Source: Owenia fusiformis (taxonomy: Eukaryota; Annelida; Polychaeta; Sabellida; Oweniidae). Taken from it: DNA of 64,000 nucleotides. The notes beneath the pieces were generated by a model. The model was not told the DNA's origin. It did not search any database and saw nothing but the letters and a program-made list of their open reading frames with translations. The stretch spans positions 1,805,730-1,869,729 of the forward strand of contig CAIIXF020000007.1 in NCBI GenBank assembly GCA_903813345.2, written 5' to 3'. The position numbers and the translations under genes were made by a program. How positions within the stretch are numbered: the first letter of the stretch is position 1; every line of letters starts with the position of its first letter. This document shows, one piece after another, positions 1 through 64,000 of this stretch.

Positions 1-434
1 TAAATATATTGTATAAAATGTATAGATATGACGTGTTTGTAATCACTGCAAATTAGTATGTCATCCCTTTTTATGCCCATAAAATGTATACTTTTCTCAG
101 CAAACAAGTTTGTGTTTTTTCTTGAGTTTGTGTTTGTTTTCCTTGTACCCTTGCATGATTTGGATTTTGCCAGGACGCAAAACAAAAAAATCTACTTCTT
201 ATGGCCTAATATAAATATAAAATCTGATATTATATGTTTTCCTAAAAGTATATAAAAATCCAATTTACCATGGGCTTTACCAATCGGCTTATATGTTTTT
301 TATTATTACAATATTGTAAGAAAAATGTCACAGCATATCACATTTATTATGCCATGTTGTTGGAAAAATTACAATTTATAATGTAACATTTTCATTCACT
401 AAATATGAACAATAATTGTACCATATTGTTTCAG

Positions 435-1419
435 TGAAGGTGAGTTGTACATGAAGTTGAGACAGGAGTATCAGAGGGCAAAGACGTGGCACCAACTTAC
501 TATTGGAGCACAGGTACATATAGATATTATTATTATATTATAAAACCTTTGTCAGGGCAACAGCATGTGTCTCTATGTATTGGGTTCTACTTAGCAAGTG
601 TTCCACTTACAGAGGTTCATGTAAACCAAGTCAATGGATTATGGAACTCTAAAAAGTGTTCCACTTGCTAAGATGTTCTACCAGTGATAAGTTTTACCAA
701 ATAGAGTGTGAATGCTTGTGGAACCAGCTGGGTTTTTATGATGGCAACTGTTTGTTATAATGTGAATGGTATTGGTAATGGAGCATCTCTGAACTGTGTT
801 CAAATTATAGGGGTGTCCACATTGTACAGCATTGCTAAAGTATCAATTTCACTCTTGTTCACCTGAATTGTTTCCCCTGAAAATATCATTTACTATAATT
901 CTACATTAATGAGGATAATTTAATACATCTTGGAATCTGTTATTCATCAAATGAAAGCCTGAAATGTTCATAAAAAATAAAAAACTTTCATTGATTGAAA
1001 ATATGGAAACATCCGTACCACTTCATCTTTGTGGAGACTGCACTCATGTGCTAATCTAAAGAACATTTAATGAAGTAGAACATGTAGAAGCTACGTTTAA
1101 ATACGTTTTATCCTAGCAGGGTTAATTCACTCTACTTCCAATAATCAATAAATCATCTTTTTCACTTCAGGGTGGTGAAATTTTGGATAAGGTTGGCCGA
1201 CCTCGTACTACAACTCCCAAGGTGAAGGTCAAACCAGGGTCAAGTGCCTCAAGAAACAGAGTCCCGATTAGCCACGTTGACACATTGACACTGCCAGAGA
1301 CTGCCCAGAGGAGGGACTACGCACAATATTTACTCAATGAAAGACTCAATAACATTAATATCAAACACAAAAATGATATTAAAAAGATTTACTTGCCCTA
1401 TGTGTCAAATTCATCCTAA
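435..1419 (+). CDS. 3' end of an unrecognised gene (two last exons)
   Basis: Two exons join in frame. Exon 435-513 follows a tttcag acceptor, encodes a segment including GELYMKLRQEYQRAKTW and ends CAG|GTACAT. Exon 1171-1419 follows ttcacttcag, continues GGEILDKVGRPRTTTPKVKV and stops at TAA. The visible C-terminus is about 109 residues, basic and hydrophilic, with no membrane segment or cysteine-rich motif. The first exon opens in phase 1, so upstream exons lie outside the window. An AATAAA at 1882-1887 is a plausible polyadenylation signal about 460 bases after the stop. I do not recognise the family. The joined frame and clean splice sites make a real gene likely, but the identity is unknown. 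Confidence 0.6.
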
Positions 1420-1881
1420 GAAAATTGAAACTGATAGCAATGGATAGAATGGAGTACCAAAATACATGTAGTATGTTGATCTTAAGCATTATTTGTGAAA
1501 ATGTATACAATACAAGAAACGATCTAGAGACAGGGTTGAAACATCAAATTTTTTCATGTGAAACTGTTTAATAATTTGTTTTTTTTTACGTTGTCAGACA
1601 ATGAAGTTACGTTATCACTCATTCAGTGTTGAATGATCACAATCTACCTTTTTAATTCACATAGGTGAGCTATTGTAATCACCCACATGTTAGTTCTACG
1701 AAAAAATGGTATTCTGATATTTGAGCCAACCCCATAAAATGATTTCATGTAATCTGTGAGACAGATCATATTCAATTTATTTCACATGTATGATCTAACA
1801 TACTATATGTGCAGAATATACAGATGTAAGGAAATTGGTGATTAGACATCTATTGTTATTGGCTATGGCTTGTTACCTATC

Positions 1882-1887
1882 AATAAA
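1882..1887 (+). terminator. possible poly(A) signal of the first gene
   Basis: Canonical AATAAA downstream of the stop at 1419. The stretch 1420-1973 is otherwise AT-rich with no open frame that I can support, so it is read as 3' UTR and intergenic DNA. Confidence 0.35.
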
Positions 1888-1982
1888 ATGCAGAATTAAA
1901 TGAGATATTCATGAGAAGACCAACGAATAATGCCAAACAAAAATGCCAAAAATGAGATTTTGTTGTGTTCCACAGTGTAAAC

Positions 1983-2287
1983 CAAGGAGGATTGGCTCCC
2001 AGGATCGAAACTCGATATTTTCCAACAATGAAAACGTCGAAATGTCGTTATTTTCTGAAATTAAAACCGACTATAAATTCAAAATAAACAGTTCAAAAGA
2101 TTCGAACCAATATCTCGATCGTTTCTTGTGAGTTTTGGAATTTTTCGTTTGGAAATAAGACCAAAATTCACGATTTAAATGTTGAAGTGAACAAAATGGC
2201 GGCTGTTTGAATTCGAATTTTGTATTACGACATACCCATATATGGGACAGAATATCGGTGGTGCACTCTGGGAGCCAATCCTCCTTG
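1983..2287. mobile_element. Mutator-like MITE, copy 1 (305 bp, 9-bp TSD)
   Basis: Perfect 20-base terminal inverted repeats CAAGGAGGATTGGCTCCCAG start at 1983 and end at 2287, followed on both sides by a weaker shared CGATATT. The element is flanked by the 9-base direct repeat AGTGTAAAC (1974-1982 and 2288-2296). It has no coding capacity. A 9-base duplication is typical of Mutator-like (MULE) elements; that superfamily assignment is inference. A sister copy lies at 44266-44453. Confidence 0.85.
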
Positions 2288-3038
2288 AGTGTAAACATAG
2301 TAATAGCCTAAACCATGATACCTGTATATGATGTATAAAATTGACTGGGATGATTATTGCACATGTATAATGATTATACAATATATTATATTATTAATAT
2401 ATTATGCATATATTTGAACTGAATACTTAATATTTTTAAAGAGTTCTCCAATTTTAGAAATATCAAACATTGAAACATATTTTACATTAATTTGTTTATA
2501 TCGTATAGGCCTATACCAAAAAAATTGTGTGATTTTGATATATTTCTTAACATCACTGTGATAAATGTATTCATAGATCTATTTATTCTAGTCAATGAAC
2601 TAAACCAAATAGTTATTTAATAATTTGCACTTACATGACTGATTCTATTTTCTATTAATCATTTACAAAATAACTTTAAAGCATAATATTGTAGATATAC
2701 GTGAAGATAAAAGTGAAATACACAATTTATTAAATGTAGAACATCCATCTTATTTTATTTATTCATCAATTTATCAGCTGTTACATTTCATGTTATTCAT
2801 TATTAATGTCACAGTCACATTTGATCTATTGCAACCATATGGTGGCTGTAGCTTCCCAAAATCAAGAGATATATGCTGCATAAAATATAGGGATAAGCAG
2901 TTCGATGTAGATTTTCTATGAATCGATTTTTAAAGCTATGGCTGCTGTATGGTCTCTGTAGAGCAAATGTGACTGAGGCTTAAGTCTCAAGAATGAAATC
3001 TCTTATAGGTCTTTAAACCTCCATGTTGGATCGGAATT

Positions 3039-3975
3039 TCATTTTACAACCTCTCTGTCATTATCATTCACTTTAAGATGGGGAGTGTTCACATTTTGCC
3101 ATTGGAAGCCATTTGAGTACAAATAATCAGCACTACATGAGCTACTACTGCTGCTACTGGATGCAACATGTTTATATGCATCTTTTCTCGGACTAGACAT
3201 CACAATACGTTCTCTGCCTGTCCTACTTATTGTGGATGCACTTCCATTTTTAAGAGATGATGATGTCATGATATAACGTTCATTTGTGATTTTATTGTTG
3301 TCAGTCCAAGGGTTCCTCAGGTTTTGTGTATGTTTGTGTTTGTAAAAACAGACCCCTAAGCAGATAATGATTACTGAAGCTAGAAGTAGGAGAATGATTA
3401 CAGATACGACGATAGCGATACATGTCATATCTTCCATGCATTGTTTGCTTATATTCCTGTTACTGGTATTCTCTGAAAGAATAAATTATGAAATTGGTAA
3501 GCTGGGTATAATAAGAAAACAAACTGTTGTAACCATGGATATAATGACATCATAATTAATGAACAATGGATGTTAGGCATTCATAACAACTTTATTGCCC
3601 CCTGGGTTATTTATGTGGATTCTTTCACATGTATATTTGCCTTACATATGCAAATTGCATGTAGCTCCATGGTAAAAGGTCTGCATGGGCTGATATATGG
3701 GGCATCATATAAAATTGATAAGGAACAGTTTATGTTGTGGCAATAATTCAATTTTCAAAATAATATAATGAGTATTTGGCCAATATGAATTGCAGGCTTA
3801 CCTTGTATAGGAGGGTGTGATGTTGAGTTGACCAATGTCAGTGTTGCAGTCACACCATCAGTCATTCCATCACTATTCAGTTCAATTTCACTTTTTGTTG
3901 ATGTTTCACTCTTTGCTATATGGTCACTTTCATTTGTTGAGAATGGATCTATTGTAGAACTGTTAAAAAAAGAAT
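3039..3975 (-). other. stalk, membrane helix and cytoplasmic tail (exons 20-21)
   Basis: Exon 3975-3802 is Ser/Thr/Asn-rich, suited to a glycosylated stalk. Exon 3472-3039 has a ~25-residue hydrophobic run ([20 protein letters not shown]) followed by the basic stop-transfer YKHKH and a ~100-residue tail rich in serine, including an eight-serine run. Stop TGA is at 3039-3041. The stretch 2297-3038 downstream shows no gene; its TTTATT near 2751 would be an AATAAA on the minus strand. Confidence 0.85.
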
Positions 3976-6900
3976 CTGAAAGAAAAAAGTGAAAAACACT
4001 GATTTAGTCTGGAATATTATGGAGATCTAATCTGCAGACTCAACTCAAACCTCTATATTATCATATCAACCATATTAGTGAATTGTCACATTTTCTGCTG
4101 AAGCGAAGCCTAGTAAAATAAAAGATTTTGATAATTAACTTTAACTTTTTACCTAGAGACTTCCCTAGATTCATACATTAGCACCATGCATAAACAGGAT
4201 ATATGTCACCTCCCTAGACTCAACTGAAATCTTACCTATACATTCTGCCAATACTGAGTTCCATACAAGGCTATGTTTACAAGTACATGTGAAACTTCCT
4301 GGCAGGTTAGAACATCCAGAGACATGTAGACCAGTGCAGTTGTCTGTCCCTTCAGAGCATTCATCAATATCTGCAAGTAAACAGGTAGATATAATTGTTA
4401 AGGTGGGACTACATGTACATTGATCAATTATGACCTTTTGCCCACATGTTAAAACACAAGCCTAAATGTAAAAAGTGGATACTGATTTCATTCTACTTCA
4501 AAAACCTTATTTTATCTGTACTTTAATTATAGGTAATGAGTCGGAACGAAATATTTTTTAGCATTAAATATCTACTGATGCACTGATGGATAAACTGCAA
4601 ATAGAAAATCCCCAACTGGCCTTGTAAAGGTGTTAAAAGAATGTATTGTTTCATATTGAAAAAAAGAAATTGCATTTGTGACTATTAGAAATGCTTTGTA
4701 GATGCTGAAGGTTTACTGTGCATGGCTTATTTTAAACGTGATACGCAGTACCCTGTCTAGGTGGAACACCTTTGGTCCCTCTTAAATGTGTTCCACTTGG
4801 GAGGTGTTCAACTTATAGAGGTTCAACATTAAAGCAGATATGGAATGGTATTTTTAACCTAAAGGAATCAATATAATTTTTTGATAGATGTATTTGGACA
4901 TGTTTTCTCATCAATAGTGTGAAAACTATTTCACTCTAACGATCGTTATAGCTGCTTAATAAGCAATATTCGATTTGGTTGTGACGTTATTGGCCCCCAC
5001 GTGATCTCTCACTGGTCCCCAAGTGGCCAGTTTTGGTCCCATTAGATCATGACGTCATAATGCCAAAATGTTTTGTTATTTGTTTACACAACAATCCTAT
5101 GGTTGCCGTGACGTTGTGATTACTATGGAAAAAATAAACCAAAGCTATATTTTGTATATGACGTTACTAATCACGTGGGGGCCAATTTGATTTATCAGTT
5201 AGTTTTATTTCGTTATCTATGACCGTTAGCAGTTATCTAACATTTATTTTATAATGGCTATCGCAAGAACTCTACGGTGGGCTTACAATGGAGAAAACCG
5301 CATTTTTGTAGCTGCAAATTGAGAAAAGCTATTTCAGTTGTCCTTTAAGTCAGTTGGTCTTGGGACTCAGAAAAGCGTTCCACTGACAGAGGTGTTCCAC
5401 TGACAGAGGTGTTCCACTTTACAGGTTTTACTGTATGTGGTTCCTCAGCTAAGACAGGAATTTTACTTCCATCAGTAAGTATGTAAATGCAGTGAACGGC
5501 TTGTTAAGGGTTTGGTGTTTATACACAAGTTTTGGAGTGTGACTCACCAAGGCATGTCTTCACTCCATCTCCAGTATATCCTGGTTTACAAACGCAACTG
5601 AATGTCTCTAGACTGTTAACACAGTCAGCTTCAATGTGACAGTTGTGTGTGTTAGAAACACATTCATCAACATCTGCAATAAACATTCTCATCAACATCT
5701 GCAATAAACATTCTCACCAACATCTGCAATAAACTCTCTCCTCAACACCTGATTTAACTATAATAAACAACATTTACAACTAATGAGCACACAGCGCAGT
5801 TTCCAAATTTAAATTTTAAAGGATATGTTATTGAGAGATTCCAATAAGAGCAAGTACAAAACTTACAAAAAAATATATATTTCACTGATGATCTTTTTAG
5901 TTGTAATCACTAAGGTTTACATACTCTACAGCTCCTGTTTTTTCTTCTCTGTATTAAAATATAATTAAACTGTGAGCTCATTAGAGAGAATAGGGTATGA
6001 GTTAAGATAGAACTGTTTTTTATAAGGATTCATGTTTATGTTATGAACTAAAATAGGACCAATGAGGATTATTTTCATAAATCGGGTTCAGTACATGCCT
6101 CAAAACGCCACGAGTGACAAGTTATACAAATCCTTAGCAAAAAAATGGTTTAAAAATGATGACTTTTTGAGAATAGCTCACCAACACACTGAATAATAAG
6201 TGGCGTCAAATTTTCCTTGACATCTCTAGTTGCGAGGAACTGCCATGTGTTGTGGATATCTTGTGGCAGAAGTGTAGAATCTTGTACAAAAATATGCGCA
6301 TTGGGAGAGTGTAAAGTGTCACTGATAAACCACATCCCAGCAGGGAGACTGTAATACAAGCTGTAACCATCACTTCCTGTAAAATTCATGTTGGCTTGTG
6401 GTTAGGATGAATTTTAAGTACATGTATCTATAGTTTGCTTCAATCCCTCTTGCAAGAGTAAATCTTAAAGTAAGTAAATCTTCTACATACATTTATGTAA
6501 TGTTCACATTTTTTGGACCATTCTGTATATGGATTCTTAGTTGTATTGTAGTTTGTAATTTTCTTTATTATATTGTCTTCAATAAGCCTCTCAACCCCTG
6601 GATCATTCTTGGGATGGGGCAACAAAGCCGTAGCAAAACTACCTTCATCACCATCTCTTCCAATAGTTTGATTTTGCTTGTTTAAAATGGAGCTTCATGT
6701 ACCAAATATACTTGACTCTGACACTCAATGTACTCAAATCCAATAAAACATCATTCTTCCATCAAAGTGGATTTTTTCCAAACATCAATAATTACAGAAG
6801 GAGGTTCAAGTTTGAGTAAGTTATAAACATAATTATTAATTCAAAATAGTGATGTTAGGGACGATAGTTACAGCTATTAGCTGCTATTGAAAGTGAAAGT

Positions 6901-9900
6901 GAATCATTGAGTTCAATATTATTTCTTCAAAGTATGATATTAATTATGTGTGTGTATGTTGCAAATGTTAATATTATGGTATTGATTACTTAATATATGG
7001 CATTTGTTTTGTTTTTATCCTCTCGCATATTTTTTCCACCATTTGTTTTCTTACCTGTTTGATCTGTATAAAGGGAGCTAGATTGCCTGGGGTTTGCTCA
7101 ATCATAGTCTTGATCAAGTGTATCTGACCAGTTCATATTTACTTTAAAGACTACCTGTTTATATTTTAACTTGAGAAATAATATAACCTGGTAAACATGC
7201 ACCTTTACTTTATTTAGATTATGGGTATAGATATTAATTCATGGCGAAGAACAATTGGTCATTTTAACTGTGCAAGTAATGGGAAAATCAGTACATGCAT
7301 TTCACCTGAAGTGCTGTTTTTAAACGTGGTCACTTCTTCATGGAAGTATATAACTGCAAAGACAATTGAGAAGTCCCAACTTGTGGTATTTGCACTTTTA
7401 CTTCTTACCCTTTTACTTAAGGCAAATCGTCAAAATGTTGTGTTACTAACTATCTCAACTGTATTATTCTGCTACTGCATTGTTGTAGGTTGTATGCTTC
7501 CATTGGGACTTAAATGTCTATATCTACAGATGTGCCAAGATGAAAAAATTTCAAAAAAAGCAGTGCATCTTATTTGTAATATATCTATATTTATATCCTG
7601 GTTTAGCTGTCTATTGTGTTTTATACCCAATACTATAATTGCATTATTGATTATGTCTGGTGACATTGAGTTAAACCCAGGGCCAGTCTTGGGAAGTATT
7701 CCATTGAAATTCATGTTTTCTAATATTAATAGTTTAGGTGCTCATCAGATGTCGAGGTTTGGTGCTCTCAAGAATCGAATCGAGATTGATAATTTTAAGA
7801 TTATTGGTCTTTGTGAAGTTGGCAATCTCACTAAAAATGACATCAGTCATAAATATTGTATCAAAGGGTTTCATCCCCCTATCTATGTAAATGATAACCG
7901 AGGTTTACTCATATATGTGAGTGAAGAAATCCCTAAACCAAAGCTCAGACCTGACTTAATGAATCATTATAATGATGCGCTGTGGATTGATATCAAGGTT
8001 AATCACAAGGTCATAACATATGGACTGTTCTATCGTTCACCCTCAATGAATCGCCAAGAAACTGAAGCTTATTTTAGTAGATTTGAAGACACCTGTTCAC
8101 TTGCAAAATCTAATACTTCTAATATTATTGTTATTAATGGTGACTTCAATGCACGGAGTAAGCATTGGTGGAATGGTGACATTGACAAATATGAAGGTGA
8201 TATTTTACTAAATTCATTGCGAATTCTTGGCCTGACACAACTGATAAATGAACCAACGCGAGTTACGTTAACGAGCAGATCTTGCATTGATCTCCTGATT
8301 TCTAACATTCCTAACATGATTGTATCTCAAACCGTAACGCCTCCAGTAGGCAACACAGATCATAGTACCCTAAGTTTTGAAATGTTAATGGGCACTGTGA
8401 AAAATCCAATATATTTTCAGAGAATATGGCAATATTCTAATGTTGATGTAAATGTGTTAAATGACTCTATACGCGACAGTAACCTTTGCAATATCATCGA
8501 AAATTCAAATGACATGAACCATGTTGGTGGAAATTTCTCCAATTGTTTATTTGATATATATTCCAAATGTATTCCCAACAAGCTTATTAAAGTTAAATCA
8601 AATGATAAACCATGGTTTAATGATCAAATTCGAACTCAGATTAACAAAAGAAATAAATACCATTACAAATTCAGCCACTCTAACAGTCAAGAACATAATC
8701 AAAAGTATCAAGATCAGTGTGCCATAGTCAATGATGCAATCTCTAAAGCAAAAGATGAGCATGAAAAACGCATGATAAATAAAATGGAAACCCAACAGTT
8801 TGGATCTAAATCATATTGGAATGTTGCCTCAAGATTATTTACAGGGACACGTTTAAGCTCTATTCCTGTCTTAGTCGACCAAAATGGCGAAAATGTAATG
8901 ACTGGTAAAGAGAAGGCAAATATATTTTTAGCTCATTTTATTAAAAGTTTTCACATCGGCGATCATTTTGACCCTGTTGTTCTTGACCAAAAACGTACAA
9001 ATGCATCTTTTGATATACTTTCAACAAATAGAGATGAGGTTTATATAGCTTTGATGTCTCTAAATATTAATAAAGCATCTGGGCCTGATCAGATCAGTAA
9101 TAGGATGCTTAAACTTTCAGCACCTGCTCTCGCATTTCCTTTGTCTAAATTAATCAATAAAATATTTTTGACCAACCAGTTCCCGGAATGCTGGAAACTT
9201 GGTAATATCACACCAATCCACAAAAAGAATGATAAGAATACTCCCTCAAATTACAGACCGGTCACACTACTAAGCTGTATTTCAAAGGTTACGGAAAGAA
9301 TTATTTTTAATCAATTATTTCAATTTCTTCAGGATCAGAACCTTCTTTACAACTTACAAAGTGGATTTATCCCTGGTCATGGAACCCAGCTCCAGCTTTT
9401 AACCATAATTGACTATATCACAGATTGCTTAGATAATGGTAACAATGTTAAAAGTATTTTCCTAGATATTTCAGCTGCGTTTGATTCAATGCCGCACATT
9501 CATTTATTAAGTAAGCTTGCAAGTTATGGTTTTGGGGAAAATATCTGTTTCCTAATTAAATCTTACCTGGAAAATCGTAGGGTAAGAGTTGTGATCGATG
9601 GCCAAGAATCTAAATGGTCTGATGAGAACTATATAAATTCAGGAGTGCCTCAAGGGTCTATTTTAGGCCCTTTACTGTTCCTTTTGTATATAAATGATAT
9701 TACCGACAATATTAGCTCAAAATGTTACTTATTTGCTGACGACACTTCTATTTATCAATCCTTCAAAGAGCATGATCTAAATAATAAGATGGCTCTACTG
9801 CAGACTGACCTTAATAATATTTATGAGTGGTCACAAAAATGGAGATTGCAATTTAAGGCCAGCAAAAGTGCAGAACTAACTTTTTTTGACCAAAGAAAAT

Positions 9901-12900
9901 CAGAGTTACAAACTCCACCAATGTTACTTGGTGGTGATATAATTCCTAAAGTCAATGAACATAAGCACCTTGGCTTTACTTTTGACCAAAATTTGTCGTT
10001 TGAACCGCACATTATTCAGGCCTCAAACAAAATTGACAAGCTACTTAACCACTTGAAAAGTTTATCAAAAAAACTCAGTGGAAAACATCTTCAACTCATG
10101 TTTAATTCTTACATTTTGCCACATTTTGACTTCTATGATATACTCTATGGCTGTGCAAACTCCTTGACTCTAAAATGCCTGGATAAATTATATTATAAAG
10201 CTGCTGTGATTTGCTCAGGTGTCATCCACGGATCATCCACCATCAAAACACTCCATACTTTAAATTGGCCATCACTCGAAATCCGTAGGAAATTACATAG
10301 GATGTTCCTAGTTTTTAAAGTTAATAAGGGTAATGCTCCGAATTATGTTAGCTCTATTTTTGCAAAGTTTAAAAGAGCACCTATAAGAGATCTAAGATTA
10401 ACCTTACCATATCACATCCCCGCGAAAAGATCATCAATCCAAAATAGATCATGTGTTTTTTCTTGTTTAGGAGAGTGGAACTCACTTGAGCCAACTTTAA
10501 GAGAGTGCATTAACATACATTCCTTTAAGATGGCATTGACAAAGAGTTTGATGAGCACAAACATAAATTTGGCATCTGATATCAATGTCAGTAGATCACT
10601 TGAAATCTATTTAAACAGAATAAGAGTGGATTTTATATTTAAAGCTCATTTACATGCACATAACTTTGTAAATATTCTTTCGCCAGATTGTGCTTGTGGC
10701 CACACAAATGAAACCACAATTCATGTCCCATTCGACAGAATTATTTTATTACTTTTGAACAACAACTCTGTGATCTAAATATTGGATACAGAAATTTATG
10801 TAAGAACAGGCAGGAAAAACTAAACTTTATTCTTTATGGCCACGAAACACTTAAGAAAGAGCAAAACATTGATATTTTGAAGTTGAGTGCAGTGTTTATC
10901 AGGAACTGTGTTGAGGGACCCCAGGCAGTCTAGTGACCTATTATGCTTAATAGTATCATTACTATCAGATCATTTGCAGACCTAGTTTTGTGAATCATCA
11001 TCCTAAAAGTGGCTTATAATGTACCTTACAAAGCCGCTAATGTATTTGTGTTTATTGTAATAATTTGAAATAAAGAAATACAATATAAAAAAAAAAAAAA
11101 AAAAGCTATTAGCCCTTAAGATACTTACTGGTATAACCTGGTCTATTCTTAGATGTTATAGACCTATCATATACACCATTATAGAACTCGACCCCCACAT
11201 TAGGGTGCATCAACCCTGATATCTCAACTCTGTTGCAAGCCACTGGTAAAACATCTGCAATTAAAACATCATTGTGCAGGGGAAGAGAAAATAAGAAATT
11301 AGGGTATGGAAAGAGCATATTTTTGGCATAATCTCACCACAACAAATAAAAAGTTTGGGTGAATCTAAAAAGAAATAAATCTAATTGCATCTGCTAAACA
11401 TTAGTATTCAGGTCTATTGCCTCCATATGTCCATAGATTTTTACCTCCACATACAAAGACTGACAGATTTCAATAGCCCCAGTCAAAAACATGTTAATTT
11501 AAAGTTCAAATCTAGTGCAAAAAAATCTGAAATCATGAGGAGTCAACCTCGGGTTTACGGAAAAGACCGACCCCACCGACCACCGACCGGTCGGTGTTTT
11601 CCACTGGTAGCCTCAAAACAGGGTTTGAAGAAAATGTGTAAAAGACCGACCATATCATATAAAAGACCGAACATATTTGTAGCCTTAGAATATTAATAAT
11701 TTGATTTTGAATGTCAATCGTTGGACTAGGCAACGTTTTTTACCGATTTTGTACCTTGCAACGAATGGCAAGCAAAAAAATTGGTCATGACCGTCTCCTC
11801 TCGATTAATTGTCCTGCCTTAGGTCCTAGCCTATCATTAACCAACCTATCGTTTCTACGGATTCTAATTTTTTACTGAAATTTAACAATTTCGAAACAAA
11901 AATGATTTGTTATCGTCATAGCCTACTGAATACTGAACACGATATTATGTTACATGCGTTCTCTTATCGGGATTAAAAGTGACTTACCATTTCAGTACAC
12001 CATTAGAAAGCTTTTTTTTGTCATATCAAATGTAGTTTTACCAGTTGACGTTTAACAACTGAGAAATCAAACATAACGTTACGACGTCAACATCGACAAT
12101 GTTTGTGTGTTTTTGTTATTGCGTTTCATATGAATGAAGAATGAACTTAATGCAATGTTACGTGCGTTTTTTTCCAAAGTGACTAACCAGGATGAAATTG
12201 GTCTTCTAACAACTGAAACATCACTTAAAAATATGACATTACACACCACGACGATGTAACGTTTTCATCGTGATTTTAAATGATAATCATACGTTTTTAA
12301 ATCACGACCTAGTAAAAGTACTATAGTCATTGGATTCCCAGTTTTAGTTTTACTTCTAATTTTGCATTTTTCATCTTTATGTAAAAGACCGTCAGCCGAC
12401 CACCGACCACATGTACCAAACTGTGGAGAGTGACTGGTCGGTGGTCGGCGGTCGGTGTTTTACGTAAACCCGTCAACCTCCCCATTGATTGACAACAAGA
12501 AGCCTGGATCAACCTTGCACTCATCAATCCATGGAATCAACTGTATACTTATATCTAATATTATAATAAAGAAACTCACCAATATTTTATATATTGTACA
12601 TTACATTGATAATTTTAGTATGGCTAAACCAACGTACCAATGCAGCTGATGTTGACATTTGGGTAAAAGCCGAACCCTCCACCTGTGGAGTATTTCACAT
12701 AGGCGCCTTGTTCAATGTCCTCAGGGTAGTAAGCTGCATCATTGAATTGTATCACTTGTCTCGTACTTCCTGGTGTGGTCCCTACAGTGGAGTTAAACAT
12801 GTTAATTCTTTTGAGATTTAAATGAGATGAATATGTTGTATTATTATCAAGTGTGTTGCTCATACATACTAAAATGCTGCAAACAAAACATGACCAAACT

Positions 12901-15900
12901 TCAATAATGCAAACCCCTTATTCATTATAGAAATCCACCACCAACCTAAACTGATAATATACATTCTTACCTATGAACCATCTGTTACTGCTGGCATAGA
13001 AGAATTTAGAGCGATCCTCATGCTTGTATATATACTTCCCAGAAAGGGTAGAACTATAGTCAATTTTGAAAATTCCAAAATATTTCTTTCTTGGTATCGT
13101 AGGATCAAGATATCCGATGTAGATTTTGGAGCACCAAGAGCGAGCTACAGAATAAAAATATAAAAGATTTCTTTATATCCAGTGTTGTCTTGATTAAGGC
13201 GAGCATTGAGTGATAACATTAATGCATTATTATGTATTATACATACACTAGTTGCAATCAGTGAGCCATTATGTAAAATATCCATGTAAATTATCTCTGA
13301 AATTAGTCTGACTTCTGACATAGTTTTGACATTACTGAATGTGCATATTATATAGCCATACTCCTATATAATTCTGAGACTTTTCTCTTTGAAACAGATG
13401 GTTGAATTCAAAATTGTAAAAGTAGAACTAAAGTGATACTACCTGGTATACAGTCACTAGTGATAGAGTTGTCTGGGATAGCTACACCTCCTGTATAGAG
13501 ATACCATTCTGTAATAGTTTCAGGGCTAATATCTGGTGTATCTGCTCTGATTGTGACCTCTGCTGATGACCCAGGCTCCCCTGGTGTTGGGCTGATGGTC
13601 CAAAACTGGTCCAGGTCATCTTTAATGACATAGCTCAAGGTGAGAGTGCCATCTTGTAGCGTGTATGAAGGGTGCCCATTGACGAGATGGCCATCTATTT
13701 TGTAAGCACCATTCTTGTCATATGCTCCAGTTGATTCATAGTTAGTGCTTCTAATGAGTATATGATCACACACATCAATACCTGTTGGAAACAGAATTGA
13801 GAGCATTGTAGTGTCGTGTACAGAGCCAAGATAGACTATGAGAACAGTTATGGGGAGAAGTCAACATGGCAGTCAAAGAAAAAGTGAGGGGAGGTCAAGC
13901 ATCGGTCATCGTCCGGTTGAAAGGCAATCAATAAACAAGAGTGAAGGACAATCAAGATAAAAAGTGAATTGAATGAGTCATGGAGACGACTGAGGAGGAG
14001 TAAGAACATGGGATCAAAAGGCAAGAGAGAGGAATCAAAGGGAAAGTCAAAGGGCATGTGTGATGGAGACAATCAAGGGAAGGATCCAAGACCAATGGGA
14101 GAGGACAAGAGGGAGGAGATCAGTGTAAGAAACAATATTTGAAACTTTACCTTCAAAGCAAGATATCACTGGGTCAGGGACAGTAGAGTTCCAAGTCTCA
14201 GTTATTTCTACAGGATCTTCAACAGAACTTTGTACAACAGCTTCTATATTCTGATTGATATGTCCCAAGATACCACCTGCAAAATAGCAATTGTGTGCAA
14301 TTATGGCAACTACATAAAATATCTAACTGACTAATGAATGATATTCTTATCTAATGAATCATATTTCTAAAGACTAGGAAATCATGCTTTTCAAATATAC
14401 TTATATTATAAGTTGGTCAATTTTGATCTGATTTTGTTGAGATATTATATCACCAACGAAATACAGTAAAACCTGTCATAGTGAACACCTGTCTCTCGTG
14501 GACATCCTTCCTCCAGAAATACTCTATCAACTTATTTATATTATCCTCTGTTGTGAACACCTACCAACACTGAAGGTTTTTTCATTGCAATTTTATGTTC
14601 AATATTTAGGTTTTCCTGTAATAACTACCAACTTTCCAGTGGTCACATTTTTCGAATGAGAAGAAATAACAAAAGACAGCCAAAAGTGGCCTCAATAGCA
14701 CCCACCAATAATCCAATGGTGCCTCCCTAGATGAGTGACTGAGTAGAGATAGATGCCATCATACAAATGTTTATATGCAGGTCTGTTGTTTGACAGGCCA
14801 GGCAGTAGTTTATATACACCAGGTGATTCCACATTGGCAATCAGTATTTTCTCACATGGTGCTGCAATAAAATATGACATTTGTTACAGATGCTGACCTG
14901 AGAATGGCAAACACTGTGACTGCGGAATGGTAAACGCTGAATGCCGACCGCTGAACACCATCCACAAAAAAGTTGGAGACTATAACAAGATGTCACCACT
15001 TGTGGCAGTAAAAATAGAATACGTAGGATGACATGATTTTCTTATTTTCAAGTGGGTGCAAATGTATTTTCAGGTCAGTGCAAGCCTTTTTTAAAATATG
15101 AGGTGGCTGCTTCGCCCACTTGTTTTTATGCTTTTGTGTCGGGGAGGTCACTGAAAATAGCATATGAATTATTATGGAGATTATGTAACAATATGTTTTA
15201 ACAAACTAAATTCATACCCTAAATGTAAGTTTCTTAAAAAAATTCCAGTTATTTTCCAAAATGACTGCTCTAATAACATGAGTACATACCAGATGAGCAT
15301 TTCAAAGTAACAGCATCATCCTGTATCCAACTGCCCCCACCATCTACCTCCCAGATGGCGCTGATGAGCTCAGGTACAGGTACGGAATCATTGACCCTAA
15401 TCTTCCCTGTGCTAAAATAACTCAGGGCAACCTTCCAGAAAGTTCCATCATAGAATATCTGCTCCTGTGTGTTGAACCTTCTGTATACAGGTCTACTGTT
15501 ATATGTATGGGGTTGAAGGGTATACCGACCAGCCATGTAAGATGCACGGTGTGAGCTGATCCCAGACAACTGTAAGATCTTACAAGGAATTGGTGTCACT
15601 CCTGAAATATAGGTATTGTAGCTTTATTGATGTATGACAACTTTTGTACATGGATGTGCAAGTCAAAAGAACATCAGTGTTGAAGATTCAAATAATCATT
15701 GTATGTGGTGAACTTTGGTCATTGGTTACAAATGCAGTATCATACATAATATGGACTTAAGGATATACCAGTGTAACCTCCGAAAAAATCGACCATTTTC
15801 AATCTCAACGAAACTAGGTTTTTATTATAGACCTAGATGTAGCGATTCGAAAAATGTAATAAAAAAGGTAGGTCAACAGATTAGTTTTTTCATGAGAAGC

Positions 15901-18900
15901 TTCTGAAAATAGGTGTGACGTTATCTAATTTGAACATTTGAGGCGCCATTGATTCCAAAGCAAAAAAACATATTTTCCTATATTTCGTCGATAAAATGAT
16001 GATTTAGGGAGTATTGACGATTTCTTTCGAGCCTAGATAAACTTCCTTTATACATAATTACATTGGTTCGAATATTGGTACACTCAGGACATTTGTTCTT
16101 ACTTTTTTCACTTAAAGTGTTACCCCTACCCCAACAATATTTGTGAATTTTTGTAACGTTTTTCCATTAAAAACATATCTTTTTCATTTCGCATTTTGAC
16201 ACGTTTTGAATCGAAAATTAAGCAAATTTCCAATGGATTGTGGTATTTTTTTTATTTGCTTATTCTAAAAAAGGTGTTCTCATGTTTATTTTGATATAAA
16301 AAAAACATAGGGTCAACGGTCTGTTTTACGCTTGAAAATGCCGTTGAAGATTGGTGTGCTTTAACAATGATACAAAAGCCACTGGTCAATTCGCGTCATA
16401 ATTTAACTAAATATATGACGTCTTCTCAAGAATTAACAAAATCGACTGCTCACAAAAACATAAACTAGCTAAGTCCACATGATAAACATCATTCCAAAAT
16501 ATTATGAATTATGAATAAATTGAGGGCTAGATGCCCCAATTAGACATTCGTTCAATAAACGATGATTTAAAATGGCTAATAATAGCCATATTTGACTCCT
16601 ATTCTAATATGCTAATATTTCTGTTCATTTTTCGGGAAAGGATAACGTTACATTTGAGGTTCACAATTGTGAAAACTCAACATGTCCTGTCTTAATGAAC
16701 TGCCTTCACAAGTATAACCTTACAGATTAGGCATGAATGATTTCACTCGTGATACTGTATAAAGCATGCGTGCTTTTTGATGATTTTCGGGTGGGGTTGT
16801 ACATTCCTGTCCATTCCTCACCCCGAGGTCCCCACTTATGTAAAGCTGTAGGATTTGAGCAAGATACGTCTACTGAATTTAGTACAAGAATAATGTGTTT
16901 TTGTGAATGGCTATGGACGTTTTTCGCATTGTATCCGGCATGTCCGATTATGGTCGTTAATACTCACTGGGAAAATATTTTTAACTCGTAACTATAATTA
17001 TAAAAAATATAGAAAAGGTTTGAATGGCTTGTTTGACATGTTTGATGGTACTTGTTTTGACAGAAAGGAAAAACGAAACAAGGTAATGATTTCAATAGAA
17101 ATACATTATAAATGAATGTTCATGCACGGACTTTAAGTGTCCGTGGTTCATGTAATAAGTGTGTATATGAATTATAGAAATTCGAAAATAGAATACTGTA
17201 TTTTACAGTTGCCTTTTGATATTAAATACCCCTGGTCAATACATAGGCTAAAGACTATAACTTAATGAAAACTCATACAGACTGTAGCGAAATAAGAAGC
17301 AAGTTACAAATGAGATTTGTCGTATTTGTAATACATGGGCTGGGCACATACACATATACTACTGGGATAAACTAAAGAAACGGACACAAAACTGGAATGA
17401 AACAAGAATATACAAAAAATTACTGAATTATTTGGAAGAATTGATGACGTATAGTTCATTTGTTTGTTTATTTGTTGATGGGGCAATATGTCACTGACGT
17501 CACAGATAATGGTATCATATTCCGAGAACCCATTAACAAAAGTTTTATATGGCGTCATGATTAAACAACATTGAAAATGAGAATCTCCTAGTTGCTATGG
17601 ATTACTATGTCGTAAAGCGTCATATATCGTCATTCTGCGTCCTTGATATTTAATACAGAACACTTGTCAAACGTGAAGTTAACAAACGAGCTTTTCATAG
17701 AGGTGTTAATTTTCTATTTCTGTAATTTAAAAATATATCACCATTGTCGTAAGGGTTACACTGGTATATCCTTAATGAAGAATTGAGGACATTCAACACA
17801 CATCTGTAGAATTCATTAGGTTACAGATTATTCATTAGATGTTGTTCAATTACAAATTAGTCAGGTACATATAAAATAAAAACTGTCCACTCACTGGCTC
17901 TAAGCTTGTATGAGAGTCTGAATCCTGTATTGGGTGCAGCCACTTCCCCAGGGGTTAACAAATGAGACCTAAAAAGAACCAGCACCTCTGTTCCCTGGGA
18001 TACAAACTGCCTGGTGGGAAACTCACAACAATACCTATAAGTAAACAACTGGCAATGAATGTACATTAGCACACACAATCAGTGAGCCTATCAAGATGAG
18101 ATATGTAAGCAGCCATAACATAAATGGGTCCCACACAATGAGCTACATGTATATGATCAATGAAAACTTCATATTTTTGGCATGAAGATTTATTACTTCT
18201 TTCCTGAGGGCTGGTCATGACAAGGTGTGAGGCGCGCCACAAACAAAAATGTATACTAAATTCAAGGATGACCAAGTGTAGTACCTTCACACCATTACTT
18301 GAATGAGAGTCTACGAATGAAAGATGATCCAAATTCCAAACTACAACTAAGCTATATTATGAATATTAATATTCTAGTCCTTACCTTGGACCATTTCCCA
18401 CTGTATCAGTAAACCTGACCTGCAACCAGTCTGATACACAGGCCTTCTGTCCACCAACCATAGGGCAATGTAGACTACTTGGACTCACAAAGTCTATGAG
18501 GATTTCCTCATCTGCTCCTGGCTGTTGGAAAAAACAAGTTACAATATAAACGCAGCACTATATATTATACAGTATGTGCAGTAAAACACCAACACCATGA
18601 AAACGACATCAGCAGAAACTATCAAATCGGCAATGAGGCCAAGCTGTCTTTTGCCAGCACCGATGTTCGCACACACAATAATGCCGAAAACGTGAGTGAA
18701 ATATTGTATAAAATCACCATCTACATGACCACCGGCACAATTGTAATACAAGGAAAGTCTGCGAAGACTTTGTTTGTAGAAAGCTTCCCCAACCTAAAAG
18801 AATTGAGAGACTTCATTGCCAGGCAAGATGAATCTTTTGATATCTCCAGTGTCCACCAGAACTCCCTTTTGGACTCAACATTAGAGACACACGCGTCATC

Positions 18901-21900
18901 AACAACATTACTGAAGGTGATAACCCCATTACCATTACAATCAATTGAAGTAAAAAGTCATTGCGAAAACAACAATCAGACATCAATTGAAGAACAAAGT
19001 AATTGTGAAGAAGATTCTCTTGCAGATGTCTTGCTCTTATTAAACCAAATAGATGAGAGAAACCAAAAGAGATGTGATCAACTGGAATCACTCATTCGAG
19101 ACCAAGAAGTCAGATTTATGAGGAGTCTGAAAACTGAGGCCCGATCGCTCCTTGACGAAATCAAGCACTCGTCAGACTTGACAAAGTCATTTAATTCTGA
19201 TACTACAAAAGAGATACGTGAAGTTAAAGGTGCAATCCAACGAATGCAGAATGCACCTACAAAACCAAAAGAACCTAAGGCGCCTACCGCTGCTTCAAAA
19301 CCACATGAGCCTTGTGAGGATATGCCCCTGGCACATTTACAGTCTGAGATCATCAAAGACAATGTCCAAACTCAAGCTCCCACCATATCTTCCCAGCGAC
19401 AAGAACCTCATCAGGATTTACCTAGAACATCTCCTCACTCTGCCAGAGGTCGTACTACAAATGCCCCAAAAGATCAAACCCAAAAGCCAATACGTACTCT
19501 CTACTTGAATAGGTCAACAACCTCCCTAATTATTGGTGACTCTCGACTAAGAAAAGTTAAACCGCAAAATCTTGGTGCACCTGTAGCAGTACGTACCTAT
19601 GGAGGTGCTACCCTATCAAATATCAAGGATTCTATAGATTCTAGCAAAGATAGTCCTAATCTTAGAAACATCACACTTCAAGCTGGAATCATCGACATAA
19701 AAAATGGTTCGTCCATGCTTGACATCAAAGCTGATACAATGTTACTTATTGAGACAGCTAAATCTAAATTTCCAAATGCCAAATTCCTCATCTCATCTAT
19801 AATACCGATGCTGAGCCACAAACTGAATGAATCTGTGAGGGAAGCGAACACCATGCTTGAATCATTGGCAAAGTCGACTCCCAATGTTTCCTACCACTCA
19901 TGTTATGAACAATTTGGAAGATTCAACACAGTAGATCGCAATCTTTTCTATGATCAGTCTCATCTCAATGATGCTGGTGTAGCAAAGCTTGAGACATTTC
20001 TAAAATCCCTTCCTGGAAACTGTGAATCCCCCACGGAATCTATACCTCAAGTCTCTGACGCAACTCAAACTGCTGTTTCCGACTCAACTGCCAGTATCCA
20101 ACCAGTGCATCCTTCTAATACCCCGATTCCACAATCAAACAACCCCCGCTATGCTCCTGTACAACCATATGTGCATGACATACACTCTGGATTTAACTCA
20201 TATAACCCCACTGCTGTCCATCCCGCCCATGTTTTACCTCAAGGACATCAGCGCTGGGCACAGTATGCTCCACCACCTTATGGATGGCAATGGAACCAAC
20301 ATCAACCTCAGGCCTCCCAGGTCAACTCAGGACTACACAATATGCCTATTATGGCATATTAAAATTTCTCGAATGTGTCCATAGTTCACATAGCTTTTTA
20401 CAGAATAAGTTCTGTGCATTTGTAATTTACTAGTACTCCTGAAATCACCTGCAGGAACCAGTTTTTTTTACAATCAGCCTATACTTGATTTGCTTTCAAT
20501 CATAGGCATTACGTTATCAATTTTCTAGGAATTTTATTATTAGACTTTAACATCTATCATTATTATCATTGTTATATTCTATTTTTATCAATCAAATTAT
20601 CAAGCAAATGAATTATTCTTCACTCGTAGTGAATGATGCGCCATGCTATTGTACTACTCTACCATTTTATAATGTTCATGATAGCGATTTCCTATCTATA
20701 GCACCTTATGGTCCAAGTGCTTCTACTTTTGAAGATTTACTCTTTGATCCAATTTCATTTAACCATGCTGCTGACAACAGCAGTGAATCAATCAGATGTA
20801 TCACTGATAACCTTGTACAGCATTGTAACTACCACTCCCCCAATCAATTAAGTGAAGTTCTCAATTCTTCACCTAAGAATGGTCTTAGTCTCCTAAACTT
20901 AAATATTCGTAGTTTCTCTGCCAATCAACAAAAACTAGAAACAATGCTCAGTCTCTTAACTAAATCATTCTCAATAATTGGATGTACTGAAACTTGGCTG
21001 AAGAGCCATACCGAATGTCAAGCAACCCTCATGAATTATAATTCTGAATTTAATAGTAGAAAGATCAAAACCGGAGGAGGTGTCGGCCTTTTCATCAACA
21101 AAGCCGTAGAATATGTTAGACGTGATGATCTTCAGATCAACCACGACTCATGTGAATCCCTGACCATCCAGCTTACCAACTCAAAAAATAAAAACATCCT
21201 AATCTCAATTATATATAAACCTCCTAACACTAATCAAGAGGAATTCAATACTGATCTTCAAGCACTTCTTGATACTATCTCCAAGGAAAAAAAAACAGTG
21301 TATATTCTTGGTGATTTTAATTGTGACCTTTTAAAAGCAGAAAGCAACCATGCTACTCAGGATTTTTTAAATCTATTTTACTCACATAACCTTATACCAC
21401 TTATCTATAGACCAACCAGAATAACCAGAAACACTGCGACTCTAATTGACAATATATTTACAAATGCTCCAAGTATTTCTAGAGCAGGTATTTTTCTTGA
21501 AGACATATCTGATCACTTTCCAATATACGCCCTTACTGAAATGCAAGCCCAAAAAATTAAAACGTCCACAGTTTCATTCAGGCAATTTAATAACACCAAT
21601 AAATCAAGCTTCAAAGAACAAGTCAAAACTATGATATGGCATAATATTGAAAATACTAACGATGTAAATGAAGCTTATTCCAATTTTGATAAAGAACTTT
21701 CAATCATATTCAATCAATGTTTTCCTATAAAAACATTCAAATCTTCATATTACTTTGACCCCTCACGCCCATGGCTTTCAACTGCAATACTGACATCAGC
21801 GAAACGTAAGAATAATTTATACAAAAAATTCATCCAATACCCCAATGAACAGAATAAGAAAATCTACAAATCATTCAGTCATAAGCTCAAGCATATTATT

Positions 21901-24900
21901 AGATATGCCAAACAAATGCACTTTGAAAACAAATTTGCAATGGTGAGTGGAAACATGAAAAAAACATGGCAACTAATAAATCAAGTGTTGGGGCGCTCAA
22001 AGTTCAACAAAACATCAACTGTCCCTATGCTTATTAACGGGGTCCTCAGTAATGATAGTTCAAAAATATCCAATGGTTTCAATAATTATTTTGCCAATAT
22101 TGGTAAATCATTGGCAGATAAAATCCCCAAATCTAATTCATCCTTTAAAGAGCATCTCAAGAAGATTAAACAAGTCTCTTCATCCTTATTTTTCAGCCCG
22201 ATAACAGAAAGCGAGCTATCAACGGAAATAACAGCCTTAAAAAATACAGCCGCGCCAGGCCTTGATGGGTTCAAGGCTGATATAATAAAATCTGTTGGTG
22301 CTTATCTCGTCAGGCCACTACTATATATCTTCAATCTCTCACTATCAACTGGAACATTTCCCAATAAATTAAAAGTAGGAAAAGTCACACCAATTTTCAA
22401 AAAGGGAGATACTCAGCTCTTTTCAAATTACAGGCCCATTTCAGTGTTATCCGTATTTTCAAAATTACTCGAGAGATGCGTACACTCTCGCCTTGTAAGC
22501 TTTCTAAACAAATTTGAAATACTTTATAAAAACCAATTTGGTTTCCAGAAGAAAAAGTCTACATACATGCCACTTCTAACTTTTATTGAAAAGATAAGAT
22601 GTGCAAATGAAAGCAAAATTCCTTCACTAGGGATATCATTAGACTTCTCAAAAGCATTTGACACTATTGATCATAATATATTATTAGATAAACTCTCACA
22701 CTACGGAATGCGCGGTGTTACCCTTTCTTGGTTTCAAAGTTACTTAACTCAACGTCTTCAGACTGTTATTTCTAATGGCTGTAAATCGAAACAAACCTCA
22801 TTATCTCATGGTGTCCCTCAAGGTTCAGTGCTTGGTCCTATTTTATTTCTTCTTTACATAAATGACATTTACAAATCCTCTGATTTCTTTGAATTCATAC
22901 TATTTGCTGATGATACCAATCTCTTGGCCTCTCACAAAGATTTACCCACTCTATTTGACACCGCAAATGAAGAACTTTCAAAGCTCAGTGACTGGATCAA
23001 TGCCAATAAACTTTCTTTAAACATTGACAAAACTAAATGGATTCTCTTTGGACCAGGTAAAACTTCTAACAATCATTTTCTCAAAATAAATGACACCAAA
23101 CTCAAGCAAGACATCACTATATCTTTCTTAGGAATAGCTATTGATGCCAATTTAACTTTCAAAGAGCATATCAAAAACTTAGAAAAAAAGATTTCTCAGT
23201 GCATTGGGGTCTTGTATGGAGTCCATAATCTTTTAACAAAAAGTGCTTTGCTCAGTATATACTACTCTCTTATTCACTCTCAACTCAATTACTGCAATAT
23301 TATTTGGGGTAACAACTACAAATCTTATCTTAATAAAATTCACATGATTCAAAAACGATTTGTTCGCATTGTTTTAGGAAAAAAATACCTTGATCATACA
23401 GCTCCATTATTCAAAGAACTTAATCTTCTGAATATATATGATATAAATAAGCTGAATACAGCAATTTTCATGTACCAAGTAAAAGATGGTGACCAAATAC
23501 TAAATTCACTACTCGATACAAATTTCCAAATAAACAGTGATACACATAGTTATAATACCCGCCAATGTGACAACTTCCATATTGAACATGCGAACAAATT
23601 TTCCATAAAACGGAATGGGTCTTCACTATGGAATTCTCTTAAAAATTCCACAAAAATGTCAAAATCTATAACCTCCTTTAAAAAGGCCTACAAATCTGAC
23701 CTCTTGTCAAGCTACTTATAAAAAATCTGTCTTATTAAACATCTTTATTTACTATCCACGCATTGTATATTACAATAGTCATGGCACATCATTTAAACAC
23801 AACGTACATACATGCTTAGTGTATGCATTGTACTATGTTATATCATGTAAATACTTGTATATATGAAACTCATATACCTATATACCCTTGTAAACTAGTT
23901 AGACTATATATATATATTTTTTATATTTGCTAGTGATACTTTTTTTTTGATACTTGACATTATACTTTTATATGCCATTTGGTGTCAGTATTAGTCATGT
24001 ATTATTATTGTATATACATTTTTCTAAATAAATAAATAAATAAATTATCGCCCATTATTGATTATCTACTAGGAACATTAAATTTACATCCATTTGATTT
24101 TTCCATCTTTGATGATAGTTTGTCTAACCTAAAATCATTTATAGTTAAGACTTTGGAAATGTAAATCTTGGCTTGTTTTGGGGTTTAATTGAATATCATT
24201 TATTTAACATCATTTGTGTTTTGTGACTAATTTTTATCAAAACAGTTCTGCAAAATTTGTCAATGCGTACCCCAAATTTTCAGGTTCTAAAAGGATATAT
24301 ATGAACATGTACTGTACTTGTATGTGCACTTACCAAGGTGGTTATTCTCCAAGTACACTGTTGTCCCTTGGTATACCCAGTAGTGCCATAACCAGGGCTC
24401 TCTATGTACTGAGGTGTAAACATAGCAATTACACTGCCACCACAACTTGCTATAATATTAAGAATGAATGATATGTGGTAAGTAAGAATGATATTTTCAA
24501 AAGGTCTTGAACAACATTTAAGTCATGCATAATATTTTACAAATATTAAAAAATATATATTTGCAAACTTTAAATAGATTATTAACAACACTTTTAAGGC
24601 ATTTTAGATACATTCATCCAGTAGATCCTTAGAGTGGCAATGCTTTAAAATGATTCAGAAATAAAAGACATCAATATACTTGCCATTAACAGGAGCCATA
24701 GGTGACTGACATCTGTCCCCTTCCCAGCCATCTGGACACAAACATTCAGGGCAATTTTCAGGGTTCCTATACCCCCCATGTTGGCACTCACTCCAGTCAA
24801 GGGTGTTGTAATCAGGGCATTCTCCTGAAATGAATCACCATATTAACTATACACATGAAAAACTCCCATGGATTATCTCTCAATTAATTTTTTTTATTTA

Positions 24901-27357
24901 TACTTTATTTCAAAGTATCCATATACATGTACTACTAATCAATTATTTTTTGTTAAAATAAATTCTTAACTAAAATTGGTTTCTTACTTGCGCATATTTT
25001 ATAGTTAATTAACTTGGCATCATAGAAGGACACACCAACTTCCTGTCCCATAATTCCCTGCTTCTCTGGATCAACAGTTACCATAGTAACTGAGCCTGAT
25101 GTATTGCTGAATGCCTAAAATTAAAGAAACACAAAAACTTCTCAGAAATTCCAGTCTTCAGATTAGGTTTAAAACATTTTGTTAACATTTTTACACTGTT
25201 ATAGAACAGAGACAAATCATGAAACTTATTTTTGTGCAACGCACATATTCAATGTGTGCCACCAATACTCAAAATGTTAAACATACCACGCTGGATCCAT
25301 GCATGATAGAGGCAAGATCGTAGGGTATACCAAAATGCTGCATCTTGAACCAAGCTAGCTTCTCAAACTGTCCAAGCTGAGTTGGGTCTACATTACCAGG
25401 TATCAGAGTTATGTGGTTGTCCCTGTCTGGTCTCTGTTGCTCATTGGAGAAGCCAAGTAGGAACCCAATATGACGCACTATAAGTGACACCTAAAAGAAT
25501 TTACCCAGAAAAGTGCAACATTGAATTATCAGATAGAATAACAATATGATTAATGGGGCAGGAAAACAGTAATTGTGGTATAAACGGTCATATGTGGCAA
25601 CTATGGGATAAATGTGGCATAATGTGGTCAATGGTGGCAAGGACAGGGTATATATGGCAAGATAAGTCCAATATGATAAACCAGAGTAAATATTGCAATA
25701 AATATAACAAAACAAAGTATGGCCTATTAACAAAGGGTCCTACCTTGAAACATGATGATCCAAGACCAAGTTCTTGTTTATCTTGTACTGACTGTTTAGC
25801 AGAACACCTGAAAATTACAAAATATATAATAATGCTCCAGGAAATTAGCCAGCATGTGGAACACCTGAAATGTATATTTTACCCTTGGGAGGAAATCATT
25901 AAAGATATTCTGAAATAAAAATGTACATGTATTTGTATTATGTAAGACCATTTTGGGCCTCTGAATGATTTTCCCCAAAAATTTAAAATTAATTCCTTTA
26001 GGTAGACTAAGTGAAACTAAAATCATTTTAGATTTGATTGAACATCATATCAGAATGCAAGCCTACATGTATTTTGTAAAAGGTTCATATACAGGGTAGG
26101 CCAATAAACAGCCATATTTTTATTTGTCAATAACTTCTTAATAATGCATGGATTTTAAAAACACTTTTCAAGGAAATACAGGAATAACATTTGTGATTGT
26201 TCCTGAAATGTCAAAAAATAAAATAAAAGTAGAATAAAATATGCAGACATTTTTTAGCCCAACCTGTACATAAATATTATTTGTTAATGAAAACTAAGAA
26301 TATACTTGATATACTCACACATCTGTATTGAGTTTGTGTATATGAATGTATTTAGTACCAGCAGTGGGGCCTTGTAAAAGCTGAAACACAAGGCAGGTCT
26401 TCCCACTCCACTGTTCAATAGCTGTAGCAATTATAGACCTCTCTGAGCTACCTACAAAAGAAAGATTTCGATTCGGGTTTCAATTTGGTATCAAATTCAT
26501 TTTAAAATAAAATATTCTTTACTTGTAGCAAAAAGGCTGAAACCTTGTATGTACAATGACCACCATTAAAGGAAGTAAAGACTGTAGAGAGCCTGAGAGA
26601 GTGTAAAATAGAGAATGTAAAATGTTTAAGGCAATCTTTTCAAAAAGCATGATTTCCTTATTTCCTGATTTTCTTTAAAAAAAATTGAGATATCCTATCA
26701 AGATAATGAAGATGTCAAATGAAATGTCCAAATTCATCAGAATTGAAAAAGGGAACCCCCCTCAAGTTAACGATCTTTTTAACAGCTAATCAAAAGAATA
26801 TCCTGAAATTAAGAACTGTAAAACTGTTTATAATATGCAAGCCAATATGCTGGAATTATAACAGCAAAAAATGTAACATTATGACATTTCTTCAAATTTT
26901 ATTCTGCATCTCTTCTACTTTTGAAATATTATATAAACATTTAATAATGTAACAACTCACTGAAAGTATCATCATAATAATATGGTACAGTTTTGACATC
27001 CCATCCTTTATTCAATTCTTTTTTCAGACTTCGCTTTAATCTGTTGTGTAATTTGACATCTAGGTTGGGTGATGTGACATCTAGGTTGGGTGATGTGACA
27101 TCCTGGTTGTGTGATGCAGCTTCTTGACTAAACAGAGTGGCATTCTTGTCATGTGGTCTGAAATCTTTAGTGTATGATGTGACATCTTTGTTGGATGATG
27201 TCACATCATTCATGTTCGATGTGACATCTTGGTAGTTGTATAGAAAGTGTAGATTATGTGAATTGACATGTGGGGTCGCATCCTTAGTTTCTGCTATGTG
27301 TATCAATGATGTCATGACAATGACCATCAGGAAACCATTAATGGTGTGACGTTGCAT
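3039..27357 (-). CDS. membrane-anchored pseudo-astacin with EGF, CUB and five repeated modules (21 exons, 1,299 aa)
   Basis: Exons, 5' to 3' on the minus strand: 27357-26961, 26451-26319, 25807-25744, 25490-25287, 25114-24988, 24824-24680, 24445-24334, 18521-18385, 18034-17895, 15601-15290, 14861-14706, 14276-14151, 13781-13443, 13144-12971, 12781-12638, 11254-11129, 6376-6182, 5673-5548, 4370-4236, 3975-3802, 3472-3039. All junctions are GT-AG and the sum is 3,900 nt with one frame. Order: signal peptide (1-~22), propeptide of nine heptads (44-106), furin-like RLKR (106-109), astacin (~110-308), EGF, CUB (~357-486), five ~105-residue modules (487-1010), two cbEGFs, Ser/Thr-rich stalk, membrane helix (~1174-1198), ~100-residue cytoplasmic tail. 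Expected to be a type I surface protein; the protease is predicted dead. The start Met at 27357 was chosen because it opens a hydrophobic signal sequence. Confidence 0.85.
4746..5433. mobile_element. inverted-repeat element of the 'cagtaaaacctgtct' family with a nested MITE
   Basis: The right end reads GTTCCACTTTACAGGTTTTACTG (5411-5433) before TA; the left end near 4746 is a decayed inverted copy, CCTGTCTAGGTGGAACACC. Internally, 'gttccactgacagaggt' is repeated. Related ends occur at 14462, 50164 and 54242. TA flanks suggest a Tc1/mariner or pogo-like non-autonomous family (inference). It lies in the intron between the two cbEGF exons. Confidence 0.6.
4990..5185. mobile_element. nested MITE with ~16-bp terminal inverted repeats
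   Basis: TTGGCCCCCACGTGAT at 4990-5005 is inverted as ATCACGTGGGGGCCAA at 5170-5185. It lies wholly inside the larger inverted-repeat element. No coding content; superfamily not assigned. Confidence 0.65.
5665..5740 (-). repeat. 25-bp tandem triplication over the splice acceptor of the first cbEGF exon
   Basis: The unit catcaacatctgcaataaacattct is repeated at 25-base spacing (CATCT at 5671, 5696 and 5721). Each unit includes, on the minus strand, TTGCAG|ATGTTG, so the acceptor is present three times. The copy nearest the exon (start 5673) keeps the frame; the others would add 25 or 50 bases and shift it. Confidence 0.8.
7221..10778 (+). CDS. retrotransposon polyprotein: membrane domain, 2A-like peptide, endonuclease, reverse transcriptase
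   Basis: 1,185 residues. Residues ~54-145 hold three hydrophobic segments, then [10 protein letters not shown] (146-155), a match to the 2A consensus DxExNPG|P. Separation would fall between G154 and P155, releasing the hydrophobic N-terminus from the catalytic part. An APE-type endonuclease follows (GDFN near 306, TDHSTLSF near 380), then the [51 protein letters not shown] and FADD near 838. The C-terminal CACG-x-NET-x-H zinc-knuckle-like motif is cut by a frameshift. 2A-driven recoding in APE-type elements is established for trypanosome and sea-urchin elements. Confidence 0.9.
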   Translation: MGIDINSWRRTIGHFNCASNGKISTCISPEVLFLNVVTSSWKYITAKTIEKSQLVVFALLLLTLLLKANRQNVVLLTISTVLFCYCIVVGCMLPLGLKCLYLQMCQDEKISKKAVHLICNISIFISWFSCLLCFIPNTIIALLIMSGDIELNPGPVLGSIPLKFMFSNINSLGAHQMSRFGALKNRIEIDNFKIIGLCEVGNLTKNDISHKYCIKGFHPPIYVNDNRGLLIYVSEEIPKPKLRPDLMNHYNDALWIDIKVNHKVITYGLFYRSPSMNRQETEAYFSRFEDTCSLAKSNTSNIIVINGDFNARSKHWWNGDIDKYEGDILLNSLRILGLTQLINEPTRVTLTSRSCIDLLISNIPNMIVSQTVTPPVGNTDHSTLSFEMLMGTVKNPIYFQRIWQYSNVDVNVLNDSIRDSNLCNIIENSNDMNHVGGNFSNCLFDIYSKCIPNKLIKVKSNDKPWFNDQIRTQINKRNKYHYKFSHSNSQEHNQKYQDQCAIVNDAISKAKDEHEKRMINKMETQQFGSKSYWNVASRLFTGTRLSSIPVLVDQNGENVMTGKEKANIFLAHFIKSFHIGDHFDPVVLDQKRTNASFDILSTNRDEVYIALMSLNINKASGPDQISNRMLKLSAPALAFPLSKLINKIFLTNQFPECWKLGNITPIHKKNDKNTPSNYRPVTLLSCISKVTERIIFNQLFQFLQDQNLLYNLQSGFIPGHGTQLQLLTIIDYITDCLDNGNNVKSIFLDISAAFDSMPHIHLLSKLASYGFGENICFLIKSYLENRRVRVVIDGQESKWSDENYINSGVPQGSILGPLLFLLYINDITDNISSKCYLFADDTSIYQSFKEHDLNNKMALLQTDLNNIYEWSQKWRLQFKASKSAELTFFDQRKSELQTPPMLLGGDIIPKVNEHKHLGFTFDQNLSFEPHIIQASNKIDKLLNHLKSLSKKLSGKHLQLMFNSYILPHFDFYDILYGCANSLTLKCLDKLYYKAAVICSGVIHGSSTIKTLHTLNWPSLEIRRKLHRMFLVFKVNKGNAPNYVSSIFAKFKRAPIRDLRLTLPYHIPAKRSSIQNRSCVFSCLGEWNSLEPTLRECINIHSFKMALTKSLMSTNINLASDINVSRSLEIYLNRIRVDFIFKAHLHAHNFVNILSPDCACGHTNETTIHVPFDRIILLLLNNNSVI
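10700..10933 (+). pseudogene. frameshifted C-terminus of the 2A retrotransposon ORF
   Basis: Just after the [12 protein letters not shown] stretch the ORF leaves its frame and stops at 10778. The reading continues in another frame from about 10720 (CPIRQNYF, later [14 protein letters not shown]) to a TAG at 10931-10933, about 70 residues. A small indel near 10715-10725 explains this. The rest of the ORF is intact, so the copy is young but probably not fully functional. Confidence 0.75.
11551..12471. mobile_element. 921-bp inverted-repeat transposon with 9-bp TSD (Mutator-like)
   Basis: The ends are inverted: GGGTTTACG(G/T)AAAA(G/C)ACCGACC, followed by CCGACCACCGACC. They are bounded by the 9-base direct repeat GTCAACCTC at 11542-11550 and 12472-12480. 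The CCGACC clusters near both ends make GC-rich subterminal repeats in an otherwise AT-rich region. No transposase frame. It lies in the intron between module exons 15 and 16. The 9-base TSD suggests MULE (inference). Confidence 0.82.
14462..14500 (+). repeat. end of a 'cagtaaaacctgtc' family element
   Basis: ACAGTAAAACCTGTCATAGTGAACACCTGT matches the family ends at 50164 and 54242. No convincing opposite end was found, so this is a fragment in the intron between exons 11 and 12. Confidence 0.45.
14873..15008 (+). repeat. dispersed ~130-bp repeat, copy A
   Basis: Shares 'atttgttacagatgc', then a run of degenerate 'ccaaacacc/cgaacacc' words, then 'ggagactataacaa-atgtcaccactt' with copies at 41091-41211 and 60918-61046. 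No inverted ends and no open frame. The family is unknown. Confidence 0.6.
15761..17771. mobile_element. 2.0-kb inverted-repeat transposon with TTAA TSD
   Basis: GGATATACCAGTGTAACC at 15761-15778 is inverted at 17754-17771, and each end abuts TTAA (15757-15760 and 17772-17775). TTAA target sites are used by piggyBac and Kolobok elements. No transposase domain is visible inside, so this is a non-autonomous copy. It occupies most of the intron between exons 9 and 10 of the pseudo-astacin gene. Confidence 0.8.
18725..20362 (+). CDS. retrotransposon ORF1 protein with SGNH/esterase-like domain
   Basis: 545 residues from the first ATG. The N-terminal ~120 residues are polar. A coiled-coil-like stretch (~110-170) and a Pro/Lys-rich linker come next. 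The esterase-like domain has block [11 protein letters not shown] (GDS 271-273), block II TYGGA and block [11 protein letters not shown] (D410, H413). Block III, usually GxND, reads GIID, so the oxyanion Asn is missing. A Pro/His/Gln-rich tail follows. Esterase-bearing ORF1 proteins are known for CR1/L2-group elements, where they act in the retrotransposon RNP. Confidence 0.85.
   Translation: MTTGTIVIQGKSAKTLFVESFPNLKELRDFIARQDESFDISSVHQNSLLDSTLETHASSTTLLKVITPLPLQSIEVKSHCENNNQTSIEEQSNCEEDSLADVLLLLNQIDERNQKRCDQLESLIRDQEVRFMRSLKTEARSLLDEIKHSSDLTKSFNSDTTKEIREVKGAIQRMQNAPTKPKEPKAPTAASKPHEPCEDMPLAHLQSEIIKDNVQTQAPTISSQRQEPHQDLPRTSPHSARGRTTNAPKDQTQKPIRTLYLNRSTTSLIIGDSRLRKVKPQNLGAPVAVRTYGGATLSNIKDSIDSSKDSPNLRNITLQAGIIDIKNGSSMLDIKADTMLLIETAKSKFPNAKFLISSIIPMLSHKLNESVREANTMLESLAKSTPNVSYHSCYEQFGRFNTVDRNLFYDQSHLNDAGVAKLETFLKSLPGNCESPTESIPQVSDATQTAVSDSTASIQPVHPSNTPIPQSNNPRYAPVQPYVHDIHSGFNSYNPTAVHPAHVLPQGHQRWAQYAPPPYGWQWNQHQPQASQVNSGLHNMPIMAY
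20608..23721 (+). CDS. retrotransposon ORF2: APE endonuclease and reverse transcriptase
   Basis: 1,037 residues from the first ATG. Endonuclease blocks: [25 protein letters not shown] (near 234) and SDHFP (near 300). RT blocks: [71 protein letters not shown] and FADDTNL (near 766). All catalytic motifs are present with no stop or frameshift, so this copy could be recently active. The TTG at 20569 is in frame but not a likely start. Confidence 0.93.
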   Translation: MNYSSLVVNDAPCYCTTLPFYNVHDSDFLSIAPYGPSASTFEDLLFDPISFNHAADNSSESIRCITDNLVQHCNYHSPNQLSEVLNSSPKNGLSLLNLNIRSFSANQQKLETMLSLLTKSFSIIGCTETWLKSHTECQATLMNYNSEFNSRKIKTGGGVGLFINKAVEYVRRDDLQINHDSCESLTIQLTNSKNKNILISIIYKPPNTNQEEFNTDLQALLDTISKEKKTVYILGDFNCDLLKAESNHATQDFLNLFYSHNLIPLIYRPTRITRNTATLIDNIFTNAPSISRAGIFLEDISDHFPIYALTEMQAQKIKTSTVSFRQFNNTNKSSFKEQVKTMIWHNIENTNDVNEAYSNFDKELSIIFNQCFPIKTFKSSYYFDPSRPWLSTAILTSAKRKNNLYKKFIQYPNEQNKKIYKSFSHKLKHIIRYAKQMHFENKFAMVSGNMKKTWQLINQVLGRSKFNKTSTVPMLINGVLSNDSSKISNGFNNYFANIGKSLADKIPKSNSSFKEHLKKIKQVSSSLFFSPITESELSTEITALKNTAAPGLDGFKADIIKSVGAYLVRPLLYIFNLSLSTGTFPNKLKVGKVTPIFKKGDTQLFSNYRPISVLSVFSKLLERCVHSRLVSFLNKFEILYKNQFGFQKKKSTYMPLLTFIEKIRCANESKIPSLGISLDFSKAFDTIDHNILLDKLSHYGMRGVTLSWFQSYLTQRLQTVISNGCKSKQTSLSHGVPQGSVLGPILFLLYINDIYKSSDFFEFILFADDTNLLASHKDLPTLFDTANEELSKLSDWINANKLSLNIDKTKWILFGPGKTSNNHFLKINDTKLKQDITISFLGIAIDANLTFKEHIKNLEKKISQCIGVLYGVHNLLTKSALLSIYYSLIHSQLNYCNIIWGNNYKSYLNKIHMIQKRFVRIVLGKKYLDHTAPLFKELNLLNIYDINKLNTAIFMYQVKDGDQILNSLLDTNFQINSDTHSYNTRQCDNFHIEHANKFSIKRNGSSLWNSLKNSTKMSKSITSFKKAYKSDLLSSYL
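24680..24824 (-). other. EGF-like domain exon after the astacin domain (exon 6)
   Basis: The exon reads [18 protein letters not shown], then [19 protein letters not shown]. This is the six-cysteine EGF type that follows the protease in many astacins (CxxGGYxNPxNC, then CxCPxGxxGxxC). It joins the astacin end (25114-24988) and the CUB start (24445) in frame. Confidence 0.9.
26092..26266. mobile_element. 175-bp MITE, family 'cagggtaggccaata', TA-flanked
   Basis: CAGGGTAGGCCAATA at the left is inverted as TTTAGCCCAACCTG at the right, with TA on both sides. The ends match the larger element at 51810-52396. Tc1/mariner-like by target site (inference). It is in the intron between astacin exons 2 and 3. 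Confidence 0.7.
27040..27228 (-). repeat. 21-bp coding minisatellite: nine DVTSxNx heptads in the propeptide
   Basis: Nine consecutive 7-residue units (residues 44-106) start DVTS, DVTS, DVTS, DFRP, NATL, EAAS, DVTS, DVTS and DVKL. Two adjacent units are identical in protein, which suggests recent unit duplication. The array ends at the RLKR cleavage site. Confidence 0.85.
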
Positions 27358-28434
27358 CAGTGACAATATGAATCCTTTCCATGTATCATCATATACCATT
27401 ATTAGATAAATACTTTCCTTTCTATCATTTTGTAGATCCGGCCATTGCCGAACTAAATGGTTAAATAATCTTATTATTCTTTTGCAAAATAATATCAATG
27501 ATCAATCACTTATCAATTATTCTATAATCCATTTTAATTAGTGATACAGTAAAAACAAATTGCTCCCTGATTGTGTGTGTTTTTCGTGTTTTTTTGTCTT
27601 TACTTTGTTTTGACTCTATTCAAATTCAAGAAAACAATGTGTTATGGAGAAAATTGCATGATGGAATAATTAATCCACTCCTTATGAAATATTCATCAAA
27701 AGATATATTTTCTCAAGATTAGCTGGTAAACAGGCAAAAGTCATGCTATAGTAGCATATCAATTTAATGGAGGTGATCAATCCCACAGTGCTTTGGGTCA
27801 AAGCTTAATTGATTGGTTCAGATCCCAGAGGTATTATGGGTGAGTGGAGGAATGAGAAAGCTAAATATGGTCCAGATACGGATTTCAATTTACAAAAAGC
27901 AGTTAATTGCTTTGATACATGTTTATATTATCATAACAAATGTGAAATAAACATAAACACATATACATACTGATGTAAACATATACATATGTAAACACAT
28001 CCACAAGACAAAATGATCAAATGATCAAGACGATCCAATAAAAGCATTGAAATCATTAAATAGATGTAAGGCTGATTTTTCAGTGTGCTTAGAAAATTTG
28101 CTAATTCTGCAGGAAATTTTGCAAATGATGATCTAAATAAAATATTCTGTAAATCGATCAAATGGGTCAAGGCAGTCTGCAAAAATGGAAAACTGGGAGG
28201 GGTGTACAATACCCTCTTTTGATAACAACATTTATTGTTCAAATTAGTTCATAATATTAAAGGTTGTATAAAAGATTTTGACAGCACAAAAATCATGAAA
28301 CAATGGAGCAATCACAGCAAACCTGATCGTTCAGCTGTACAATGAAATCATGACACTGTCCTGTCACTAGCTATGTATTTTATGCTGCACTCGTAACATT
28401 CACTGGATCTATTGCACTAAAATATCCATTTTCA

Positions 28435-31400
28435 TCATAACTGGCTGACAAGTCCTGACACTGGAGCACTGGTCTTTATAAGAGACTGAATGTCCTTGAA
28501 CTTGGCATGTTCTTTGTCTCCCACAAGCTGTAGTAGCACTGCTTCACTGGTCGTCACCACAGCACCAGCTTGTCGCAGTCTCTGCAACACACAGATTACT
28601 CTCGTAACTAAGAAACATAGCAGACACCTCTAGCCACCAAGCTACAGATAACTCTTGCTACCATGAATGATTAGCGACAACTCTTGCAACTGTAATCCAA
28701 AGAAATCTTGCAACCATGATATACACAGGCAAATTACATTACGGACCTCGTACAAGCCTGTACGAAGCTCGTTGAGTTAACGGGCCCTGTACAACCTTGT
28801 ACGGGCCTCGTACGGGCCTCGAGTCTCATAATTGCTTGTAATTTTCGACCCTCGTAAGAGCTTGTAATTACAATGCCCGTAATGTACTTGACCATACTGT
28901 TCCCGTAACGAGCCCCGTAATAAATCGTAATTTTCAATCCCCATACTTGCTCATACCATGGGCATTCAATAAAAGTGTATGGTACTCTGTGTTATTACAT
29001 GGGAACTTCAAAATGAGAGTTGCCATGCTACCCCTTTTTGGTAATATTCCAAAAAGATTTAGGTTAAAGATTGTTATGTGATGTTTTTAACATTATCTTG
29101 AAGGAAAAATAATTTTGAACATGATTAAAACATGAAACATGATTAATCTCATTTAAAAGTAAACCAAAAAGACCCGTAATAGCTCTTAATTTTCAAGCCT
29201 AGTACTTGCCTGTACGATGCCCGTAACAAGGTCCACAATGGCTCGTAATTTTTGAGCACTGTACTTACACATATGGGGCTCATAACGAGGCTCGTAATTG
29301 CTCGTTTATTTTGATGAACATTTTTTGATCGATGAAATAAAATATAGCACACTTGAGAGACATTTCAATTGTATCTAATTATGAATTAATATGTCTTCAA
29401 TAATTTCAAAATATTTGCATGTCTGTATCAATATAATAAACAGTATAAAAGCTAGGAAACAATGGTTACCAATGGGAGACACCATATTTCTCTACAAGTG
29501 AAGTAAGTGCATCCAAAAAACATTTGCGTGCGTTAGTTGATTTAAAGTAAAAAACGTGATGGAAAGCTTGAGCTCGTACGGGCCTCGAAATTACGCCTCA
29601 TACATTCTCATACATGCCTCCTGAAAAACATTTACAAGCATCGAACGAGCTCATACGGGCCTCGAAAACAAGCTCCGTATGAGGATCGTGCTCTTTTTGC
29701 CCGCAATGACTCGTAATCATCGAGGCTCATACAAGCTCATACATGGCCTGATGTAATTTGCATTTGTGATATGGACAACTCTTGCAACCACGATACATAC
29801 AACTCTTGCTACTGTGGTACAGTCAACTCTTGCAACTTTCATACAGACAACTCTTGCAACCATGTTACAGACAACTACTCTTGCAACCATGATACAGACA
29901 TATCTTGCAACTATGATACAGACAACTCTTGTAACCGTGATAAAGACAACTCCAGCAACCAAGCTACAGACAACTTGCAACCAAACTACAGAAATCTCTT
30001 GATACACTTGCAACCCAGCTATAGTCAATTCTTCCATGATGGTAACGATAACTCCTGTAATCAAATTACAGGCATATTCATGCTACAAAAGTATAGACAT
30101 CTCTTACAACCAAGCTCCATGCAAATCTTGCAACCAGTGCACAAGCAACTCTTGAAACCAGAATAAAGACAACTTCTGCAACTATTGTCCAGACAACTTC
30201 TGTGACCACGGTACAAACAACTCTTAAAAGTATGCACATAAACAACAGGAATCGAGAAACAAACCTTAGACTTACCTCAAAAGCGAACTGTCTGTCCATC
30301 TGGCTACGTGAAGACACAGCATCTGCTACTACATGTACATCATATCCCAAGCTCAGTAGATCTAGTGCAGTTTGCTGGACACACACATGTGCCTAAATAA
30401 AAAAAGTCTACCTGTTAAAAAACATAGGGATTATTAAAAATCAGAATGTGGACCTCAATGGAACAAACTTTATTTCATAAAATTATCCAAAATGACTTTT
30501 TAACCTTGTAACTACTAACTACCTCTTAACTAGTGACAAGATCTCTGGTAACAAAATAAGAATACTGTATGCCCAGTATTTTTCGCGTGCTAGTAAGTGA
30601 CAAGATAATCAGTCACAGAGCTTTGGCAATTCTAGTCTAACCTACACTTAATGATTTAAGAGGAGCAGAAAGAATCCTTGTTTATAATATTGATCAAACT
30701 GAGCATCACATTTTGTATGCAGTCTTCAGTTGAATTTCAAAACTGGTAACACCTGAACATGCTAGAGCCTAGAAGTCAAGAAGATTAGAACTGCCATGTT
30801 TAGACAAAGATTGAAGTGTGAGGGGAGATGACAAGTCAATTAAAAGCAAAGCCATCATTCCTTCAAGCATATCGAAGGACATTGCCTTTAACCACATTCT
30901 CTAATTCCAGTATATTGCCTTCATACAGATGAAGGAAAATTCAGGATTATATGTTTCAAATCTAATATACAGCATACATATTATTTACATGTACCTCTAT
31001 TCCAAAAAGAATGATGTGTTCTAAAGTTCCACCACATAGAGATGTCATGGCTTCCTTCACCTCAGGAATCAACATAGTAAACTTTGTCTTGGGGAATACA
31101 CCTACTGCATTGTCAATCTCAAGCTCTGCTACAGTCTTACCAAGCCCCTTGGGGTACTAGAAATAAACAATTTTGTGTTATTTACACGCAAGGCTATTTT
31201 CACTGTAATTCACATGTACAAGGTGATCCAGAAGTAACGTCATAGGAGTTGCTATTTTAATATATTTTTTTTTTATTAACAGGGTTCGATCTTAGCGGTA
31301 GCAAGGAGCAAATTTGCTACCTGTTTTCACATTTTGCTCCAAAAACTTCGTGGCCGGGAGCAAATGCTTGCTACCTCAAATTTAAGCAATGAATCTCATG

Positions 31401-33494
31401 TATTTCAACCCTTCTATCGCATAGAATCAATGGAACTTACCACTCCTGATATTTTTTCATTTTTCATCGTGTTTCCGATAGCGATATACAACCTCAACGC
31501 TGATTGGTTGATACGGATCCCAAAATGAAACAAAATAAGACAACATCACTGATTGGACTTTACTCGCTTTAGCGAAACAGAATATCTTGCCGAAAAAATG
31601 TCGCCTGCACGATAACATGTTTCATCTACGAATACGCTATAATTTGTTTCCCCCCAATTGATTATACTACCTTTATTAGGATTAGATGATTCATTCTCCT
31701 GTTTTCAATGAAAACATGCGGATTTTGGTCTGAAAAACCACAAATTGTTCTCAGACGACTCTTGAACATAAAAAATGGTTGTTTCGTTCAGTGCAAAAAG
31801 GCGAGAAATAACCGGGGATTCGTTATAAGACATGAGTAGAATTTGAGGAGCAATTTGCCACCTGATAATGTTTTCTTGGAGCATTTTTGTTGCTACCTGA
31901 ATATGGGAATTTGCTCCTTGTTTTGGGAGAAGGTAGCAAATCCTTGCTACTGGCAAAAAAGGTTAAGGTCAGACCCTGATTAATCATTTTTATTTCAAGT
32001 TCATATATTATAACATTTAATATTATACAATGAAAATTCAACAAGGTTTTAATTTTAATATTACATGACTAACCATCTTGAAACTTGGTCAGATGTTCCC
32101 CAAATATTACTGAGATCATATCTCATAAGTAAAGTTTCTACTATTTGATTGGTTTATTTCATGGTTATTATAGTAACCCAATATGATGTTAACTGGGGCA
32201 AAAACTTTGCGAAAGGAATAAAACTCTTCTCGGCTTGATTAACCTAAATGAACATTTTACATTTTTTTACTGGGATAACGCCAAAGCACACAAGGTCATC
32301 CTGACAACCAGTACAGTGCATGCCCCATATTCCCCTAATTTTGCCGGAGTGACATTTAATCACATGGTGAACTTAAATGGAACCTACATGACCTAAGTGG
32401 AATTACTTTTCAAACTTCAGATGATTTAAGAAAATGAATAATCACTCTCTGGGATGAACTAGTACATCGTGGATTTAAGCAATTATGATCAAGGAAAGGG
32501 TTGTAGAGCTATTAGATAATCAGCAGGAATATTATCATATCATGTACCTGTTCAGTAACAACCAATGGGGAATCCAATATTGAAGCTGCAGAAACCTGAA
32601 AATAAAACACTTAAATTGGCAATAAGAACATAAGATGCAACTGTTCAAAAATATTAGGGAAGCAGGCCATGCTAGAAAGTGTGCTAAATTTACACCCTGG
32701 AGGGAATCTACCATGAGACAATGAGATCCTAATTTTGACACAGGATGTGTGAGGATATATCATATTTGACCAGCCTGAGTAAGTTTGAAATTTCAAACTG
32801 AAAAGCCTACATTTTTATGGGGGCTGAGGTGAACCTGTTCAATGCTATGTTATAATGTACTACCCTCTTATATTAAAGTAAATCATTGATCACTGGTAGC
32901 GGCAGGGTATGTTGTCATTGTAAATGAAAGTTGCAAGTTCACTGGTCAGTATCAAGCGAAGATAACGGCCGTCACCTTCGCATCAATGATGGCGAACGGG
33001 AAGTGTCTATTTCAATATTTTTAGTTTTCATCAAATTAAACTATTTAATAGTTGACGTAATGCTTTTATTTGAACTAAATCCGACTTATTGAACAAGGAA
33101 ACTCTGGGGTATGATCATTTGTTCATATATCACGCGTGGCCCCCCCCCTATTTAACGATATCTTCCGCCGCCAAGGGAAGGTCCACAATTAGAAGAAAGC
33201 ACAGGTGCTCCCTGTGGAAGGAAGGTGGTGGTCAACATTTGTAAGTCACTCATGGTAGGTGTTCCCAATAGTTGAAAACATTGTTCAATTTTTTTTCCCT
33301 TTCTTCAATTAGCCTAAAATGCTTAATTTACGTCAAGAAATAGAACTCACCAGTCTCTTCGACACCAGAACAATGTCATCAAAGTATTTAATAACAGGTC
33401 TGAACTTTTCCTGAATGTCACAACAGAAAAATGACGTTTTATCTAAAATCAAATTTCCAACGACCCGCTTTGGAACGACCGCCATTTTGTCCAT
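28435..33494 (-). CDS. ISOC2: isochorismatase domain-containing protein 2-like (5 exons, 205 aa)
   Basis: Exons: 33494-33351, 32595-32548, 31156-30995, 30392-30276, 28581-28435; total 618 nt, the same protein length as human ISOC2. The reading opens [10 protein letters not shown], then [51 protein letters not shown] and [10 protein letters not shown]. The cysteine-hydrolase triad Asp (CCDIQ), Lys (YPKG) and Cys (AHVC) is present. Family members are small cytosolic/mitochondrial hydrolase-fold proteins with ill-defined substrates. Start chosen at 33494; the second Met is 3 codons later. ISOC1 is less likely because its N-terminal extension is absent. A minus-strand AATAAA at 28231-28236 could end the transcript. 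Confidence 0.93.
28723..29767. mobile_element. 1,045-bp inverted-repeat element with CGTAC/GGGCCTCG repeats, inserted in a minisatellite
   Basis: GCAAATTACAT near the left end is inverted as ATGTAATTTGC near the right end, followed by related CGTACAAGC/GCTTGTATG blocks. A possible 5-base target duplication is GATAT (28718-28722 and 29768-29772). The interior is built from degenerate words such as CTCGTACGGGCCTCG and CGTAATTGCTCG. It splits the 24-bp array of ISOC2 intron 4. Superfamily unknown. Confidence 0.6.
29773..30235. repeat. 24-bp minisatellite (about 19 units) in ISOC2 intron 4
   Basis: The unit caactcttgcaaccatgatacaga repeats with drift; a shorter part of the same array lies at 28600-28720 on the far side of the inserted element. 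Because 24 is a multiple of 3, long spurious frames (NSCNHDTD repeats) appear. These are not treated as genes. Confidence 0.85.
31280..31978. mobile_element. 699-bp hAT-like non-autonomous element
   Basis: The left end CAGGGTTCGATCTTAGCGG is inverted as GGTTAAGGTCAGACCCTG at the right, followed inward by mirrored 'ggtagcaaggagcaaatttgctac'-type words. ATTAA flanks both sides (31275-31279 and 31979-31983). A CAGGG terminus is typical of hAT, but the usual 8-base duplication is not clear. It lies in ISOC2 intron 2. Confidence 0.65.
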
Positions 33495-35164
33495 GTCACA
33501 TGATCTTCTGCCGAGACTAATTTTCTTATTTCACGTTCAAAAAGCAAATAAAGTTTGTTTTTCTGGTTTTATGATATCTGTGTTATACATTTAATATGAA
33601 AACTTACCACCAGCTTGCCCTCTTTAGTGTAAATTATCTTAAACTTAAGATTATAAGTTTACTCTCGCAAATTATCGCGAGACCAGTAAATAGATGTCTG
33701 CATTCATACTGTGACCAAACCCCGGGGCAAACTCATTGCAAAACTGTGCCCTCTGAGACAATATTGAATTAAAAGGTGCTTAATTGCCCTTTGCATATTA
33801 CCAAAATGGAAATCCCTTGTTGCAGCCCTCTTTATCTCGATCATCTTTGTTCAAAACGCCATTTCTTTCAACAGGCTCATCTTTCAAGAGATCAACTGGA
33901 GGTGGACATATGTTACCTTGGCTAGAGACTTGAGTAAGACATGTATAGTGGGTCTTATTTCAAGAAGCGTTTACAGAATGGGACTACAGTATATTGTTTG
34001 TCAGTTTGGAACCGGTGCTTTCAGAATTGAGCATTTATACTGCCCTGATGGCAGTATGTAACCTCAGTATGTTTGGTCCATCTAATCAAGGGAACACAAT
34101 CATGTGCATCAGTGCGAGACAGTAATCCTTCTATGATCCCACTGACATCCTGTCAAAACACTCTTGATAATTCCCCATTTCAATTAGCGCATTTACAGAA
34201 CAACATTTTATTTCATCATTTTATGTACTTTATTATTCACTTTCTTGCATGGTTCTACAATTCTAATATTCTATATTTATTGCATTTTCATTTCCATATT
34301 GTATTTTCCTTTTTTTAGCAAAATATGTTCTAATTCTTTGAACAAATGTACCAGGGAAATATAACTGAGTCCCTTACAAACATTATACTTATGATGCTAC
34401 AATTATCATTATTGTCCACAATGGATGGAACATCCAAAAATAACTGTTGCCAATTTTTGCAGGTCAGTACAAGTATAACTTTATATTACATTGATTAAAT
34501 CAATATTTCTAATGGAGCAAATACTAGATTTCGCAAGTATTCAAAATATGTTCATGTACATGCACATCTAAAATTAAGCTTTTTTCATTTTATAATAACA
34601 TAATGCGTAAATTGAATAATACATGTAATCAGGTAATGTGCTTATTTGCTTAATCTACGTTTTATTTTAAAGCCTAAATAACAACACTTTTTTATGTACA
34701 CTACAAGTATTTTGAAATAAAATATACACTTTATAAGCAAAAAAATTACCAAAATAAATATACAGTCAGTCTTTGTACAGAATTATGCTTTCTGCTTGCT
34801 AACAACATATGTTTAATGAACTGTATGCACATTTAAAAGTATACACTCTTATAGCAAGGGCTCCATTGAAAGTTTATGCCACTTTGGATAATTAAATGTT
34901 ATCAAGATCTGGTGGTGTATTTTACGATTTGTATTATACTTATATAAAACTTTCAAGGTTACATGCATCTTTAATGTCTTATAACACAGCTTATTGTTAT
35001 TCCTAACCTATTTGATAGGCCTATAGAATAACATTTAACCTTCACATAATAAATAAAAAAATTTATACATGAATAATAAAAAATACATGGGGCCCTTTTT
35101 TCAAACAGCCTCCTGGCAACTGCTATAATTCTGGCAACTGCCATCTTAGGATTGTTTGCAACTA
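33495..35164. other. intergenic, no gene seen
   Basis: AT-rich DNA between the ISOC2 start and the next repeat. Short open frames (for example 34073-34318) show no recognisable domain, splice support or family similarity. Confidence 0.6.
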
Positions 35165-35555
35165 CTGTACTCCTGGTTAATTTCGTGAGTTTTAATTTCC
35201 CAAATTTAAGAAAACACAATTTCGCGGCTACTAGATCATGAGATTTCACTAAGTACACCTACTACTATAATGTCATTTTGGTCAACGGCACGCTGACCTT
35301 AACCTTTGTAACATCATCATTTTTATGTTTATTTGATCTAATAAGCCACTGTAACAGACATTGTGACTAAGTATCCCATTAATCGCCTAAAAAAGCTTGA
35401 CTAACAGCATCTGAGTAGAGTAGAGTACCAGGTAATAAAAATTTTACAAATCCGCAGGGATTTAATTGACAATTTTGCAAAGATTAATTTTCGCGATTTT
35501 ACCACAATCGCGAAAAGCGTGAAACTAAATCGCACAAAAATTACCGGGAGTACAG
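35165..35555. mobile_element. 391-bp TA-flanked MITE
   Basis: CTGTACTCCTGGTTAATTT at the left is inverted as AAAAATTACCGGGAGTACAG at the right, each next to TA. The interior contains TTTCGCGATT / AATCGCGAAA words in both orientations. Mariner-like by target site (inference). Confidence 0.7.
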
Positions 35556-35917
35556 TATTATAAGTTTTAGTCACTGCCTTACTCATAGTCCCATGTTATA
35601 AGTATCACTATACCAAAGTTTCTCGCAAATAGGACCATGGGCTTATATTTGAAAGAGGGGTGTATGAAAAAGTATTTTCCCTTTTTATAAAGGCCCATGG
35701 AAGTTTATTTCCAAGACTTCTCAATCAACAACCAGTAGGTGAAAACATTTGAGAAAAGGATCGAAATCGCTAACAATGAAAACAAGGCACAGACGTGAAC
35801 AATATCGTACCTAAAACACAGCATTGTGGTCTTGTTGACCAAGAAAGCAAGATGGCCACAGAAAAGTTAATCAGCTCTAGAACTTATCACTGTGTAACAT
35901 ATGTAAAAATTTGAACG

Positions 35918-36760
35918 GTTTGGCTGGAAACCTGTAGACAAGCCTCGATAGACAAGATTTTAGGACGGAAAATCTAAAATGGCAGCCTTAAAATTTACCC
36001 AGAATGCCCAAAAACTAATCAGTTCTTGACGTTGATATGTAGAAACATCCCTGAAAATTTCAGATGAATCCCTCAAATGGTTTGGCTGGAAACCTGTAGA
36101 CAAGTCTTGAAAGTGAAGATTTTAGGACGGAAAATCCAAAATGGCCACCTTAAAATTTACCCAGAATGCCCAAAAACCAATCAGTTCTTGACGTTGATAT
36201 GTAGAAACATCCCTGAAAATTTCAGATGAATCCCTCAAATGGTTTGGCTGAAAATCTGTAAACAAGTCTTGAAAGTGAAGATTTTAGGACAGAAAATCCA
36301 AAATGGCCACCTTAAAATTTAACCAGAATGCCCAAAAACTAATCAGTTCTTGACGTTGATATGTAGAAACATCCCTGAAAATTTCAGATGAATCCCTCAA
36401 AAGGTTTGGCTGGAAACCTGTAGACAAGTCTTAAAGGTAAAGATTTTAGGAAGGAAAATCCAAAATGGCCACCATAAAATTTACCCAGAATGCCCAAAAA
36501 CTAATCAGTTCTTGACGTTGATATGTAGAAACATCCCTGAAAATTTCAGATGAATCCCTTAGATGGTTTGGCTGAAAACCTGTAGACAAGTCTTGAAAGT
36601 GAAGATTTTAGGACGGAAAATCCAAAATGGCCACCTTAAAATTTACCCAGAATGCCCAAAAACTAATCAGTTCTTGACTTTGATATGTAGAAACATCCCT
36701 GAAAATTTCAGATGAATCCCTCAAATGGTTTGGCTGGAAACCTGTAGACAAGCTGAAAAG
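35918..36760. repeat. 162-bp tandem satellite, about five copies
   Basis: The landmark ggtttggctg falls at 35918, 36079, 36241, 36403, 36565 and 36727, giving a 161-162 base period. Units are highly similar ('ttcttgacgttgatatgtag', 'aatttcagatgaatccctca', 'aaaatggccaccttaaaatt'). The array ends abruptly in a cgccgcccgcccgcc run near 36766. Confidence 0.92.
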
Positions 36761-36999
36761 TGAGACGCCGCCCGCCCGCCAAGCTGACTACAATATTGTA
36801 CCTCTTGTTCGGTATTAAAAAACAGTGCGGCGAAAAAACAAAAGTGGCAAACAGAACAGAAAATTGGGGTAAACTTGACATGATGTAGCAAAAATACGAG
36901 AAAAGGTCCCATATTGGTCAACGGTAATGCCTGTGCTCATGATACTATTATGTGAGTATGAAGGCCATGTGTCAACTTTACTAGCGATAATATTCCTCG

Positions 37000-37160
37000 A
37001 AATAAATGCCCACTGGCTTGGAAAAGCTATTTCTACTTCTTAATAAACGCCCATCCACCTTGGAAAAATGTTTTTGCCCTCTTAATAAAGGCCAATGGGC
37101 CCATTTAGGTATTTCAAACAAACACCCTGTGCAAAATAAACACCCAATGGGCATATTCAA
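37000..37160. repeat. degenerate 'taataaacgcccattggg' repeats
   Basis: Four loosely related words (aataaatgcccactgg, aataaacgcccatcc, aataaaggccaatggg, aataaacacccaatggg) in ~160 bases. They resemble the interior of the MITE at 38889-39366. No gene. Confidence 0.5.
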
Positions 37161-37449
37161 GAGAAACTCTGGTACAAGATTTGTCGCACCTGGCAAACTG
37201 GACAAGTCACTACATCACCCTTGTTTATATGAAGATGTCCCTGCATGGTGCACTCCTGCAAACAAATGAATTTAAAGTAAAAGCTTTAAATTCATTTCCA
37301 AAATGAGAAAATATGCTAACTATGCTATTTTCACCATTGGCTCATCAACACAGAAAGGGTGAGTACTTAGTCTAATCATTGACCCATGTATAGTGAGTAC
37401 TAATCATGTACATATCTACATATGGTGAGTATGAACTAACCATATGGTA

Positions 37450-40400
37450 CTAACCATGCATATCGTCATACAGTTCCTGTCCAATTTTCACAAATATCGC
37501 TTTTTCCTCTGGATTCATTGTTTTTATATGAGCATCAGTGACTTCATGGAATGGCATCCTGACACCATTAACATTCACCATCACCTGTTCATCTTCATCA
37601 TCACTTGCTATTTGTCTATTGTCATTTATGTCTGAAAATGTAGGCAGAAGTAAGATACATGTTGGTATATTACATGTTGTCTAATGTTCTTGCCATTATA
37701 ATGGTAGTTTCCATCCTATTTGACTTTTCGTTTTCAGGGCACTTTCATTGTCACATTTATGTGTTAAAATCTCATTTCTTAATATGAAGAAATTTAATGT
37801 CTAAACTTTTGGTCTGACTAGATATAGATATGACCTTGACCTTCCGTGACTTCAGAATGCAGACCACCAAAAATTCTTAAAGATAAAGATGACTTTGACA
37901 TAAGTTGTTTAGGCCATCATGATCATGAATCAACAGTTACACGAAACCAGTCCAGCTCTAGTACCAAACCAGTTCATAATCACAAACACAGTCGAGTGTC
38001 TAAACTTGTATTTGCAAATGCAACTAACGCCTTTCGGCTACCGGATTAACCTATTATTTTATGGGTTATTCATTTAAATATGAATAGTACCTGCCACTAT
38101 TCCATTCAAATTTAAATGAGTTGATCATGAAATAGTAGGTTAATCCAGTAGCCGACAGGTGTAAGTTGCATTCACGAATACAAGGTAAGTAACAGATTCA
38201 AAAACAAATACAAGAAGAGGATGTACTCACTTGGATCTGCCCAGGCATTGGCTGCATTTTCAGGTTGGGCAGGGGGTACTGGGGGACCTGGAATATCCAT
38301 CTCTTCTTCACTGGTGTCACTCTCTCTGTCACTAGCAGCTGCTGCAGGGAGACTGCAAAACATGTTATGTGACAAGATCAATATACTGATGTTTTTTATC
38401 TTTAAATTTAAATTATGTAGACTAGAGCCTAGCTAATATGTTACTTTATAATTTATCAATTTCTTTCAATTGAAAATTATGTTTGATTTGAAAAGTGAGA
38501 CTTGAAATCATGAACAACAGACAACGCTTATGTTAGAGAGACCATGATAAGAAATGATGAATCGGCAAACAGCTTAATAAACGCTGGTTTTCTAACAGCT
38601 CCATACTAACTAAAAGAACTAAATTATGATAAGCGTATGGTTTTAACAATGAGAACTACTTACTCAGGTGCAGTGGGTATAGGAACGTTAGAACTTTTCT
38701 TCTCATGAGCAAGCAATGTGCGCATGATGTCATCGTCTGTGTGTTCTATTGGGGCTGGCGCTGATTCTGATATATCCATACTAGATGCTCCCGCAGACTA
38801 CAAGTCAACAAGTAATAAATATAATGTAAACAACAGCAGGGGAATAGATAAGTATGAGACGACTTGTCAAAATTTTATAGAAAGAGTACCGGATTTTCTC
38901 GCATATACGCCCCCCTAAATTTAGGCCCATGGGCCAAAAATCGAATGTAGTACGCTTATACGCTCATGGGCCTAAAAAAATGACTATTTATTGATTTTTT
39001 CAATAAATTTTGTCACTGGCAGATCGTTCTGTCGTTACTTAGTTTCAACATTAAGTTCAACGCTGTGCCGTAAGTGGCAGTGGTGGATCGTTCTGTTGTT
39101 ACTTTGTTTCAACATTAAGTCCAAGGTTGTAGGTGACATTTCCTTTATAATTCTTACAAAACATGCGGTAGGACTACAACAGTAGGTACGGTAGTCTTTG
39201 AGGAACCATTGTATTCATCAGCTCTTCTCACCTTTACGCCCACTGGGCCAAAAATCGAAAGTAGTACACTTATACGCCCATGGGCGAAAAATAAGAGGTA
39301 AAATAACAGACGAAATTACCCCTTCTTTCAGTTATACGCCCAGGGCTTATATGCGAGAAAATCCGGTAAGGGAAATATGTGCAAATGTTGATAACTGTGA
39401 CAATTAATTGTATTTGTGTTTTAATGCTCTCTCCAAAAAGACTTAAATCACCAATAGAGCCCATTATCTGAAAAATGTATTTCTATGTTGTATATACATG
39501 AAGTTAAACAGCATTACAAATATTGTAGCAATGTGTATGAACCATAAGATATACCATTGACATTATTTCCTTTTAATATCACAGTGACAATTTACCTTGA
39601 TTGGTTCTGGTTCTGGCCCAGAGATGGTGCTCTCAGTCATCCAGATTGGTCGTTCTTTCTGTGTCTGAGGCACAACTGATTCTGTCTCTGCATTCACACT
39701 GATCTGTACCTCACTGGCACCAAACTTAACCCCCTTTGATGCTTCACCACTCCACAATTCTTTGTTTTCTTTACTAGACTTGGAACCATGAGCCCTTTGA
39801 AAATAAAAATATATTTCTTATTCACTCCTAGTGACTACAGAGTGGGAAAAGGCATATGGTTTCTAGACAGCCAATGGAAAAAGTCTTAAATATTTAAAAA
39901 TCATCATATTGTCAAAGTTTTTTCAAGTACAAGACAAATTACCTATTATTTTTACTTTATTTCAACATCCAACACATTTATATAAATTTTAGTACTCTAT
40001 CAAGTAAAATGGAACTGAAACTGATACTGTTACTTCAATCATTAAGAACACTGGTTTGTGATGAAAAACAGTACTTTATCTTCTTCAATATAGGAAATGA
40101 TTTTAAACTTTTATTACTTTTGTAAAAATATTGATGATGATAAATTGTTTAAACTGGGTACACAAATCTTAAATAAAAAGTAAATGCCATTCGAGTTAAT
40201 AAATAACAAATTCTATGTTGGTATCAACACATTAAATTCTGAAGTACTTTAAGCCTTTGAACATTGCAGTGTATTGAACATTCAGAATGTATTTCAACAT
40301 ACTAGTATAACTGAATTCAACCAGTCTTTCATATGAGCTATTCACTATACTACATCATACTTCCTTTTTGTTTTGTTTTCTTTTGAAATTTATATTTCGC

Positions 40401-41911
40401 TATTTTAAATCTTAGTAAAGGGCTGCCCAAGTAAAAATTAAATTAAATTATTTGAAAAAAACACACATGGGGAAGGGGAGGGTTATAATTAGCAATCAAA
40501 CCTTTTTGTAAAGTACACTTTGTGACTTAGGACTCGTGATTATTCTGGAAACTAGGCAAAAGTGTCGCTTTTTAGACTAATGCATTGTACTAAATAAATA
40601 TATTTATAAATAGGGGGACTGCCACAATGTTTGCAGAAAAAATTAGACACATTATTTCATAAAGTTTTCAATGTTCAAATGAATTTCTGAATTATTACCA
40701 GTGCCACAAAAAAGCAAATACAACACTAAAGTAATGGACAATGAACAACTGACACATAATACAATTGAGAAATAATAAAATTAAAATATATAAAAGCACC
40801 TTCGTGTAAGATAAGACACATCGCTTGGCTCTGGCTCCAGTATGCTTGGTGCTAATCTTATATCCTCAACATTCCGTAACAGGAAATAAAGAGGCTCGAT
40901 CTGTGCATTGAATTTACTCAGTAATGACCTGGTATCTTCCATTGGTAAGCTGCTTGCTTCTTCTATGACCTCCATCTTACAGAAACTACACTGTAAATAC
41001 AGAAAATAAACACCATAGAACTATTGATATGATATATGGTTGTAAAAGTTTCATTTTCCTCCATCTATGATATTGGTCCCCCTGTAGCAAAATGTCACCA
41101 CCTGCCATTTGTTACAGATACCAAACACGGACCACTGAACACCAACTGCCAAACACCATCAATAAAAGTTGGAGACTATAACAATATGTCAACACTTGTA
41201 GAGACCATGGATTTAGTTTTGTAAAAATGATGCAAGTTCCTTCAACGAAATGTTGTTGCGCTTTAGTGGCACAGTATGAATACTTCTTCTGGGAAATAGC
41301 AATTGCAAATGTATCACTCAAATCTTTCATCAAACCAGTCTCTCCATATGGAATCCCATTAAAAAAAGAGCAAGGTGAGAAAATAACCAAGCATTTGTGT
41401 ACACAGAAATATGTAAAAATCATACCAGGAACATTTGTGATACTGGACAGAATAACTGATTCACATCCAGATCTGTGAATGGTTTCTCACAAGCCGTACA
41501 ACGAAATGACGCTCGACTTGTTGCATCCCTTTCCTCCGTCTCACATCTCCGTCGTATGTGATCCAATTTATATTTACACACATTCACCAACATCTTATAA
41601 TCAATGAAGAAGTAGTTATGTCGGGTAGTCCTACCCTGAGTGTCAGTTTCAACTCGTACTCGCACTTTTAAAAGTTTATCTTGTTTCATGGCATTTGCAC
41701 ATATTCTCAACTGTTTTCTATCCAGCTTGATTAGCTCAACTAAATCTTCTTCTTTCATACAAGGGTTCCGCACCAACATGTCAATAATAAGACCAAATTC
41801 AGGCCCATAAAATTTTCTTGATACAAATTTGACAAGTTTTTTAAGCATTTCTGGCACTTCAGTTACAACATCTGAATCCTGGTAACCTTTTCCTCCACTG
41901 GTAGATGCCAT
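37450..41911 (-). CDS. GTF2E1: general transcription factor IIE subunit 1 (TFIIE alpha; 6 exons, 437 aa)
   Basis: Exons: 41911-41426, 40990-40800, 39794-39596, 38797-38664, 38352-38231, 37631-37450; total 1,314 nt, close to the 439 residues of human TFIIE alpha. The N-terminal winged helix starts [18 protein letters not shown]. The zinc ribbon is [10 protein letters not shown], then MFL|CSFC, split by intron 1. Then come [20 protein letters not shown] (helical), [11 protein letters not shown], a [14 protein letters not shown] acidic stretch, and a C-terminal domain ending [12 protein letters not shown]. It works in the nucleus, recruiting and stimulating TFIIH at RNA polymerase II promoters. 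The exon 2 donor is GTGCTT, weaker than the others. Confidence 0.96.
38009..38185. mobile_element. ~177-bp MITE-like palindrome next to GTF2E1 exon 5
   Basis: Left ttgtatttgcaaatgcaact and cggctaccggattaaccta are mirrored on the right as taggttaatccagtagccg and gcattcacgaatacaa. Nearly the whole length pairs with itself except ~40 bases. The end lies about 45 bases below the 5' splice site of exon 5 (38231). No coding. Confidence 0.7.
38889..39366. mobile_element. 478-bp TA-flanked MITE in GTF2E1 intron 3
   Basis: CCGGATTTTCTCGCATATACG at the left is inverted as ATATGCGAGAAAATCCGG at the right, each next to TA. Inside are a mirrored/duplicated 'gggccaaaaatcgaa-gtagtac' block and a ~45-base direct duplication (39016-39062, 39080-39124) containing 'gatcgttctgt' and 'gtttcaacattaagt'. 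Tc1/mariner-type by target site (inference). Confidence 0.8.
41091..41211 (+). repeat. dispersed ~130-bp repeat, copy B
   Basis: Same order of words as copies A and C: atgtcaccacctgccatttg at the start, ccaaacacc-type words, and ggagactataacaatatgtc at the end. It lies in GTF2E1 intron 1. Confidence 0.65.
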
Positions 41912-42055
41912 CTTGTGTTTATCTGTGCTGAAATAAGAGTAAATAATATCTATAAACAGGTTATCACCCTTAAAACAGCTGCCTCCACCATCGATCTCAG
42001 AAATGATCAATCATAAGAGTTTGAATTAGATATCATTGTAGGGCTGGCACGGAAC

Positions 42056-42165
42056 AGAACAGAATTCGGAACGGAATGGAATACGGAATGGAATGGAATT
42101 CAGAACGGAATGGAATTCAGAACTTGGCTTCTGAATTCGGAACTTTCGGAATTTCGGACCTTATT
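42056..42165 (+). repeat. GGAATGGAAT-type simple repeat
   Basis: Degenerate runs of 'ggaacggaatggaattcag' with a 5-base periodic core, upstream of GTF2E1. The stretch 41912-42424 contains nothing else recognisable. Confidence 0.6.
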
Positions 42166-42424
42166 TATAAAATAGTTCCTACTTCTCCCCTTAAGTTCTC
42201 ATTTTTGTTACCATTGGAACAGCAGTGTACAACTATATATATATTACATTTAAGTTTATTAAATACAAACACTAACAGTATCTAACTGCCAGAACAAGTG
42301 GCATAAATGTTCAAAACTAATGGCAAAATGTTAATGTCCTTGCCTTGTTCTTTAAGGAAAATAAAAATTTCGAAATTATCGGAATATGAGAAGGAAGGAA
42401 GGTAGTATTATGAGCTTGTGTATA

Positions 42425-45034
42425 CACTGGGGATGAACTTGAAACGAGGGAGGTTTTGCCTCGTATCAAAATGGCGGCGCGTGAAAAAATTTCATTCGGT
42501 AAGATTTTTGTTTTTTACAATTTTCGTGCTTTTATCCTTCAAATTAAAACTTAATATTTGGCAAGTAAATAGTTCATAAGTTCCGGTTTTATAATATGAT
42601 TACAAATTAGAAATCAATACTGGCATTGCTGAGATATTTACATATCAATTCTCTCACTTAGGAAACGAGGCATGTTTCTCAAGGAAACGAGGCAGCTATA
42701 TAGCATTCTTAAGAATGAAACGAGGCAACCATATTTAATTAAAAATGTTTTGTTTTTATTACAGAACGGGGCCTCCAAAAAGAAGCATCCCTGTTCAAAT
42801 GCTATTTCTGTAACAGGAAACGACAACGTTGCTGATATTGTTATGGTGAAGCTTCCTAAAAAGCAAAAATGTTATGTTGAATAGGGAAGCAGATATAGAC
42901 AGTTGTGAACAAAGCTTGCTTTTATTCTACCTTGAAACATCATTTATTTTAATTCACGATAGCGACATCATAATATTTATGCCATCGACCATTAACATTT
43001 TTCATATGGCTAATAATCTAGAAAATTTATGAATATTTCATTTACAAATGCATTACCATTTCTAGCATTTAAGAAAATACAAGGCATTAACATATGACAC
43101 GTGTTGTAACTTAGTAATAACAAATAAGTCCATTTATCTGCTACCATGGTAACATATGTTCTAAGAAATACTTGAAAGTCATAATAAGTTTATAATAATG
43201 TTCACAGTAAAATATGATGTCAGTCTAAGCGGTACGCATTTGTTCAGTTTTTGAAAGTTGCTAAAATTGCTAAAGAATTTGCTATTGACGCAAAACGCCA
43301 GACGCCGAACTCCAGACGTCAGACGCCGAACATTTCCACATTTCGTTGGACTATATGCAGAATAACATAATTGATAGTGACATAATAAGGAACATACAGA
43401 CATTAAAGAATACAAACAGTAAAATCCAATGTACACCAATGAGACAATGCCAGTGTGCTCCTTGACTCTGCTATTTTTGTAATATAGGCGAGTCATTTAA
43501 TTATTACCATGGTCATATTTTTTTATCGTATCTGGAATTATATTCTATCAAATATAGCCATCTCGAGCAACAACAATGCCCCATTTGCGTACGATTAGTA
43601 GGGAGGTTTAACGACACATGTTTTAAAGAGAAGTGTACGTAAACGTGTAAAATTGCAATCTTCAGAGAACTAGTTCTTGTCTTCAACGTCTTTATTTGCA
43701 TGAATGATTACAAAGGTATCAGTTAAACTGTTTTAATTGGGTCTTTGTATAAGTCAATCCAGAACGGAACTATAGTTCCCAGGGGTCATTTCACGTTTAC
43801 GTTCGCCATTTCTAAAATACGTGTAGCTTAAGCTCCCTATTAAAATAGCACTTCTTTGAACGAGATTTTTCTTATTTGAGAGAACATTTTGACGATATAT
43901 GCGCTACCATTGATAGCTCGGATAGCTGGCTCGTTTATTGGAATTGACACTCAAAACAATGCTATTTAACGTTTTCGAAATATTTAGGTACGAAAAATTT
44001 CGAACGGAATGCGTGACATATACGTAATTCGCGTGAAAAGTCCGAACGAAATGCGTACGTTTTTTTCGGCGTTTTGGATAGTATACATCACAAAGGAACT
44101 TATCGTGTCACTTGTCTATTGTGATGTCATAGAGACAATTAGAAAAATTGAAGAATTTGAAGAAAAATAGCCACCCAAAGACACTTACACCTGCTAATTG
44201 CCATTTTACAAAGAGTTTATTCAAGCAAGAAAACTGTTTGGAAAAACGTAATTTCGGGTTGAACACAAGGAGGATTGGCTCCCAGAATGCAACACCGATA
44301 TTCTGCAAAACAATCACCTAGCGATAGCTTTGTTGGAGAGTATCGAGTCATTCTCCATGCAGTCGTACAAATTATACAGACACGAATAGCAAATGACGCA
44401 TGCGTGGAGATTAAAGAATATCGAGTTGGAACCCTGGCTTCCAATCCTCCTTGGGTTGAACATGGTACCCACCACTCTGGTTACCATAGCAACCATATCT
44501 CAAGAACCAATCAAAATTGAGGTCCCAAATTTTACCATATAATGTATAAATATATAACACATATGTGTACCAAGTTTCATTGCAATAATACTATTTTCCT
44601 TGAAGTTATGACATTAAATGCAAAACTTTTTGAACCACCTAAGTATATCGTGTAAAACGTAATCGGTCGTATGTGACCAGAACGGTGGAAATAAGATCAT
44701 TAAATGTAGACACTATCACAGAAAGAATAGTTGCCTCGTTGCAAGTCAAACATTGCCTCGTTTCATTGTTACAAAATGTAGACAGGTGCCTCGTTTCCTA
44801 AGTGAGAGAATTGAAATGTAAATATCTCAGCAATGTCTGTATTGATTTCTAATTTGCAATCATATTATAAAACCGGAACTTATAAACTATTTACTTGCCA
44901 AATATTAAGTTTTAATTTGAAGGATAAAAGCACGAAAATTGTAAAAAACAAAAATCTTACAGAATGAAATTTTTTCACGCGCCGCCATTTTGATACGAGG
45001 CAAAACCTCCCTCGTTTCCAGTTCATCCCCAGTG
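42425..45034. mobile_element. 2.6-kb DNA transposon with ~248-bp terminal inverted repeats
   Basis: Left arm 42425-42673 and right arm 44787-45034 are long, near-identical inverted copies starting CACTGGGGATGAACT. Flanking GTATA (42420-42424 and 45035-45039) is a likely 5-base target duplication. Inside the arms lie subterminal repeats GAAACGAGGCA (at least three per side, some beyond the arms). Each arm also carries caaaatggcggcgcgtgaa. The ~2.1-kb core has no long frame, so the copy is non-autonomous. A Mutator-like MITE is nested at 44266-44453. Superfamily uncertain: CAC ends plus 5 bases recall Transib but the sequence does not match its usual end. Confidence 0.88.
44266..44453. mobile_element. 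Mutator-like MITE, copy 2 (188 bp, 9-bp TSD), nested
   Basis: CAAGGAGGATTGGCTCCCAG at the left is inverted with two differences at the right. Direct repeat GGTTGAACA flanks it (44257-44265 and 44454-44462). Same family as 1983-2287, with a shorter interior. It inserted into the 2.6-kb long-TIR element and so is younger than it. Confidence 0.85.
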
Positions 45035-45039
45035 GTATA

Positions 45040-46310
45040 GCCTAACTACAGTGTGTCCCAAAAAAATGCAACAAGCAAAAACATTGTAAAACCACAAAAC
45101 CAGTGGTGATTACATGAATTTCATTTAATTTACCATGAAGCTATGTGCCTCCTCTTTCCAATGGTATGTCATTTGTTCATATCTGATAACGGACCACTGA
45201 ATAATCATTGTTTTTTCGTCCATGGGTGAAAGGGCCTTTGTGCCAAGTTTTAAAATATCCTCAGTCAACTGATCCTATTGTGCATTCAGGTAAATCATTA
45301 TGTAATTGGGACCGGGAATTTAATTCTGGTCACAAGAGTTGCATAACACAAGTTTCAGATTTGGATTCACTAAGAAAAAATTTAACTTTAAGTGTTCATT
45401 GTTCATCAGTATCCTTGGTGGTTCAGTTAATGTTATGAACAAATGGAAAAAGAAGTGGCAAAACAGTTAGTCAGTAAAGTCACAACCATTGCCAGTGTCT
45501 GTCATCTTATGAAAGATTACTCAGTGCTTATTCAGTGCTAGTGGTCTGCGGTCATATATGCCAATAAACCTATATGTATATGGCATGTATGATTGAGGAT
45601 TCATGTATGATTGAGGATTCAACTCAATTCAATTTTTTATTTTTTTTTATTTATTTCATAATTCTTATATAATATACACTATAAAAACAAGCCACTAGAC
45701 ACCCTAGTGGGACTAGTTTTTTCCAAGCAGTTCATGAGATTCAGTTTGCCCACTACCCACTACAAAAAATAAATTCTAAAATACTGGAATGTATTGAGGT
45801 TGGTATGTGGGAGGCGTGGATCATTTCACCATGTAAAAATACAGGCAAACTAATCACTTGTGCCCAGGACTTTATAATTACGGTATGCGCTTTCTGTCCG
45901 GTGGTCATACAATCAATTTTTAGAAAACGTTCAAATGCCTCAATCGAATAATTTGGTCTACTTACTTATATTTACATGACTTATTTTTTTAAGTCAAATG
46001 TGTGTCCATTCGATAGTCAGTATAGTTAAATTTAAATGTTTGGAACTACTTGGAAATCCTAAAAAATAAACAATCAAAGTACCATTCCCTCCGGGGTTGT
46101 TGTGTCCTTCAAAAATGCTTAATACATGTACAGCAGCTTAACAGTATAGCTGGTTTCAACCAAATATGGTCTTCCTAGTATTTTATTCCATTTTATAAAA
46201 GAAAAACAGTCATTAGAAGTGTTTAATTTTTTTCGGTTAAAATAGCTACAAATTTTTTGGAAGAATTAGCCTCAATGGCACAAACAAATTTTTCAACTAT
46301 CGTGATCTCT
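45040..46310. other. intergenic, no gene seen
   Basis: Contains an acagtgtgtcccaaaaaaatgcaac end (45050) resembling a mariner-type terminus, and a T-rich attttttattttttttttattt tract (45630-45660) that could be the reversed tail of an old retroelement. Neither could be bounded. Confidence 0.4.
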
Positions 46311-46377
46311 GCAAAGTAGTTTCAAATTACTCACTTCGAGAGCCATGTTAGATTTTGAAACATATGGCTCTCAAACG

Positions 46378-46863
46378 GGACAGCTGATTAATAGTGACCT
46401 TTGAAATCGAATTAAGTCGATCAGCGGCCTACTTTTGTTCTCTTACTATGTTATACATCATTATCATCCTTCCGTGCAAGTATTAGAGCGCTGAATTACT
46501 TCCTTTTCGACCAAGACTTGTAATTGTTAGTCAAGTGAATGTTTTTACTGCCAAATTCCAATATGACATTTTCTGATCGGACATTTCCGTGAATCTCCGG
46601 AGGTTGTCCGAACCTAAATCATTCTCAAAATTCATTTCTTTCTTTGAGTATCTCGCTCCTAGCAAACCGCCATATTGGAAATGGGTCGAAAAAAACATTC
46701 ACTCGATGAACAATTTACAAGTCTTGATCGAAAAAGAAGTATTTCAGCGCTCCAATACTTGCACGGATTAATGATACTGATGTGAGACACAGTTAGAGAC
46801 CAAAAGTAAGCCGCTGGAATCTTTATTCATATTTTAAAGGTCACTATTTATATTGAGCTGCCC
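46378..46863. repeat. long imperfect palindrome (~190-bp arms)
   Basis: Arm 46378-46566 is mirrored by 46669-46863 around a ~100-base spacer. Shared words include caagtcttg-tcgaaaa, ttcagcgctc-aatacttgcacgg and aaaggtcactatt. Weaker pairing continues outward (to about 46310 and 46930). It may be a fold-back element or an old inverted duplication; no target duplication was seen. Confidence 0.75.
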
Positions 46864-47917
46864 AAGTGCGCCGTGGGAAAACTATAGTATCAAAATCCAC
46901 ATAGCTTTCGCTGGAAGTAAGTTTCAAACATTTAAAATTTTACTGAATAGATACTCGAAATTGAATAAAAATGCCATAAGAAACTCAGTCATTTTCTTGG
47001 GAAAGGTTTCTTCTCACCCTCTGATCAAGTGACAGAGTTCAAAGAATTTGCCAGAAATATTGGCGCAAGGCTGGCACACAGAGATTGTATACATCTTATT
47101 AATAATTTCAATAAAAGTTTAGCTACATGGTCGTCATGACATGACCTAACTGAACACAGCTGGCTCAAAAGCTTCTGTCAGCTCGGCTAGCGTAAAGTCC
47201 ATTTCACTGTTTAACTGCGTCAGTAAAAGCTAAAAAATAAGAAATCAAAATATCATTTTTCAATAATATATGGAAATATATATTCCTATTGTACATGAAT
47301 GACATTTGTATATCTTGGATTGCTTCTAGTTTGGCTTATAAAGTGTGTGGCTTCTTATATTTGGATGCTTCTCTGCCATGTTATTTTCAATAAGATTAGC
47401 ATGGCTGAAATTCTTCAAATTACAAGACGGCACGGGCTTATTGCACAAAAAACTAAAAAATCTGAAATATACAAATGTCATTCATGTAATCTACATTATG
47501 AATATACTTTTACATATATTATTGCACAATGGTCTCCCAATTTCTTATTTTTGCCGTTCTACTGACGCAATGAAGCAGTGAAATGGACTCTAAACATGAC
47601 CCATATAAAAATTTCAGTTTTGTTTTTCAATTTTTTCCAACTCTAAAAATTGTTGAAAAATATTGTTCTTTATATTCGACAAATCTAATTGAAATTTAAT
47701 TAAGTCGGTTCATCAAACCTTTATGAAGTTCTAGAACAAATATTACTCGTCATTTAGGCACTAAATACTGCTATTTTTAAGAAAACAAATTGGTAATAAA
47801 ATGGACGTACCTTTCGTTCTCTAAACGCTCTTCAAATTAGAGGAAGTTTGTTTTCAGGGGAGCATACAGTTTCTCGATTTCCAGTTGCAACATCTAGTGA
47901 AAATTCATGAAATCTCA

Positions 47918-50900
47918 ATGAGTTGGAGAAAAACAGTCAGCTTACTTATAAAACGACAGCAGATTAAAACAATTATACGTAGACAAAGTACAACAATGCC
48001 TTGTCTACACGTGAGGCACGTCGAAAATGATGACAGAATCCAAATATCCTTCAATTTCAGCCACAATGGGAAAGAAAGGCAGTTCAACTTGAACAGACAC
48101 AAATCAGAAGAGCTTTCAAAATCTCTAGAAAGACTAACCCAGAATATAAAGAAATTTACTGATAAAAAGAAAAGCAAGAAGCAGAAACTTGAAAATACAG
48201 ACATTTCCAATAACTTGACAATAAAACTTTTACACAATGATATTTCAGTTGACCAAAATTGGCCAAATTCAGAAGCATGGAAAAATGGTTCGGTTTTACA
48301 CATTGACGACACCACATATACTGTCACTGTGAATCCACCTACTATTCTGAAGCTCGAAATTCCTGATAGCATTATGGCAGGCTTTACAATTTATCTGAAA
48401 TATGAGTTTGAATTTGTTGATATCGCAAAAAGCAGTTTTGAATGGTTTATCGATATAAAATCTGAAAACGACCAAGGAGCTAGTTCATCAAATGTTGTTG
48501 AATGGAAAAAAGTATCTGATGGTTTTCTTTACACACCATCTTTAACTGAAATAGGCCATAAATTAAAGTTGAAATGTAAACCTAGTGATGGAGAACGCTT
48601 TGGTGATGCTAAAGATGTTTATTCAACTGTAAACATTGAGTCTGGCCCTGGGATATGCCCTTTTGAAAATCGCCACTTGTACACCAAACGGCAATCTGAC
48701 CCAGGATGGTAAGTTGTATCAACAATCAATCAATTCAAGTGCAGATATGTTGTTTCAAAGTAGCTTGTTTAAATTCAATATTGGTTGATCATCTGTTTGA
48801 TATAATCTTCATTTGAATTTGCATCATTATACTATGTTCATTATTTTCACTTACAATTTTAGCTTCAGAGTGATAACTTACAACATCTTGGCTGACACCT
48901 ACGCTGACTCTGACTTTTCTCGGGAGACCTTGTTCCCTTACTGCCCTCCATATGCCTTGGCACTGGACTACAGAAAACAGTTGCTCTTAAAGGAGGTCAA
49001 AGGTATTTACCAATCTTGTTCCCTTGTTGTGTCAATTTGCTTCAGCAGCTGACTACAGGAAAAAATTTCTCTTAAAGGGGATCAAGAGTGTGTACAATGT
49101 TTTAGATAACAGATTATAATATTATATTTTTGCTTGTATTTCAGGTTATAATGCTGATGTGATATGCTTGCAAGAGGTGGACAAGAAAGTGTTTATAAAT
49201 GAACTCCAACCTGTGTTGGACATTGAAGGATTTGATGGCATGTTGAAGCTGAAAAATGGTCAGGTCCCTGAGGGGTCAAGTATATTCTACAGGAGGTCTA
49301 AGTTCAGGTATTAATTAAGGAACAAAGACCAAGATTTTATGATTTATGATGCAATACATGACCGAAAATGTTATTCTCTAATTCTGTTCATTGTTAAAAG
49401 ACCGGAATCGCGTAGAGATTGAGGTCTTCGGCAATGGCCAGAATGAAATTTGAGCTCATTTGTTTGCCATGAATCATAAAATCGAGGTATTTGTAATGAT
49501 TCTAATGTGATAAACAGACAAGTAAAGCAACTATTTGCATTTAAGAATTTTAGTGGTCAAACATACTCCTATTAAATATAAACCAGTAAATCAATTGTTC
49601 TCACTATTGTGACACCACTTATCATACACTGTCATATTAGAATATCATATTGGGATTTTAGATTTATATGCTGTATTTGTTAGCTTAAATGTAACTGTAA
49701 ACTGAACTGTATGAAAAAACCACAGAGAATAACGTTTAAGAGGGTACCAAATTTTACAGATTGCCTATTCACTATTTAGTATTTGGCCAACATATTTGTT
49801 GCCTCGCAGCGATATTAGAACCCTATCCAGGAAAACCATCAGATGATAGTGTGATTTCGTTCATGTCCTGTTTCTTGTTACATGATATGAAATAGATTTA
49901 GTGAAGAGTTCAAACTAAATAGATATGCAACATCTCAATTTATATTAGAAATTTGCAGAATATGATCTCAAATGAATACTTGAATTGTTTTAGGTTATTA
50001 GGCAAGCATGATCTCAACATGGTTGAGGAGCTGAAGAGTTCAGAGAAATATCAAGATTTATATGAGAAAATCTGTCAGAAGGAGGCTTACAAGGAGAAAA
50101 TGCTGGATAGAAACACTACTCTGCAGGTTGGTACATTCTATGAATTAATTAGTATAGTATGTACAGTAAAACCTGTCTAAGTGTAACACCTTTGGTACTT
50201 CCTAATAAGTCTTCCACTTAGGAGATGTTTCACTAATATAGGTTCATTTAACATTATGTAAGTTGGTCTTGGGACTCTGAAAAGTGTGTGTAACAGAGGT
50301 GCTCTACTTCTAGAGGTGTTCCACTTTACAGGTTTCACATTAAACACATTCTCAAAATCTGTAGAAAAATGATTTATGTAAATTATGTCACTTCAAAGTC
50401 CAATTCAGATGAATAATGGCATTTTTAGTCATTTGTCCATAGAATTTAGCTGAGAAAGGGAAGGTTTGTAACTTTTAGTCTCAACTCCTTAGTTATAGGA
50501 TAGAGATCCTACATAGGCTAAAAATGCATTTATATTTTATTAATCCTAAATCCATTGACTACATTTGCAGGTAGCTGTGTTAGAATCGTGTGAGGACCCG
50601 AGTAGAAAGCTATGTGTTGCTACATCACATTTCTTCTTTCATCCCAAGGCCTGTAACATCAGACTAGTCCAGGCTTACATCTGTTTGCAGCATTTAGAAT
50701 CTGTCAGGGAATTATATAAAGACCAGGTGATGTAATAACATGTAAATTTAACATTCAAAAATACCTTTAATTATACCTTGATTGGGCAAGTAATTAATTA
50801 CACAGAAATTCAAATAGGTATATCCCTCAATGGCGGATCCAGAAGCTTACAAGGGGGTCCACATTTCAAATTGGAAAAAAAACATTAGCTCTTGCGCATA

Positions 50901-51788
50901 AAGACTTTGAAAATTTAAGCCCCTTTTTGATAATTTGGCCTAAAAAGGCCAAGTATTGCCCAAAAAGGCCCACTAATTGAGGCCCTACAAGATTTTTGGG
51001 CCCATATTCTTTTTTATTTTAACTCCCACTCTCTCTACATTCCTGTGCTAGGGTGAACATTGCTTGTAATATTTGATCATGTTTATTATTTTTTATTACA
51101 GGGTACCTTGTCCTTTTTGTTCTGCGGGGACCTAAATAGTGCACCTACACTAGGGGTGTACCAACTTATAACTACTAAGGATGTAGGACCAGATCATCCA
51201 GATTGGAGCTCAGGTGACTTGGGAGATTTGTTATATAAATAGGGAAAATAATGTATGTAGTGTGTCAATGGATGTATTTAATTGCAATGCCATGATGAAC
51301 AAATGTGGCATGCTTCAAGCCCTTGTCTACCCAAGATCTTAAGAGTGCATGCCATGTACATAGTGATGGATACCAGAGACTTGATGCAAGACTACTACTT
51401 TGAAAACTATTCATCGGTATGCTAAACAACTTTTTGGAATAACTTTGTCAGTCAATAATGATGACATGTCAGAAAATATTTAGTGATAATGTGTATCAAA
51501 ATAGAAACACTGTTTCTTCTTGTAGGTGGAGAGGAGGAATATTTAAAAGATATGGAGCTATCTCATAAGTTTAACCTGAAAAGTGCATGTGGTACACCAA
51601 AGTATACAAACTATGTGGGAGGATTCAATGGCTGCTTAGACTACATTTTCATGGACTCTGATAGCCTAGAAACAGTTCAAGTTATTCCAATGCCCTCCCA
51701 TGAAGAGGTGATACAACATACGGCTTTACCTAGTGTGGTGTTTCCTTCTGACCATATAGCTCAAATAGCTGATTTGACTTGGAAATAA
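47918..51788 (+). CDS. PDE12: 2',5'-phosphodiesterase 12 (PDE12), mitochondrial, 7 exons, 585 aa
   Basis: Exons: 47918-48708, 48863-49002, 49145-49307, 49994-50126, 50571-50726, 51102-51213, 51526-51788; 1,758 nt. The N-terminus MSWRKTVSLLIKRQQIKTII is basic and acid-free, suited to a mitochondrial presequence. Exonuclease-endonuclease-phosphatase blocks: ITYNILADTYA, ADVICLQEVDK, FCGDLNSAP, YTNYVGGFNGCLDYIFMD, PSDHIAQIADL. PDE12 trims poly(A) from mitochondrial RNA and cleaves 2'-5' oligoadenylate. Human PDE12 is 609 residues. One catalytic block differs: the usual NTH reads TSH (VATSHFFFHP). Start at 47918 is the first ATG in frame; an in-frame TTG at 47885 is unlikely. Confidence 0.96.
49015..49095 (+). 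pseudogene. decayed tandem copy of the 3' part of PDE12 exon 2
   Basis: cttgttccctt (49015) and gactacagg-aaa-tt-ctcttaaagggg-tcaa match exon 2 at a constant 86-base offset (48929-49009). The copy includes the donor region, now AGTGTGT instead of GGTATTT. It lies inside intron 2 and has no role in the spliced frame. Confidence 0.75.
50164..50337 (+). mobile_element. ~174-bp 'cagtaaaacctgtct' MITE in PDE12 intron 4
   Basis: CAGTAAAACCTGTCTAAGTG, then aacacctttgg, at the left; mirrored gtgttccactttacaggttt at the right. Same family as 4746-5433; TA at the left end. Confidence 0.7.
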
Positions 51789-51789
51789 A
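51784..51789 (+). terminator. poly(A) signal overlapping the PDE12 stop codon
   Basis: The last codons TGG AAA TAA are followed by A, so the stop TAA lies inside AATAAA. A DNA transposon begins 22 bases after the stop, so the 3' UTR is either very short or made of transposon. Confidence 0.45.
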
Positions 51790-51809
51790 AAATGATGTAT
51801 TTATATGTA

Positions 51810-52396
51810 CAGGTTGGGCCAATACAAATGGGACACTCAAATATATTATATTTAAAGGAGTGTATATGAACTAAATGTCATGATAATTTAGCATTATAAA
51901 GTTTTAACATTTGTTGATACATGTTTAAATCTTAAAGTCAAATGATGATCAGATTTTTTTTGTGTTTGACACAACAAATTGGCACTAAATTGAATTGAAA
52001 CTAAAGAATTTGTGTTGTCTGTCAATTTAGGTAAAATTCATTATTTTTCTTTACCTTGACATTATTTTACTCAAATTTCGCCAGCATATCATTATTATTA
52101 CATGTATTACAGGCAGTCTTCTGTATTTTGAAACCAGCATTTTATCAATATTATGACTTTTAATATTTTTTGTTACATTTAGCTGACATAATCGTAAGAA
52201 TTTTGAAAAAAGCATAAAATCAGGGTTTCATTGCTAAATTGCGACTACTATAGTTCATGAAGATAAACTTGTTTAACATAACAAAAAGTAAGACACAGAG
52301 ACAAACTGAGGGTAAAATAACACTTCAATCTTTCACAGATTTCTTAATTGTTAATGCGCAAAATGATGCAGTGTCCCCCTTTTATGGCCCACCCTG
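51810..52396. mobile_element. 587-bp TA-flanked element just downstream of PDE12
   Basis: CAGGTTGGGCCAATACAAATGGGAC at the left is mirrored by GTGTCCCCCTTTTATGGCCCACCCTG at the right, TA on each side. Same ends as the 175-bp MITE at 26092-26266. No transposase frame. Confidence 0.8.
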
Positions 52397-55300
52397 TATT
52401 TAGATGATTTTTTAGAATTGATTGATTTAGAATTATTTATTATAACTTGTCTCATATTTCTATCTGCTCATAACATAAATAGATGGAGTTACATGTATTG
52501 AAATAAATCATCTGTCAGAAAAAAAATGCTAAAATAAAATTCAACACAATGAAATTTCATCCAATTGTTAGTGTTACATTTAGCCAATTATTTTGAAAAT
52601 GCCTGCGACACCCAGGCATAACCTGCTAACCCAACTTCTTCCTAAAATTAGCTTTTATATTTATTTGGGGGATGAGGTACACAGGTGCTTCTTGCAATAT
52701 CACAAATTAACAAAAAAGATTCAAATTGCTCAACTTCCAGAGTTGGTTGGCCTTCATCCTTCACACACAATGTCATTAATTGATTAATGCTGTACCCGGG
52801 ACTTCTAGATTTTGCCTGTCCTGTGCTGCACTGTATAGACAATTATATACATGTAGTGCTACCAGCTTGAACCCTAGCTGAACGTAATATTATTGATGAT
52901 CTAAAGGCAAACCATGAATGACTATATACTCTGGGGAGGTTTAAGAGCCATTCAGTCTTCTACACCATTCAAGGATAAAACAATCAAACAGTATAGTAAT
53001 TGTAAATATTATATTTTTTTGTTTTATTTTATTTGTACTGCTTTTTCAAAGCATCCAGTCAGCTGTACATCTTAGTATATATTTAGTATTATGCTCTCCA
53101 TTAACACAGCTGAAGATAGTCACAAGCATTAGATGACATAAAAACAGTTTCAAATTACAGAAATACTTCGCATCCCTAAAGTTCATTTCTTTTAGGGACA
53201 TAAAATAGATTTTCTCTTTTGATTTATCACAGTTTTGAAATTAAATTTGTGATGTCTGAGTAAATGAGAATTGTAAATTGTAAACTAAAATCTACGTAAC
53301 TCATCAAGAATATTTTGTGAATATTCAACATAAAATCCAAACTACCAATGAGTATAAAAGTAATAAAACCATATAGAAATCTCATATAAACAGTCATCCT
53401 TCATTGTTCCTCATAGTTTAGTGAAAAACAATTTCAAATACTAAAAGATAACATACCTTACATATATGACCTTATATATATATTGGGTTTACATGGAGAG
53501 TTTAACAAACATGCAGGGACATATATGCTTAGATAAAGCAGATAAGTCCAGCATACAAGCCAGATTTAGCATATTGGTGCTTAGCTGCAGGTTGGTGAAG
53601 GTTTTTTCAACTTGTATCTTTTTGGCTTGTATGTTGGACATTCTAGCAATAATATATATTTTTATGATAATTTGTGATGTCAACATTAAGTGCTTCAGTC
53701 TCTCCTAAAGGAGATACCTTGCATTTTTTGCCTTGACTGATATATTTTTTCTGAAAAATGTTGCCACACAATTTGGCCACAAACCAAGCATATTTTTCAA
53801 ACCTACCATAGAGCAATTTTTTCATTTGACCACAAACTTTTTTCTGATGAAAGATAAGACAAGGTCCCCTGTTTCCAGGATCTATTGTTCTACTCCTTAA
53901 ATGTGTGACCTTCCCATATACTAGAATATAGTATTTAAAATGTACATGTATAGTCCTACCTACTTTCCACTTTAATTGAGCTAATTTACAATATGCTATG
54001 AGATCAGTAAGGAAATATCAATCAGATATTTTACAAGATAGATGTGGAAACCTATACACTATGTACAAAGGTATGGAAACAATATAAAGGTGTAAGCACC
54101 TCACTATGTGTTTCTAAAATTAAGCGCATCTTTGGTAAGCACATCTCCAAATATTACCACTTAAGGAATAGCATTCCATAACATTTTCTCTGTTGGTATG
54201 ACCTCAACAATTCATTGACTAATATGATTAAACATACATATACAGTAAAACCTGTCCTTAGTGAACATCTCTCTCTAGTGAACACCAGTGTCTAGTGAAC
54301 ACCTCTTCTCAGCACATTCCTCACTGACTTCTGTCTAAATTGTCTCTCTGTAGTGAACACATTTTATGGCTCCAAAGATGTTCACTGTACACATGTTTCA
54401 CTGTACATAATTTTGGTATAGTTAACCGCAGAGGCAACTTTTGGATGAAAAGGTTCCAATACTATAATTCCATTGTAGTACATGTAAAATCAAAACATTA
54501 GCAAATTACATCTACACATATCATGCTACACCAGCATAAACCAGGCAGTTTTGCTAAAACTTCAACAAACAATTTTGTGCAGGTGCACGAGAATTGGTAA
54601 TGTAATAATATACATGGTGGTACCTGTCAATTATATATGCTACCCGTGATATCTAAATATTTATTATTGTTACTAACGTAAAGGTGCTTAGTTACATTAA
54701 AAATGTTCTACTAATTACATGAATTATCTCCCTACTTCATTAGTATTTTCCTAATAGGCTGTATCAATAACAATTTTACAAGGGCAAGACAGTTTAGCCA
54801 TATTAAATATACTATTACCGTAAAACAAGTTACTTTGTTACATGCTTTCGTTGATGAATGGTGGTGCGACACCCTGAAAATGGTGCAGGAGTTAAATTAC
54901 TGCAAATTGATTTTAATTCAGACAATTTCTTTTCAATTTACATTATTCTTTTGTGAATCTGGAGTTAAAGTAGAACATGTTTGCAAAATCAATATGTTTT
55001 ACAGTGTTAGTATTGAGTATCTTAAACATGGTGACACACTTATATGTGCTACAGTACGTATACATAGCATCTATTCTAGCACCTTCTACTGCAAATGGGT
55101 CCAATCAACCCCCTCTGAGTTCATGATATAACTCTCAAGAGACCTTGTCCAGGGGCTTAACCAGGGTCAGAAAATAGGCCAGACAAAGTTAAATAAGTGA
55201 AGCAAAGTTGCTTCACCTGTCTATCGTCTATTGCCTGGCTAGGCCCATGTTGCTGACATTTACCTATTCTAGTAATTCTCACATGAAATGATTTTAATCA

Positions 55301-56360
55301 GTGTATAAAACTAAAACCAAAATAAAATTGGCAGTGACAGTGGCATTTCCCTCAGCTGTTTTTACATGATCCTACCTGAATTGATTAACAGGTAAAAATC
55401 CATTTAATAACATGGTAATTTGGGAATGAGATACAGTAACCTGTTACTCAGACCTCTGTTTTCAATATGTCTCCATGGATCTTAATAGTCTAATAAGGTG
55501 ATGTCCGGGTTTTGTCATTCTCTGCAATTGTAAGTTCCCTATATTCTATTCCTAGGTTTGCAGTATGAGTGTACAATGTTGTTGCGCATCTAGCACTATG
55601 GTATACAGTCACCCATATACTGAGACATGTGTTCACATACAAGTGACATGCTATACAATATAGTTCCACAATGTACACATTAAACACATTTCCATTTGAT
55701 GAATACACCAACAATGTAACTACTGAATTGAAGTTTTTATCCTCATATATGGTTTGGAGCATTTTATTATGGAACTGCATCATTTAACAACACTATTGGC
55801 CACTCTAGTGTTAAAGGCTCCAGTTGTAAAGTTTCAACCACTTTGGCTTATAACACATGGGGCCTTTAAGCATTTTCTTGAAATATCAATTGATGCCATA
55901 ATCCTCATTCACAGACCACAAGGGTTCAGCATTGTAATAGGTCACTCTGACCAACAGGTATTCACAATATAATACTGCATTTAGGTAGGAATACCCAAGT
56001 AGACATCTACACACTTGCTATATACATGGAGTTACGAGTGAATTATATAAAAGGTAGCTTGTGGGCTTTCAAGAGATCTTCCAGCAACTGAAGTACACTT
56101 ATAGAATATAGATTCATTGACCACATGGTCCAGCAATTCCTTAACCACAGTAAGACCCAGGGCCCAGTAACTCCTTGTCCATGAGAGGCCCCACAAACTT
56201 CTTGACCACTATTGGGCCCAATAATTCCTTGACCATAATATGCCAATGTGGTTTCTTGACCACAATGGATTACAGTTATTTCCTAGATCAAAATAGTACT
56301 AAGGACTGATGGACCCAGTAATTCCAGTAGTAATTCTTTGACCATCCTACTTCAGCTGTA
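52397..56360. other. intergenic and TMEM198 3' UTR, no further gene
   Basis: AT-rich. It includes a 'cagtaaaacctgtc' fragment with repeated 'tagtgaacacc' words (54242-54310), a short hairpin (53546-53642), and degenerate ~27-32 base repeats around 'ccttgaccacaatgggcccagtaatt' (56110-56345) that probably lie in the TMEM198 3' UTR. Open frames here show no known domain. Confidence 0.55.
53546..53642. repeat. 97-bp hairpin
   Basis: gtccagcatacaagcca is mirrored by tggcttgtatgttggac with one or two mismatches across a ~60-base loop, with partial further pairing (ttggtg/caactt). Too little to call a microRNA precursor. Confidence 0.5.
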
Positions 56361-59194
56361 TTACTCAGAAATGACAGTTTGTGGTGGTGTGTGGTCCATA
56401 TGTACTCGAGTGATGGTAGTGTTGGTAAGTGTAGTATTGGCGCTAGATGGTACATTATCCCCTGGTTCAATGTTTGTGAGACTACGCATTGCTGGGGATA
56501 AGTGGCGATGGATGTTCTGGATAAAACCCTGCAATAACAAAAATGTACAGGTAAAGTGATAAACACCTGCATGTATTAAATTGAATATTTTCTTTGAAAA
56601 CATTTTTGCAGGGCGTCATGATTCATTTAGAAGAATGAAGAAACTTCAGCTTAACTTTGATTTTAATTTATTGTTTTGGGTATTAAGTGTTACTGAGTCA
56701 GAATTTTCCTGAACATTTTAGCAAAAGTTCTAAGGAAAGTATAAACAAATGAGAAAAATCTGTTTTTATTTACCTGTGAGATTACGTCTCCATTTCCTCT
56801 TCTTACTTGATATAGATGGCGGTACTTGGAAGTATTTTCATGTTGTCTCTCACGCTCTCGGATTCTTTCCAGGTTAACTGTCCTCTGCTTATTTTTGCCT
56901 ACAACTCGCCTCTTTCGTATCCGCGTCACTACAAATAATGAATAATGATATTAATAGATAAAATAAATAAGACACTTTGTATGTTAATGTCATTCACTAT
57001 TTAAGAATATAGAATAGTGTGATTATTTTCTAAAATAAAAGTGAATATAAAGACTATTTTGTCTGACAACAGAAATTATGAAAATCTGACTGATAGAGAA
57101 TGTAATACCTTCTTTGTGATTGACATCTTTCCCTGTGACGAGGCACTGAGCCATGGTACCTATGATAAACGCAGCAGGCCAGCAACCTAGCAACAGCCAA
57201 CTATACCAACAAACGTCTTGTGACACCTCCGCCATAACCCGGTCCCAAATAAACAACATAAGCATAAACTTCTCAACGAAGTAGTCCAAACAGACAAGCA
57301 TCAAAGCTGCACCGAATGCACTAGTTCCAAACATTGTGAAGCCTTTTTGAAAATATAAATTCAATAAGGCGAATAGTAGTCCACAGCCGAAGATAATCCC
57401 TATTGGAATCCACTTTGTTGATGGCATATAAAATATGTTAATGATAATAAGGGCTGTGACTGCAGTAAAGAATCCTGTATGAAGTCCCGTCATGAATAAT
57501 CCAACATATTGTACAAGCATTGTGATTAGTCCACAGAGGATTCCCGCCCCTAGAGCGACACCTATCTTGCCATACCAGGGTAGGAGATTCTCTTCAAGGC
57601 AAACAAGGTAGGTTAACAATGCTCCAAATATAAACCCTGTCAGGAACATTACTGCCTTGAAGAATCTGTATCCTGCAATAGAGAAGGAATCGTGATCAAT
57701 CTTTAAAAATAACATATTACACCATGGGCTTTCAATTAGAAGCCCATGATTATACCAACACATATTCCATATAGATCTTAATCCTACTTTTTAAATTTGA
57801 AATCTTGCAGTTGGCAGATTATTGAACTGTAACCCAATGCATGACAGAGGTAGACTTAAACAATTTTTTAGCAAAAAGGGCAATTCTTAGGTACAATGCT
57901 GCCATCTAGTGAGACATATTTTTGAAACGATATGCCCAACAATCTCGAGATGATTAAAATTGTCTATGTTGTAAACACTAATGTTAAACATTCTGTTAAT
58001 CTCATGAAACCTAAATGTTTCCTGGTGAGGTCATAATGAACTGTGAATGAACCATATAGGCTAACACAGATCTTCCAGATTGAATTAAATCTGATTATTG
58101 ACATATTTCTCATTTTGACAAGCTATTCCACAAACCTGTTACACGAGGCTGCTTTTATTGACTCCTAACCTTATCTAACTGACAACAAGATAAATAAACA
58201 ACTCATAAACAAATAAATAAGTTATGATCTTTATGTGGACTTGAAACAAATGAATGATGGCTGGGAACAGAATTGAAAATATTTACATTAATAAAAATCA
58301 TAGAACGCTAAATATTTAATCAACCTTTCAACTAGAACAATTTCCAAGAATGAATTAAGTAGGTTGCTATGTGCATGATTATGAAAATTATGAAAATGTG
58401 TTGTTAACATATGAAACCACCCAGTTTAAGCATTTATCATATTAGGATATTGAGGGCATGATAACTTTTCTTACAAGTTTTTTTGCATTTACCATTGAAA
58501 TTCAGGTTCTGTATCAGTTAACAAAATGATTAAAATCTAACACTTATTTTCTATCACATTTCCCTTGAAAAATAAAACGTGACTGTTTTATTGTAAATTG
58601 AATAAAAAGTGAATAAAAATTAATCTGTTTCGAAACTGAGTAAAAAGTCTGAGTCCCGTGAGAACATGTGATCGTGTTTATTTTGACTTTCCTTGTATTT
58701 AGTTTTCCTTATTTTTTACAAGTCACATGTCCAATGGACAAGGAAATCCATTGCATTTTACTTATGATAAAAAAAAGATGAATGTTAAAAATGTATACTT
58801 TATGTTTTAACAAATTGAATCAGACAGGCTTAAAAAATTGCTTAATGTTTTAATGGACCACCATGTTGTAACTTGAACCATGTTTTAGTATAACAGATGA
58901 GAAAAAGTTTCATTAATTTTTAAGAGGAAATGCAAAGGATGCCAACGTCCTATCAATGTCATGTTCAGCATCAAAATGTTACTTACCAAAAAAACAATAT
59001 ACAATTCCGAAAATGAAACAGAACCCTGAGATAACTGCTGGGGGGATATCATAGTTATAGTCCAAGACATCACAGTTGGTAGATGGCGCCGCAGTGGTGC
59101 CATTAGATGGCGTAACGGAGCTCATGCTGATTTGGTAATGTTGGTCAGTGTCTGAGATATGGTGTGTTTTAGATATGATGTCTTCAACCTCCAT
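56361..59194 (-). CDS. TMEM198: TMEM198-like multispanning membrane protein (4 coding exons, 364 aa)
   Basis: Exons: 59194-58987, 57672-57109, 56928-56774, 56528-56361; 1,095 nt, close to the 360 residues of vertebrate TMEM198. The first exon ends in a hydrophobic segment (PPAVISGFCFIFGIVYCFFG). Exon 2 holds about six more (FFKAVMFLTGFIFGALLTYL, KWIPIGIIFGCGLLFALL, WLLLGCWPAAFIIGTMAQ and others) with the Gly-rich small-residue pattern of the family. Exon 3 is basic (TRIRKRRVVGKNKQR) and ends YRHLYQVRRGNGDVISQ; exon 4 is a polar tail. In vertebrates TMEM198 promotes LRP6 phosphorylation in Wnt signalling. 5' UTR exons were not placed. Confidence 0.94.
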
Positions 59195-61787
59195 ACTGGC
59201 TTCTATGTCATATTGTTGTTAATTTCTTCAGCCATAGTTACAAACCTGAAAAACATGAAATATTACTTTAAATCACTGCCTTACAAAACATGTCTATAGA
59301 GTGTATTCATCATTGGTATTAAAGACATCATCAAAGTATAAATACACGACTAACCACAAAGTTCGTTTTGACTCAACCCAACCTCTCTGCCTAAAAACAA
59401 CATGCATACATTGATTTGTCCTCAATAACTCGAGCTAAAATCAGAAAATCAAAGTTAACAAGCGACACTGCCTTTGTATGACAATCCTCAATCTGCAAAA
59501 TCATGGCGAGGTCCTTGAGTATGATATGTTTATTTATCTTGGCCTTAATTCTTAGAATCATCTGCTGATACTGTCAACTGGCCAACTCGCTCCTTCGGTT
59601 CTACAAGTTGTATCTTACAAAGGAGAGACTCAAAACAAGGGTGGATACAAGATACTAGATACAAGTTTGTTTCAACAACTCTTTGTCCTATCATAACATG
59701 AAAACACTTCACACTTGCACTTTGAAGTATGAAATATCTACAAGAAGACCACACACTAAGGTTATCATGAAAGAAAAGATGAGTTACCTTTTAATGTAGG
59801 TTCCATCTTTTACAACATTTACTCATGACAGTTTGAACCAAGTCAACATTTTGCTGATCAGAAATATTAATTTTCATTGTATCAGTACAGGTCATATCAA
59901 CCTATCAGTGGCCATCAGTCTATATCTGAGCTCCTCAGTACTGTATATATCAAAAGTGTTCTCTGAGACCACTGTTGTATTTTGCTTCATGTAATTTATT
60001 CAACATGATTAATGAGTGTCATCAAAAAAGGATCACTCAACTGGGATGGATGCAACTTATAGATAATATAGTAAATGACACTGAACAATAATTAGGAGTT
60101 CAGAAGTATCATACATGCATACTTAATACATACAAATACTTCTAGCTTAATCTTAATTTTATAACTAAAATGACAACTTTTTTCAGGACTGACATTTATT
60201 TATCTCATGACCAAGTTAACTTAACTTACAGTTATCATATACTTGACTCACTTTACTCACCTTTTAAATACCTTTAGATATTTTTTGAAAGAGCGTTTAT
60301 CCAATCACTGACTATATGTAGTCAAAGATATTATAACACTGCATTTTCTATCTTTAACATGCTAACATTCATTTTACATTGAAACTCTATCAACAATAAA
60401 AAAGACCACCAAAGTTCCATTTGATATGAATATTAAGTTCATATTACCATGACAACTGTTAAAAACACATGCAACAAACAGAGTTAGACTAGCAGGTGTA
60501 TATCAAATGTAGTTTTAATAATATCCATCATAATACCTGTATATGCATCATGTACACTGATCTTTGTATACATCCAAAACCACAGTGTTTGATTGGTAAT
60601 AATCACTGTTCCATAAGATATTGGCAAGCTCCCGTATTTAGGAGTAAGCCTTCTAATTTGGCTAGAGCATTTGAAATACATGTTTAGCTTTGTTTTGTTT
60701 TTGTATAAGGATCAGAGAAGACCTTCAGCAAGAGGATGTTTTTTTTATATCCTCAAATTTTGGTTAATAATATACAAGAATCACATATTTCTGGCAAGAG
60801 AGTTAAACTATGTCAGGGCACAATTTATTTCTAATGCACAGTTAGGTAAACACAAACCTTAGTTTTTACTGTATTTTGAAATAGACGAAGAAAAATATAT
60901 AAAGCATTAACATGCAACATGTCACAACCTGCCATTTGTTACAGATGCCAAGTGCCAAACACCAACCACCAAATGCCAAATACCGAACACCAACTCCTGG
61001 CACAAGAAAATGGAGACTAAAACAATATGTCACCACTTCTGGTAGTGTCATAAAAAAGTTGAACATTCTATCTATTTTACCCAGTCTTAGTTGAAATGTC
61101 CGCAAGAATGTACTTTAAATATTGGTTCCTTTCCTTCGAGGTTATTACCCAGAAATGTAAACACAATGCTTTCACAAATTATCAGATAATTTAATTCCTC
61201 TATTGGGTAATGATTATCCTAGTAATTAGAGATTAGAGCCTTGAAGAATGTTGTTATCTGAACAGTTGGCAGGGAATCTATCCCAAAAGCATATTGTGCA
61301 ACATTTAACCAGGGTTCGTAGCCAGCAATTGTCCAGGGGGTTGTCATTATTTCGCTTTGCATCACTGCGAGCAAAGTGAGCCACCCATGACCTATGTCCA
61401 TCATTTTAAACCTACCATGCTGATCTTTTCTCAACCAATCAGTGAGGAGGAAGGAACATATGCTAAACGCATGCTCATCAACTATGCAATGATGTCAGAG
61501 GAAATTACCATCCATATTTCGATGACAAACTCTGAATGACTTGGTAAGTTCAGGGATTTATTGTAAACTGAAAAGGTGAAGACGAAGCTCTCTTCTTTAA
61601 GAAAAGATGTCGAACAAATACAAATGGATTTATAGATGGCGATAAACGAGTAGTCAGGAAGTAATTTAGCTCCAGCATAAATCGAACTTTTACGTGTAAT
61701 TAGGCAAACCTACAATAAGTATCCACATCAGAACACTAAAACGAATATACAGTGCACGCTTCAACCGAATAATCTAGGACTATAAAC
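59195..61787. other. intergenic/upstream region of TMEM198, no gene seen
   Basis: No supported coding exon. A third copy of the dispersed ~130-bp repeat lies at 60918-61046. The last ~200 bases before 61788 may be the leader of the ORF1 element. Confidence 0.55.
60918..61046 (+). repeat. dispersed ~130-bp repeat, copy C
   Basis: atgtcacaacctgccatttgttacagatgcc, then many 'ccaaacacc/ccaaatgcc/ccgaacacc' words, then tggagactaaaacaatatgtcaccacttctgg. Start and end both carry an atgtcac-accnnng word in direct orientation. Confidence 0.7.
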
Positions 61788-62834
61788 ATGTCACAAGGTA
61801 AAATCACTGAGTTTTTGTGTGCAGATTCCGATTCAACAGTGGAACAAAATGGCGACGGTAAAATTTCGCCAGTCATCACAATGGCCAAAAAGAGATTCAA
61901 AGCTGACTCTGACCCCTCCGAGGTCCATAAAGGAAACGATATTTGTGACTCAATGCACGCAGCATCGTCAGAAGAGGAGGATCAATATGAGGAGGCATCA
62001 GTAGACGAGACTGGTCAAACGAAACCATTTGTACTAGAATCAGGTCAGTCATGCACCATTGATAATATGACATCTCTTATGACAAAACTCTTTAGTGGTT
62101 TCGAAGAAAAAATGGAGAATAAAATGATCAAGTCAATCGAAAAGGCCATCGATGTAGCTGTCCAAAAACCGATTGGCAAACTGAAAGAAGAAGTCAAACA
62201 ACTCAGATCAGAAAACTCCCAACTCAAAGATGCTTATAAATCCCTTGCAGGGATAATCGATGAACTTATCTTGGAAACGAACCACAACTCGCAATACTCG
62301 CGAAAAAACACTGTGAGGTTATATGGGATTAAAGAATCGAAAGAAGAACGCTCAGATCATACCAACATCGCACTTTGCGTTGAAAACACGTGCAAACAGC
62401 TTAATGATACCCCTATCCTCCCCAAAATAACGCCAGAAGACATCGAAATAGGTCATAGAGTGCCAGGCAAGCCCCTCCCCCAAACCACAGGACCTAACCT
62501 GAAACCAAGATCGGTGATTCTGAAATTCAAAAATCGAATGCTACGTGACGCAGTGATTAAGAACAGGCGTCTCCTAAAGGGCACGGACATACGACTTTAT
62601 GATGATCTATCTCCCAGAAATAAGGCCCTTCTCCAAGATCTCAAAGAGCACCCTGGAATTGATCAGTGTTGGTCAGGCTTTGGCAAAATCTTTGGGAAAA
62701 CGAAAGAAGGACAGATCCGCGTATTCAGTGTAGTAGACAACATTGATATTGTTCTTGAATCAATGAAACGACAATCGAGCACCAGAGATGCCAGAGTCCC
62801 CCCTCAAATCCAAGGCAGTGCTGACCCTAGTTAA
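61788..62834 (+). CDS. stand-alone retrotransposon ORF1-type protein (348 aa)
   Basis: Intact from ATG to TAG. The acidic N-terminus (SSEEEDQYEEASVDE) is followed by a coiled coil (~95-165: KLKEEVKQLRSENSQLKDAY), an RRM-like stretch opening SQYSRKNTVRLYGIKES with IEIGHRVPGKP, and a C-terminal part with RSVILKFKNRMLRDAV and GTDIRLYDDLSPRNKALL. This order matches ORF1 nucleic-acid-binding proteins of L1/Tx1-like elements. No endonuclease or RT follows in the remaining 1,166 bases, so it is an ORF1-only copy, an element with a long gap, or a captured host gene. Confidence 0.75.
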   Translation: MSQGKITEFLCADSDSTVEQNGDGKISPVITMAKKRFKADSDPSEVHKGNDICDSMHAASSEEEDQYEEASVDETGQTKPFVLESGQSCTIDNMTSLMTKLFSGFEEKMENKMIKSIEKAIDVAVQKPIGKLKEEVKQLRSENSQLKDAYKSLAGIIDELILETNHNSQYSRKNTVRLYGIKESKEERSDHTNIALCVENTCKQLNDTPILPKITPEDIEIGHRVPGKPLPQTTGPNLKPRSVILKFKNRMLRDAVIKNRRLLKGTDIRLYDDLSPRNKALLQDLKEHPGIDQCWSGFGKIFGKTKEGQIRVFSVVDNIDIVLESMKRQSSTRDARVPPQIQGSADPS

Positions 62835-64000
62835 ACTCCCAGTGTCATTCCATGCCAAATTATTAGGCAATTATCATCAGACTCTCGATGGACATGTCTC
62901 GATTAATGTATAAGTAAAAATTGAAATCACGGTACATACTTGTGCATTGGTCAATGCTTAAACATCTGGTAACTCTTTTTTGATCTTAGACTTGTATTCT
63001 CATTACGAAAGTGTAACTTTAAACAAACCCTTAACCTGTCATCTTGCCAACAATTTTTTGTTTACACTCTGCCCGATTACGCTCTCGTGATCCAACATGC
63101 CATTTCCGGTTGAAATTTTAGGCAAAACTTTTCGAATAATTTTCCCCAAATCTAGCAATATTCAAGAAAACATGACAGAAATAAATGATCAAAGGTATGT
63201 ATAAGTTGACGTTTGCTTTAAACACGCACTGCAGGAAGCTATTGTTGTTCTGATTGTAAATATCTACCTTTTTCGAAAAACTGAATTTTTTTTTGGGTTC
63301 GTTTTTGATTTGTTCACTTTTCTTTTCTCAAGTCAATGAGTCAGTTGACTCTATACTTGTATATATGGGCTATTGCCAGTTAGGAATAATGTGTGTTTTT
63401 TGCAACGTAAAAAACTTCTTGCATACTGAGACATAACGTTACTGCTGTTATAGTGTAAATGTTGCTCATGACGTTAGACTATCTATGAGGTTTTACAGTA
63501 TGTGAATTGTTAGATCTAAACAGATGTAGTAACTGATGATGATGAGTTCAGGATGATGATGTTGACGATACATGTAAATAATTGATCTACTTAACATACT
63601 TTGTTATACAAAACTCACTTAATGTGCTCAACTATTTATTTATCAAGACTATTTGAATGCCTATTTGTATTAAATAAGTGAGAGCTGGCTTTTTTACCTC
63701 CAACTACCTGTTTAACACAAATGAAATTCTCATATCTGCAATTACCTCTATTTAGGTTACTATCAAGTAGAATGACTGGGAGTGCATTCCGTACTGCTGC
63801 TGCTGCTGCTGCCTATCGGGTCATGGGGCCACATCTCATCTTTGATGGGGGATAGTCTTACACAATGGAGGTCAGCCATAGGGCGTTTCAACCAACTATC
63901 TAGTACTAAAACTTGTATGGGTAAAGGTGGTACAAATACAAACCCAACTAAACAATCCTCTATTCTGATCTATATTCTTAAGATACTTGCAGTAAATGCT
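62835..64000. other. no gene seen to window end
   Basis: AT-rich DNA with a short (GCT)n run near 63800 and ATGATG repeats near 63540. No ORF2-like motif of the preceding element was recognised on either strand. Confidence 0.55.

Follow-up and report, generated by a model that had tools for sequence, protein, structure and literature searches.

Pseudoproteases are a known kind of protein, and the inactive M12 metallopeptidases known to date are mainly ADAMs. The inactive ADAMs of subfamily M12B (ADAM2, 7, 11, 18, 22, 23, 29, 32 and unc-71) are single-pass membrane metzincins with a substituted active site, a retained Met-turn and an EGF-like module. Their substitutions are tabulated in a review of pseudo-metallopeptidases (PMC11266112) which, in the sections consulted, mentions ‘astacin’ once and fills its M12 table rows with ADAMs and unc-71. 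No described pseudo-astacin was found in the literature searched. The astacins form subfamily M12A and include the BMP1/tolloid and meprin branch. Meprins are membrane-anchored and carry an EGF-like module; they are active enzymes with MAM and TRAF domains. According to the consulted sections of an astacin survey (PMC9848320), the astacins of other phyla that contain MAM and EGF modules do not appear to be attached to the membrane. As described in the same sections, hits were verified for an intact zinc motif and the prodomain aspartate, and genes like the one presented here would therefore be filtered out by design.

Here we analyse a gene of the annelid Owenia fusiformis within a stretch of 64,000 nucleotides of contig CAIIXF020000007.1 (the window). 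It shares with M12A astacins the whole-length domain profile, Glu103, the RXDRD motif, the Met-turn methionine, four cysteines, EGF-like and CUB modules and a furin-type site. In contrast to them, it is devoid of zinc ligand, general base and Tyr switch, and FXGD was not found in its prodomain. Inactive ADAMs belong to the other M12 subfamily and possess disintegrin and Cys-rich domains where the window gene has CUB and repeat modules; no disintegrin or Cys-rich Pfam match was obtained at E 0.1 over its 1,299 residues. The predicted membrane helix also sets it apart from the MAM/EGF astacins of other phyla as these are portrayed in the consulted part of PMC9848320.

Gene structure and domain organisation

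The gene model (27357-3039, minus strand) comprises 21 exons and 1,299 codons in a stop-free frame. All 20 introns are GT-AG with matching phases. The first-pass annotation had described clean splicing, which holds, and exons 1-9, a count that falls short of the 21 modelled. The domain order is prodomain, RLKR site, pseudo-astacin, EGF-like, CUB, unnamed repeats, two EGF_CA, transmembrane helix and tail.

Exon 1 (26961-27357; this and all following exons on the minus strand) encodes a hydrophobic start, a prodomain with DVTSPNL-type repeats, the furin-type site RLKR and the beginning of the astacin domain. We chose the first Met as its start; another in-frame ATG lies further upstream. The astacin domain continues through exon 2 (26319-26451), with the Cys42 equivalent, exon 3 (25744-25807), with the Cys64 and Cys84 equivalents, and exon 4 (25287-25490), in which translation, the Pfam match and a count of conserved positions reveal a dead active site. 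It ends in exon 5 (24988-25114) with the Cys198 equivalent. Exon 6 (24680-24824) holds a six-Cys EGF-like module common to paralogs, with 52-59% identity to their exons and a weak Pfam EGF_2 match (E 0.059, below the family cut-off).

The CUB domain is distributed over exons 7 (24334-24445), 8 (18385-18521) and 9 (17895-18034). Repeat module 1 occupies exon 10 (15290-15601), module 2 exons 11 (14706-14861) and 12 (14151-14276), module 3 exon 13 (13443-13781), module 4 exons 14 (12971-13144) and 15 (12638-12781), and module 5 exons 16 (11129-11254) and 17 (6182-6376). These modules have no Pfam match at E 0.1, and the PDB yields a single weak match to one of them (E 0.085). Two calcium-binding EGF modules follow in exons 18 (5548-5673) and 19 (4236-4370), then a Ser/Thr-rich stalk with N-glycosylation sequons in exon 20 (3802-3975); exon 21 (3039-3472) encodes the transmembrane helix, the cytoplasmic tail and the stop codon. 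In a 19-residue hydropathy scan, values exceed 1.6 only at residues 1166-1202. This predicts one C-terminal transmembrane helix and supports the cell-surface location proposed earlier. The N-terminal hydrophobic stretch stays below 1.6, so the signal peptide was judged by eye.

The astacin domain and its active site

By sequence homology, the domain is a member of the astacin family M12A. Once spliced, it matches Pfam Astacin (PF01400) with E 2.8e-41 over profile positions 2-188 of 189, so the register of the active site is not in doubt; its best PDB matches are TLL1 and BMP1. Astacin numbering was assigned by us from the alignment to TLL1/BMP1 and from motif definitions in the consulted sections of PMC9848320.

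The translation of exon 4 (25289-25490, minus strand) presents a degenerate active-site motif followed by SIMHG. His92 is replaced by Arg, Glu93 by His, His96 by Phe, His102 by Asn and Tyr149 by Gly. The HEXXHXXGXXH motif of active peptidases is thereby lost, all four zinc ligands and the catalytic glutamate being replaced, and SIMHG stands for SIMHY, with the zinc-binding tyrosine gone and the methionine retained. Outside these positions, the family-specific Glu103, RPDRD and the Met-turn methionine are kept. Glu103 and the XXRXDRD motif, as defined in the part of PMC9848320 consulted, read NEQQRPDRD. Cysteines occupy all four places equivalent to the putative disulfides Cys42-Cys198 and Cys64-Cys84. 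Translation and Pfam register thus bear out the first-pass annotation, in which His, His, His, Glu and Tyr were all reported as changed and the four cysteines and RPDRD as remaining.

Among the conserved positions of exon 4, none of the five catalytic ones is kept, compared with 12 of 12 others (Fisher p 1.6e-4). Together with the open 1,299-codon model, these counts lend good support to the pseudoprotease originally suggested. It had been considered that an alternative exon might restore HExxH; no HExxHxxG DNA pattern exists on either strand of the whole 64 kb window, and therefore no uninterrupted exon there does so.

The prodomain (residues 1-110 of the model) contains no xGD and hence no FXGD latency motif, an unrecognised upstream exon being possible. 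In L013, the nearest paralog that is active, the prodomain carries LYEGDVV and the furin-type site reads RNKR, versus RLKR in the window gene. Scanning upstream of exon 2 in other paralogs gave FQGDV in L034 and doubtful fragments in L041 and L043. None was found in L092 and L089, which says little because their upstream exons lie outside the gene models.

Selection and intactness

Neutral evolution of the window branch (omega 1) was rejected over 335 astacin, EGF and CUB codons (p 2.5e-4). For the astacin domain alone it was not rejected (p 0.055, or p 0.38 with the motifs removed), owing to saturation of synonymous sites relative to the nearest paralogs; the proposed dN/dS check thus rejects neutrality for the wider region only. 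The power of the test is low, since an active control branch (L041) reached just p 0.011. Branch lengths ran to their bound under this saturation, and hence the omega-1 test alone is quoted. When neutral change was simulated across 1,299 codons at 0.05 per site, 7.2 stops arose on average and none of 300 runs was free of stops. For the 176 codons of exons 2-5, the stop-free probability is 0.34 at 0.05 per site and 0.047 at 0.2; an open frame over these exons alone becomes notable only from about 0.2 neutral changes per site onwards.

Paralogs and probable repeated inactivation

Seven of the 85 active-site places examined in the genome are degenerate, and 78 of the 84 examined besides the window gene keep HExxHxxGxxH. 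Exon 4 is 28-41% identical at best to its 21 other matches. In a tree of exons 2-7 with active-site columns dropped, the window gene groups with the intronless, active L013 (98/96), and its grouping with the inactive L092 is rejected (AU p 0.0225). This tree contains 10 of 13 aligned rows (L021, L061 and L064 dropped as short; L071, also short, kept at 37% filled). Inactivation probably recurred independently in the family, as judged from the pairing with a motif-intact paralog and the rejected L092 grouping. A common origin of the inactive genes had been indicated by exon 4 alone (31 rows, active-site columns included), which joined L092 to the window gene (91/87). We attribute this grouping to the shared substitutions, although L092 and L013 sit on long branches in the tree of exons 2-7 that rejects it.

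The sister paralog (G000:C6:8720368, L008/L013) has the same EGF-like and CUB modules; unlike the window gene, it runs through them in one uninterrupted frame with HEIGHSLGLIH, SVMHY and YEGD intact. One active paralog and one further inactive paralog share the astacin-EGF-CUB-repeat order with the window gene. In inactive L089, the third exon was not located. L096 may be a pseudogene, because the exons beyond its active-site exon stayed unresolved.

Proposed function of the pseudo-astacin

We favour a functional type I membrane protein whose pseudo-astacin ectodomain would act by binding at the cell surface, with a probability of roughly 0.7 on the sequence evidence. Binding rather than cutting is most likely because fold-defining residues are kept and every cutting residue is lost. 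The binding or scaffolding role put forward at the outset is a reasonable inference.

The protein might instead have no ligand of its own and regulate active paralogs through mixed complexes or substrate competition, as a dominant negative or a chaperone. The many motif-intact genes, one of them with the same EGF-CUB-repeat modules, agree with this, and astacins use their CUB and EGF modules for contacts with other proteins; with exon 4 identities of 28-41% at best, however, there is no clear sign of an interface conserved among them, and we regard such regulation as unlikely. Decay of a recently silenced gene, drifting with its astacin exons still stop-free, is quite improbable. The astacin-only codon test, the ease with which exons 2-5 stay open at small divergence and the distance of the closest relatives would allow it, but the full-length frame and every splice site are intact and, of 17 conserved positions, only the catalytic ones are lost. 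By hand count, at least nine base changes are required in the five codons of the active site; neutral change at 0.4 per site would alter at least 8 of 15 sites with a probability of 0.06, and the whole frame would then carry 36 stops on average. This codon argument is weakened because the five codons were chosen for having changed. A different metal site or chemistry in the cleft, via the histidine that has replaced the catalytic Glu or further histidines close by in the sequence (MHG, QHFG), is highly improbable: the two helix ligands are now Arg and Phe, and we saw no known metal motif.

Under the favoured binding role, the starting point would be an active, furin-activated astacin-EGF-CUB-repeat protease of an expanded family, and the window gene one of several independent inactivations. 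Furin-like cleavage would still mature the protein, and the new N-terminus would dock on Glu103 and set the mature fold. The cleft, now free of zinc, could then act together with the EGF-like, CUB and repeat modules to bind a ligand at the cell surface as receptor, decoy or scaffold, in a manner resembling that of inactive ADAMs. More speculatively, and rather doubtfully, membrane-anchored pseudo-astacin receptors may have arisen repeatedly as a class in this lineage. Its members would have lost catalysis and zymogen latency jointly but retained furin cleavage and the N-terminal lock on Glu103; the proteolytic maturation that formerly activated an enzyme would now switch on a binding surface.

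Should dead astacins occur at a similar frequency elsewhere (7 of 85 places examined here), a class of extracellular binding proteins would have been overlooked. The kept Glu103 and furin-type site provide a specific way to test whether binding can be gated by zymogen activation put to a new use.

The catalytic site

The first-pass annotation had proposed that this astacin domain lost all its zinc ligands and its catalytic glutamate, and we confirm this for exon 4 (25490-25287, minus strand). In astacin numbering, assigned from alignment to TLL1 and BMP1, the changes are His92>Arg, Glu93>His, His96>Phe, His102>Asn and Tyr149>Gly. An alternative exon restoring HExxH was sought, and an uninterrupted HExxHxxG is absent from both strands of the whole window. 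The spliced domain is covered by Pfam Astacin over profile positions 2-188 of 189 (E 2.8e-41). Among solved structures, 17 sequences match it, the top ones being TLL1 (E 8.8e-20) and BMP1 (E 1.9e-18).

Gene architecture

Exons were linked through GT-AG sites and phase. The resulting model runs from 27357 to 3039 on the minus strand and comprises 1,299 codons in 21 exons with zero stops. Every intron from the ninth onward is in phase 1, as is usual with shuffled extracellular modules. Pfam recognizes Astacin, CUB and two stretches of EGF_CA in the protein, the CUB match (E 4.3e-4, 21.0 bits) falling just below the cut-off of 21.4; between CUB and EGF_CA there are no Pfam matches at E 0.1. The exon-6 module is EGF-like, with six cysteines and a weak EGF_2 match below cut-off (E 0.059). 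In a 19-residue hydropathy scan, values above 1.6 occur only at residues 1166-1202, a hydrophobic helix followed by a tail of about 100 residues. The hydrophobic stretch at the N-terminus does not reach this value, so the signal peptide is a reading by eye.

The order astacin, EGF-like, CUB, repeats is common, on the same strand, to this gene, to L041, a paralog with an intact active site, and to the inactive paralog L092, which supports the distant window exons forming one gene. In L041 there is in addition a weak match to EGF_CA (E 0.025). Elsewhere in the genome, repeat module 3 is matched three times at E 0.001; two of these matches lie on contig C7, one about 3 kb past the exon of L041 and the other about 13 kb past that of a further place, L044. 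The genome search with the transmembrane exon gave no other matches. An unnamed Cys-flanked repeat (G-x-Y-x-L ... N-x-RPVY ... W-x-I-G) occurs in about five copies in exons 10-17 (15601-6182, minus strand) and also in the paralogous astacin genes L097, L108 and L109, with no Pfam match at E 0.1.

Long frames coding for endonuclease and reverse-transcriptase domains lie open in two introns: 18500-23721 (plus strand, intron 7; 1,056 aa stop to stop), preceded by a 620-aa frame lacking a Pfam match, and 7218-10778 (plus strand, intron 16; 1,186 aa stop to stop). Both are LINE-like elements antisense to the gene. Upstream, on the same strand as the gene, a partial isochorismatase domain lies at 30078-30392 (minus strand; E 1.1e-10, profile positions 123-161 of 175).

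Prodomain and zymogen switch

The FXGDI motif is common to animal astacin prodomains, where its aspartate blocks the zinc, as described in PMC9848320. The prodomain as modelled here lacks xGD, although unrecognised exons upstream could still carry FXGD. The corresponding motif reads LYEGDVV in the closest active paralog, L013, and FQGDV is present upstream of exon 2 in a frame of the active paralog L034. The window gene retains a furin-type site, RLKR, matched by RNKR in L013, RQKR in the inactive L092 and RTKR in L034. The prodomain also contains 21-base tandem repeats (27043-27230) coding DVTSPNL-like units, a possible length polymorphism.

Degenerate active sites across the genome

A PF01400 search of the genome returned at least 142 exon-wise matches; 150 of 211 candidates were scored, so that all astacin counts are lower bounds. 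We selected 85 places spanning the HExxH columns, the window included, and fetched the other 84; the near-identical copies L057 and L058 are counted twice. HExxHxxGxxH is intact in 78 of these 84 places and degenerate in six, which with the window gene makes 7 of 85.

The six exons lie at G000:C1:11859111, C2:9432146, C7:26551962, C7:37638280, C7:22664825 and C7:1066973. L050 reads HILLH, and a later exon of its locus has SIMHS. L085 has HQLLH and Asp as third ligand, L086 REIGH and Asn. Proline takes the third position both in L089 (RQIGH, MQD) and in L092 (C7:22664825; KQIGH, YHS), while L096 is changed at five of five catalytic positions. Judged by the exons examined, L092 seems to be another inactive gene with an open frame. 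Two repeat structures were also seen: at about 2900-3700 of L103 the beginning of the active-site exon (STFKLGTIAHEIGHILGF) is tandemly repeated several times ahead of the real exon, and a long repeat array with the open reading GNKGGVMVNHIYLNHACLNVSIL (L099, reverse complement, about 4450-6600) lies upstream of the degenerate exon L096.

Tests of selective constraint

Conservation in exon 4 was scored on columns at least 80% identical across 24 active rows, a hand-picked subset, from the same exon, of the 78 motif-intact places; these comprise 5 catalytic columns and 12 further ones. In the window gene none of the 5 is kept, but all of the 12 are (Fisher p 1.6e-4). The corresponding figures are 1 and 12 for L089, 1 and 11 for L092, 0 and 8 for L096, and 3 and 9 for L086 (p 0.6).

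When neutral change was simulated over the 1,299 codons, 0.05 changes per site produced 7.2 stops on average and all 300 runs carried at least one; with 0.02 per site, 6% of runs lacked a stop. For exons 2-5 alone, 34% were stop-free at 0.05 and 4.7% at 0.2 per site. In a branch codon model over 335 codons, omega 1 is rejected on the window branch (2dlnL 13.4, p 2.5e-4); for L041, an active branch used as control, p was 0.011. The dN/dS check suggested at first pass rejects neutrality over the 335 codons, but omega 1 is not rejected for the 173 astacin codons alone (p 0.055), nor for 156 codons with the motifs excluded (p 0.38). We take these results as constraint acting on the entire protein, likely but not proven when the astacin domain is considered alone.

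Relation to described astacins

MEROPS records non-peptidase homologues for many families. No described pseudo-astacin was found among the matches listed in literature searches on inactive or non-catalytic astacins, and our claim is limited to that absence. In the available parts of each source, the M12 entries of PMC11266112 are ADAMs and unc-71, the blowfly M12A clusters of PMC4826915 are without non-peptidase homologues, and the survey in PMC9848320 checked its hits for an intact motif and does not use the word 'inactive' in its main text.

Origin of the inactivation

A ten-row tree of exons 2-7, with the active-site columns removed, groups the window gene with L013 (G000:C6:8720368) at 98/96. 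A tree forced to place L092 beside it fails the AU test (p 0.0225, 10 rows), and on the same rows the three inactive genes require three changes of the inactive label. L013 is intronless: a single open frame spans its astacin, EGF-like and CUB modules, and its motifs are intact (HEIGHSLGLIH, SVMHY and the prodomain motif). It is perhaps a retrogene of the window gene's lineage. Since the window gene groups with a motif-intact paralog, the ancestor of the two most likely still had an active site, which the intron-keeping gene would have lost later; long branches leave the tree less than certain.

Proposed mechanism

The window protein combines a dead active site with the fold signature, a furin-type site, Glu103 and a hydrophobic helix. 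We propose that RLKR would be cleaved and that the new N-terminus would dock on Glu103. Of the 78 motif-intact places, 73 have glutamate directly after the third histidine, so its retention here is what general conservation predicts and does not specifically prove gating. The zinc-free cleft, together with the flanking modules, may bind a ligand.
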